From Geosiphon pyriformis (Eukaryota; Glomeromycota; Glomeromycetes; Archaeosporales; Geosiphonaceae): 64,000 nt of DNA. This document shows positions 1 through 64,000 of the stretch, piece by piece. Location: assembly GCA_016748015.1 (NCBI GenBank), contig JAAOMT010000302.1:62001-126000 (forward strand). The letters are read 5' to 3'. The position numbers and the translations under genes were made by a program. Under the pieces are notes generated by a model that made no database searches, was not told the DNA's origin, and saw only the letters and a program-made list of their open reading frames with translations. Positions within the stretch are counted from its first letter, which is position 1. Every line of letters begins with the position of its first letter.

Positions 1-431
1 CTACCTCATTAATGAGAATAAAATAAAATTTCTACGCGTAACAAATAACGAGTCGAGCGGGTCATAGGCTACTAAACTCGACTCGATTTCTTAAAAATGA
101 AAATTTTCTGAGTCGAACCGAGTCAGGCCACGACTCGACCCGATTCGACTCGTTAGGAGCCCTACACTGTTGCATGTGCGTCAATACCACTTTATTAAAG
201 CATTAACAAAAGTTATTATGAAAATGAAATGACATATATTAATAATTGAGAAAGCTAAAAGGGTCACAATCATTATTGAATACATATACGCTTATTATAA
301 AAAAAATACCCAAGTCCTATTCAAAATATAAAGAATAATATTCAAGGATAAAATCATAAGCTAATTTCAAAATGTTCTAATCGTGTGTTTCTAATTCTCA
401 TTACATGACGTGTTTCGAATTACGGATAAAA
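1..431. repeat. Gene-free edge with ACTCGA-rich repeat
   Basis: No coding exon is seen downstream of the aldehyde dehydrogenase stop. Bases about 48-160 contain many copies of GACTCG, CGAGTC and TCGACTCG in both orientations, much more GC-rich than the surroundings. This looks like the edge of a dispersed repeat cut by the window start. The family is not recognised. Confidence 0.35.
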
Positions 432-2523
432 TCACATCTTTACATCAAGATTAATAACCACAGTCTTCACTTCGGTATATTGATCTAATGCGTATTTACC
501 GTTTTCACGACCTATTCCGGATTCTTTATAACCACCAAAGGGCCTAATAATTGAGAAAGGGTAAGAGTTGATCGATCATAATGAATTTACAAAAAGATTT
601 GATATTCCACTTACAAATTAGGTTCGAGCAAATTAAAACAATTCACTAAATATTTTTGATAAATGTAGTCAAATCGATCAGAGGGATTCTTACCACATAA
701 AAACAACAAATAATAAATTTATGACCTACCCCACACAGTACCGGCCTTTAATGAGTTTGAGATTTTAATTGCCTGCGTAACATCTTTAGTAAAAACAGCA
801 GCAGCGAGCCCGTATTTAGTGATATGGGCTTTTTCAAGTGCTTCTTCCACGGTTTTGAATTTTGCAATTGCAACTACCGGACCAAAGATCTCTTCCTGCA
901 TGATTTTCATGTTCTCATTCTGATTGATTGATCAAGAGATGTACAAAGAGGTAGATTTATAAAAGGAGATGAAAATCCTTTTGATTGGTTGAAGCAACTC
1001 AAACACTTAAAAAACTTACCACATCGGTAAATATTGTTGGTTTAATGTAGTATCCTTCGTTGCCATGCCTCTCGCCACCCATTTCCAATGTTGCCCCTTC
1101 TTTTTTACCAATATCAATATAGTTCATAATTCTATAACAAAAACCTGAATTTTAAATCAAATTTCTAGGTAAGAAAAATTAAAGATTCAACTGTCTTACT
1201 TGTTAAACTGTAATTCAGAAATTTGAGGCCCTTGGTGAGTTTCATTATCGAAAGGATCTCCCACCTTTTTGGTCAAGACATAGTCTTTATACTGTTCCAA
1301 GAATTTATCATAGATTTTCTCTTGAACGTATACACGTGAACCGGCACAACATGTTTGACCATGATTGAAAAAGATTCCCATGTGCGCCCATTTAACGGCC
1401 TGTTCAAGATCTGCATCTTCTAAAATGATGTTTGGCGATTTACCACCTAATTCCAAACTCACTTTCTTGAGATTGCTTTCAGCAGCAGCTTTAAGAATAG
1501 ATCTCCCAACAAGTGTGGAGCCTAAGAATAAGGATTAAAATATTAATTTACAATCATCAAATTTCTGTTCTCAATTGAACTTACCTGTGAAAGCGACCTT
1601 TGGAATCTTCATGTGACTGGCGATCGCAGCACCAGCAATTTTTCCAAATCCAGGAACAACATTGACCACACCAGGAGGGAATCCAGCTTCTTTAATCAGA
1701 GCAGCTGCCTTCAAAGCACTAAGGGGGGTTTGCTCCGCAGGTTTCATGACAACAGTATTGCCGCATGCCAAAGCAGGGCCCAATTTCCATCCTAAGAGCA
1801 TCAAGGGAAAATTCCAAGCGATAATCTGTCCAACGACACCAATAGGTTCATGGCGAGTATATGTAAATTTGTCATGGGAAGTCTCGATCACCTTGAAAAT
1901 TAGGAAAATGCAAAAGGGGTTTTTTTGTGGTTTTTGATTTTACATAATTTCAAAACATATGATGAAGCGCCTTCAATACCTTTCCATGAATTTTATCAGC
2001 CCATCCTGCATAATATCGAATAGTAGTAATAATTGCTTTCACATCAATAGTTTTTGCCATCTGATACGTCTTTCCATTATCCAATGCCTCCAACTCTGCT
2101 AACTCTTCACTATCGCGTTCCAAGAGATCCGCAAATTTATTCAACAATTGCCCACGCTTCTGACCATCAAAATTTTGCCACACGTTCTCAAAAGCTTCGG
2201 TGGCCGCCTCGACAGCACGATCAATATCTTTTTCAGAAGCTTCAGCTACCGTAGTAATTACTTTTTCGGTTGCCGGATTGATTGTTTCAAAACGTTTTCC
2301 GTCAATTGCCTCCACAAATTCATTATTGATAAATAAACCCGTTTGAACTGAATAAAATTGGAAACATAGAATTGTAATGATATGTAGCAATGTTATGAGA
2401 ATTATAGTAATTATCAGGAATCCATTTAGATTCAATGACGGGAACTCTATAAGCGATATTCACACCTTTCAAAGTTTTTCCAGTCGGCAAAGTAATCTCG
2501 CGAATCAGAGAAGAATCAGACAT
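432..2523 (-). CDS. Aldehyde dehydrogenase (NAD(P)-dependent), 8 exons
   Basis: Oxidises aldehydes to carboxylic acids with NAD(P)+. Exons: complement of 2466-2523, 1980-2347, 1585-1891, 1200-1521, 1020-1131, 730-919, 615-645 and 432-543, together 1500 nt and 499 aa, the usual ALDH length. Seen: N-terminal [12 protein letters not shown], the cofactor-fold stretch [27 protein letters not shown], the catalytic-Glu motif LELGGKSP, the catalytic-Cys motif [17 protein letters not shown] and the C-terminal [15 protein letters not shown]. All key residues are intact. Intron 1 uses a GTGTGA donor; that choice joins [10 protein letters not shown] to VQTGLFINN as in fungal ALDHs. The 31-nt exon at 615-645 supplies [10 protein letters not shown], without which the family alignment has a hole. 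The start at 2523 gives the short N-terminus typical of cytosolic or peroxisomal forms; no clear mitochondrial presequence is seen. Confidence 0.93.
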
Positions 2524-4499
2524 AATAGACAGTAGAAATAAAATCCTGAGGATGATCAAAAATTAAAAGACAAGATGGCTGGTTCGATCTTTTTGTTGTG
2601 AGTGTTGTTTTATACTAAATTTTCAATTAATATCATCATAATCTTACAATTCTGGCTTTGTATACCAAATAGCTTTGCCCAGAGATTTAGATAGATCACA
2701 TCATGATAATTATTTCAATTGTCATGACATTATTCGGATTAATGATTAATTTTAACAGAATGGTTTATTATTGCAAAGATTTATTATAATTGATTGATTG
2801 TTTACTTTTGGAATTATATCACTATAACAGAAATATCTTATATGAAAAGAAAAACTTAATCTGCTGTGCATATTTTACAAACATTACGAACTCTCAAAAG
2901 AAAACATAATTCTCTTATTCTTGCTCAAAAAACATTATTTTGACAAGTTAAAAAGACTTTTAAATAATAATATATTTTATATATTTTAAACACATCAACT
3001 TATTTATAATTATTAAATTTTAAATAAATTAATTATTTTGAAGTGCCAATGTAAAAAATTGCTTGTTATAAATAAAACATTTATAATTTCTTTTAATATT
3101 ATAAATGGAATTATTTTTATAATAGAAACCTAGAATTTTACTAAATTTAGCTCAATTTTTCAGCTTAAACAAAGACATATTTGTAGTTTTTTTGCCTTAA
3201 TAAATAGTTTTATATAATAATAATAATAATATAAATAAATTATAAAATTTGTCAAAGAAAAAATGCAAAATATTATTAATTAACTTTTCATTAGAGAGAC
3301 TTTAATGTTAAAAATATCTTAAAATTGATTTTATTTTACAATTAAAGTTACTAATAATATAAAACATATAAAAAATATTAAAATTTAAAAATGTTGTAGA
3401 TGTAATAAAAAATGATGTAATTCTAAATATAAATTTTATATTTAAATATATATTAAACAAAAGACAGCAAATAATTTCTAGTTTTACGAATAATAACTTG
3501 AAAAAAAATTTAAAATTATTTCTTAATTTCAATAATTTTTATATTTTGTATTTAGTGAATTTAATTATTTTTAATTATTTTTTTATATAAAATTATAATA
3601 TTTTATCTTATTTTTATTATATAATGATAAAATAATAAATTAAATAATTATAATAAAAATAACAACAACATAACAACAACAACTACAACAACTACAATAA
3701 TAATAATAATAATAATAATAATTTTAATTGTTGTATTAATTATTACATGTATTTTTAGTTTCCAAGAATAATAAATGAGTTTTATATTAATTTAAATGAA
3801 TTAATTAATAATATTTTTCATAATACTTACTGATAACAAATATCTATTCTGTATTTTAAACTATTTTTTAAATTTTTTAGATAATTTCAAATTTAAAATA
3901 TTATTTCTTTTTTTAGTGAAATTTTGTAATTATGAATGTTATAATTTCGTGTTAATTAATTTTTTTAATAATAATTTCACAAATTTTTAGTTATTATCAA
4001 ATTGAAATTATAAATTTATCAAATTGGGTAAAAATCATAAATAAAAATCTAACTGCATATTTTGTTTCTTTGTTGATGTTCATAAAATGATTTTTCATAT
4101 GTGCAATTCATTTTATATTGACCATCTGCTTTTGTACACATGTTTATAATTTTAATAAAATTAATTTATAATCGATTTTTATGAAATTTAATAAAAAAGA
4201 ATTATACTTTTAACATAAATTCCAATGCCAGATATTTTGTGCATATTTTACAGGCATTAATAAATTTTAATTTTACTAATCTAGACATTTAATTTTAAAT
4301 ATAATATATGTTTTTTATGTATTTTTGTCGAAATTGCACGGAAATGTTAAGTACACAAATACCAACTCACCTTATGATTTCATTTTATTTTGGTGCTGAA
4401 CTTTTATTCAGTATCAGTATTTTTCTAGCATCATGTTCACTCTGCACGGTTTTATTGAAGCTTATGTTAGGTTAGAGAAACTACTTTCAGTTTTTTTTT
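2524..4499. other. A/T-rich intergenic region
   Basis: No supported exon. Bases 2580-2800 are the upstream region of the aldehyde dehydrogenase. From about 2930 onward the sequence is almost pure A/T with an AAC/AAT microsatellite at 3661-3722. Short open frames such as the one at 3308-3532 on the minus strand are low-complexity Phe/Ile/Leu/Asn and not credible genes. Confidence 0.6.
3661..3722. repeat. (AAC/AAT)n microsatellite
   Basis: An imperfect run of AAC and ACA triplets passes into a pure AAT run of about 25 nt. Confidence 0.85.
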
Positions 4500-5364
4500 A
4501 TAAAAGAATTATTTTACACATTATAATTCAGAATGGAAAGTTTTTAAAACATTTTCTTCGCTTTAGAACAATTAGAAAAATAAATCTTTATTGAATTCTT
4601 TTTATAGAAGACAATTTATCAAAAACAGTTTTTTGGGAAATATTAATAGTTTAAGTATCATGTGAATTTAATATGCAGACTTTTTAGAAAATGGGAATTA
4701 AGATTTGATTGACATAAAAATATACATGACCTTTTTAACGATTCTATTTCTGATTTAATATTTTAACGTCATAAATCTAAGGAGAAATATTTATATTTGA
4801 TTCTAGTCAAGATTTATTCTTGCATAACTGATAAAAATTAAAACCTTTTCTGTATGAAGTTATAAAGACAAAATTAGACTATAATGATTTTAGATAGATA
4901 TCTAAAATTATTATAATTTACAAAACTCTTTAATTTTATACTATTTATAAAAGCCATATTCCAAATCACTTTTTAGAAAGAACTCCTTANNNNNNNNNNN
5001 NNNNNNNNNTTGAAACACTTTAGGGATTCACAATCATATTTTCTATAGATTAAAAAGAGCATCCTACCCTCAAAAGGTGCAAAAAAGGGCACAGTTGTAT
5101 TGAGAAGAGATCATGATCAACCTTTTATGTGAAGATCGTGTGAACTAAAGATTTTCGCAGATTATCGAACTTTAGCAGGCAAACAGAGCGTGATTGAGTG
5201 TTGATTTGAACTTTTGATCAGCAATATTTATAGTCTTTCGAAAAGGAGTAATTTCTTATTGAAAACTTTAATACCTCAAATGTTAAATTCGTTTTTCTTA
5301 TTACTTTACCTAATTTATGATATTTTTTTAACACAGTTACATGTATTTATTTACATGTAGAAAT
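4500..5364 (+). repeat. Left arm of a ~870 bp inverted repeat
   Basis: The reverse complement of this segment matches 14974-15852 almost base for base over its whole length, on both sides of a 20-N gap (4990-5009 here). Examples: the bases before the gap end in GAACTCCTTA and those after begin TTGAAACACTTTAGGG; the right arm shows the exact complements at its own gap. Outside the limits the similarity stops abruptly. No coding potential was recognised in the arm. It may be a long terminal inverted repeat, or a duplicated unit in opposite orientation. Confidence 0.88.
4990..5009. other. Assembly gap (20 N)
   Basis: Run of 20 N inside the left inverted-repeat arm. The right arm has a gap of the same length at the homologous position. 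Confidence 0.99.
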
Positions 5365-5927
5365 AAACTTTTGAATTAAGATTATGCGCTAATTTTTTTA
5401 ATTTTTTTGGTTTTTGTTTTATTGATGAAAAAATTTTGAACTTATTTTAAATTTTATGAATAAATATTATAAAAAACAATGAAAAGCATTACAATGAAAA
5501 AAAAATAAAGAATATAATTTTTTATCAAAATTAATATTGTATAAAAAACAAAAAATAATTAATGTTAATGAAAAATTTTAAAACTTTAAAAACAATAATA
5601 CAATAAAATTTTTCTTATAAATTAAAATATTATTAATTATTAATTATAAGAAAATCGATTTTTTGCAATATTTTTAAACTTATTACAAATGAATAAGAAA
5701 ACATTTAACAAAATTATTATTATTATTATTTTTATTATTATTTATTTTGAAAGAAAAATTAACTAAATAATAAAAATTTATTAATTGTAAATTTATAAAA
5801 AAATATATTAAGACTAAAAATTAAAATATCATTTAAAATAATAAATATTTTTAATTTTCAATATCTTAAACAGTAATAACATTATTAAAATATATATTTA
5901 ATAAATTTGAAAAAAAAATTTTCTTGA

Positions 5928-5960
<33 letters not shown>

Positions 5961-5961
5961 T
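5928..5961. repeat. (AAT)n microsatellite
   Basis: About eleven uninterrupted AAT units. Confidence 0.9.
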
Positions 5962-6263
5962 AAAGCTCAAATAAATTGACTTTTTCCATTTAGATTAAAC
6001 TTTTCATGATTTTTATATAATAAAATTTCAAGATTTCAAAATATCAACAAAATTGAACCAATTTTATTTAATATATTCAAGATTATATAAAATAAAAATT
6101 ATGAAATTATTAAAATTTTAATTTACCCATTGTAAATTTAATTATACATATTACTCTCATTATACATGTATATTTTTTTAATTCAAAATTTTATCAAAAA
6201 TAGAAATTTCGAAATTTTATTCAAGGCGCCAATTATGCGCTTAAATGGCGGATTGATGCTTAG

Positions 6264-6302
6264 ATTTCATTTTCATTTTCATTTTCATTTTCATTTTCAT
6301 TT
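6264..6302. repeat. (TTTTCA)n microsatellite
   Basis: About six tandem copies of the hexamer TTTTCA. Confidence 0.9.
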
Positions 6303-7150
6303 ATGCATCAAAGTTTGATATCATCACTAGTAGATATCAATTTTTTTGGGGCGATCAATATGATAAACTAAATAGCCGTATATTATGCATGATTCTCTGG
6401 CAAACTCTTGCATTGCATTCTATATAAAAAATCAGTCATCATATTTTTAGTCATTCTTTTTGCCCATCAAATTATAGTTTACTGTTAAATATTGAAAAAA
6501 AAAGTACGATGATGTTTGGTGTCGATTCGGAGAACACTGGTACTTTGGCTTAGGTTTTCCATCTAAATATTGTGCAAATCATTAGATAAAATTAGCAGAC
6601 TACGAATTCGTTGTTAATCGAAACTATTTTTAAAATTTAGATGACGGCAATAACAATATTTGTTCGGCGTAAAAGTTTTAACCGGTCAGTTGTGACATGG
6701 TTGTATTTTCGAAATTTTCCTTGTTTACTACTTAAAAAGTTTCTCGCACTAGTATCCGATTTAATGAACTTTAAATACCTGATTTTCCAACTTTTTAAAT
6801 AATAAGTTTTATGAATATTTTCATCATCCCATAAAAAAATTAAATGAACGTTTACTGAGCTCTATGGAGAAATATTTGGTGTTTGTTTATAATTTGAGGG
6901 TTTTTCCTCTGTTACCATGGACTAAGAATTCTATTATTTTTTAATTCTATTATCTTTTAAATCGGTTATCTTCCATTAGACCCATGATTTCTTTCTAGTG
7001 TCGTACATAATTATGAAATTTAAAAACAATTTGAAAATGGGAAATATCATCTCCTTATCTATTATGAAGATAACAAACAAACTCTTTTGAATTTAATAAC
7101 AAAAAATTTTGAAACTGAAATTAATTTTTATCGACCCTCAATAAAAGATC

Positions 7151-7153
7151 TAA

Positions 7154-7184
<31 letters not shown>

Positions 7185-7185
7185 A
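7151..7185. repeat. (AAAT)n microsatellite
   Basis: About eight tandem copies of a 4-nt AAAT unit. Confidence 0.9.
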
Positions 7186-8288
7186 ATGATGGCATGGGTT
7201 CATTTACCATTAAAAATATTAAAAATTTATTTTCAAAGTCAATCCTAATTTTTAAGTTAATTCATAAATATACTTGTCAATTGGTGATCAATTCCATCAA
7301 TTCCTAAAGTTTTCCAATCAACAAAAAATTTTAAAAAAAATAACTGCAAATTTTATATATATCGATAAAAGGTAATTTCTTGAAAATTGTCACTATAAAT
7401 TGACAGGATTTTCGCTGTGAAACGTGGAGCTCCTAATTTCCCTGTTCGTTTCGAGTTCCCAAGAAAAGTTGAGATCGTCTAGTTTGTTGGTATTTTGGTT
7501 GTCCCATGTTTTGAAATGGCTTTGACACCCCCCAAGGCTATGGCTAGCATTGGGTAGTTGAAAGAAGATGTATTTAGCAGATGTATCATGATCCTTGATA
7601 GAATTTAAAGATCAGATAATATCAGAAATTTTTGAGGTCATAATTTAAAAGCTGTCCATACCAAAATTCGTGATATATTGTCTATTTCTAAAATATTCCC
7701 TAAATTCCTAAAACTATTTTTTTTTTTTTTAAAAAAAAAAAAAGTCTCTTTTCTTTAAAACCATATGGGAATCCCCATGAATATTTTACGCCAAAAACGC
7801 AGAATGCATAAGGACAGCCCGCCAACACTAATATGTTGACAACGATAATTTGTCTCAGTTTATCACTCTAAAAACTAATTTTATTTTTGCGTCATGTTCC
7901 TATTATTTATATATATATATATATAATGTAATTTATAATAAAATCATAAAAAAAAAACCGATAAATGAAAAAATGATTCTTTTAATACTATCATAATCGG
8001 GAGGAAAAACGAGATCAACAACTCTTTTTGTACAAGTCTCCTGAGCAAGGCGGCTACCTGTTTCGGTTCAAGATCTGTGCGTCGAATGGTGAAATATTCT
8101 ATTTTTCTAAGTCGATGATTGATATTATTTTTGTAGGTGATCCCGCGTTAACTGTTAGCTTTGTTTCAATCTTGCCAACACAATGATACAAAGAATAGCT
8201 CAGGTGACACGAACTGTCGATAGTTTTAACGATTTAAAGATCCTTTTAATCCTTCCAAATTCCTCACAAAAAAAACATTACTTTTGTA

Positions 8289-8290
<2 letters not shown>

Positions 8291-8326
<36 letters not shown>
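8291..8326. repeat. (TC)18 tract upstream of the Sel1 gene
   Basis: Pure TC dinucleotide repeat of 36 nt ending about 108 bases before the ATG of the Sel1-repeat gene. It lies in the probable 5' leader or core promoter; pyrimidine-rich tracts near the transcription start are common in fungal promoters (known, general). The length may vary between strains. Confidence 0.85.
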
Positions 8327-8328
<2 letters not shown>

Positions 8329-8433
8329 GCTCTTGTCTCTTACCTTCCTTCCTTATAATTTTTTATTTTTATTTTTATTTTTTTTAATATTTTCGTGGAG
8401 AAACGAAAAAATTAACATATTTTTCCTGTAAAA

Positions 8434-10184
8434 ATGTCCGCCACCACTCTCACCCAGAGCTCTCTCTTATTAAATATACAAAATCAACTACTATATTCAA
8501 AGACACCCATAGTTTCACCAATGTCAAAACACGAGCTCAGCATAGCTTTTGCTGAACAACATAGGAATACTATCCAAGCCAAAAGAAATCGTAAAAATAT
8601 GGCTGTTAGCCGGTTCACCGAAAAATCTCACCCGACAGCACCACTTCAAACAAAAGTAGAAACAAAGTCAGTAATGAAAAGTCTACGAAATTTGACCGGA
8701 GCAACTAACGATGAGGAGGCAATCAAACAAATTATTAACGAGGTAAGAAATTTATTTGCTTATTTTAATGAAATAATTTTACTTTTTGAATCTCACGTTA
8801 ATGATTATTTTCTTTCAGTTGAAAACCTTTCGACAAGCTGAATACTATCCCAGCATAATGAACTTTTATATGGTTACCTCAGGTTGGCAAAAAAGAAATT
8901 TCCCAAAAATCCTTCTTTAAGTTTGTTAATTTACTTATACTAATTGTACATTTATCTAAACATTTCTTTAGCATTAAGCAAATTAATGCTTATATTGCAA
9001 GGTAACACTAATCTTCGTGGTGGTTTTCCCATATTCTCAAGAAACGAGAAAATTTCATTTATGAATTATGAAGATGAAACTTCAGGAAATCATGTCGAAA
9101 AAAGCCTGGTAATTATCTTTTCTTGAAATTTTCAAAAAATTATTTTTTCTTTTGTTTAAATTTTTTACTTCTTCCCCAGATCACTTCACGACGTCGTTCA
9201 CGAAATCTTCGAAAATCTAGCCTTATATCAGTAAACGAGAAATTGACAAGCATCGTCTCGGAACCAAATATTAACCAATTACAAATCATCAAAGTCTCTG
9301 AACTTGAACATCCTTTGGTCATCGCCACACATAATGTGGTTTTTGATACTCTTTGTGAGACTGATAACATTGATAAAGTATCCTCCCGAATTCGCGAACT
9401 TTTAGAGTCCAGCCAACAACGACCCGAAAGTCTGTTTGATATTCTTTTTGTACAACAAAGGCAGCCAAAATCTTCTGCATTACTAGGTATATGCGACTTT
9501 GCAGGCATTGGAACCAGGGTCAATGTTCAACAAGCATTTGAATCATTTGAAAATTCGGCTATAGGTGGTGATAATTTGGGGCAATATCTGCTTGCTTTGT
9601 GCTTCTTTTATGGAATAGGTGTAAACAATGATTTCGAAAAAGCTTTTTATTGGTTTGAAAAGTCCGCTCAAGGTGGTAATCCATTGGGACAATCAGCTGC
9701 TGGTCTTTGCTACTTTAAAGGATGTGGTGTTACTAAAGACGATCGTAAGGCATTTCAATGGTACGCTGAATCTTCAATGAACGGTAGCCGGATGAAAAAT
9801 AGTGCCACTTCATCAGAAACTGTTCCTCGATTTGGATTTGGAACCGCACGTGATCAAGAAAAAATCTTTCACTTACATCAGACATTGGCCAATAGTGGTA
9901 ACGCAGATGGTCAGTGTGTTCTTGGTCACTGTTATCTTAAAGGTATTGGTACAAATCAGGACTTAAATCAAGCATTTAGCTGGTATCTCAAGTCAGCTGA
10001 AGCTGGAAGCATGTATGGACAATTCAACCTTGCTACCTGTTACGAATACGGCTTGGGAACATCGGTCAACTTACCTCATGCAATTCGTTGGTATCAAGCT
10101 GCTCTGATTACCGGTTATGATAATGCGGCTGCACCCCTTGAACGACTTTTGACGCAAAGAGCAGCCAAATGCTGTTATCTGTAA
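8434..10184 (+). CDS. Sel1-like repeat protein, 4 exons
   Basis: Exons 8434-8742, 8819-8882, 8972-9108 and 9180-10184 join in frame to 504 aa. The C-terminal half carries Sel1-like (TPR-related) repeats of about 36 residues. Recognisable units begin SALLGICDFAGIGTRVN, GQYLLALCFFYGIGVNND, GQSAAGLCYFKGCGVTKD, GQCVLGHCYLKGIGTNQD and GQFNLATCYEYGLGTSVN, each followed by an A-F-x-W(Y/F)-x-x-S/A-A helix. A spacer of about 35 residues separates units three and four. Such repeats form a superhelical protein-binding scaffold (known). The N-terminal ~170 residues are basic and Ser/Arg-rich with no recognised domain, so the first exons rest on splice-site and frame agreement only. The gene lies alone between the two inverted-repeat arms. 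Confidence 0.8.
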
Positions 10185-11446
10185 AAAGTTCCTCCTTTGA
10201 CATTTGTAACGATGAATTGACTAAGCCTTTGGAGCTTTTAATCATCTCAATTTCTCATTATTCATTCTTCAAAGTACCTCGCATCATTTCATTTTAATTT
10301 TTACTCATGCATTTCTCGTTAATTTACCATGTTCTATAATTGAAGAAGAAAAAAATTAATCTTGCTGGCTGGAGCCAGCAATTAGAGATTTCGCTCATAG
10401 TCAAATTTTAAACTAGAAATTTATAGGTCATTTTTAGATTACAATCAACAACATCCTTGTTTTTAGAATAATAATTCCAACATTCTTGTTAATACTTTTT
10501 TTAATTTGACCGAAATTTTAAAGGTCACGCCTTCTCTATTCAAAAATTGTAAATTTTTTTTGTTAATAATTTTCACCCACATACTTATCAAATACTGTAA
10601 TCATGTTAAAATATCGCAGTTTTGTTCATAATAATAAAATCATTACTTTTATCACGTTATAACATCAGGAAAATCTTACATGTACCTGTATAGATATGCT
10701 TAAATTTAAAATGGTGACACCAGAACACAGCCAATGCTTTATTCTGCAAATTTAAGTTACTTTGGCATGTGGTCACGAATACGTAGCAACTTTTGTGTCA
10801 TTTGGAGTACACGAAAATCCAGGATTTTCCAAGGTTATTTACGTAATACATTTTTTTAAGCAAATAGTCAGGATTTACAATTCGAAAGAAGCTGTTACCG
10901 TCTCACAGTGTTAGGTTGCTTAATAGCCGACCTTATAAAACGAAAATAGTCAAGTGTTGGATATTTATGTCGGAGAAGTTAGATCATGCATGATAATATT
11001 AAAAAGAAACACAGGGTTTTATTGTTGCGGGTCAGCTATTAAGTTAACGAAAGAAAAATTTTTGGATTGTTTGATAAATCAAGATATGCATGTACTTTTG
11101 TTTTTCAATGCTAATTACAATTAGGCATCTATTTAGTTTCAAACAAGAAATGAAACATGATCAGGTGAAAGAAATTCTTTTCATAATTTGAAATTGAATT
11201 TAATTAGATGCATAACAATGACAATAGTTCCAAAATTATTATTATATAAAATAGGTGAAATTGGAATTCCCAAAGACCTAGAAAAGAATATATCATAAAT
11301 TAGAAATCTTCAATTTCAATTAACTGCATGAAAGGTACAATAAAAGAGAAAGAAAAGAAAAAAGAAAAAGAAAAAGATTTTCCTGAGAAGATATTCGGAT
11401 TTTCATTCGGTACTTTAAAGAGAAAGAGATTACGTTAATTAGATGC

Positions 11447-11486
<40 letters not shown>

Positions 11487-14400
11487 CAGAAGGATTATGT
11501 GATAAGAAAGAGTTATTTCAAAGGATTGTAATTAAAATTTATAATACGAAATTCTTTTAATCTACTTTTTGAAATTTTTTGCTCAATCTAAATTTGATTC
11601 GAGAAAAGAGTAGTAATTTAGTGGGATTTATCTCTTTGAATATTGTAAATTGTAATCATCGAGAATACTAATCTCAGCCAAAACTTGAATATTAAATTTA
11701 AAAATGTGGTATTAGTGAAGATATATTTAAAAGAAGTGGGACAAATTGAAAACACTTGTAAAAAATCATATTTCTAAAAGATTTATGATCCGAATATTTG
11801 GACAATCAAGTTTAGGGTTGTGAAACATTGATTGTTTTTGTACCATTTAGAAAAGTATAATACAGAGTTTAAAAGGATATATTTTCCTAGAGATTTACAA
11901 GCAGATTTTACCTATCACCACACTTTTTATGATCATGAGCTTTAAATCTTTAAGCTATCTCAGCGGAGATGTGCATTGACCTCATTAGCCCCTATAACAA
12001 GCTAAACCTTAATAGAAATTTCAAAAGCTTTAGCGATAATATTGTTTCTTGATTAGGATATGAAATATGCGGATTTCCCCAGAAAATAAAATGCTGAGAA
12101 TGACGCTATTTTTTATAAAATTAATGATGCAATTTTCGTAGCGAGCAGAATGAAAATATATATGGTTTAAAAAGAACCGAGAAAAAACCTCTTCCTTGTA
12201 AAGCTAATGCTTATTGAAAATAAGACATCTTTATTAAGTTAAGTGAGAAAACTTTAAATAGAAAAGATTTCTTGCTTCGATTGTGTCATCAAAGTATCAA
12301 ATCAAGATATGATTTTCAAGTTTATTAACGAGTCTGTTAAGCCATGGGACGAATATCAATTATAAATATTCTTTTTTAATTTTTTTGGATATCATATAAG
12401 ATGTTAAGAAATTAAGTACTTTACATCATTTCCTATTTGATCCAACAAAAGTAAGTTTTTTATCATTCAAAAGGTAGAGCAGAAATGTTTATCAATGAAA
12501 AAGGGGGGAATAAAGTTTTTCTAATGTATATCAACTAAAAGGTTGTACAAATCTCCAAAATAAGAACTTTCCGTTTTTAATCGACGAAAAAAGACATCCA
12601 TTGAAGCTTTAAATCATGCATCAATAACTCGGCGTTTTGATATTAAATGATTTTTTTGTATTAAATGACTGATGTGATGATTAAGAAAATTAGTTTAAAA
12701 GTTCTTGGATTTATATCAAATATAACATATTTCAATATATAAATAAAAGAATCCAAAACTGATGAAACCGTGTGAATTTTTCAATTTATTGCATAATTCC
12801 GGAAAGCTTTATGTGTGTACTTGAAGCAAAAGTATCTTTCTTAATTAAAAAAGCTTTTGAATTAAATCACTATTTATGCTTGTCACCAATAAGTTTGCTA
12901 CTTATTTCATTTTCACTAAAATAATTGCTTTTACAATTCTTTAAGGTATGAACTCCTTATTTTGAAAGCTATCAACAAAATTTTTTGTCTTCTTAAGAAG
13001 AATAGAAATAAAAAATTAGAGTTTAAAGTTCCAAAATTTTAAATTCTCTTGGTTGGAATTAAAATATTTTTGAACTGTACAATCCAATTATATTCATTCG
13101 GAGATGACTATCTGAGATTTCGGTTAAGAATATTCTCAAAGATAGAAATTCCCGGAGTTGTAATTTTCGGACTTTTAGATAAGGTTTTAGAATTTTTTTC
13201 TGATTTCCCAAATTACGCCTTATGACATAGAAATAAAAAATTTTCCCTGGGAAAAAAAATCAAGCAGAGCTTTCGAACTTTATCTTAGAATCGAATAGTT
13301 TGAAAATCGTAGAGGAGACATTGCCCAAAATTCGGATGGGAAATCTGTTTGGTTTCATTGTATTTTTTTTTATTGTAATTGAGTTCAATTTATATTTTAT
13401 TACGAAATTCCGTTAACAACCATCCAATCTGGAAACTTGCTTAAAATTCGAAATCAACATCAATTAAACTAACCTCACCATGCAGACAAAATTTTAAACA
13501 CCCAATATTTGACATATTAGCAAAAAAGAACATTTTTTTGAGCTGAATAAATCAGTAATAATGAGATAAAATGGCCATAAAACAAAATTCAAAGTAAAAG
13601 ATGCAAACACCTTTAAGTTTTTTGAGAGAAATTGTGATGCAATCTTTGCTAAAAATTTAACACCTGAATATACAATTTATGATATGTAATTTGAAAGAAT
13701 AAAATTCATCATAATATCTGAGAAAGAGAACTTTTCTTATATTTTAAAATTACCATTACCATTACCGCATTATTTAAAAAAAAAACTTGTTTGTTTTGTA
13801 AACAGTTTATATCATTATATGTAAATTATATCATGCGGAATAAACAAGCATAAAAATAATAAAACTGGGAAAATTAAGAAAAACAACAAATAATGACAAA
13901 TCTTTGTTTTATTAAAACTGTTGGAATCGAATAAATTAACGAGAATCTTTTTGTTTTATTCAATAATTTAATTATTTGCAAAAAAATACCGAATATTTAA
14001 AATTTAGAATATCCAAATATTAAGTCTGTTATATTATGTTTTTTGGTTGAAAATGAATGAAATAAGTTTTTATTTAAAAAAAATTGCATTAGAAGATACT
14101 GTTATTTGAGCTATCTTGTAACTATATTTTTAAAAGCTCCATAAAATTATATTTTTATATTTTTAATTATATAGAAGCAAAGCATTAAATTTTATTTTTA
14201 GAAAAAAAAAATTAATAAATAGTTTACAATTTACTGAAAATTGATGATTTATATTTTATTGCCATTTCTCAAGTTTTTGAAAATATTTTCACCTATCTAA
14301 GATTTTTTTTAATTTTTGAAACGAATACATTCAAAAATTAATGTTTTTATCGTACATAATTTTTAATAATTATTAGTCTTTAAAACAAATTAAAGTGCTA

Positions 14401-14973
14401 AAAATCAAATTTATATGTTTTTAAAAAACAAAAAATTTAACCAAAAATTCAAAATATATTTATATATTTAACTTTTTTTTTTAAAACTATTTGTATTAAT
14501 GTTATAATTTTAGTTTATATACAATGTATCAATATATTACAAATTATTTTTATAAATGCAAAAATAAATAAATTGATTGTATATAATTAATTAAATTTAT
14601 AATATTATTCTTGTTAAAGTATTTTTTATTATATTTTAATCAATTGTTAAACTACAATTAAATATAATTGATTGTAAAACTTAGTTAAAAAAATATAATA
14701 AAAGAACTGCGACAAATTTTAAAATTATAATAATAAAAGTTGTAATTAATAATGAATTATTAATAAAACGAATTATTAATTTATTTAACAATCAAATTTT
14801 TTATTTTTTGTTAATAAATGATGTATACTATTAATATTATATCAGACTGGTATAATATTTGTTTATAATTTCTATAAATAAATTAAAACAGTGTATTTTT
14901 TGTTTTTTAAAAAATTGTCATCAAATTTTGGCTTAGTTTCCAGTCTAATCTAATTTTAATTCAGTTTAGTTTT
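10185..14973. other. Long gene-free A/T-rich region
   Basis: No open frame or spliced set with recognisable protein similarity was found on either strand. An AAT run lies at 11449-11486. From about 14000 to the right inverted-repeat arm the sequence is nearly pure A/T. Confidence 0.55.
11449..11486. repeat. (AAT)n microsatellite
   Basis: About twelve uninterrupted AAT units. Confidence 0.9.
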
Positions 14974-15852
14974 ACATATAAATAGATACATGTAACTGTA
15001 TTAAAAATGTCATAAATTAGGAAAAGCAATAAGAAAAACGAATTTAACATTTGAGGTATTAAAGTTGTCAATAAGAAATTACTCCTTTTCGAAAGACTAT
15101 AAATATTGCTGATCAAAAGTTCAAATCAACACTCAATCACGCTCTGTTTGCCTGCTAAAGTTCGATAATCTGCGAAAATCTTTAGTTCACACGATCTTCA
15201 CATAAAAGGTTGATCATGATCTCTTCTCAATACAACTGTGCCCTTTTTTGCACCTTTTGAGGGTAGGATGCTCTTTTTAATCTATAGAAAATATGATTGT
15301 GAATCCCTAAAGTGTTTCAANNNNNNNNNNNNNNNNNNNNTAAGGAGTTCTTTCTAAAAAGTGATTTGGAATATGGCTTTTATAAATAGTATAAAATTAA
15401 AGAGTTTTGTAAATTATAATAATTTTAGATATCTATCTAAAATCATTATAGTCTAATTTTGTCTTTATAACTTCATACAGAAAAGGTTTTAATTTTTATC
15501 AATTATGCAAGAATAAATCTTGACTAGAATCAAATATAAATATTTCTCCTTAGATTTATGACGTTAAAATATTAAATCAGAAATAGAATCGTTAAAAAGG
15601 TCATGTATATTTTTATGTCAATCAAATCTTAATTCCCATTTTCTAAAAAGTCTGCATATTTAATTCACATGATACTTTCAAAGTCAACTCTTTTGTCTTA
15701 AAATATTAATATTTCCCAAAAAACTGTTTTTGATAAATTGTCTTCTATAAAAAGAATTCAATAAAGATTTATTTTTCTAATTGTTCTAAAGCGAAGAAAA
15801 GGTTTTAAAAACTTTCCATTCTGAATTATTTAGTGTAAAATAATTCTTTTAT
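14974..15852 (-). repeat. Right arm of the ~870 bp inverted repeat
   Basis: Reverse-complement match to 4500-5364. Differences are scattered substitutions and small indels. The largest is near 15675-15700, where this arm has roughly 15-20 extra bases. The 20-N gap (15321-15340) sits at the same internal point as in the left arm. The differences show the arms are two real copies and not the same sequence placed twice. Confidence 0.88.
15321..15340. other. Assembly gap (20 N)
   Basis: Run of 20 N at the position homologous to the gap in the left arm. Confidence 0.99.
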
Positions 15853-16487
15853 AAGCTTTTACTCAATATTAATGTAAAATTAAAGTCGAGCCTTAAATAT
15901 AACGTGAAATTAATCATGATTTGAACCAACAAGTTAAAAACAGTAAAATTTGAATTATCTGAATTTTTGGTTGGTTTTTTTTAATTTTATAAAATAAATT
16001 TAAAAAAAAGTTACTGTATTTATGAATATATAAAATTTTTTAAATTAATTTAATTAATTAACTAAAAATTATTAAATAAAGATTACATTTATATTATATT
16101 ATAGAATTCTTGGACTACACCGTGTGCAATGAAAACCTATATATATATTTCTTGTTAAATTAAATCTTTGTCCCCGTTTAGTTCACTAGTAATTATTTAT
16201 AATATTTTTATTATTATGGCATACTTTTAAACAAGACAAGAATATCATGATATTGAAGAATAAGGGTCAACAGAGAGTGCGATTTTTCGTGAAGCATACA
16301 AAATAGGACATATTTGTTTCCAATAGATGAATAAACTTGGTGTTTAAAAGATATCACATGTTTTTTTAACAATCAGAAAGCAGGGTGACTTTGTCGCAAC
16401 ATAAGAGATATTTAATGTACTTAAAACAAAAAGATTCCGTTTGGCAACATTTTAATTCTATTGATTTTTTATCTGAAAATATCAACT
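15853..16487. other. Intergenic region upstream of P1
   Basis: Mostly A/T sequence; no exon seen. It contains the likely promoter of the coiled-coil gene that follows. Confidence 0.5.
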
Positions 16488-18020
16488 ATGACCAACTTTA
16501 TTCAAAATGAAAGCCCTGATAATGAATATGAAGATGGTGCAATACCTATGGAAGGCATTATAATAAACGATGAACAAGAAAGTTTATCAAAAAAAAATTT
16601 GAGTATCGATATTAAACACCCCCATATAAGGAACACCCAGGAAAACTTTAGTTCATCCTCAATCTCAATTGGAGCTGAAAATTATATTTTAAAGGAGCAA
16701 TTTCACTCCAGCTGGCCTCCAGGTAACTTCGGAGAGATTTTCACAAGTTTGAAAGTGGATGATAGAGAAATAGAAATTTCAATGGTTTATCTACAGATAT
16801 AATCGCTTAAAAAAAATTTATCTTTTCCAATGTGCTCTTATTCCCTCCTAGGCCCTCGATGCCTATGTCATCATCATCAATTTGCGATTAAAACTAAGCA
16901 GTCAAACTGCCATCATTTCAACAATCAATATAAAGACAATTTCAAAGAACGGTTTTACAAGGAACAAAACTTACTCAAGGAAAGTCAGATAAATTATCAG
17001 AAATTGCTTGAGCACTACAATCATGATAAAAACAAATGGGAAAATGAAGAAAATCAGTATCGTCAAATAATCGAAACACTTCAAATTAAACGTGAAGAAT
17101 TAAAAGCGGAGGCTATCCAATACCAATTAGCTCTTGGAAGCATCACTAACCTTCGCTGGGATGATGCTAACATGAATAACTCTGTTAATTTGAATAAAGA
17201 TATTGGAAAACTTCAAAGCTTGCTCCTTGAATTTACACAGCTGAAAGGAAAGGCCTATTCCATAAAGGAACTTGGAATGAATAACCTTTTTGAGCATTTT
17301 GGATCTCAAAGTGATTCGAAACACAAGCCAACTTGCAGGGCAGCCCTTCAACGTTTTGTAATCGAGACAATTCTTGAACAATTAGATAGATATCTTCTCG
17401 TAGGAAAAAATCTTCAAGATAATGATTTAATCGAACGTGACCTATTACAAAAATTTGGTGGCCTCGGTATGTCCCTCGAAAATTTCATGAAAATGCGTAA
17501 GGGAACAGGCAATTCGATAAACTTGATCTCAATTAAGCTGCGACAAGAAATTTTTGCAATATTAGGAAACCATGGTTTTGCCAATAAAGACAATCAATTT
17601 GTTGTGAATTTGAAATCGTCGCTGCTACGAGAGATGGAAAAATATCGAAAAATTGAGTCGCCTGATAAAAGCGTAGAACAAGAAGCTCGAGCTGTCGAAA
17701 TTATACTTGAGGTTGTGCGAATTCTCTATTTCCGAGTTCGAGCCCAAGAGCCGATCATTTCTTTACGCTGGTTTGACAACGGTGAACCTCTGAACAGGAA
17801 TATGATGGAATGGGCTTCAGACGGTGACGATCATGACAAAGTGGTTGATATTTGTGCCTTTCCAGTCATTGGTATAAATCTTGACCACCCCGAAATATGG
17901 CAGATTTACACAAAAGCAAAAGTTCAGATTTGTAAAATAAATGATGAACCGAGGAAAAAATCGAGCCGCTTTTTAGGCATTTTTAGTATGGCCTATTGGT
18001 ATTCACAAAAGAAATACTAA
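16488..18020 (+). CDS. P1: coiled-coil protein of an unrecognised family, 2 exons
   Basis: Exons 16488-16722 and 16852-18020 give 467 aa. The family is not recognised, but P1 is clearly paralogous to P2 and P3. Shared blocks are a charged coiled coil (roughly residues 105-175), then YQLALGSITNLRWDDAN with NNSVNLNKDIGKLQSLL, a helical middle, a segment SIKLRQEIFAILGNHGF, and a C-terminal block ICAFPVIGINLDHPE followed by a KAKV strand. P1 lacks the N-terminal helical domain of P2 and P3. Where that domain ends, P1 instead has a Cys/His-rich stretch CLCHHHQF...NCHH just after the splice junction, possibly metal-binding (inference). It is convergent with the Hsp70 gene H1, 430 bp away. The ATG at 16488 was chosen over 16461 because it starts the acidic N-terminus MTNFIQNESPDNEYED; the upstream one also fits the frame. 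Confidence 0.72.
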
Positions 18021-18449
18021 ATATCAAAATTTAAGTATAGCATGCCTTGCATTTTACATAAGGCTAATCAAATTTATCGTACCCTTTTATTTCTGATAGT
18101 AAAAAATAAAATAAGCTCTGATCTTTTCAATTCTTGAAGCATTATCCAAAAGTTGGGTGCGCTGCAGTTTTTTTTACCTACCCCGTTCTTTCAAATGATA
18201 CAAAATAAATTTATTAATCATCGCATTTTTTAAATTGTTTTTTCTCCACAAAATTTTGAAATAAAAGCCAATAAGATGTTAGCTTATAAAATTTAAAAAT
18301 ATATTATAAAATTAAATTGGAAGATATAAAACACTTTGCATGATCAGTAATTTTACAATATTTGATGGTTGGGATGAATGACCCCATCGAACGCATCGCT
18401 TCGTTATAAACAAAATAGATAGAACTGAACCACTTCTGGTGGAAGCTCA
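18021..18449. other. Convergent 3' region between P1 and H1
   Basis: A/T-rich; presumably holds both polyadenylation regions. No exon seen. Confidence 0.5.
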
Positions 18450-20778
18450 TTATTTCGAAAGTGAAACATGAGTTATCGTATCATTTTCAAAATCATCACG
18501 TATTTCGAAATGTTTCTCAACAATTTGGCCAGTCGTTATGTTGTGCGCTCTCGCTTTGATTTCCAAAGTGCCAAATGTTAAAGAAAATTCGACGGGACGA
18601 TCTTTTCCAAGATGAACATCTGGTAATTCCTTTTATCATATCAAAATCTCTCATTGAGTTCGGTTTTTAAAAGTATTACGGTCAAATAATTTTTAGAATA
18701 CTTACAACATCAAGTTTCCCTAATAATGTCATCCCGTCTTCATCGCAATACTTTGGATCATATTTATGAGTTGTGTAAATTTTATAAAGGACTTCAGTTT
18801 GGTGTGGAAACAATGGCTGTGTTGGGATTGAGAACTTTTGATCAACTTTTACTATTTTTCCACGGGAAGCTAAAGGTTGAAAAATTTTAATATATTTCTC
18901 TAAATATTTCCTTTCAGGTGGATGTTTATCCTGATCAAAATCTGCGGCGAGGTCACATCCGAAAGTTTTCCTTAGAACACGAGTTTGAATTACATTCATG
19001 TTCAACCCTATTATTTAAAAGCATTTTTTTTATTAAGGCAACGTTTAAAACAGAGACCTTCAATAATACTGACCATAAAGAACAGCACCGCGAACCACAC
19101 TAGTAATAGGGTTAGTAGGAACTGAAATCAATGGAACTATTTTGTCAAATTCTTGATGTAGGCGAAGTATTAGGTATTTGGATTCTCCGAATCCCCCGAC
19201 CACAAAGATGGCAGAGCATTTTTTATTTGCGTTTTTCAGTTGTTGGCGTACAAGCCGAAGTATTTTTCCAATGACCTTATCGAAGAATTCTTTGACGACA
19301 GCAAAATCTAACTTAATTAACCATTCAGCTTTCTCCATTTTTTTTAATGCATCGCCTTTGACATATTGCATAAGAACTGGACAAACTTCTTCAAGATCAA
19401 TTTCTTTGGTCTTCCAAGTCTTTGGATTACCATCAAAACGAAATTTAACTTCTGTGCAAAATTGCTGAACCAGATATTGCATTTGTGCGTAATGTTTTTC
19501 TTCTAATAGTCGAACGGCTTCAGCACCAACCTTCTGGATAAGATGTTTTTTAAATTCACGATCTATATAAGTTGAACCGCAAAAGTCACCCGAACTTTCG
19601 GTGACTTCATCTAAAGTATTATCATTTTGAAGGGTTCGCACGGTCAGATCAATTGTGCCCCCTCCACAATCGACTACCATATAAGTTGCTGTCGTGTACG
19701 AAAGGTAAAAAAGAACCATTGGAAACTTTTAAAGCTTTTTTAAAAACAGAAATAGCTTTATAATCATCTTACATCCAACGGAAAGGTTGTTCTCCTTTAA
19801 GGTATCAATACAATATATTGCTGCGGCTTCAGCTATTAATAAGGTATTTTGATTGATACTTTAAAATATTCCATATCAAAATCATTAAAAAAAAGCCACC
19901 TACGTTCTGTGGTAAACTCCAATTGATTAGAATCTAAGGATGTGATCAAATGAGCTTCATAGGCGCATTGCCTCATAACTGCTCGAGCAGTTTCCTCGTA
20001 TTCTGTCGGTAGTGCCAGTACTAGGAGAACATGTTTGTCAAAAAGCAATCCTGGCCATCTCAATGTAACCTTTTCTTTCACAAGCTTGAAAAAATTCAAA
20101 TTAATTAAACTTGAAAACGAGATGAATAATTGATAAATTATTTGAATTGAAACACTTTACTTTTCCCAATTCATGTAAATAATCCGTGATTGCCTTCTTA
20201 AAATCTAAACCGCTCGGCAATGATGGTTTGTCCTTATCCGCCATGTTTCCCAAACGAAGTTTAAATAATTCCACAGGCTTTGACAGACCATTTGATCGAG
20301 CACCTATTCCTTTCTTTGTCTCCTTCTCGGCCAAAGCCGGAAATCCCCATTTCAAAACGTTAAGACTATCATCGTACTGGAGTGCTGTATTAGTTTTAAA
20401 GCCACCTTTTATTCCGGGCCTTGAGTGAGAAACTAGTCAGCGACTATATTTAACTGCACCTATCTGTTGAGCAAGTTATATTATTGAGAGAACACTCTAC
20501 CAATCATCATTTGTTTCCAATCTGTTTGGATTAGCTGTATGTGCAAAAGCAAACCCTAAAAAAAAATAGAAAATTTATTATCTTTCTTTGGAATATTTCC
20601 AATGCTTGATGGAAAAATTTTATTTACCCGAAAATGTTGTACCAAAGTCTAATTTTGAGGGGAGTGTAAAAAAATTTAATCAGTATCTGGCTAAAAAAAA
20701 CTTATAAACAGGAATTTTTTTCTTTGTATACTTGCCAATAGCGACCACAACACGGATATCGCGGTTTGAAAACGACAT
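18450..20778 (-). CDS. H1: HSPA12-like Hsp70 family protein, 9 exons
   Basis: Exons: complement of 20736-20778, 20628-20648, 20501-20555, 20161-20419, 19904-20084, 19773-19832, 19074-19688, 18706-19007 and 18450-18629; 571 aa. It has the actin/Hsp70 ATPase fold: phosphate-1 DFGTTFSGFAF, phosphate-2 VVDCGGGTIDLT, FCGSTYIDREF and the adenosine motif VVGGFGESKYL. Known: the HSPA12 branch keeps the ATPase but lacks a standard substrate-binding domain. It is the most divergent of the four copies. It lacks the intron after the IPAEW region (reading LPTEY here) and the one in the late ATPase part, but has another intron after VLYG. Intron 1 starts GCAAGT, apparently a GC-AG intron. The C-terminus is longer and acidic and lacks the YQT-W ending of H2-H4. 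Confidence 0.87.
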
Positions 20779-23436
20779 GATTCAAGCTTGAAAGTTCAGT
20801 GGGATTTTTCCAAACAAGAAGGAAGAACGCTTTAAATTAAGTTTTATTTGGTTCGCGGTAGTTGCGAGCATCTATTATTTTGCTTATTCAATCAATTAAA
20901 TGTAGTATAATAACAATGAATACCAAAGGTTATCACCGAATAGGCTCTTATTGTTTTTTCTTTAAATTTACTAGTGGAAAAATAATGAACTTTGATAACT
21001 CCATTCATGTACGGTGAACCTAATCTTGTGGAGTATATTTAGGATTTGCTGATAAATTCAAAATAATTCATCAATTAGATGTAATCTAATAATTGGTTTC
21101 ATTGAAAAAAGACATTCATCTCCGAAACTTTCAACAATAGGTCCCTCAATTCGAAATAGTTGTCAATGGGTTAAGAGTTATATGTTGTAAATACCGAAAA
21201 TGGGTTTGAAATCAAGATTCTTAATTTTCTCATTAATAAAAGCTAAATGTTGAATCCACAAGGAATGAAATTGATTCCTGGCCCAACCAACTTTATAAAC
21301 TTATGTTTTAAAATATTTAAAATAAATATTGGAATGATTTTCATAAATAATTTATAGAATTCATATTAATTTAGCAGCATCATATTTCTTGATCGAATTT
21401 TAAATTGGACAATTTAGAAATTTTTTCATTGTTGTCTTTCTTTAATTTGATAATCTAGCAGGAATTCAATTATTCCTTTAGAGAATTATTCTGTGTTAAT
21501 TTATTTTTTATAAACCAAGAATTTGCCACATTTTAATTCTTCCTTGAATATGGGTAGCAATTATATTTGAACTTAATGCCCAAATAATGAGACGCAAGAG
21601 TTTTACTATAAATAATATCGGTTCCCTTTGACGATACCATTAAAATCTACCCATCTAATGTACGAAAAATACATATAATTTTGGAAAATGTTTTTTCACA
21701 GACTGAAGATTAAGAAAGTTAGGTGAGAAATCTGATTTGCAAAGATATCAAAGGAGACTATTAAGGAATGTATGGCAGAGTTCATAAACAAGGATATTCC
21801 TCATGAGAACAAATAAAAACATGAAAAACTCCCAAAAAAGGTTTTTTAATGAAAATGAACACTTACCAGACATATGTCTTTACATATTCGAACTAACCAC
21901 AGATGAATATAATGATGTTTTTTAATAAATTACAAAATAGAATACTTATTATGCTTCTCTTTTTCTTGCTTTGATAAATTTAGTTTTACAATACCATTTT
22001 TTGTTAAGTAATTAATCACATCCTTTGTATTTTTCATTTTATAAATGATCAAAAAAGAAAATTGTCTTTTTTGTCAAATTTTCATTGCATTTATTCTATT
22101 ATATTTCATCATTTCTTTTTTCACATTGATATTAATATTTATATCATCTGTTATTATAATAAAATTGTTGTTTATAACTTTTTATATGAATTACCATTTT
22201 TAAAAATTTTTCAATGTTTATATTAAATCTATATAATGTTAATTACAAAGTTATAAATACTTTATAATTGCATTTTTTTTTGTTTTTATATTTAAATCTA
22301 ATTTATTTTAATAGAATCAATTTTGCTCTTATTTTAAATTAAATATTTGTATCATAATAAATTATATTTTAAAAAAGTTTAACAAACTTTAAAAAAACAT
22401 TGGTTAATTTTAAAAAAAAATTTAAACTGCAAAAAATGTATTTCGTAATATAAATTTACTATAAGATTAATATAATAATTAATAATTAATAATTATCTAA
22501 AAAAAAAATACAATTGACTTTTAAAATTTATTCAATTTAATAAATATATAATTTTGTATTTATTGCATATACACATGTAAATATATATCTGTATCTATTC
22601 TTAAATTAATTATTTTATCCAAACTATTAATGAATATTTCAAAAAAAAATCAAAAAAATAAATATTAGCAAAATGGCTAATACACAACAAATAAATTTTT
22701 TTAGGTTACAGATATAATATTGTCACATTTATAAATTTCAGTTTTTGGGTGAAAAACTAATGAATTAATGTTATTAATTATACAAAGTAACTTGTTATGC
22801 AAAACTTACTTTTACTTTTTTATATTGAGCTTTTCATTACCAAAAGATCTTTTATGTTTGCGACATATGTTGTTCCAAGAGAATTTTTCATTTTGCAAAT
22901 GACTGTAATTGTGTTTTCATAAAAAAGTTCGGTAAGACAACTTCAATGAAGTGCAAAACCAAACCACGAAAATATCATAATGAATTTCAGAATTCTTGAT
23001 GTCTTTAATATTTCTAATATGCGTTCAAATATAAAATATATTAGTTGACTCTGATAATTTTACATTTATGCTTCGACCAAGGTTTTTTGCAAGACCTGTT
23101 GATATAAAATGGACAATTAAAGAATACAAAAGCAATTATCGATTTAAGGACTGAATTATCGATAAAAAGATAGATTAAATTTCCAATTCTGTATTTTACA
23201 AGTCGCGAAAAGACTCAGTGAATAAATCTTTTTTTTTTCAGACAAGTTTTTTGTATGAATAAGTAGTTACTATCTAAAAATCCCAACATTTTAATCTTGA
23301 CAAACCATTGGTAATTTATTTTACTACTGAAAAGTTCCAATTGATCGTGCACTGAATAGCCAACCTTCATCAGATCACTGAAATCCCTACTTCCTGATCT
23401 ATTTATTTACTGAGTCATAGCGTACCAACACTTTTT
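20779..23436. other. Gene-free region between H1 and H2
   Basis: Contains the H1 promoter at its left end and an A/T desert from about 21900 to 22750. A short dispersed repeat lies at 22935-23000. No exon seen. Confidence 0.5.
22935..23000 (-). repeat. Copy of a ~70 bp dispersed repeat
   Basis: The reverse complement reads ATCAAGAATTCTGAAATTC, then a variable base or two, then ATGATATTTT and TGGTTTGGTTTTGCA. It matches 41815-41880 with few changes. No function is known. Confidence 0.5.
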
Positions 23437-25826
23437 CTAACTGATAAAGTTATTCATTGTCCAATTAGTTTGGTATACACGGTCAGTGAGTTTATTTCGT
23501 GCTTTTGCTTTCAAATTGTATTTTCCAAATGTGAGGGAAAATTCAATTGGTCGATTAATACCAAGGTTTGTATCGGGTAAATCTGTTATGAATGAAGCGA
23601 AAATGCAAACTTTAAAAACTCTATAAGATAACCAGGGCAAAAAAGAAATCAATACCAGACAAACCTATGCGCAATGAGCCTAAATGAAACACGTTCCGCT
23701 GTTTACAGTGCTTTGCGTATCGCATAGGCGTGTAATATACTTTGAAAATAGCCGAATCTTGGTTGTGAAACGCAGGTTTAAATTCTTTTGAAAATTCTTT
23801 ATTCACTTCGATTTGCGTCCCACGTTCCGCCAATGTTTCAAATTTGAATATTCGGCCATCTGGTTCTCTACAAGAAAAAATAACAAACGTTGTAATGAAA
23901 ATTGAGAAATAATTTCTCTATAACTATTTCAAACCTTGCCCGTTCCGGATCCCCAGGGAGGAATTCTGAAAGTACTTCTATCCCATATGTCCACTTTAAG
24001 GTACGCGTACGTACAGTTTCCATATTTAACCCATATGCTACAGCTCCCTTAACTACTGCAGCCATGGGTTGTCGAGGTTCGGCAATAACTGGGATATGAT
24101 TTTGAAACTCTTCGCGAATACGTTTACGAAGATATTTTGATTCAGAAAAACCTCCAACGAGAAACATTGCCAAAGGCTTTTTCTGGGTAGCATCTGTTAT
24201 TTGATCAGAAATCAGTTTGATAATTTTGTTAATTACAGGATCAAACATTTCTTTGATTGAATCGAAATCTAGCTCCATCGTCCAATCCTCGGCTATCATC
24301 TCCTTGCTCGTGTTTTCATCCACACAATCGAGTAAAATCGGACAGTATTGTTCAATATCAAGTTCAATATTTCTGAAGGTAGAACGAACCCCATCAAATA
24401 AATGTTTTACACGAGGACAGAAAAACTTTTGGACCAAGTATTGAAGCTGCCCATAATTTTCTGTTTTTACTTTTTCCATTGCAGACCAGCCCAACCGCTT
24501 TCCGAGAAATTTAAGAAATTCCCGGTCGACAAACGTAGAACCGCAAAGGTCACCGGTTCGGACTGTAATTTCGTCAATTTTTTTGTCATCTTTTAGCAAT
24601 CGCGTTGTTAAATCCACTGTACCACCACCACAATCTACTACCAAAAAAGAGTCTAGAAAGAGAAGGGTCAGATTAGGGTCAAGATAAAAACGATTTGCGG
24701 GCAATCAAAATTGATACAACCTCCAGGCTTTAAGTTATGCTCATCAACCACTTTTAAACAGTAAATTGCGGCCGCTTCCGCTAAAAAATTTATAAATTTA
24801 TGAACGAACTAAAATCTGAAAAGATCTTTTTATCGAAATTGCAAAAAGCATACGTTCACTCGTGAATTCCAATTTTTCGGATTCAATAGAATCAATTATT
24901 CCAGCCGAATAGGCACATTCTCGCATTGTATTCTTAGCATTATCGTTCCTTGGAAAAAATTAAAAGATAAGAAATTCAAATGAGATTTCTGTAAAGATTC
25001 TGCAACCCAAGACAATCTCTTTACCATTCCGCTGGTATCGTTGTTACATATAAAACTTGAGAGAAAGACATATCAGGCCATGTAGTTTCTATCCTTTCTT
25101 GAATGACCTAAAGTCCAATAGAGATAATTATGTCCAAAAGCATTTACACAAACCTTAAAAATTCAAACTAATATTATTTCATACCTGATTCATTTCTCGG
25201 AGGTAATCTATTATGGGCTTTTTAAATTCCATTTTAGGAGGCAAGAAAGGTTTTGTATCTTTAGGCATATTAGAGAGATGTAATTTAAACATCTCTACAA
25301 AATGTTGCTTTTTGCCTCGCTTGGTACGTTTTTTCCTAGCTGGGGTATCAACGAGGGCAGGTTCGCCCCATGCTGAAAGCGTGAGTTCATCGTCCTCACT
25401 GACATTATACCGGATGGCAGTATTGGTTTTTGGGAGTCCTTCGCGCCCTGGCCTTCAAACAAAAATTTAGGTAACGATTAAAGAAAACCTGGAAATTTTC
25501 AAAATTTGTCCACTTTTATTATTTAATAAACGAACCAAGTCCCATTTGTTTCAATTTCCCCTGTGGCTTTGTGCGCGTAAGCAAAACCACCTGAAATAAA
25601 TTTGATAAAAAAGATAAATTTTACAAATCGCAATTTGATTAAGATATTTGTAGCAAATTAAAAAATTTAATTACTAAATGTGGTTCCGAAATCTAAAAAT
25701 ATTTAAGACGCAGTTAATGACTTTGTTATTAAGTATAATAAATTTCTCAATTACTTTGAACTTACCAATGGCTACTACTGCCCGAATCTCATCAATGGCT
25801 ACTGCCCGAATCTCATCAAAATTCAT
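23437..25826 (-). CDS. H2: HSPA12-like Hsp70 family protein, 10 exons
   Basis: Exons: complement of 25766-25826, 25675-25692, 25536-25590, 25185-25452, 25025-25107, 24854-24948, 24721-24780, 23935-24652, 23665-23867 and 23437-23582; 568 aa. Motifs: DFGTTFSGFAYAH, VVDCGGGTVDLTTR, DLCGSTFVDREF, FLVGGFSESKYLR, EPRQPMAAVVKGAVAYGL, and the C-terminal block LPDTNLGINRPIEFSLTFG ending YQTNWTMNNF. Exons of 18, 55, 83, 95, 60, 203 and 146 nt have exactly the same sizes in H3 and H4. Exon 1 carries a 24-nt tandem duplication, so DEIRAVAI is followed by a second DEIRAV. The gene is divergent from P2, with 321 bp between the two ATGs, so the pair is probably co-regulated (inference). Confidence 0.93.
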
Positions 25827-26147
25827 TATAATAGAAGAAATGGTTTGAATAAAGTGTAAAAGAGTCTACAGCAAGCAAAGGGATTTGGGGGATTAACGTA
25901 ATCAATAGAAATTAATGTTTAGCGTTATAATGAGTTTCAATTCATCAGTTTACTTGGCTGGAATGAATTTAAATCTGGCTTGACAATCGATAAAACTGGT
26001 AAAACAGGAGAATAAAACAAAGAAAACCTGAATATGTAATAAAGTGCAACATTAGCCGAAGTTTTGGGTATGTAATTATTACTAATTAGGATAGATGTAC
26101 GCGGTTGTAAGCTGGAGAAAAGTTTACCCATAGATTATAAGTTAACA
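25827..26147. promoter_or_regulatory. Divergent promoter of H2 and P2
   Basis: The 321 bp between opposed start codons must hold both promoters and both 5' leaders. By eye no clear three-unit heat-shock element (alternating GAA/TTC blocks) was found. Confidence 0.5.
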
Positions 26148-28175
26148 ATGAATGACACCAATAAAAATTGCCAACATCTCCGTATTGTGCAAATGAACGA
26201 CTCTTTCAATCAAGACGTTCAAGCAACCAGTAAATTTACACCAAATATTGAAGAAATAGGAAAGAATTTTTATTTTTCAAATAGTCAATTTGAACTGACA
26301 TATGATCCATCCATTGGCTCGGGTCCTAATTTGCTAAATCAAAATACTCAGTCGCCCAATATGCATCATAATGCTTTATTGGAGTGGGATTGTCTCTTTG
26401 GGGTTGCATCTCAGATGCGATGGCAAAACTTTGCTCTCCTGTTTGTTGTCATTTGGGATGCAGGACCTAGGAATCAAAAGACAGATGAACTCAAAGGGGA
26501 AGTTGAAAATCTTAAATTAGGGATCACTTTCCTAGAAGAACAAGGTGGGGCGGAAGCGGAGCAATGTCAAGAATTCATAAAAATGTTAGATAGCTATGTA
26601 AAATATTGGGAAAAAAATGAATCTAGATATCGTGAGGAATATACACAATTACTCAAAAGGGATCGTTCTTTCCTCGAGGGAAGATCAAATCTCCTTGAAA
26701 AGTTCCATGGCTTGGACGAATCGCACAGCAAAAATTTACGAATGATTTGTCAAATGCGAATCAAATCCTTCGCTAAGTTTGCGTTATATATAAATCAATA
26801 TTTACATGATCATCCAGCAAGAAAAAAGTTTCAATCAGAAAATAATGTGGCTCAATCTTCTTTCAACGATCAAAGGCAAATTTTTAATGAGAGACCATTC
26901 ACCAAGGTTTTGGGAGAATCTTCTGAGGAATCATTCACCAAAGTTTTGGGAAAACTTGCGACAGCGCGCGAAGAAATTAAAAAGGAACCAGGTGAATTGA
27001 AAGCAGAAAAAGGGGAACAAAAAAGTAAAGAGATTTTGACTTCCAAATCGGTATCCACTTTCTTGTCAGATAAAGAAAGAATTGAAGAACTTGAGAAACA
27101 AGTTAAATCCCTTAACCAAGAAGCGGGAAAATATCAGGCCGCGTTAGGAAGAGCTATAAATGTTCGTTGCAGCGATGACGACCCTAATAGCTCTGTGAAG
27201 CTCAACAATGAATTTGACGATATTCATTACTCAATTGAAGCATTCGTTAAAATAAAGGGAAGTAAGATGAAACTTAGAGACAGAGCAGCAAGATCATTGT
27301 TGGAGAATTATAAATCCTTAGCCTCAACTTCCGTAAATGCGGGCTATAAACTTGCCGTTCAAGCCGCTCTAGAGAGAAGAACTTTAGAGACAATAATGAA
27401 TATTGCAGAAAGATACCTTAATACAGAAATTATGTCGTCCCCTGAAACAAAGGTAGTGACAAGAAATAAGGCCTTAATGACTGGAAATAATGATAAAGAT
27501 TCAAATAATGATTTTACAGGTGAGTCACGGGAATGGAATAATATTCATCTTGGTAGTAAATTGTTTACTGAAATCTGAAACTCATCCAATTATATTATGG
27601 ATAAATTTTCAAAAGAAATTGAAAAAATTGTCATCTCATCCATGAAAACATTAGTTGAAAACATGGAGCTTTTCGAAAAATATCGGCGTGGTTCAGACCA
27701 CATAACACCCATATCACGAATTAAAATCTCTCAACAAGTATATGCTACGCTAGGTTCTCGAGCATTTAATAATTCAAAGCATCCGCTCATCCAAGAAATC
27801 GAGCATGAGCTTCTCACACTTATGGCTAATCATCGAGAAGTACTCGACGAAATCAGGAAAAAAGAGCTAGACGAAATGGCAGCTCACATCGGCATCGATA
27901 CCATCAAGATTTTTCAATTCAGGTTGAAAACTCAATCTCCAATTCCTGAGTACAGATTTTTCGAAGCAGGCGAGCATATTGATCCAATTGCTATGCAAGG
28001 GACTTGGGATGGCGATATTGAGGAATATGAAATCGATATCTGTATGTTCCCTGTTATTGGGGTCAATCTCGACGACATTCAAGATCGGCGAGTTTTCAAT
28101 AAAGCGAGAGTTATTGTAAGGCCTAAAGCGAATAATACACAAAAGCCAAACAATATCTGGAATTCAAAAAAATAA
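26148..28175 (+). CDS. P2: coiled-coil protein of the unrecognised family, with an in-frame stop or short intron
   Basis: One frame is open from 26148 to 28175 except for a single TGA at 27576-27578. A 93-nt intron (27520-27612; donor GTGAGT, acceptor TTTTCAAAAG) would remove it without changing frame and give 644 aa. That is preferred, but a true premature stop cannot be excluded. Domains: an N-terminal helical domain including LLEWDCLFGVASQMRW and LLFVVIWDAG (~78-110), shared with P3; a long charged coiled coil (~250-330) containing a near-repeated FTKVLG motif; the family signature YQAALGRAINVRC...DDDPNSSVKL; and a C-terminal block ISRIKISQQVYATLGSRAF and ICMFPVIGVNLDD followed by KARVIVRPK. 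No enzyme motif was recognised. It is divergent from H2 and convergent with H3. Confidence 0.75.
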
Positions 28176-28584
28176 TTAATGCTATAATAGCAGAGGGTGT
28201 GTCTTTCCAAAATATAAATATATATTTTATATATCAAAGATTAAAAACTGTCTAGTTAACTGTTGGTTCAAAGTATTTTATAGGAAATAAAAAACCTTAT
28301 TTCTAGTTATCAAACGTTTTCGTTAGCGGGTGGTTAAAAATAGTTCTTGGAAATCATGTATTTACATTAAAATTGAAGAACTTTCATCCCACAAGCGTTA
28401 CCAACAATTTTATTCATTCAATGTTCTAAGACAAGTCAGTACGTTTAAATATTAAAAATATCTAATGTCTTTGAAATCAAAAAAAGGGAGTTTGTTTGGT
28501 AACCAAGTTTTACTGTGGATGATGCTTAAAAGCTCAGGTCTTAATCAAAATTTATCCTTTTAATATCAATTTTCAGAAATTCCT
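28176..28584. other. Convergent 3' region between P2 and H3
   Basis: About 410 bp, A/T-rich, no exon seen; 3' ends of both genes. Confidence 0.5.
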
Positions 28585-30972
28585 TTATTGCGTGAAATTT
28601 TGTAATTTCCAGGATGTTTGATATACTTGTCCAGTAGTCTTATTACGTGCTGTTGCTTTGAGTTCCATTTTTCCAAAGGTTAATCCGAACTCGATGGGCC
28701 TATTTATTCCTAAATGTACATCAGGAAGATCTGAATAATTGGAAATTTAAACTTTATTTAATAATATTATTCAAAAACGTTGTATTGATAACAATGTATA
28801 CAAGTATGATTTACCGATTCTCAAATCACCCAAAAATCTAACACCTGCGTCGTCACAGAATCGTACCCAGTTTCTTTTCGTGTAGTATACTTTAAAAAGA
28901 ATTGAGGTTTGATTGGCATAAACTGGTTTAAATTCGCCTCTGAATTCTCTGTTGACATCCACTGGAGTTCGTCGCTCAGCAAGACGATTGAAGCGGTATA
29001 TTTTACCATCGGGAGTTCTGAGCAACAAAATTATGGATAGAGTTTATCGGGCTGTCCCAAGAAAAGAGAACTCTATTTTTATTACGCCTACCGTCGTTTT
29101 TTAGGATCCACATTTAATTGCCAAGTTGACAAAATTTCGATTCCAAAGCTCCATTTCAACACTCGAGTCTTAATAGTGTCCATATTTAAGCCATATGCTA
29201 CGGCACCTTTAACGACAGCAGCCATTGGTTGTCGAGGTTCAGCAATGATAGGGACCTGATTTATAAATTCCTCTTTGATTCTATTTCGAAGGTATTTAGA
29301 CTCAGAAAATCCACCAACAAGAAACATAGCTGAAATCTTTTGTGTTGGAGCGGCAGCTTTGAGTTGATCTGTAATCAATCGAATAATTCTTTTGATTACA
29401 GGATCAAACATAAGTTTAACAGAGTCAAAATCCAGTTCAATCAACCAATCTTCTTCTTCCATTTTTTCCCTAGCATCTCCCGTCACATACTTTAAAAGAG
29501 CTGGGCACCAATGTTCAATATCTACGTCGATATTTTTGTATGAAGAGGCGTCACCCTCAAATAAGAATTTGACCCGAGGACAAAAAAATTTCTGAATGAG
29601 ATATTGGAGGTTTCCATAATGCTCTGTTTTGACTCTTTCCATCGCTACTTCTCCCAAGTTCTTGCCCAACCATTTCATAAATTCTCGATCGACAAATGTT
29701 GAACCGCAGAGATCACCAGTCCGTTCTGTGATTTCATCTAATTTACCATCTGGACGAAGTTGCCGTGTAGTTAAATCGACAGTTCCACCACCACAGTCAA
29801 CAACAAGGAAAGACTCTAAAAGAAAATTTCAATTTGCACATTGTATACATCTTCAAAAGAACTGAAAATCAATCAATATTGACACAAAACATACCTCCTG
29901 CTTTGAGCTTATGTTCTTCAACTACTTTTAAACAATGCATTGCCGCAGCTTCAGCTGAAGATGAATTAAAAAATTTTACTCTAAATGTGAAAAGAAGTCT
30001 CAGACTAGTTGTGAAAACTGATATCACCTACGTTCACTTGTAAATTCGAGATTTTCAGAATCCAGAGTATCAATAATTTCAGACTCATAGGCACACCCCC
30101 GCATAATTCCTTTCGTATACTCTCTCCTTTTAAAATAGATTAAGAATATTAAATTCTGTGATAAATGGAAAAAGCAATCGAAAGGTGCAGTCATCTTCAC
30201 ACCATTCGGCCGGTATTGTCATTACGTATAAAACCTGCGATCTTTTCATGCCAGGCCAAGTTTTGTCAAGAGTGTCTTTTATCAACTGAAAATATCGAAT
30301 GAAAATATTTAAATAAAGGAAAGCATAAAAAATGAATTAAAAAAATCAATATGAATAAGACGTATTGACCTTATGCATTTCAAAAAGATAATCAGTAATA
30401 GGGCGTTTGAAATCCATGTTAGGTGGAAGGGGTGGTTTTGATTTTTTTGACATTTCTGTCAAATGCAATTTAAACAATTCCACAGTATATATCTTTTCAA
30501 CATCTTTGGATTTCTTTTTTTTTTCAGGAACGTCAACGAGGGCTGGTTCACCCCATGCTGTGACGACATAATCTTTATCATAACGAAGGGCAGTGTTGGT
30601 CTTGGGAAGACCTTCACGCCCAATCCTTAAAAAACAAAATTTGGTCGAATATTACCAAACTTCTATAATACAATATTTCAAATTCTGCATACCATCTATT
30701 ATTTGTCTCAATTTCCGAATTCACCTTGTGGGCAAATGCGAATCCGCCTATCAAACAATTCAATTTTTGGTTTATCACACATTATTCTCATAGTAACAGA
30801 CTTTAGAGGCCTCAGGTAATAAGCATCATTTTTACTCACTAAAAGTGGTGCCGAAGTCTAAAGATTTTATTATAAAAAGGAATGCTTAAAACAATTTTAT
30901 TGCCGCTATAATGCATTTCAGTAATGAATACTTACCGATACCAACCACTGCACGAATATCGTTATCAGACAT
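28585..30972 (-). CDS. H3: HSPA12-like Hsp70 family protein, 10 exons
   Basis: Exons: complement of 30936-30972, 30840-30857, 30693-30747, 30370-30625, 30203-30285, 30032-30126, 29895-29954, 29092-29815, 28815-29017 and 28585-28730; 558 aa. The N-terminus is MSDNDIRAVVGI. ATPase motifs: DFGTTFSGFAFAHK, VVDCGGGTVDLTTR, DLCGSTFVDREF and FLVGGFSESKYLR. The C-terminal block LPDVHLGINRPIEFGLTFG ends YQTSWKLQNF. All nucleotide-binding motifs are intact, so it is probably an active ATPase. It differs from H4 mainly in a Lys/Asp-rich insertion after ALVDVPEKKK. Divergent from P3 (393 bp between start codons) and convergent with P2. Confidence 0.94.
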
Positions 30973-31364
30973 ACTTTTATTCTGGGGAATGCCTATACTC
31001 CAGAAAATCACTCAATTTCTTTAAAAAAGAAATCAATCAAATCGAAATAAGAGCCTTTCACCCAAATATCCTCACAGTACATATTAAATTTAAATCCTAG
31101 CCAGCAAGCTTATTTAAAAAGGTTGTGCTATCCATTCCTTCCAAAAAAGATTAGCATGTTAAGTGTTACTGAGTTTTAGATCCTAAAGGATTCATTGTAT
31201 AACTAATGTGGGATCCCTTAAGGCGTACAAGGAAAAAGAATTTGAAAACAAGGACTAAATGAGGAATGAGGACAAGCCTCATTGTGGTATTGAGAATTTC
31301 ACCACGAGATCGTCAAAAGCTGTGGATTTTCTTTCGTTTTTTTGCGAGAAACTCGTATTTAAAA
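30973..31364. promoter_or_regulatory. Divergent promoter of H3 and P3
   Basis: 392 bp between the opposed start codons of H3 (30972) and P3 (31365). Same arrangement as H2/P2. No canonical heat-shock element was evident by eye. Confidence 0.5.
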
Positions 31365-33239
31365 ATGAGTTATCAGAGTGGAGTCGGTGGACATTATAAT
31401 CACCATTATAGTTATCAGTCCAGTTTTCCAAGATACGGTGGTTTAGGTTCTCAAAGAGGGACGGGAATAAATACAGAGGAATTGTTCGAGTTATTAGAAT
31501 GGATTGGAAATAGAACTCGTTGGACAAATTATGTTTATTTAATATTAATCGTTTGGGATACTGACAAGCACCAGAATTTTCGAACCAGTCCAAAATTTGA
31601 TATGGAGTATGAACAAGTTCTTGAATCTCTTCATGAACTACTGTCTGGTGACGGTGCGACTCGGCTACAATATAATCACGCTCTCCAGATTTTCGAAAAT
31701 TATCAGAAATTTTGGAAAAATAACGAAGATAATCTTAGGAAGCCATCTTTGGAATCAGCGTACCAACAAATTGGATTGTCGACAGACGCTAGCTATGAAG
31801 AAGGGGCTGTTCTTCGTGATCAATTACGTCGTTTAACTTTGGAACAACGTAAAAAAGTGCGCAATTTAATTATCAAAAGGATCCAATCTTATGCCTCTTT
31901 TGCCTGTTACCTGCAACACTTATCTCAAATGGGAAATACGAAGGAACAAGTTGAAGGTATTGCTTCGGTGGTCAGTTCAAAACTCAGCGTCAATCATTCA
32001 ACTGTTGAAAAAATAACAAAAACCAATCTTCATTCACCAAATGATCGAAATGATGTTGCCGAATTAAATAATCAGATTGCCGAACTTCAAAAAAGAAATA
32101 AAAAATTAAGCAATTCACTTGCAGAAGCAGATGAAAAGTTAGACACGGCTCAAGAACAAATGACGATTTTGAAAGAAGAGGCCTCTCATTACCAAGCTGC
32201 TCTCGGCAACGCTATTAGTGTTCGTTGGCGTGATAATGATCCTAACAATCCGGTGAATCTTGGCGAGGATATCGAGAAATTAATCCATTCGCTGGGCAAT
32301 TTTGCGAAAGTCAAAGGATCTAGTATCAAAATCATAGAAGACGCAGCTAGTCAACTCTTGGCCAATTATAAATGTCAGACTGAAATCACTGATAAACGAG
32401 GAGGTAAATTAGTACTGCACGCGGCATTACAACTCCTGATATTACAAACTATTTTGAACGGTTGCAGAAATTACTTAAACAAATCACCTCACAAAAATCA
32501 AGAAAATGACCAAGCTTCTAAATTATGTGATGCGACAGCTACACAAGAATTGTCGAATGAATGGGTAGACGCAAGCCATTCAGATAGCAGTGAGGAAGAT
32601 TCGGTAGACAGTTCAACAGGGCCACCGATAAAAAAGCAATCTTCCAAGACTATGGAAAATAATCTTGAAGTTGACATTATTACTACAACTGACGATTTAT
32701 TGGATTTGATGACTTGGTTTTCGAAAACTCGCAATGGTACTGATGATTTCACGCCGATAGCCTCGATAAAACTTCGACAGCTAGTTTATGCAGCCCTTGG
32801 TGCTCGTGGATTCAATGATATTAAGCATCCCCTTATTATGAATTTGGTGGGAAAGTTGATTGAAATAATGGATACGCATCGTGTAGTTGTGGGCGAACAA
32901 AAGAAGCAAGATATTAAAGCAGAGGCTATTGATTTAGTCCTTGATGTTATTCAATTGTTTTTCTTCCGTCTCAAGTCTCAACCAATAATTCCGGAATATC
33001 GATTCATTGGTCCCGGCCCTGATTTGAATTCTGAATTTATGGAGGGCAATTGGGAGGATATTAATCAGTCAGAAGTGGAAATATGCTATTTCCCGTTGAT
33101 TGGGATAAATCTCCAATCCAATGAACGTCGAGTCTTTACTAAAGCACGCGTTTTGGTGAGACCAAAAACTGAAAATTTAGAACCTTCGTCCGATTTAAAG
33201 GATTTGGTTGTTGAGAAAATTGCCGATGAGTTAAATTAG
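31365..33239 (+). CDS. P3: coiled-coil protein of the unrecognised family, single exon
   Basis: Intronless, 624 aa, and the best-preserved member of the family. The start at 31365 (MSYQSGVGGHYNHHY) is preferred to the in-frame 31266 ATG because the latter lies close to the divergent promoter and adds an Arg/Phe-rich stretch absent from the paralogues. Order: Gly/Tyr/His-rich tail; N-terminal helical domain with LFELLEWIGNRTRW and LILIVWDTD; coiled coil at about 230-280; signature YQAALGNAISVRWRD and DPNNPVNLGEDI; an acidic Ser-rich linker (SDSSEEDSVDSS); then IASIKLRQLVYAALGARGF; C-terminal block ICYFPLIGINL followed by FTKARVLVRPK. The linker replaces the position of the stop or intron in P2. 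No catalytic motif was recognised. Possibly a scaffold or cofactor of the adjacent Hsp70s (inference from gene order only). Confidence 0.8.
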   Translation: MSYQSGVGGHYNHHYSYQSSFPRYGGLGSQRGTGINTEELFELLEWIGNRTRWTNYVYLILIVWDTDKHQNFRTSPKFDMEYEQVLESLHELLSGDGATRLQYNHALQIFENYQKFWKNNEDNLRKPSLESAYQQIGLSTDASYEEGAVLRDQLRRLTLEQRKKVRNLIIKRIQSYASFACYLQHLSQMGNTKEQVEGIASVVSSKLSVNHSTVEKITKTNLHSPNDRNDVAELNNQIAELQKRNKKLSNSLAEADEKLDTAQEQMTILKEEASHYQAALGNAISVRWRDNDPNNPVNLGEDIEKLIHSLGNFAKVKGSSIKIIEDAASQLLANYKCQTEITDKRGGKLVLHAALQLLILQTILNGCRNYLNKSPHKNQENDQASKLCDATATQELSNEWVDASHSDSSEEDSVDSSTGPPIKKQSSKTMENNLEVDIITTTDDLLDLMTWFSKTRNGTDDFTPIASIKLRQLVYAALGARGFNDIKHPLIMNLVGKLIEIMDTHRVVVGEQKKQDIKAEAIDLVLDVIQLFFFRLKSQPIIPEYRFIGPGPDLNSEFMEGNWEDINQSEVEICYFPLIGINLQSNERRVFTKARVLVRPKTENLEPSSDLKDLVVEKIADELN

Positions 33240-33703
33240 TTATAAAATTTTCCATTGCTTGGTAATTTGTATCAATTTTTTATTATTTTGATATTTTGCC
33301 AGTAATAAATTTGGACCTTTCATTTTTATTTATAAATTAAAGCTTTGATGACTGCAAACTATTTTTCACAAGGTTAAATTTCAGTATGCCTCAAAATTTC
33401 TCTTGAGAATTACAAAGATGTAATTGCTCTACTCTTTTATTTCGGTAAAAGCTGCCGCATAAAGTTTTAGCTTCGTTATGTGAACAAAGCCGAATCAAAG
33501 CGAGATTATCTTTTGCAAAAGCTGATTTCTTTTGCGAGCCAAGAACGTATGACTGTCCCCGTGACAAATCAGGCTTATTAATGTTTGTTTCACAAGCACT
33601 TCTATCACAAATGTATAAAAAGAGTAAAAAGAATAAAGTGAATGATAGTAACACCAGCTCTTCCAGATCCAATTTCTTTTGAACTTAAAGACCAAACGAA
33701 ACT
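33240..33703. other. Intergenic region between P3 and ART
   Basis: About 460 bp. The minus-strand open frames here are low-complexity and not credible. Presumed P3 3' end and ART promoter. Confidence 0.45.
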
Positions 33704-34837
33704 ATGCACCTGCCAAGCTCAAATTCAGCGAGTCAAAATACAACTGAAAAAAAAGAAAATGTGATAGCAGTGAAACCTTGTGAAAGAATTTCAAGCTCTA
33801 AAAGTGAAGTAGAATGGGAATTAGAAACTGAAGAAGACAGCGAAAATTGTTCAAAAAGTTGGAATAGAGAATTTTCGAGTCAAGGCCTATATGAACGTGA
33901 TGAAACCAAATTAGATGATAAGAGTTGTCGCTGTGGCCTTTGTCAAAAAGGTAAGAAATATCAGCTTTTTAAAATTTTATTATTTCATATTTCAGCGGAT
34001 TCTTAAATCGTCTTATTTGGTCTAGGATTGAACCCTAGTACTCGCTCTGATTTCCGTACCCTGGAGAACCGTCTTTATTCAATAAAGCTGCTTCGTGAAG
34101 TTGCCTTATTTGCTGGGACACGTGATGTAACTGACAAGATTGTTGACCACTTTCATTCGACCTGGGAGAATCCTCTTCATATGGTATTAAATTTCCAAAT
34201 TGATCCTCGAATTTGTCATTAATCAAAAATAATGCTGAACTTTTTTAAGGGTCGACCTGTTGTAGAGACTATCTCGTTCATAAAATACTCACCCAAGATT
34301 GCCCAGAGATTTGACGAATGTTTGTCTGAATTTACGCTTATTGCTGATGATCCTAATGTGAAGCCATTCTGGCGTGGGACTCGTGTTGAGTGTGAATATG
34401 ATCAAGAAAGCTCATGCAACCCCAATTCAGTACTTTTTTGTCGTTCATGTCAGTCGATATTTCGAGATCAGGAAGGTGACAATAGGTGAGTACAGCAATA
34501 ATTCTCGAAAATTCTATTTTTACTTTGAGATTTATTCATTCTGTTTAAATTATCATGTAGCCATGATAAAAGGATATACTTTTCAACAAATTCTTCACAT
34601 TGTTATTCGACAGTAGAATCTAGTTCTAAAAAATTTAAAATACAGCTTTGTTTTGCCGCTCTTGGAAAATCCCATACATTTAATCCTTTGGTGGATACCA
34701 ATGAAGAACTTCGGGAAGCTCCATATCCCTGCCATTCTGTCGTTCTCCAGAAAAAGAATTTTGAAGAAATTATTTTGTATCGTTCAGACTCTTTTATTCC
34801 ATTTGCTTATGTCACGTATCGGATTGAGGATTGGTAA
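33704..34837 (+). CDS. PARP-catalytic-like ADP-ribosyltransferase, 4 exons, His of the triad replaced by Arg
   Basis: Exons 33704-33950, 34026-34183, 34250-34485 and 34561-34837 join in frame to 305 aa. The C-terminal ~130 residues resemble the PARP catalytic fold. FWRGTR (175-180) occupies the place of the usual hGT motif. RIYFSTNSSHCYS (218-230) matches the GIYF-x-SS-YS block with Tyr220. IQLCFAALGKSHT matches the strand after it, and FEEIILYRSD (281-290) matches the E-x-[IV]-[VL]-Y motif with Glu283. The first triad residue is therefore Arg177 instead of His; in PARPs that His positions NAD+, so activity is uncertain. A CRSC pair and C-x-C-x2-C near residues 79-82 may bind metal. The N-terminus is acidic and Ser-rich. 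It lies between P3 and H4 on the same strand. Confidence 0.62.
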
Positions 34838-35254
34838 TATTTTGTCGCTATTAGTTTGAAGTACATTCTCTAAATCTTAGCGATTTCTACATTAAATTTC
34901 TCATAAAGGGTTTCGGTTATTATTCTCATTTATAGTATATATAGTTACTACTTTAAAAGATTCCAAATTTTGCTTGTATGTCGGATGTTTTTTATCGGAT
35001 GTTTTTTATCATTTTCCGAAGTAAGCGAAACAGGTTTTTGATGCATAGAACATGAGAATGTTTAGGCTATGGAATTTTTTTTTTCCGGTGAATGAGATTT
35101 CTTTTCAGAAGAGTTCTCATGCACTACGGCAAATGATCAAAATTCGTAATATAACAACAATTCCAAGTACACATATATTCACAATTAATTTAAATTTCTT
35201 GAAATTCGCAGCATTATTTTTATATTCGAATTCAGCAAAAATTGTAAATCTGAA
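34838..35254. other. Intergenic region between ART and H4
   Basis: No exon seen. A direct repeat of a 15-mer (TCGGATGTTTTTTAT, twice) lies near 34980-35010. Presumed ART 3' end and H4 promoter. Confidence 0.45.
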
Positions 35255-37627
35255 ATGAATGCTGATGATATTCGAGCGGTGGTTGCGATTGGTAAGGCCC
35301 AAAAGCGTTGTATATTTTGAGCGATGATTAATGATAACCAAGTCATTTTTCTTTGAAAAATTTTAGATTTTGGAACCACATTTAGTGAGTATAAACATTC
35401 CTTATATAAGTTGAATTTATAATTGAATATTAGGTAGAAACTTTGAATATAATATAGAATCTTAATTTGATATTCAGGCGGCTTTGCTTATGCTCATAAA
35501 GCTAACCGTGAAATTGAAACTAACTGCCAATGGTAAATAATATTGAATCAAAATTTCAAAAGTTCCAAATTCATTATTTAATAAGTTTTTACGGATTATT
35601 CATTGGAATCGTTTCACATAAAGGCCCGGCAATCAGGGTACATTAAAAACAAACACAGCTTTACGATACGATCAAGACTCAAATTTGATAGCATGGGGTG
35701 AAGCTGCACTCATTCAAACCCCGGAGAAGAAGAAAAAGACAAAAATTGAATATACGATCGAATTATTCAAGTTACATTTAACCGAAATGGAAAACAAGCC
35801 TTATTTACCTGCTGGAATGAATTACAAAAAACCTATATGTGATTACTTGAAATCAATGTATAAAGTACGAACTTTTTTCTTTCAGTTACCAGAGTTTACC
35901 GAATTATTCTGCTGCATAATCAATTTCACTCATCTGATTAATTTTAATGAAGTTAATTCAAGAAACGTTAGAAAAAACATGGCCAGGATTGCAAATTTCA
36001 CAAGTCATGTATGTGATGACAATTCCAGCTGAATGGTCGGTACCTTCTTTATTTAATGATTTTACTTGTAAAATTTACTTGAATTAATAAGCTTCAATTT
36101 TTTTGAGGCGAGAGAATACCAAAGCTATAATGAGAGAATGCGCCCATGCTGCGGGAATTATAGAACAAGTTGATTCTAAGAAATTGGAATTTACTAGTGA
36201 ACGTTCGTATATAGTTGAATTTAACTTTTTTCTCTATTCTTTGATCATCTCGCAATTTTAAAGTGAATTTAAATTTATAGCCGAAGCAGCCGCGGTACAT
36301 TGTCTAAATGTGGTCAAAGAGCACAGCTTGAAGCTTGGAGGTATGTATATTTTAATTTCAACACAGATTTCGCTTAAAATTATTAACATGCATCCTTTGT
36401 AGATGCGTTTCTTGTTGTTGACTGTGGTGGTGGGACAGTTGATTTAACCACAAGAACATTAAATGCTGAGCAGCGGTTAGGAGAAATAACCGAACGAACT
36501 GGAGATTTATGTGGTTCTACATTCATCGATCGTGAATTTCTCAAATATCTTGGCCGAAAAATAGGATTCTCAGCTCTGGAAAAAGTTAAAAAAAATCACT
36601 ATGGTCAACTACAGTATCTTATTCAAAAGTTCTTTTGCCCAAGAGTGAAATTCATTTTTGACGGAAATCCAGAAAATTTTAAACCGATTGAATTAGATCT
36701 CGAACACTATTGCCCTACTGTAGTGAAATATGTGGTCGGAGACCAGAAAGACGCAATGGAGAAAGATGATTGGGTGATCGAACTAGATTTTGATTCAGTC
36801 AAAGCAATGTTTGATCCTGTCGTCACCAAAGTTATTAAATTAATAACAGGACAGTTGAAAGCTGCTTCATCTATCGTATCTCCTTCGGCTATGTTCTTGG
36901 TCGGTGGTTTTTCTGAATCAAAATACTTACGACGTCGAATAAAGGAAACATTTGGTGATCAAGTTCCAATTATCGCTGAACCTCGACAACCAATATCTGC
37001 GGTCGTAAAAGGAGCGGTTGCGTATGGACTCGATATGAACTTGATAGAAACGCGCATATTGAAATGGTGTTTTGGAATTAAAGTTCTTGTCGAATGGAAT
37101 CCAGAACTAGATAGTTTGGACAGAAGGTATTTACAAACATTTTTCTTTTCATATAAGCCTTTGATGATAAAATTAGCCTATTAAATATTAAAATATTATG
37201 TAAAGAACGCCAGAAGGCCTGGTAAATCGTTTTCAACATTTGGCTGAACGGATGGACCAAGTACAAGTAGATAAAGAATTTTCCGCTGAATTTAAACCTG
37301 TCTATCAAGAGCAAACATCAGCAAGTTTTAAAGTGTATTATACTTCTGATAAAACTGCACGATATTGTGACCAGTTGGATGTATTTTATTTGGGAAAACT
37401 CCAAATAGGTAAATACTCTTTGATTCGAAAAACTCCCAATTTACTTTCTAAGTTTCTGTTGAAAACTTGATCTCCTGACAGATTTACCAGATGTTCATCT
37501 CGGCATTAATCGACCCATTCAATTTGCGCTGAATTTTGGCAAAATGGAACTAAAAGCAACTGCACAAAATAAAACAACTGGCCAAATATATCAGACATCT
37601 TGGTTCATGGACAATTTTGCAAACTAA
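35255..37627 (+). CDS. H4: HSPA12-like Hsp70 family protein, 10 exons
   Basis: Exons 35255-35291, 35367-35384, 35478-35532, 35624-35864, 35953-36035, 36108-36202, 36281-36340, 36403-37126, 37206-37408 and 37482-37627; 553 aa. The N-terminus is MNADDIRAVVAI. Motifs: DFGTTFSGFAYAHK, WGEAALIQTP, TIPAEW, EPEAAAVHCL, VVDCGGGTVDLTTR, DLCGSTFIDREF, FLVGGFSESKYLR, EPRQPISAVVKGAVAYGL, and the C-terminal block LPDVHLGINRPIQFALNFG ending YQTSWFMDNF. The exon pattern is the same as in H2 and H3. It is the only Hsp70 of the cluster on the plus strand and the only one without an adjacent P gene in divergent or convergent position; the ART gene lies directly upstream. Probably a cytosolic ATP-dependent chaperone-like protein of the HSPA12 branch. 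Confidence 0.94.
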
Positions 37628-38726
37628 ACTGTCTTTATTTTATTTATTTTGCGTGCTAACGTGCTTAAGCGTAGAGCAAAATTTCCGTTTCTTACCAATA
37701 TAGAATTATCTATAACTGGCTGTAGTGAAGTTTATACTCATTTGAGTGAGCGTATATAGTTTAAAACGACTAAAAACTTTTAGTTATTATTAAACGTTCC
37801 AAGCCACAGAAGGCGAGGAAAAAATCGGCTGAAATGACCCAAAGAATATGAAATAAAATTCAGTGAAAATAAACCGATCAACAATTATGTCAAGCGAAAG
37901 ATTATTCTTGCCAAGGATTTTCCTTCTGGATAATTCTATCAAAAGAGGCGTGCCAGAAAATAGAAATGTCTACGTAAATAATCCAACTCGCAAATGTAGT
38001 AAATTTAAATGTCTTCAATACGATTACATACTCTTAAAAAAAGCCTATTTAAATTGATTGGAAATATCGATGGCTATTTATAATGCTTCAAAATTTTTAT
38101 TGAGATGTTTATAGGAACTATCAGATTTGGGATTTTGTTCTACCCCCTCGGTAGATAAGCCAGCATCTCATTTACTCAAAAATTTAACCGACAGGCAGAA
38201 AGACGATTTTTATCGAAATTCATATCAATTTGCAAGTTTGTGTTGGTTAGATTTTAAGCCATATTTTTTTTATTTTGAAATATCCATTAAGTTGTCTTTA
38301 CAAATCGCCAATGAAAAGATGCTGTTAACCTTTTCCTGAATCTTTTAATTTTACTTTTATTAAGATATTTAAAATATATTTTTATTACCTGTTGTTAAAT
38401 TTTATATTACGAAACAAAAAATTTTTTAACATAAGCAAAATTTAGGTCTTTTAAATCTTTAGATGTTAGATTTTTTAATCTAAATTTTTTAATAATGCCA
38501 TATTGACCATGCGAACTAAAATGATTAAGGTTAAAAATAATTACCCATTCTAAATCATAGCATTCTTCACAATACATTGATTATTATTTACCAAATTTAT
38601 GTCACTTTTACAAGTATCCCTAATATATATAAATTAATAGGGATCATCTATTAGCAGGAAGCAGTTATTAAATCGAACTTGCTTCCAATTTAAAGTTATT
38701 TGCACAACATCTTAAAAGCCAGTTTT
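37628..38726. other. Intergenic region between H4 and TM9SF
   Basis: Small open frames at about 37887-38057 and 38127-38339 have mixed composition but no recognisable similarity and no convincing splice partners. They could be relics or an unrecognised small gene. Confidence 0.4.
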
Positions 38727-41324
38727 TTAGTCTACTTTGATACTTTTGAATATCCTTTGAATAAAAATCAGACATGCAAGATAACCCATGGTGCCTAGAA
38801 AGAACAGTGCAAAATTATACCTTTAGTAAGCTAAATTAAAACAATAAATTGGGCTAATATAAGACATTTTACTTCACCTGTAAGTACGAAAAACATCAAA
38901 CTCATCGCAAAAGTCCAACCAAAGTAAATCACAGCGCTTACAAATGACGTGATATGAAGTTTCGTGGTGAAATACATGATCGAGTAAAGGAAAATATATA
39001 TTCCGGAAGCCCCAGATGTCAAAAAAGCTCTCCATGACCAATGATAGTCCTGAAGGAAATTCATTAATTGTTCAATCACTTCCATCTGTAAGATATTGGT
39101 TAAGTGCAAGCGAAATCACTCACCTCGGCACACAGATGGAAATAACATAATAAGATGGTGACTTCAGAGCAGGTGATGGTGAGAATGACAAAGACTAGTG
39201 ATGAGAATCCAAAAAGATAGTAAACTTTGCTTCCCCAGATACTGTTCATGATGAAATAGAGTTCGATGAAAATGGCCCCAAATGGAAGAACACCACCCAT
39301 TAACATTGAAGGAATGGGACGCAGGTAAAATACTTGGTCGGGAATTTGGCGAGGAATTTGGTTTGTTCGGACAGGTTGTTCAATTCTCTGGGATTCCAAG
39401 GATCATATTAAATTAGATACAGAAGTTCACGATAAATGCAAATAGAAATCTGATATATAAACTTACAGGTTTCTTAAACCCAAAGAATGAACCAATCATA
39501 CTTAAAGGAACTGAGACCAAAAACCATAAGGCTACTATTATTAATAATGTAGTTGCAGGTACAGCACCAGAAGACTTCACCGAGATAAGGAAAAAATTTA
39601 AAAAGATAAAAATGGAGAAAATTAACCTATTAAAAAAAATTATTTGATTAGATATTTGATCGAAGGAAATGGAAAAGTCTTTTGAACAACGAACTTACAT
39701 GGGAAATAGGAATGCTGTTAAAAACACATTCTTTCGCCACGATTCTCCACCATACATTTTATAGATACGGGCGGAAACATAGCCTGATACACTACCGAAC
39801 AACATATAGAAAATAATAATGACAGTAGCGAGTGAACCACGATTTGATGGTGAAAGAAAACCAAGGACAGCGAATACTAATCCGGAAGAGAAGATTCATG
39901 AATAAATATGGCATAATGGCTCGTTGTGTGGGTAGAAAGAAATGTGAAGAAACAATAAGAAACCAACCTAAAGTCACAGCCGTCATAAAAAATAATTGAG
40001 CACCACTGCCCAATAAAACAGCCAATAATATAGAATTAGATGGTGGCCTGAATACATCTCCGTGGACTAATTTCCAGCCAAAATCATCTTGTACATCTTC
40101 CTATATAAGTAGTACATCCATTTGAGAATAATTGTAACCAAAAAATCATGAAATTTTGGAGCTCAAAACCTTACCTGTGCATCAATTTGGTTATATCGAG
40201 AAATATCTTTATGCAATGCACGAAGCAATATCATCGCTACCATCCCGGTCAAGAATAAGACAATGACAACTGAATTGACCAAGCTAAACCAGTGAATTCT
40301 TGGGTCGAATACGTGCAAATAATTGTCCCAACGAGTTGCCCAAGCTGTAGATGATTTCTGATAGAGTAGAAATTTTTAAATACTCAATCAATCAATCAAA
40401 ACCATCGAATTTCGAGAAATTGAACAGAACAAACCGTCCATTCGACGTCGTAAGTATAAGATACGTTGGTTATGCCAGTTTCGTCTAATGCTAATTTTTC
40501 TTGGGCTTCACATTTAGCACCCCGCTTACTGAAATATTAAAATAAGGCATTAGGCTCTTGAAAAATTTTTGTAAATTTGAAAGACAAAAAAATTATTGAC
40601 CTTGAGGGTGAGACAATCACCCCAACAACACGATAATGAATATTGTCTTGTGTGTGATACTCAATGTTGATATGATAATGATTGTAGAGTTGTGGGGTAC
40701 CTTCTGGACTCGGTTGTTCACCTAATTCAAACCCAATCCCATAGAAAGGAGAAAGTGATTTTTGATCCTTTTTCCTTCTGGCAGCTGGAAGCCCATCGAT
40801 GAGCCAATTTATTGCGTAATTCTCACGGATACGATCATTAATAAATTTTGCGTCTTGCGGTGGCACCTGTTCATCGCATAATAGGGTGCATGTTTCAGAT
40901 TTTAACATTTTAAGCTGGAAGGTCAAGACATATGTTAATTTGGAGTGATTGAATTAGTCATAAACTTGCAGTTATGAAAACTGAATTCGATTATCGTTTT
41001 ATGATTCAACTTTCTTACATTATAAGGTGAATTCCAAATTCGGTCACCAAACAATATACTTCCTAACGATTCAGAGGTACGCTCTAGTTTTTCTGGTTTA
41101 CAAAAATGTAATTTTTTGTGATAATAATCGTATGGAATTACAGATTTTAATTGTTGAGTCGCAGAACTGATAATTGGTGTCAAAGAGTTAACATAAAGTT
41201 CAACTCGATCGCCTTCTAAATAATCATGGGGTGCGACTCCTGGTAGATAAAATGCTAAGGTACTTGTTGATAAAGCGAATATTAATATAATAAAAATTAA
41301 GGAGTGTACTCGAGAGAAAGCCAT
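38727..41324 (-). CDS. TM9SF / EMP70 nonaspanin, 10 exons
   Basis: Exons: complement of 41019-41324, 40601-40914, 40435-40528, 40175-40357, 39968-40100, 39699-39876, 39467-39626, 39124-39387, 38878-39049 and 38727-38794; 623 aa, normal for the family. Known role: Golgi/endosomal nine-pass membrane proteins in sorting and adhesion. Seen: a signal peptide in the first ~25 residues, the family start FYLPGVAPHDYLEGDRVELYV (21-residue region given in part), an N-terminal luminal domain, then hydrophobic spans beginning at WFSLVNSVVIVLFLTG. Conserved family strings GWKLVHGDVFRPP, KSSGAVPATT, RQIPDQ and DYHWSWRAFLTSGAS are present. The C-terminus FKSIKVD fits the K-x-D Golgi-retention signal known for TM9SF proteins. 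The exon at 39467-39626 starts after an ATAG acceptor and restores the span before KSSGAVP. Confidence 0.94.
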
Positions 41325-44300
41325 GATGATTCGGGCCAGGTGAAAATTAGGAAAGAGTGGTAGATATCAGAAAATTTGCAGTTGCGAAAATAAGATTGAG
41401 GATATTCAAAAGGTAGAAAACGGGGATCAAGTTGATTGGTAGTTCCTTATTATTTATTAGTGTAATTGTTAATCTTTTACTGATAATGGGAATAATGTTC
41501 CTATTTTTTTCAGCTATCTGCCACAGCTTTGTATGGATAGAAACTTAAGTCCAATCTCGGCATGTGCCAAGAAGTTTGCCAAGATTTCATTTATCCGCTG
41601 GAACTTGCAGTAGCAACAACTGGGATTATGATCACGACTGTTATATACAAATTGGAAACTCAACCTATCTTTTCAATAGATAACTCATTCCTAATATGCT
41701 TTTTACTCTTTATTTTGGTCTAATTAACCATTTTATATCAACAGGTCCTCTCGCCAAAACTCTCGTTTAAAGCTCAAATGTAACTAATATCTTTTACGTT
41801 AAATACAGATTATAAAGAATCAAGAATTCTGAAATTCTTAATGATATTTTGGTGCTTTGGTTTTCACATTTCGCAAAAGCCATCCTAGTTGGCTTTTCTC
41901 ATGGAAACACCGTTACAGGACGAAATAGTCTAGATGACCTACTCTGCTGAGTCGTAAACATAAAGAACTACCCGATGGCGGAAAGCTCAATATGAACAAT
42001 AGAATCTTATAGCTATGATAACATCAATTATATTGTATATTTGCAAAGGAATGTCCTTTCTAAAAACCAATAAATCTCAAATAAAATAGAGTTGGAAAAT
42101 TTTTTTTGCAAAAAATCAGCATTTATTATTGATGATCCTATTAAAATTATGAATGAACAAAAATAAGTTGAATTTATTTATTATTAAAATTTAATATAAT
42201 TGAATTTTTTTTTAGTTTTAGCTATTTTTAAAAAATCACTAAATTAATTTTTGCTTATATCATATCATTAACTTTTCAAAATAAAAATTGATTTTAATAT
42301 TATTTCAGAAGGATGTTATTTTTACAAGTTATTTTTGTTGGAAACCAGAAATTTTTGCAAATATTTAATCAAAAATTAAAATGGTAAATTAAATAATACA
42401 ATTTTATAAAAATAAAATTACTAATTGGCTTTCTGAAAATGTATTATAGATCATTTTTTTCAAATTTATTAAAATTCTCATTTTTGAATTTATATATTTT
42501 TAAATAAAAACTATGTTTATTTGTTTAAATTAATATTTTTTATTAAAATATGAATATTCTGAAATAAAAAAATTTGATTAATTCATATTTGATAAAAAAT
42601 GTATTTTATATATAATAATAAACAAAATTTAAATCATTTATATTTATTTTCAATTTATTTATATTTAATAAACATTATTTTTTTTATTTTTCTTTAAAAT
42701 AAATAATAAACGTTTTTAATGAATAAATTTAACTTATTGCATAATTTACATCTATAGTGACTTTATTAGAAAGTAAAAGTACTTCACTTTGTTAAAACAT
42801 ATAAAAAAACTTTTATTTAATGGTTCATAATTTTTCAATAGCAAAATATTTAAATATTAGCATTTTTTATATTTTTAATTTAATTATAATTGTTTTATGA
42901 AATTTTTTTACAATTATTGTTACAAATCAGAAGTATAAATTAAAAAATAGCAAAAAAATAGAAAAATTAATAATAATAATCAAGTAAGAATTACAAATAA
43001 AAAATATAAATATATTTTAAGTTTTAATTATTAATAAAAAAAATATTTTTAAAGTATTAATTTTCAATTCTACAAAAAAATTCCCAAATATGATTTTTTT
43101 TAATTTTTAATAAAAAATAACATTGCTATTGTAATTTTATTTTTAATTAATATCAATAAATATTTATATAATATTAAATATTACATTAATTGTAATTTAA
43201 TAAATTTTATTTTGATTGCTATTTTTAGAATTTTATAATAAATATTATTTCTTAACAAAATATTTTGAACACTTGTAAAATAGGTTTAAAATTTATTATA
43301 TATTTCGCAAATTTATATTAAGCAATAAAAAATAGATGTAAGATTTAACTTTAAATTATTTTTAATAATCTGAACAAATAATTCAATTTAGCACCATAAT
43401 ATATACTCAAAAATATTTTTTTAATCAATTATTTTTTTAGTTAATTATTTTTAATTTTATTGTTAAAGATAAAAATAATAAGCTAATGAATATTTAAAAA
43501 AAAGATTATTTAGAATAATAGAAATAATTAAAAAGAAATTCTAACCAAAAAAATGAATTAAATATGTAAGAATTTAATATATAAAATTAGTTATATAAAA
43601 AATCACAGTTATTAATCTTTTCAAAAAAATTTAAAGATATAAAAATAGTTTATAATCGTTAATAAGATAATACTGCTATTATTATCTTATTTCTTATTTA
43701 ATAATTCTTAGAATTAATATCAGTTATTATTGTCCTGTTCAATTGTTTTTTATTCAATAAATTACAAGAGCAAGCTAATTGCTTCTAAAGCTAATTTTAA
43801 CAATCAAATTAAAAAGATATGTAAATACTAACAAGTAAGTTTTTACTACAAACAATATTCAGATACTTGAAAGTGAAAAATTGGGTAAAAAAAATAAGTA
43901 ACAAAAAATAAGATTTTCAACTGTAATAGTATTATCAATATATTTTTCTATTTACATCATATATTATAATATTATGAATTAATATTTAATTTTTTTTACC
44001 ATTAGTAAAATTCTTAATTTGATTAATACCAATTACTATTTTTCTTTATCTTACTGATTTTAGTTTTTATTCAAATTCTGTCAGTTTACTTTAATAAAAT
44101 TTTTATTTTATGACAGTTATTTTTTTTATCAAGTTTGTATAAAAAGATTATAAATTAAAATTATTTATTATTTTATCATATTTTTATATTAATTGTTTTA
44201 AAGATAAATTTCTAATAAAAAATTAATGAATTAGTTTAATTATGACATATAAAGTAACAATAAAACATAATAAAATGAATGTATATGAATTTTGATAACG

Positions 44301-44579
44301 AAAAGATTTTTTATCCTTTGAAAATTTATGAAATAATCATGTAATTTGATTAAAATCATTTCGTGTAACAATAAATGTAAAAGATAAGAATATAATATTT
44401 TCAAGCTGGATTCAACAGAGCAAGAAAGAAATTATAAATTAAGCATAATAGCAATATGAAAACAAAATTTCAAACAAGTATTCTAGAATTTCATGGCACA
44501 AAACATTGGCTTCGCATGTGGTAAAATCATATATCAACCGTTAGAAGGCATATGTGAAAGAATAATGAATAAAAATAGT
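41325..44579. other. Gene-free region, extremely A/T-rich
   Basis: Bases 41325-42050 are moderately complex and include the short dispersed repeat at 41815-41880. From about 42090 to 44400 the sequence is nearly pure A/T. No exon seen. Confidence 0.6.
41815..41880 (+). repeat. Copy of a ~70 bp dispersed repeat
   Basis: Contains ATCAAGAATTCTGAAATTC followed by ATGATATTTTGGTG and TTTGGTTTTCACA. It matches the reverse complement of 22935-23000. Confidence 0.5.
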
Positions 44580-45020
44580 AGAACACTGGTGGTATTTGGG
44601 CATGGACACTTCAAGTAATTCCAAGGATCATGCACCGGGGCCAATCAAGTAGCTATTGTGGGAATTAAGAAAGAGGTTAGTAAACAAACAAGATCTATTC
44701 GTTATGTGATGGGTGATTTAAAGGACGTTTAGCGATCTTGGTCACTCCGATTATATGTCTGGTAAGTATTCGTTTTTCATTGAAAACCTTTTTTAGGAGT
44801 TTCTCATTTTGTATCTTGTTTTATTTTCATAGACTCACTGGAGTCGTAAATGCTGCTAGAGATATAAGAAATATCTTCTCGTTTATGAATCCTGCTGCCC
44901 ATACCATTTAGAAGAGAAGTTACAATGGGTTAATGAATAATTTCTAAGTATAAGAAAGGGCGTAGTTTCCGTTGGGCAATGTAAGGTTTGTGGTGTCACT
45001 ACTATATAGGATAGTCTCAT
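44580..45020 (+). pseudogene. Decayed Fanzor/TnpB-like RNA-guided nuclease relic
   Basis: Three short blocks in shifting plus-strand frames recall the RuvC part of Fanzor/TnpB proteins: TLVVFGHGHFK (about 44582-44615, then a stop), SKDHAPGPIK followed by LLWELRKRLVNK after another stop (about 44620-44695), and LTGVVNAARDIRNI (about 44834-44875). The last resembles the RuvC-III string D-x-NAA-x-NI. A C-x2-C pair with following Gly (CKVCGVTT, about 44979-45000) resembles half of the zinc finger, but lies after NAAR, whereas in the family it lies before. Stops and frameshifts are frequent, so no product is expected. Short similarity makes the assignment tentative. Confidence 0.42.
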
Positions 45021-45202
45021 GTGAATGATTAGCTGTACTCGTATATTAAGATGTCAAGGCTAAAGTGCCCTTTTAGAAGATAAAAGAAGTAAAAGAAGTC
45101 AAAAAAAAAAAGAAAAATGCTAAAGAAAAGTGAAAAAGCTAATGTGAAAAATGAGGAGCGAAATGCAAATAAAATTGAATCACTATTTCGATACCGAAAC
45201 CC

Positions 45203-46690
45203 TTAGTATGCTTCAGTATACGAAGGATCATACTGCGACCATGAAGATGCATTATTACTTCCTGACACGTTTGATTGATATAACGCCTTTTCAGAAACAG
45301 TCGGCAATAGAAATTGTGGATACTTTTGAAAATAACCCTCTAATTGAGAGTTATATTCAGTGGATGAATCATTAAAACCAGCCAGCGGGTTACTATATGA
45401 ATATACAGAATTATTGGTATCCAATGAGCATGCGATTTGTGATGGTACAGGTGAAGATGGTTGAAATGAATCGAGTTCATGATTGAAAAGTGAACCTGTT
45501 TCGTTATTATATGTTGAGGGAGCATTATTATTAAAAATAGAAACAGAATCAAAGTTCCTATTTAAATTAACAAATGATGGATTTTCCAAAATTTGAAGCT
45601 GTGAATGAAATGATTGTTCCTTTGAATTTACTGGTTGAGGGGTGGGTAAATTCAAATTGAAGTCGTTTAAAGATGCTGCATTCAATTCAAGATTTTCAAA
45701 AATTTCTTGCAAACAAAAACCGCTTCCGGATCCTTGATCGGAGTATTGTTTGAAAAGGGAGAAATCATCTGTTTGTAATGGCATCATGTCTACCTTCGTA
45801 TCGGCTGTTGAAAATTGCTGCCCATCAAAGGAAAATAAAGAAGGGCTCTGATCAGCTGTACTGAGAAACAGTAAATTATCTTCTGTTGGATAGCTCATAT
45901 CTCTTGAAAAAAGTTCAATAAAAGTATCACTGTTTTGATCGTCCTGTTTAACAGACTTGTCGTTAGGTTTGATACGGTTCTTTGTTATGGTTAAATTTCT
46001 TCTTCGATGTCTTGTTGTGGGAATTGAGGTGATTGGAGCAGTCCAACGTGTTTGGGTTAATGAACATGAAGAATCTTGCTCAGCAGGATCTTTCACTGTA
46101 GTCTCCTCAACTCCAAATGTTGGCTGTTCAGTGGTAGCAGCACTTTCGCTACGACCAGGCATAAAAACGTGCTCATTCTTCATCCACGGTTTTGTCTCTT
46201 CATCCCTTCTGCTGGATCCCGCAGATTTAGGTTTATAACGGTAATTGGGAAACACCTCATGATGAGCTAATGCGCTAACCCGGGCCAGGATTTGAAAGAA
46301 ATTTTTTGTTAAAGGAGATTCTTTCTTCCAACTCTTTGAAGACTCTTTCGATATTAAGGCGAATGTCACATCTGGGTCTTTTTGAAGTCTTGCAGCTTGA
46401 AACTCTTTTCTATACAAGACATAATCGTTTTGAGGCCGCGGTGGACTTGCCTTGGTTTTGCCTTTCTTGTGATGTTTTTTGCTTGGTGCTAGAATTTCTT
46501 TAAGTGAAAGGACTGTTGAAGAAATGGGGACATCGTTTTCGTAAACTTCCTTTTGGAGATAATATTCAATTGCAGTTGTCATGGCAGCCTCATATCCCTC
46601 TTTCTCAAAGGTTGACATGGGAACAGAATCTTTTTCTGAAGTATCACATCTAGAGGGTTTGATCCTCTTTGATGATTGTTGTTTAGGCAT
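45203..46690 (-). CDS. HMG-box protein of the MATA_HMG type
   Basis: Intronless, 495 aa. Residues about 84-155 form an HMG box of the MATA_HMG type: RPQNDYVLYRKEFQAA, then VTFALISKESSKSWKKES, then FFQILARVSALAHHEVFPNY and RYKP. The box is preceded by a Lys/His-rich basic stretch (KKHHKKGKTK), a likely nuclear localisation signal. The rest is Ser/Asn/Gln-rich and low in complexity, as in transcription factors. Known: genes with this box are numerous in AM fungi, and the fold occurs in fungal mating-type regulators. Whether this copy has any role in mating is unknown; no mating-locus neighbours are seen here. Sequence-specific DNA binding is likely. Confidence 0.82.
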   Translation of the reverse strand: MPKQQSSKRIKPSRCDTSEKDSVPMSTFEKEGYEAAMTTAIEYYLQKEVYENDVPISSTVLSLKEILAPSKKHHKKGKTKASPPRPQNDYVLYRKEFQAARLQKDPDVTFALISKESSKSWKKESPLTKNFFQILARVSALAHHEVFPNYRYKPKSAGSSRRDEETKPWMKNEHVFMPGRSESAATTEQPTFGVEETTVKDPAEQDSSCSLTQTRWTAPITSIPTTRHRRRNLTITKNRIKPNDKSVKQDDQNSDTFIELFSRDMSYPTEDNLLFLSTADQSPSLFSFDGQQFSTADTKVDMMPLQTDDFSLFKQYSDQGSGSGFCLQEIFENLELNAASLNDFNLNLPTPQPVNSKEQSFHSQLQILENPSFVNLNRNFDSVSIFNNNAPSTYNNETGSLFNHELDSFQPSSPVPSQIACSLDTNNSVYSYSNPLAGFNDSSTEYNSQLEGYFQKYPQFLLPTVSEKALYQSNVSGSNNASSWSQYDPSYTEAY

Positions 46691-49199
46691 TGATATTTAA
46701 TTGAGAAATTCGAATAAGGCAAGTGTGAGGGATATTAATAAGCTGAGATATTTTTAGTTTACTGTCTGAAGATAAAGGGCCAAAGAGAAAAAAGATTACT
46801 AGAAATGAAATTGAGGCGAGGAGGAAAAATAACGTTGGTAATCGGCTCCTTCATATAGGGAATGGGGAGAAAAGATGAAACACACGCTGGGATATTTCGA
46901 CAATGGACTCATTGTGTAACAAAAAATACCCAGTTCTGAGTTTTCGGATTAGAGTATATTAAACTTGTAGCTTTTTAAACAAAGTTCTGAGTCCGAATAA
47001 ATGAGTTTGTGCTTTAAAATTATTCAGATTGGTTATTTAAGTCTTGAACAGTATATTCAATCTGGGAGGCCCAATCTGAAGAATCCCATCATCCTATGAC
47101 ACCATTTCCTTGTCGACAAGACAACGTATGGTGCATGGCCAAAGAGTTGATGAAAATCTGAAACATACATTGGGCTCAAAACTCAAAGAATAAATTCGAT
47201 TGATGGACCCAGCATTAGATTTCGGCTAATGGGAATACGAAATGCATATTGCAGCATGAAAAGTTTCATGGAAATTATGCAAAACAAACAGAGAAAGAAA
47301 ATGAAAATTTTAAACAAAGTCATTTGTTGTCGGCCGGGCCTTTTATTCAATCTTATTGAATCGATTTGAAATTGAAAACAGCCTTATACAAGTTACAAAA
47401 TATAGTCAAGAAACTAAATCATCTTGCATTCAAATAAATATTAATAGATGTTTGGGTAGGATTAGGTAAACTGAATATTTTTTTCAAACTTGAGAATCGT
47501 CTTGAAGTAATTTATAAACGGAATAATTGATAAATTTAATTATATTTCTAGGCATTTTTCCGTACGTTTTTAAAGGAATATTAATATAAAAAAGATAATT
47601 GAGACGTTATCCTTCCAAAATATTAATCTCTTGAACCTACATTATATAGCTATCGATGTAATTTTTATTCTTTTCACTTTTTCTATTAGCTAAGAATTTA
47701 TATATTTAAAAATGTAATTTTGTGGGATGAATTTAAGCTGATTTTGACAACAAATATTCAAATTGAAAAAATACATTAACAACAATCAACTAAAATCAAG
47801 CATCACTATTTTTAATTTAAGACACTCCTTCAAGTTTTTCTTTTTCCTTAACCTTTGTAGGAAGCGGTCTAAAATAAATTTCCTGATGTAACACAACTGG
47901 TTTAATTTTACTTACTGTGAAGCATGATCGTACATACATGCATGCACGACGCAAAATAGATTTGTTTGTTAAACATTAAAAAAACCTATTGATTCTTTCT
48001 TAAAACGGTTAGTTGTATGATCATGTAATATTAAAAATTTCATGTAAATCCGGAAATCTGAAATTTTTTAACTTTGTATTCCAGAAAATTATAAACATGT
48101 CGCCCAGATACTTACTTTTGGGGCAATTAAATCGATAAAGGTTTTATATTTGCACATAAACAAAATTGTATGAGTAATCAAATTAGATTTTTTAACCTTG
48201 CCGAATATGCAAAGTATAAAGCCATTTTGACTTACTTTAAATAATATTCATGAGTGCTAGATTAATCAAATACGTTGATTTCATGTTTTTGATTCGGTTA
48301 AAGGTTGTACAGTTTTAGACAAAAAAAAAGAATAAATAATTCGGGTTAACCCAACTCGCCGCATACATTTATTAGTCGTTCAATAATTTTTTTTCTTGCA
48401 TGAACAAAGATTCGAAATTTGCACAAGTTCAACCCATGATCTTTTAAGTCATTGAAGATGAAAGAAGTCCCTGAATTCTTATTTTCAAACATCTAATCAG
48501 GACTTTTTTTGCTACAGTTACACAATTCGATTCTTTAACAAGAGGCTTTTTTTATCATGGGTAAAATGATTTCAAATCAATACCTTGGTATTAAGATAAA
48601 AAAGTAGTCTAATCTGTATCTTGTATTTTTGGAACGTAAAGTTCATACTCAACATAATACTATCTTGTAATTGAGACCAGGAGCTTGGACCTTTAGTTTC
48701 ATCTTGAGGTTAAGAACAATCTATTGCGAGGACCTTGATGTCAAAAATTACAAATACCTCCAGTGTTCCTCGTTTTAGTAGAAAAACCTAGAGCCACAAA
48801 ACCTAACACTATTACACGCATGACTCATTGGTAGCCTAGGGGTTGTTCATGTTTCTAAAACATAACAAAAAAGCAGGGATTGTGCATCCGCAAAATTTTT
48901 TTAGATTTTTGAACTAAAAAGTATTAGATCTAGAATGGAATAAGCTTGATAACAACTTATTAGTTTTTATTGAATCATACGCGTCATTAAATTCAATAAT
49001 TGGTAAAATCTTACTTCAAATATTTTAAATATATCCGCAATCAATAGAATAGCTTCAGGTTCTTGATTGTGAGAGGGTTTAAAATAGTAACATAGGGTCA
49101 TATGTATATCTTCCATCATTCCCATCCATTTTCCTAACAATTTCCAAATCGGTAAATTCCTTTCCACAAGACCTTTAGTTTTGCGATGATCTCTCGACA
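46691..49199. other. Gene-free region
   Basis: Upstream region of the HMG-box gene followed by mixed A/T sequence. No exon or recognisable relic seen. Confidence 0.5.
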
Positions 49200-49540
49200 C
49201 ACCTTGTCCAATCAAATGCTGCTTTTTTGTACCAAAGGGAGGCTTTGTTCCTATCACGAGGTTTTTTCCAATATTTGGGAAATAAGTGTCATAAATTTAG
49301 AAGCACTTGGGTTTTCAACTTTTGGAAGATTCCATCAAAAAATAATTGCACTCGTCATTTTCCAAACAATAAGCGATCAGATAAATGGCATCGAGATTTT
49401 CACCTTGAGCTGCCTTGAGATACCATTCGAAGGGTCGAGGTTCATCTTTTTGACACCTTCGCCACCTTTGCAAATCAATGTTGTACTGAACGGTGATACC
49501 AAGAAAATCCCTGCTGTTCATCCTTATGGGTACCAATCAC
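49200..49540 (-). pseudogene. Decayed Sel1-repeat gene fragment
   Basis: Minus-strand frames give KDEPRPFEWYLKAAQGENLD and DAIYLIAYCLEND (49340-49460), then after stops and frameshifts ASLWYKKAAFDW (about 49215-49250). These are typical Sel1-repeat helices. The frames are interrupted and no start or full repeat set is present, so this is a broken copy. Related to the intact Sel1 gene 2.5 kb further on. Confidence 0.55.
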
Positions 49541-52014
49541 TGAAATGAAAAAATCTGAAATTCAGCTGGAAAATCGATCCAAACATTCTATGACATCAAA
49601 CTTGCTCTTACTTTGTTTTATTTACCAGGTTGTATTCTGCATGCTAATTTTTGTGCTTGGCAGACTTGGAAAACCAATAGAAAGTTTTTGCGATATTTTG
49701 CTTAAAACCGACTCCTTTCTTTCCAAATGTAACATAAAAACATCAGATATAAGCAGAGCAGTAGTTTTTGAAGCAAAAGTCATAATGAAATAAATCAAAA
49801 CAACCAACCATTAAAATAGCAAAAAACCAAAATTATAATGTCCCAGCTATGCCACTATTTTTGATACCAATAGGCGGGTTTACTCAGATCATTGGGAGTA
49901 CCTTTTGAATCGTGATAACAGTTTTCCAAAGAAATTGATCAAATACATCTTTTTTCTCAGCTGCATTCAAAAGCCTCTCTAGAATTTATACCCTTCCTAT
50001 TCTTAAATTTGAATTATGTTAATGAAAGATCTTAATAATCTTAATATAAAAATTTTATTAACAAAAATACCATATTCATAAAAATAACCAAGAATTTCAA
50101 AAAATATTTTTACGAGATCCAGATTTTTCCAAAGGAGAATGTTCAACATCATCGGATAAAATTCTATTTCGTTCAGTTCGTCTCATATTTCTCTCAATTT
50201 CTTTTTTTTAGACATGTAAGCAATGTAAATATTTCGTAGAATTTTTTATATTTCATTATTTGGTGGGAAATGTGAAGTGATTCTATCTCTGGAATAAGAC
50301 CCTAAACCCAAGATTTTGATTGGGATTTCATCAGTGAGAAATTCACTGCTATTTGAATTTTTTTCAAAATATTTTGTTGAAGTCAAATCAGCCTCAAATC
50401 TCTGAGACAACTTGGTTCGATAAACCTTTTTTCAAGTGGATTGATTAAATATCAAGGTTTTAAAGTTTTGAGGTTTACTTCCGATACTTTTTGGCCAATA
50501 TTTTGAGGATATTTCCCTTTTTTCCATAACGTTTAAGAATTTTGGCTGCAGATCACTCAAGTATAAATTGGCACTTTATAGCTGCTAATTTTGTGATATA
50601 CCCTGAAATTTGTTACACCCTTGTTTGATTTGAAAGCTTTAACATATAAAATTTCCACCTTATTTTCATTAACCCCCAAATTAAATTTGTGCACTGTTAC
50701 CCTTGCTACAATCTAGATATAAAATGAAAATTAAGAATTGTCGTTATCCAGGTGATCCTTGTTAACATCACCACTCATATGAAGTAATTTAAACGATTCA
50801 TTTTAAAGATCTCTCGCATCGCGTTCCACTTTTACCTTAAAAAAAGTTAATTAAGCTACAAGAGATTTTCATCTAGGTTCAACCCGAATACAAATCGAAT
50901 TTTTGAAAAATAATTACGATCGCTTCGCTATCCGAAGCTAACTCTTTGAGCTTTCCTGTGAATCGACATGAATCCTTATATAAAATCTTAAGAGCGGGTA
51001 ACATCGTATTTATCTTGTGACAGCTTATGCTTCTCTTCCTTCAGAAGCTTTGGGTCATTATGCGAAACATTGGCTTAATAAAAGTTGGAAAGTTGCAAAA
51101 ATTTGATCTTGATAAGTTCGAAAATTTAACAAACCTGCCCTGAAATATTTCTTGATTTAGTGACTGTTCAAAAAGTACCGTATAACTAAAATTAATATAA
51201 CTTGAATCTCTGGTGAGAAGTCAATTCTCAGAAATAAGATTAGCGGCAAAATGATTTTGGCGACAAGCAGCAAAGATAGCGTTTTATGAAGGCGAATTGC
51301 ACAATGAGATTGATCAATCATAATATTTTTTTCAGCATCATTGATACATTGTCATTTCAAATTCAATTAGGCTGGCAGCGTAGCGAAGAAACTCTCATAA
51401 TAAATTCATTTCTTATTAAACAGAGTCTAGTAAAGATTAAAATATAATTCTGAAATTCAGTTTATTAGGGTTAAATTGATTTGGATGGGTTAAAAATCAT
51501 TTTAAAAAAACCATTGGGGGCATCAAGTGTCTACATGTGAAGCTATATTACTTTTGGATTGATTTGAACCTCCCTCGAAACGAAATATTTTATAAACTTC
51601 TCAGATGAAATGAGCGAACCTCAATGAGGATAAAAATATAGTATCCACCGAACTCCTCAACAATTTTGAACAAGATTCGGAGCAAGATAAATTTGTTATT
51701 GCCAATCTATATCAACAGGAGGCTTTAGGAGCCGATTAAATAAATGAAAAAATATGTGTAAATTAATTGCACCTGAAAGGTTTGATTTCAGCTTTATTCT
51801 CCTCGTTTTCTGTCTCAGAATTATTCGTATAGTTGGCAAAATTTTTATTCAACCAAGGAGTGAAATCGACTACTTCAGCAATGATTGCTCAATTCATTGT
51901 GTTTAAACTTTTAATTAGAAAGCTGATGCCTTGAATTCCGGAAAAATATTGAAGACAGCAATTCCACGGTGAAAAAATCTTTCCAACTTATACAGCCACT
52001 TTTTACTTTTAGAC
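49541..52014. other. Gene-free region
   Basis: No supported exon. A minus-strand stretch near 50280-50430 is open for about 50 codons but resembles nothing recognised. Confidence 0.5.
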
Positions 52015-52755
52015 TCATATTTGTCTCCCGCGTAAAATCGTTCTGATCCCAAACTCTCCAAATGACTTGAATGCTGAAAATTTAGAAAACCTTCTTAACC
52101 ACTTTATAGCTTCAAAAAAATCTCTTTCAACCCCCACCCCCTTCTGATAATTCCATGCGAGGCTTAGTTGAGCTAAAGGCAGGTTTCCTTCCATCGCAGC
52201 CTCTTGATACAAAATACAAGCTTTCTTAAAATTCTTTGGAGTCCCACTCCCACTATAGTAATGATGTCCAAGCCAATTTTTTGCGCAATAAATGACTGGT
52301 TCTCCGGATGCTGCACGACGAAACCATTCAAAAGCTTCTTCAGGTCTTCTGGGTTGAGCGAAGCTGTGAAAGTATAGGCCGGTATATAGTTGGGCATGAG
52401 TGTCACCTAATTCAGCGGCTTGTTTTAAAAATCGGATGGATTGAGGTTTGTCTTTCAAGACTACGACACCAAAATAATAAAATATCCCCAACACTAAATA
52501 AAATTCCGCAGGTTGAGACTCATGTTGGTGTTGTAGTAGGTATTGAAGAAACAGCATTGGTTGATAGCCGTGAGCTTTTATAATTTCGGTTATGTCAGAT
52601 TTGAGACCTTTAGTCTCACCTACCCAGCCTCCATTTGTTTTCTTACGAATATAAGAAGATATTTCGGAAATGATATTTAAAAGATTTTCATGAATATTTT
52701 GTTCAAAATGGTCCAGTTGTAAATTTGTTGATTCTTTTCTAGGCTGTTTTTCCAT
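52015..52755 (-). CDS. Sel1-like repeat protein, single exon
   Basis: Intronless, 246 aa. At least three Sel1-like repeats follow an N-terminal helical region of about 80 residues: EFYLVLGIFYYFGVVVLKD, AQLYTGLYFHSFAQPRRPEE with AFEWFRRAASG, NWLGHHYYSGSGTPKNFKKA, and AQLSLAWNYQKGVGVERDFF with AIKWLRRF. Known: such repeats form scaffolds for protein interaction, and in AM fungi they are often linked to kinase-like proteins. No kinase domain is attached here. An APH-fold gene lies 1.4 kb away in divergent orientation, but with Sel1 relics in between there is no sign of an operon-like link. Confidence 0.85.
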   Translation of the reverse strand: MEKQPRKESTNLQLDHFEQNIHENLLNIISEISSYIRKKTNGGWVGETKGLKSDITEIIKAHGYQPMLFLQYLLQHQHESQPAEFYLVLGIFYYFGVVVLKDKPQSIRFLKQAAELGDTHAQLYTGLYFHSFAQPRRPEEAFEWFRRAASGEPVIYCAKNWLGHHYYSGSGTPKNFKKACILYQEAAMEGNLPLAQLSLAWNYQKGVGVERDFFEAIKWLRRFSKFSAFKSFGEFGIRTILRGRQI

Positions 52756-53519
52756 TGTTAGAATTATTGTTAGAAATATATTAAAATTTCAGAAATGAAA
52801 TTAAATGAATCTAAGTCAATTTAATATAACGATGTCTCTTATACGTTTTTGTTTATTGGTCAAAATTGGACGTGCTCGATTAAACCTGAGTTTCTTTTTC
52901 CTGCATCAATATTGACCAATTGCTCTTAACCTATATCATTTGGATGATCTCATGCATACATGGAACTTTGGGTGACAACTTATATAAACTGCTATATGAT
53001 GTGGGAAAAGGTTTCATACAAGATGTTATTGACCTTTTATATTTTCTCTAACAAGTAACATGTAACTAAATATGATTTAATCAATGTTTTAATTTAGAAT
53101 TAAATTGAAATTCCTGAGCAAGATTCTACATGTATAGTCAAATTGCACTTAATCTATTCAGGGCTTCAGGTTGATGCAGCAGCAAAATGAATATTTTTTA
53201 GCTTTAAAATATAAGTAACAAATACTTTTATTTTAATTGAAAAGGTCTGATTAAGACTGTTAAAGGTCCAGAATGATGGTAGTTTATTATTCAGTCAAAG
53301 CTTTGACCTCAAATTTCACTTTGCACATCTATTTATAATCTAAAAAATTCGAAACTCGATAATTTCAATTGAGAATCTATATTAATGTCGAAAGGGTGAT
53401 ATATGTGTATTCGGACTTGGAAATTCGAGAGAAAAGTTTTGATGAAAAATGAATCCAGTATCTCAAAATGATTATTAAAATATTGAATTCCTTTCTTCGT
53501 TAGAACTTCAAGTTTTACG
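52756..53519. other. Intergenic region upstream of the Sel1 gene
   Basis: Mixed A/T sequence, presumed promoter of the 52015-52755 gene at its left end. No exon seen. Confidence 0.45.
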
Positions 53520-53720
53520 CATTCCCTGCAAGATTTCCAATTGTAATAAATGCTCTATTGAAATTTCTTGGAACACCAATTACATAATGCCACAATGTGA
53601 TAGACTATTTTCCCACGATCATAATCTTCTGCAGCAAATTCCTGATATAACTCGCACCTTGGACTAAATATTGATCGATTTCTTTGGTATTGAAGTAACA
53701 ATACCCGAGGCAAATTCTTC
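53520..53720 (-). pseudogene. Second decayed Sel1-repeat fragment
   Basis: Minus-strand pieces read CELYQEFAAEDYDRGK (about 53610-53660) and, one frame over, LWHYVIGVPRNFNRAF (about 53545-53600). They align by eye with ILYQEAAMEGN and LGHHYYSGSGTPKNFKKA of the intact neighbour. A frameshift separates them and a stop follows, so the copy is broken. Confidence 0.5.
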
Positions 53721-54116
53721 GTCAAAGCAACCGAATGATGTGTGGATAGCTAAGTTTTGAAATATATCAAATAGGTCTGGAAAATCATTTCTGCTCGTTT
53801 TTTCTATCATATCCTAGGTTCTTAAATATATTTCTTCTTTCAAGCTCTTCAAAATGAAGAATATTCATTCAACAATAGAGATTTAGTTCTTGAAATTAAT
53901 AAGGTAACAATCAACAGCATTTTGCATTGAAATTATGACTTAGAGAGTTTTTGGTTGGAGGAAAAAATAGAAACTAACTATCGTTGTAACGGGAAATTTA
54001 TAGGTCTCTAGGATATGATCAGCAATGCTCCATCACTTATTTAAACAGGTTTGTGAATTATCGCATATGAGAAAATCAACTTTTAACTTTGACACAGTCA
54101 AATTGCCAAATTGAAA

Positions 54117-55439
54117 ATGTCTTTGGAAATTCAAGAAATCTTATCGTCAGGAATGCCATCGAATATCCCAAATAGGCAAAAATTACTTGGAAGAGAAAAT
54201 TCTTTCGGAACTTTGGAATCTCATTCCAATACTTCCAATAAAATTAGTATTGATTTAGAAGCTTTAAAGAATTATGCAAGACAAATATTCGATCAAAAAT
54301 GTACAACTCTTCAGAAACTTGGTGAAAATGATTTTCACGAAACCTATCTGTTGACTATGGATGACTCTACTGAGTATATTGCTCGAATAGCTTTTCCAGA
54401 ATATCCTAAATGGAAGACTGAGAGTGAAGTTGGAGTGATGAAATATGTCAAAGAAAAAGCTTCAAATATTCCTGTTCCAACTATTTTTCATTGGGAAAGT
54501 TCTGCTGAAAACCCTGTAGGCACAGAGTTTATTATAATGGAACGTTTACCCGGGGTTGCTTTATCTCAAGTATGGGATAGTCTGAGTTTACAAAACCGAA
54601 AGGAAATTCTCCTACAAGTTATTGAAATTCAGTGCACGCTTAAAAATCTATCATTCCCCAAAATCGGAGGTATATTTTTGGATGATAAAAGCTCTGATGG
54701 TTTCAAGATTGGACAAGCAGTCGAATTCACTTTCTTCAAGGAGGATCGTTATTTACTATCTTTGGATCGTGGACCTTTCGAAACAACGTGTGAATACGTA
54801 ATGGCAGCTGCCAATAAAGAAATTATTTATCGCCGCAATAACACCTCGCCTCAACACCAAGCCAAATGGGTGCCAGTTTTTGAGGAACTGGCTTCACTCG
54901 TTTCCTCGCACTTTTCTGATGATCAAATGCAAAAATTTATTTTAACACACGGAGATTTTCACTCGACAAACATTTTGGTTAGAGGAACAGAAATCACTGG
55001 CATCATAGGTTGGGAATGCTCTGGTTCGTATCCGATCGAATGCTTTTGTGACTATCCTGCCTGGATACTTGATGACCCTATGGTTAGATTCCAAGATCAA
55101 GAAGAAAATTTCCAACTTCAGGAGTTTTGGTATGAGGAAATGGAGCGACGCGACCCGGAATTCATTCAAATTCTTGAGGATCTCAATGATATGAGGGTTG
55201 GAATTTATGAAGCAGTATTCATTAATTTTGATCTAGGTGGTCGAATTGTTAGTTTCCTTCAAAATTTACCAAAAGAACACGGGAGGAAAACGCGAAGTCC
55301 ATTGATGAAACGATCACTTCGTGTACAACAAATATTTGTAGATTGTCAAACATGGGTCACAAAGAAGGCTGATAAAGTTGGAAAAGCCATCTTTTGCTCC
55401 TCTAAAACTTTGACTGATGATATTTTTGAAGAGGGATAA
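54117..55439 (+). CDS. APH-fold phosphotransferase-like protein with Asp-to-Gly change in the metal-binding motif
   Basis: Intronless, 440 aa from the ATG at 54117. It has the aminoglycoside-phosphotransferase / choline-kinase-like fold: an N-lobe with YIARIAFPEY and a following Glu helix (TESEVGVMKYV), hinge FIIMERLPGV, catalytic loop HGDFHSTNIL (His278, Asp280, Asn285), then TGIIGWECSG. In the family the last motif is usually IID-W-E, where the Asp binds magnesium; here it is Gly298. The catalytic Asp280 and Asn285 remain. It may be a pseudokinase or may use another metal ligand (inference). The substrate is unknown; despite the family name, antibiotic modification is not implied in fungi. 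Confidence 0.85.
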   Translation: MSLEIQEILSSGMPSNIPNRQKLLGRENSFGTLESHSNTSNKISIDLEALKNYARQIFDQKCTTLQKLGENDFHETYLLTMDDSTEYIARIAFPEYPKWKTESEVGVMKYVKEKASNIPVPTIFHWESSAENPVGTEFIIMERLPGVALSQVWDSLSLQNRKEILLQVIEIQCTLKNLSFPKIGGIFLDDKSSDGFKIGQAVEFTFFKEDRYLLSLDRGPFETTCEYVMAAANKEIIYRRNNTSPQHQAKWVPVFEELASLVSSHFSDDQMQKFILTHGDFHSTNILVRGTEITGIIGWECSGSYPIECFCDYPAWILDDPMVRFQDQEENFQLQEFWYEEMERRDPEFIQILEDLNDMRVGIYEAVFINFDLGGRIVSFLQNLPKEHGRKTRSPLMKRSLRVQQIFVDCQTWVTKKADKVGKAIFCSSKTLTDDIFEEG

Positions 55440-56669
55440 TTATACTCTCGACTAGCTCTCTTACCCGTCATTCCTCCAAATTACTTGGCTCAATACAATT
55501 CGTTCTAAAGAGACTCTGATTAATAATTGAAGCTTTGGAACTCATCAATTATTTTCCAAAAGCCGTTTGCTTTGGCAATTCAATTTAAGTTGAGAATTGA
55601 GCAAAAAGTTTGCTATTTATAATCCAAAACTCTGCTAATACTTACTGAGCGTTTTAGTGAGAAACTATTCCAGAAAAATATTTAAGTTTTTAGATGATAT
55701 AAATTTGTGTTTATAGATTTATTTTAACATAATTAAAGGAAAATTAAATAGAATGAATATTATTTATAATGTCAATCTTTGGATAATTATAATTGGGTCA
55801 TCGAACAATGAAATGTGTAAATTTGTAAGTTCGTATAACAGCTTTAAATAAATTCCAAAATTCGGGATCTTTTAGACATAACTTTAAGTCCTCGAACTAA
55901 ATATAGACAATTACAAGAAAACCCATTAACCCCCTTCAAATATCATTTTCAAATAGGATTCTTAGAATTTATATGTAGAGCCTTAAGACCTATATTTGGC
56001 GACTCTAGTCTAGAAATCTTTTTTGGCTCTTCAATTTGTGTAAAGAAATGACCACATAATTTTATTACTAGTACCCTGAAGCAAGAAAACAATAAATTAA
56101 AAACCGGATAATTGCGATAATAATCCAGGTACAAAGGAATACATGCTTTTTCTGAAACTTTGTTTCATCAAAAGTTCACGACTAGCTACGCGAAACTAGT
56201 TAAATGCACAATTCGGCAGAACAAGGCAATTTCACAAAAAATCAAACTTTTGTGTATCATAACTGGCATAGCCGAAATATATTCTTAATGACAATATTAC
56301 TCAACTACAATAGACGATCCTAAAAAATTATTTAATTATTACAAAGTTTTTCATTTGGGTTTTTGTTTAAATACGAAGGTTTCCCGCGCAATAATTGTAT
56401 AAAATATGCGAACACGCAGTGCGTCTAATTATTAGTATTTCACTTTAGTTCAAAAGGTGTTCCGACTTAGATAGTTTGGAGTCTGCCTATTTTTTGTTCT
56501 TGCTTTAATTTAATTCGAAATCAACTTTATACTCTCGCTTTAAACATTTTTCTCACCTTCAAATTTTTCACAGCGGGACTGTGGACATTCACCCATATTC
56601 TTTCTGGATAAAAAACTCTTATTTCTTTAATTTCGAAATTCCTATTTAACAATATCTTAAAATTCAACA
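55440..56669. other. Gene-free region
   Basis: No exon recognised. It holds the 3' end of the APH-fold gene and the upstream region of the SUR7-like gene. Confidence 0.5.
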
Positions 56670-57815
56670 ATGTTCGACGAAATCGATTTATCCGAAAATG
56701 AGAAAGGAACAAATGAATTAGTTCACGGCAAGCCCCCAAAAAAGTCATTCTTTCATGTTTATGTGATAAGACCATTTCAGAAGAACCCATGGAATAGTTT
56801 GAGTCTAGTTTTGATCTTTTTATCAACATTATTCCTGTTTATACTACTGGTGGGCGGTCGAACACAAGCTATATATCTATCACGGTTTACATTCTCCGAT
56901 TTAATTCAAAAGATCACAGCGAAAGATAAAATCACCTTCACTTTATATGGACATTGTGTAGACAATGAATGCACCAACCCTAGCATGACTCATAATTTTG
57001 ATAAATGTAAATATTTATAGTTTTATTTTTTATGAAATATTTGGGAATTATTAACAAATTATGGTTTGCTTTTCATAGTGCCATCACCATCAGATATCAC
57101 AAGTGGTATCAAAATTGCCAAGCGGAGGTTTAGTGTCGATATTATCACCAATGGGCCAAGCAATATCGCTAAAGATGCTGGTAAAACAATAAGCGATGGA
57201 GCTCAAGGTGCTGGTAAAACAATAAGCGATGGAGCTAAAGATGCTGGTCAAACAATAAGCAATGGAGCTCAAGATGGAAGCAAAATCATCAAAGAAGGGG
57301 CTGAAAAGGCTGGTGATGCAATAATAAATGCTGCTGGATTACTAGAAAGAATGTTAAAAGAGTTTGTTAATTTTAAACCAAAACGCCCTACCGTTAATTT
57401 CTCTGGATTAATCTCGATTCCGTATTTGATTGCATTATGCTCAAATATTGGCGCCTTAGTCTTGCTTTATTTTCAATTCCCTACACCCGCCACTTTATTC
57501 ATTTTTGTCTCTGCTATTATGAACGGTCTCGCGATATTGTTTGATTTGCTGGTTTTTGTTTGGGTATTTGAGTTGATCGAAAAAATACCCGGAATCGGTA
57601 ATCAAAAGACCGGCCCAGGGATTTGGTTAGCTGGTTGGAGTGCCACCTTTTTGTGTATTGCTTGTCTAATCTTGGGTTTTCGTCTTTATGAAAAATTGTG
57701 TTGTGGTGGATGGATTCGTGATGTCACTAAGGCACTGAAAAAGAAGATAAAGAAAATGCGAAAACCAAATATTAGTGAAGAAGAAATACGTAAACAAATG
57801 CTCGATCGGGTGTAA
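56670..57815 (+). CDS. SUR7/PalI-like four-pass membrane protein with an inserted 11-residue repeat, 2 exons
   Basis: Exons 56670-57006 and 57079-57815 give 357 aa. Four hydrophobic spans are seen: SLVLIFLSTLFLFILLVGG (~46-64), then after a long loop ISIPYLIALCSNIGALVLLY, FIFVSAIMNGLAILFDLLVF, and SATFLCIACLILGF. A C-x5-C pair (GHCVDNEC) in the loop after the first span and the spacing fit the SUR7/PalI family of plasma-membrane and pH-sensing proteins (known). The loop carries about five tandem units of 11 residues of the type DAGKTISDGAQ (about 57170-57330). The C-terminal tail is Lys-rich and cytosolic. The family call rests on topology and the Cys pair. Confidence 0.68.
57170..57335 (+). 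repeat. 33-nt tandem repeat in the SUR7-like gene
   Basis: Four to five copies of a 33-nt unit (core GCTGGTAAAACAATAAGCGA), the first three nearly identical and the last two diverged. It encodes 11-residue units with a hydrophobic/charged alternation resembling the amphipathic 11-mers of LEA, apolipoprotein and synuclein proteins. Confidence 0.85.
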
Positions 57816-58205
57816 ATTATGGGATGTATGAGCAGGAGAATCAAAGAAAATTTTGAATTATTCCTTAATTGTATTTATAACTAGACAACTTGTATAATTT
57901 TTATTTTACATATTACTTGCGCTAGACCATTAATTTTTAGAATATGAGCTGGCGTGTATCATGAAATTTTGACATATGAAATGAAAAAGAATGGCTTATA
58001 GCATAACATTAATCAATGAAAGATTTACAAAATTGAACATGCTCTTTTCGTTGAGTTTTGAGTGACGAATTTCAAATGTGAAAATGGTATTAGGATGCAT
58101 GAGACCAAAAATAATGCTTTGTACTTGAAAAAATTTAAAAATTAAATGTCCAAACCATGTCTAATATTTTCTATGAAACTGCCATCCTCTATATCTCTTC
58201 GCATT
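57816..58205. other. Convergent 3' region
   Basis: About 390 bp between the stops of the SUR7-like and MATH-BTB genes. No exon seen. Confidence 0.5.
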
Positions 58206-59523
58206 TTAATCATCTTTTGCAGGTTTCCCCGTGTTTTCCACATTACCGGCAGGAAATAGTTCTTCCAGAATTTCATTCATGAGATCATTATAGGCAGGAT
58301 ATTCGCTAGGGTTTGCAAGTATATTTTTAAAAGAAGCAGTTTGTCGTACATTTGTGAAGTTGCTGACGACAAATTTCATTGCTTGCTCTTTCAACTCTGG
58401 ATACTTCCATGCGGTGCCAAATAAGAATTCAGCCGCATCATTGACATTAGAATCCTTGAATATCTCCATTTTTGCGTGTTGTCTCAAATCATCAATTAAA
58501 TATTTATCAGCGATGCAAAACATATCAAGTGCAGTGGTGTGCGAGTAGTCTTCTTTACTATCACAAAAAGAAACGCGATTGGTGTAGAGGAAACGAAGCA
58601 TCTCCAGGAAAGTTTCATCATGAAAATCAGGAACATCAATATTGTGAGTAAATTTTGAGGGTTTTATTAGACGAATATCGGGGACTGTTGACGGACTAGT
58701 AAGACATGATTGATCTGATGATTCGGCCCATGTTCCCTGGAATATTTGTCGAAAGTATTTTGATCTAGTCGCAAGAATTGCCGAATTTGCATAGATCACT
58801 TTTCCTTGGACACTGAACTGAACATCAGCGCTCTGTGGATTGTTCAATTGTCCCTCCCAAGCTCTGACTAAATCCTCGGGTACATGGTTGCAAGGGTTTG
58901 GATTGCTGGGCAATGGCCATTTTTGTGATACAAGTCCAATCTCAACTTTTTCAAATTCGACCCCAAAAATTACCTGATCTGGTAGAGTAGCCTTTTTATA
59001 GAACGCTTCCCATCCTACACATTTGTATATTTGAATTAGGATGTGTGAATTTTTCCAAGATATATTAGAAAAAGTAATGCCCTTGAAAAAATCAAATACC
59101 CCATCCCGATAATTTCGCAGAAAACGAATTCATTTTCACGGGTGTCTTTTTGAACACAGTATTGCTTCGAGGATTCTTTAAAAAAAGCTTTGCGCTAAGA
59201 TTACTTCGTCTAGTCCAGGTGGAGTTAGTATTTGCTTCGTCATGATTTGGGATTGCGAATAAAAATGCGGCACAATAGTCTGGTTCTTCTGAAGAGGACT
59301 TTAGAATAAAGAGTCCACCAGAATAATTCCATAAAGTTAGGACAAATAAATAATTGAAAGGATCGATCGGAAATATGTCACAAAAACCTACCGGGATAAA
59401 CTCCAATTGCCAAAACATATCATGAGAAGTTCCAAATGGTGGACTATAGACAGTTGCGGTAAGAGCTGATATACCGGTAAGAAGAAATTCGAAAGAGCTC
59501 TTGGTTTTAAAAGCCGAAGACAT
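58206..59523 (-). CDS. MATH-BTB domain protein, 2 exons
   Basis: Exons: complement of 59100-59523 and 58206-59014, joined in frame to 410 aa. The N-terminal ~165 residues are MATH-like: FEFLLTGISAL, the SHDMFWQLEFIP strand, and KLSGWGWEAFYKKATLPDQV spanning the splice junction. The BTB/POZ domain follows: ADVQFSVQGKVIYANSAILA, RSKYFRQIFQGTW, DETFLEMLRFLYTNRV, and MFCIADKYLIDDLRQHAK. MATH-BTB proteins are known adaptors of cullin-3 ubiquitin ligases, MATH choosing the substrate and BTB binding cullin-3. The first exon alone would end at a stop just after GWG; the intron removes it. AM fungi have many such genes (known). Confidence 0.88.
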
Positions 59524-62500
59524 TGGAGAATAAAAAAATATGCGAGATGATATTGAGAATATGCAAGCGAATATAAATGAAGGGAGAAATCAGCTAAAGA
59601 AAAATGATCTTGAAATTGAGCAAAGTTGTTTGGGAAAAGTAGGCTAAATTACAAAAGATATGTGTACGACGACAAAGATACCTACAAAAAGGGAAGAGCT
59701 GAACACAAGAAATGCTTTAGACGGACACAATTGTATGTCTGACTTTTATGGAAATTAATCTTTTTTGAAATTTGATATTAAAATATAAGGCGGGCACTCT
59801 GAAAAGTGAAAAGAATTGCGTGAGAATGTAGTGAAGCTGATCAGTTTGATCAAAGTACTTGAGCCAAAGCTTCGGGGCTCAGATTAATTAAAATTGTTAC
59901 AAATAAAAGGCTGCAAACAAATGGATCAAAAATTGAAGTCCCGTTTTGTTCAACATAGATTCTCAAGAAACAGAATAACACGAGGCATGCCTGATAATGC
60001 GAAACCTATAATAAAAAGGTCAAAAAAGGGGCAATAGTAATTTCTAATAATCAGAATGATGATCTATTGTGTATGCGTCATTCCAATGTCAAATGATCAT
60101 TGTTGAGAAAAACCACATGAATATATAATCACTGACGTTGATGCTTACAATTTTAATAAAAAGATTTTTTTTTTTTCAAAACAAAAACGGGGTGATGACA
60201 TAATACAGAGAATACATTTTTTAAAGCAGATTTTTGCATGCGATTTTAATCTCAAATCATGTTTTCCAAAAGAATAGAAAGTTAAAATCAGAGTAAAATA
60301 AAGATCAATTTTTTTCGAAATAGTATTTTTACATAAAATTTTTTTGATAAACTTTTATTCCTTGGATTTTTATATCAGGGATAAATAAAATGGGCAAAAG
60401 TCTTGCTTGGATTTAAAATAATTTTAAATTTCATTGAAAAAATACACAAGCCATGTCTAGAAAAATTTAAGGATTTAATAGAAGAATGGTAAATTAAAAT
60501 TTTTGAAAGCATGGTTGAAATTTTGGAAAACATTGAAGAATTGAGAAAAGTGTCATATTAATAAAATTTTTGAGTTAAAGGTTTTTAATTTTAAAAGGCA
60601 AATAGTATTATATGAGAATTGAAACTATTTTTTAAAGCCATTTAATTTTTTCATGTTTTAATTAATAATGACATGAAATATTCAAATAGTCACTTTCTAA
60701 CAAAGTAAAAAATATGCTATATATATTCGTTTATTTCGGAAAAAATATTAGCTTTGGAACAAGTATTTAAAATTTTTTGGATATCCTTTAGCCGCTTTTA
60801 ACGGCCGATAATGAATTAATATTTTATTTAACTAAAAACCACAGTAAGATAATCTTTTGTTAAGAATTCATAATGAAATCTAATTTAAATTGAATTTATA
60901 GAATAAGATTTAACAAGATCTTTTGAAAAGACATTGGTTTTTTTTTTTTCAAAAAAAAAAAATTAATTAAAAATAAAATTAATCACATAAATTGAATGTG
61001 AAAAAAAATAAATCTTAGAAAGCAATCAATTAATTATTTCAATTATTTAATTAATGTTTTATAATATTGTTTTTGTTCTTTTATTGACTATTTTTTTTGT
61101 ATATTTTACATATTTTAAACAGAATTTTATTTTATTTTATTTTATTTTGTACAAATCTTTTTTAAAAAGCAAAAATGTAATATTAATTCTTTGAAAAAAT
61201 TTAATCAAAACAATTAAAAAATTTTTTCAATAAAATTTATATCATAATAATAAGAATGATTTTTTTGAAATTGTATTAAAATTGGTTCACAAAAATATTT
61301 TTTTAATATATATATAATAATTTAATAAATATATTTTTTTTTATGCATTAACGAGTGTGACCCAACTGATAAATATTATTCTGTTTTAATGTATATATAT
61401 TCAAATTTTATTATTATATATTACTTGAAAAATACTATTTATTTATTTATTTATTTATTTTTGTTAGATTTAAATTATAAAAAAAAATATTATACATAAA
61501 TTAAAAATAATTTTATGGATTTTGTAAATATTTTCGTTAAAAGTGATAATTAAATAGTAAAGATTATGGAAAAACGTTTTTTTTTATTTGTTGTTTCAAA
61601 AAATAATTATACGTAAATTAAAAATTAATATTGTTTTTTTTTTCCATTAAATTCTAAAATTGTATTTATTAATTAATTATCTTAAAATATTTATTCATAA
61701 GTATTCAACTATTTTATAATTGTTGTTATAATCTAGAAAACAGTGTTCAATTATATAATTAAATAGTATAAAATTATATTTATTAATAAATGTCTTTTAA
61801 AGAAATTATAATATTAAAATTATAATTGATTAATTGGGTAATTTTCATGCATTCATTTTTAGACAATTCCAAACAGAATCACAAAGTATTTATTAATTAA
61901 AATAATTTATCATAAAATCATATAATAATAAAAATATTTAACGGGGACATATTTCTGTGTGAAACATTTATGAAACTTTATCTTAAATTTAATAAATGTA
62001 TGATACAAATTAATTAGTCGAGTATTCGGGAAGGAAAAAAAAAATAAATTAAAAAAATAAATTAATTTGAAGAATAAGTATCGCGGGAATATTTTTTTGA
62101 CAACTTTAAAGTTCTCAATGAACTAATTTTTGTCTATCCTAATCTAGTAACAAAGCTAAAATACTTGAAAAAAAAAAAGCGATTATCTTGATAAAAGATA
62201 TTTATTTTGCCAAGTAAAAATTAAAAAAAGGTTTAATTGAATCTAACAATTTTTTGTATTTTTGATAAGCCCATTTCATGGTTCAAATCTTATTTTATAT
62301 ATCAAAAATTATACTAACTAGCTTAAAAAATCATTAAAACTATTTTATTTTCAGGTTCAATATTAAATTTATTTTACAGTAAAAAATTTTATATTAATAT
62401 TTTTTTACAATTCAGATTCCCATTTTACGCGTTTTTCATGTATCAAAAAAGTCTAAATTCTTAACCTTTTTATTTTACATGACACTATTCAAAAAAAAAA

Positions 62501-64000
62501 AAAAAAAAAAATTTGAAAACCTTTAACCGTGACTTTTCGGACGTTACCAAAAGGGATTTTATTTCAGCCACTGGCTAACCTAATGAAATTTTAGACTCTA
62601 GGGCGTACTTTTTTCATTTATTAAATTTAAGAATGCTCTTTGTATTGATTCTACGATTTCGTTTCATAGTTTTCTTGAAAAACCAAAATGCCTAAAACCA
62701 GAATTTAAAAAGACGCCTTACTCATTTATATCTTCAGATGGTAGCATGTTTTTTAAAACCCCATTTAAACAAATAGTAAGCTCACTAAATACTAAAAATA
62801 AAAATCTTTGTAATTGTGTAAATAGATTACAGCGACTTTGATCATACCACCATTTAATTCATTCTTTAGAAGAACAATTTCTCCTAAATTCAACATGCAA
62901 CTCCTTTTATTACAGTAAAACAAATGGTCGCTAAAAATAGGATTCCATTTTGAAACTGAGATTTACATACATTTGTCATAATTATTTGAAATCTTATTAC
63001 ACACTATTATTTTAGATCAAGTTTTCTTTGGCAAACCATCAAATACATGATTCATTTTAATCCTTTGAAAAAAAATTGACATGACGAAAATTTCCCCCAG
63101 ATAAGTTTTTAGATTTTTTAGAGATAGTTACAATTTTTCATGTTAATATCCTTTATTTTAAAAGGTAGGAACAGCGAAAATTCGGGATTCTAAAAGCAGT
63201 AAAATTTTCGGGCCGGAATTTTTAAGGATCAATGAAGAAATTTGTCCAAACGAGGGAAGATTTCAGACCAAACTTTCTATAAATGCAATCAATTCTAGTA
63301 AAAGTATAGATTCCTATTAAAGAAATAGGAAAATCAAAGACCTAAATCTCTGAAAGAATTTATTTTTAAAATATGGGCTTCGCGATTCAGATAACTCTGT
63401 TTTGAAAAATAATTAAACCCTAAGATGGTTTCATAAAAAAAGTTGGCGTTAAAAAAGGAAGAAATGATAATCGACGTACATAATTTTCATCAAATAATAA
63501 TTGATTTTCAGATAGAAATTCCAGTTATGTTAAAAATCATTAAAGACTTTGTTGTCAAATCATTTCAAAAAGGAATACTTTTTATTATTACAGCAAATTT
63601 GGCCAGTCTTTGAATACATTATCGCAGTTTTATTTTTAAAGAATTACTAAGCTTGAAAGCAACTTAAAAGGATTCATGTTTATTGTGGTTCCCGATGCAC
63701 TTACAGCCAGTAGTTTCTCTTTTGATAATCATTTGTTAACCAGAAAAAGTAATTTTTCATTGTATAAACATTTTTACCTATTCTTTTCGCGACTGAAAAG
63801 ACAGCGGTGTGGTATCGAGAAGAAAAGAAAATAAAAGAAATTTTTTTAATAAACTTTTAAAGATCATATTTTGTAGCCAAAGAATTTATGTTAATGCTTT
63901 AGGATGAATTAATTTCTAGAAGGTTATAAGCACAGCCGTACTTGGAACTGAAAAATATTAAATGAAGCGAATTTTCTAAAGAGCCAAATTTTTCCCTTCT
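59524..64000. other. Long gene-free A/T-rich region
   Basis: No exon or recognisable relic on either strand. Bases 60150-62520 are nearly pure A/T with homopolymer runs, ATTT and TTTTA repeats, and an A run of about 21 at 62491-62511. The remainder is mixed A/T sequence. Confidence 0.55.

Follow-up and report, generated by a model that had tools for sequence, protein, structure and literature searches.

GrpE, Bag and Hsp110 are among the exchange factors that serve canonical Hsp70 (DnaK) proteins. Of the relatives of Hsp70, the HSPA12 type is one of the least well understood, both client finding and nucleotide exchange being unsettled for it. HSPA12A and HSPA12B are described as the most diverged human Hsp70 group, and their relatives are placed in vertebrates only, among the genomes covered in that account (PMC2266713). 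Expansion of the Hsp70 class in AM fungi has already been published. No report of the H-P gene pairing described here was found in the literature searched, a body of text in which subscription journals are largely absent.

The window (the whole stretch of DNA analysed, 64,000 nucleotides) was found to carry four divergent Hsp70-type genes (H1 to H4), together with three members of a single orphan family (P1 to P3), at 16488..37627 (Table 1). All P and H genes named in a preliminary description of this DNA were present, with the order and strands that it gave (P1> <H1 <H2 P2> <H3 P3> ART> H4>). Its grouping of the genes into two families was also borne out, P3 being homologous to P2 (E 1e-79) and P1 (E 2e-22) with tblastn, and the ATPase exons of H1 to H4 being homologous and 41-68% identical, as was its report of two divergent pairs (start codons H2 25826 and P2 26148, 322 bp; H3 30972 and P3 31266, 294 bp) and two convergent pairs (P1/H1 and P2/H3, separated by approximately 0.4 kb). 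Among the 1,130 ORFs of the window, 70 were related to the P and H loci read, all of them inside 16803-37624 and belonging to P, H and ART genes, with short chance-like matches to loci L063 and L068 being disregarded.

Table 1. Coordinates and supporting evidence for features of the H-P cluster in the window.
Feature	Position	Strand	Evidence or remark
P1, orphan family gene	16488..18020	+	first exon may begin at 16488; ORF 16830-18020 holds conserved core; tblastn to P2/P3
H1, Hsp70-type multi-exon gene	18453..20778 (ends approximate)	-	ATPase exon 19060-19719; homology to H2-H4 and H elsewhere
H2, Hsp70-type multi-exon gene	23437..25826	-	ATPase exon 23937-24650; start codon 25826
Intergenic stretch between divergent H2 and P2, 321 bp, candidate two-way promoter	25827..26147	.	
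P2, orphan family gene	26148..28175	+	likely 96-nt intron 27520-27615 containing in-frame TGA
H3, Hsp70-type gene, about ten exons	28585..30972	-	ATPase exon 29091-29828; Hsp70 profile matches of hand-joined reading
Intergenic stretch between divergent H3 and P3, 293 bp	30973..31265	.	
P3, orphan family member with a single ORF, 657 aa	31266..33239	+	coiled coil ~residues 266-300; conserved core ~292-640
ART, relative of PARP-type gene	33704..34834	+	presumably several exons; one other genome copy found
H4, Hsp70-type multi-exon gene	35255..37627	+	ATPase exon 36405-37127

H3 and H4 could be traced through successive exons, starting at the first phosphate motif and reaching the C-terminus, while the exons of H1 and H2 were traced in part, the first exon of H1 being MSFSNRDIRVVVAIG at 20778. 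A splice donor and acceptor, read by eye, span the stop at 16800 in P1. As the TGA of P2 lies inside an in-frame GTGAGT...AG stretch of 96 nt, P2 would most simply be a single gene with two exons and an intronic TGA.

A genome-wide search identified thirteen H genes, a fragment at C342:130.3k (C342 being the contig of the window) being left out of this count. DCGGGT and VGGF were invariant in all ten aligned; H11 to H13, in which the ATPase exon is split, were for that reason kept out of both the alignment and the H tree. FGTT[FY]S was present in H1 to H6 and H13, with H7 carrying DFGTTCS and H8 carrying DFGVTFS. By these motifs, which we take to be phosphate 1, phosphate 2 and adenosine, the H proteins are assigned to the Hsp70/actin-fold ATPases; the HSPA12 label is presumptive, being given from motif likeness. 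The hand-joined reading of H3 matched Hsp70 profiles at E values below 0.001, namely the HscA (8e-8) and DnaK (7.6e-6) models, in both cases below those models' cut-offs, and PF00012 (8.3e-4), at 18.1 bits and thus short of the curated 20.6. None of the thirteen H genes was recovered in a genome search with PF00012 at E 0.001, and the C-terminal end of H was unmatched by the Hsp70 profiles searched here. For the ATPase exon of H, a single weak relative of viral origin was found. An H4-exon match at C387:170.7k (E 3e-4) was dropped as a further H because it sits in the first exon of an ART copy.

The P family was found to have twelve loci in the genome, eleven from earlier queries and P12 with a P4 query, and further, more distant members may exist. 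Its hallmark is a conserved C-terminal core of approximately 300 residues. The name 'coiled-coil family' used in the preliminary description suits P3, for which 6 of 200 shuffles reached the heptad score, and is not borne out for the family as a whole (36 to 187 of 200 for the other eight members scored), the score having taken in nine members with P2 and P12 outside. P7 and P8 differ in the copy number of a heptad-like repeat. Against Pfam, no cut-off was reached by P1, P3 or P2 (in two pieces), and the same was found for six pieces. A profile scan with nine members gave a best E of 9e-4, to a mitotic protein family, and no co-chaperone among the best 25 of 41 weak families; P1 to P3 gave no match over cut-off to GrpE, Bag, J-domain or Hsp110 family profiles. 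Six short peptide patterns, a weak search made for P3 only, identified no relatives in viral or prokaryotic contigs. AlphaFold2 models of P3 (with P1 and P2 only) and of the P3 core had an unusably low mean pLDDT of 36-37.

The preliminary description had named P-H linkage elsewhere no better than chance as one finding that would count against it. Within the window's own genome, six of the twelve P loci were found to have an H gene within 5 kb, on three contigs, compared with a mean of 0.012 under random placement. When clusters were shifted as rigid blocks, of which three of eight P blocks are linked, 0 of 100,000 trials reached three. On these whole-genome figures, the neighbourhood of H and P lies beyond chance in this one genome. 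The divergent layout was recurrent, with five close pairs identified, two in the window (H2/P2 and H3/P3) and three outside, namely H8/P4 on C387 (509 bp), H7/P8 on C366 (496 bp) and H9/P7 on C366 (399 bp). P6 and H5 on C387 are also divergent, approximately 18 kb apart; the interval holds 16 kb of DNA at 18-21% G+C and an ORF that is a member of a repeat (150 of 150 scored matched, among 3,728 first-look candidates). This looks like a fourth divergent pair outside the window, separated by repeat-bearing DNA. No H gene occurs within 5 kb of the other six P loci (P5, P6 and P9 to P12), nor within 25 kb of five of these, and six of the thirteen H genes (H5, H6 and H10 to H13) have no P within 5 kb, H11 to H13 lying on short contigs without any P. 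P1 and H1 are convergent and therefore share no promoter. No heat-shock elements were found between divergent genes in five stretches, H2/P2 included, where 0.78 were expected from shuffles (the H9/P7 stretch including approximately 90 bases of H9). The 10-mers common to the intergenic stretches were AT-rich and were not accepted as motifs.

P and H distances were found to agree best when true neighbours were matched (r 0.934, a value reached in 1 of 720 matchings; by rank, Spearman 0.893, 2 of 720), with agreement also with one copy of the C366 pair removed (0.894, 1 of 120) and with those five pairs plus P6-H5 (0.86, 2 of 720). This mirror test uses five or six pairs, of which two are a recent joint copy and three come from one cluster, with P10 (decayed) and P12 (a late find) left out of it and of the trees. 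The repeated adjacency of the two families and their divergence in step suggest, short of proof, that they operate as matched pairs. A shifted pairing in C342 (P2-H3, P3-H4) still gave 0.835 (4 of 120), and the test therefore leaves partner assignment within that cluster unsettled. The genes had also been described as co-amplified, which applies to one of three young duplications (P7-H9 / P8-H7); the other two took one gene (P4/P5; H10 beside H7/H9). P5 and H10 are single-gene copies with no obvious break in the parts read.

It is possible, though on balance unlikely, that H and P were simply neighbours once, that the block was copied by segmental duplication and that short spacing holds them together, making contact or a common pathway unnecessary. 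C366 holds the pair in two copies, one inverted relative to the other (P8< H7> ... <H9 P7>), with dS of approximately 0.12 for both genes, and matched trees arise without contact because linked genes are copied jointly. ART, the only other common gene seen, was found in two copies, one in the window and one on C387 near P6, as expected from an old block copy, and its presence at both hints at such a duplication. One exon of the C387 copy matched PF00644, the catalytic profile of PARP-type ADP-ribosyltransferases (33.1 bits, cut-off 26.7, E 5e-8), while the window copy, homologous to it at 41-57%, gave no match to PF00644 in pieces or joined. However, no common flanking gene besides ART was identified in the stretches read, which are parts of the neighbourhoods, and each family also duplicates alone. 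Moreover, between-pair distances, the C366 copies aside, are 0.5-1.3 for H and 1.4-2.2 for P, and the adjacency is therefore old.

A recognition module, in which a variable P would act as sensor or adaptor, with H as its ATPase switch and ART as effector, in self/non-self or partner recognition, is improbable. P diverges faster than H, its N-terminal part is present in some members and absent in others, the repeat number differs between P7 and P8 as noted above, and a PARP-type gene family occurs at two P loci, all as such a module might show. However, whole-gene dN/dS of the young copies was 0.43-0.53, and neither of the two ART copies found adjoins the C366 pairs or that at C387:12k; a recognition or allorecognition role was called unsupported in the preliminary description and is so still. 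A GrpE-like exchange factor of H (long helix, helical bundle and beta part) is a very improbable identity for P, since the helix and strand order of the P3 models and a GrpE match at E 0.84, confined to the coiled coil, are offset by P cores that alone give no GrpE match and by models too poor for fold comparison.

The reading favoured over these, in which our confidence is evenly balanced, takes H as an HSPA12-like, divergent member of the Hsp70/actin-fold ATPases and P as its dedicated partner. Such a partnership, proposed in the preliminary description with P as a putative co-chaperone, exchange factor or client receptor, draws support from linkage well beyond chance in the same genome and from the neighbour-matched distances, while the six unlinked P loci, the duplications of single genes in both families and the matched trees to be expected from joint copying by itself speak against it. 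The typical unit would be an H and a P gene in divergent orientation, their start codons 0.3-0.5 kb apart, sharing a promoter and presumably co-expressed; this pair would have been duplicated, often staying together as both proteins diverged. The C-terminal core of P would most likely bind H, its variable N-terminal part, which in P3 at any rate includes a coiled coil, may hold a client or cellular location, and H would contribute a nucleotide-driven shape change. More speculatively, and with distinctly low confidence, the pairs may constitute a previously undescribed two-protein machine of an HSPA12-type ATPase and a dedicated orphan adaptor, usually encoded head to head, with each pair having its own client or address and being joined occasionally by a PARP-type protein as third component. 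A P family travelling with HSPA12-type ATPases offers a short list of matched pairs and a handle on the cause of Hsp70-class gene expansion in these fungi.

Like HSPA12A and HSPA12B, H proteins keep few Hsp70 motifs and are encoded by genes rich in exons (12 coding ones according to PMC2266713, about ten in H3). Unlike them, H genes are fungal, number thirteen and often adjoin an orphan family, the likeness itself being one of motifs. An ATPase with a dedicated partner, by analogy with canonical Hsp70/DnaK, may serve as a working model; P differs from the canonical partners in being unmatched to them in the searches made, multi-copy and linked to its ATPase. The available part of the published work on Hsp70-class expansion in AM fungi makes no mention of a linked partner family, whereas here P is linked.

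The order and strands of the orphan family loci P1 to P3, which belong to one family, and of the divergent Hsp70-type ATPase genes H1 to H4 were found to agree with the preliminary description of 16.4-37.7 kb of the window (P1> <H1 <H2 P2> <H3 P3> ART> H4>, with ART being a relative of a PARP-type gene). P3 was identified as a single ORF of 657 residues, and P1 may possess a first exon starting at 16488. P2 holds one in-frame TGA inside a 96-nt stretch; as this stretch keeps the frame and is bounded by GTGAGT and AG, the simplest reading is that the TGA would sit in an intron. H3 was traced across some ten exons that run from MSDNDIRAVVGI and DFGTTFS through to a C-terminal stop. Comparison of the window ORFs (at least 28 residues, E 0.001) to the P and H loci and their flanks (about 1.5 kb at most loci, with 7-8 kb stretches at six places) showed that 70 of 1,130 have relatives there, all lying within 16803-37624 and each either belonging to P, H or ART or running antisense to one of these genes.

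Searches of the genome (124.7 Mb in 406 contigs, with the window at C342:62001-126000) using P3, P6, P11 and P4 as queries identified twelve P loci; P12 was detected by the P4 query alone, and for this reason the family may be larger. Thirteen H genes were identified, on which three H queries concurred, with one of these additionally showing a fragment at C342:130.3k. An H gene was found within 5 kb of six of the twelve P loci, against a random mean of 0.012. When clusters were moved as blocks, three of eight P blocks were linked at this limit, a number reached in none of 100,000 trials; at a limit of 25 kb, seven of the twelve loci and four of the eight blocks were linked to an H gene, again with 0/100,000 trials. 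In these nulls the genome was taken as one line, with each P locus placed at its midpoint and each H gene at the midpoint of its ATPase exon. The linkage of P and H first observed in the window is thus borne out, and is stronger across the genome than the window alone could tell.

Locations of the P loci and of other features (contig positions unless marked as window)
Feature	Contig	Position	Remark
P1-P3, P10	C342		P10 decayed
P4, P5, P6	C387
P7, P8	C366
P9	C360
P11, P12	C356
P4-like sequence	C342	545595-547684	decayed, many stops, possibly two fragments
H2-like gene fragment	C342	130245-130690	4.3 kb past window end; one exon piece, 68% identity to H2
ART	C342	window 33704-34834 (+)
ART copy	C387	170.9-171.9k
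PARP-domain gene	C387	172.6-174.0k	PF00644 E 1.6e-11; cysteine-rich ORFs upstream
APH-type phosphotransferase gene	C342	window 54105-55433
BTB protein gene	C342	window 58212-59129
Sel1-repeat gene	C342	window 9078-10181
Sel1-repeat gene	C342	window 52018-52752
ORFs with kinase-like end and TPR/Sel1-like repeats	C366	1133.4-1135.7k	few kb from H7; TPR_27 barely above its cut-off, kinase and Sel1 below theirs
Stretch like part of H ATPase exon	one IMG/VR viral contig	5001-5207	36% identity, E 4e-5 among candidates

Five pairs (H2/P2, H3/P3, H8/P4, H7/P8 and H9/P7) are divergently oriented, the two start codons being separated by 0.29-0.51 kb. P1 and H1 are convergent, and ART occupies part of the 4.5 kb that separate H4 from P3. 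P6 and H5 are divergent at a spacing of about 18 kb, an interval that includes 16 kb at 18-21% G+C, where a Pfam scan of four ORFs gave nothing above the cut-off; an ORF within it, with no Pfam match, belongs to a high-copy repeat with 3,728 first-look candidates, all 150 of those scored being matches. P6 and H5 are likely to be a formerly close pair separated by inserted repeats. Single-gene copies arise and persist: P5, a young copy of P4, has no H gene within 70 kb, H10, a relative of H7 and H9, has no P within 250 kb, the nearest P to H6 is 19 kb away, and H11 to H13, P9, P11 and P12 each lie on a contig that carries no partner. Adjacency of P and H is therefore common and not required.

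For neighbour pairs, maximum-likelihood distances between the P cores were compared with those between the H ATPase exons. For six pairs the correlation was 0.934, higher than for any other of the 720 matchings (Spearman 0.893, 2 of 720), and it was 0.894, the best of 120, once the duplicated pair on C366 was represented by a single copy; addition of P6-H5 to those five pairs gave 0.86 (2 of 720). A shifted pairing inside C342 (P2-H3, P3-H4) scored 0.835 (4 of 120), and for this reason the distances do not tell which neighbours pair there. In the trees, P2 and P3 form a group (support 88/88), as do H2 and H3 (86/87) inside a wider group that takes in H4 (100/98); P7 likewise groups with P8 (100/100) and H7 with H9 (90/86). 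Resolution is lacking at four of the seven inner branches in the P tree, and among paired members the end branches are longest for P1 and H1. Divergence was greater in P than in H. The dN/dS values (NG86) were 0.53 for P7/P8, 0.46 for P4/P5, 0.43 for H7/H9, 0.25 for H7/H10, 0.22 for H9/H10 and 0.12 for H3/H4 (dS 2.3); no sign of positive selection was found in whole-gene dN/dS of the copies compared. Joint copying accounts for much of the matched divergence, which shows that H and P have evolved together as one unit and does not show contact between their products. The best explanation is a dedicated partnership of P with the ATPase, as proposed in the preliminary description, which is about as likely as not; its main rival is the hitch-hiking of neighbours.

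One further copy of ART was identified, with 41-57% identity to the window ART over matched exons; it lies about 5 kb from P6, and both searches made gave two of two candidates. One exon of this copy matched PF00644 (PARP; 33.1 bits vs a cut-off of 26.7, E 5e-8), two others had no PF00644 match above the cut-off, and the window ART had no PARP profile match. The PARP-domain gene on C387 adjoins this copy and P6. That both ART copies sit at P loci points either to an ancient duplication of the block or to ART as a third functional component.

A conserved C-terminal core was found to align in nine P members, with motifs that include ALGNxxNVxWxDDDxNN, LRQQIxAxLG and VDICxFPxIG. P2-P5, P7 and P8 share an N-terminal part that was not detected in P1, P6, P9 or P11. 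No Pfam cut-off was reached by P1, P2 (in two pieces) or P3, nor by six pieces from five P members, the best E across nine members being 9e-4, and P3 and P7 gave nothing near the cut-off in NCBIfam. A profile search of PDB sequences matched mostly coiled-coil proteins (top match an SMC protein, E 3e-4). The heptad score of P3 was reached in 6 of 200 shuffles, which supports a predicted coiled coil in this member; it is not established for the family at large, since 36-187 of 200 shuffles matched the scores of the eight other members scored. P7 and P8 differ in their number of heptad-like repeats of about 24 residues. Structure models of P were too poor to use.

H had been labelled HSPA12-like, a likeness that we presume. 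A hand-joined reading of H3 matched the models HscA (E 8e-8), DnaK (E 7.6e-6) and PF00012 (E 8.3e-4, ending at residue 480 of 560), each under its curated cut-off, and a PF00012 search of the whole genome at E 0.001 listed none of the thirteen H genes. DCGGGT and VGGF were invariant across the ten ATPase exons aligned (10/13 H). Together, these profile matches, the genome-wide miss and the invariant motifs place H among the Hsp70/actin-fold ATPases, at a great distance from canonical Hsp70. According to a published survey (PMC2266713), HSPA12A/B is the most diverged human Hsp70 group, with HSPA12 relatives occurring in vertebrates only among the genomes of that survey.
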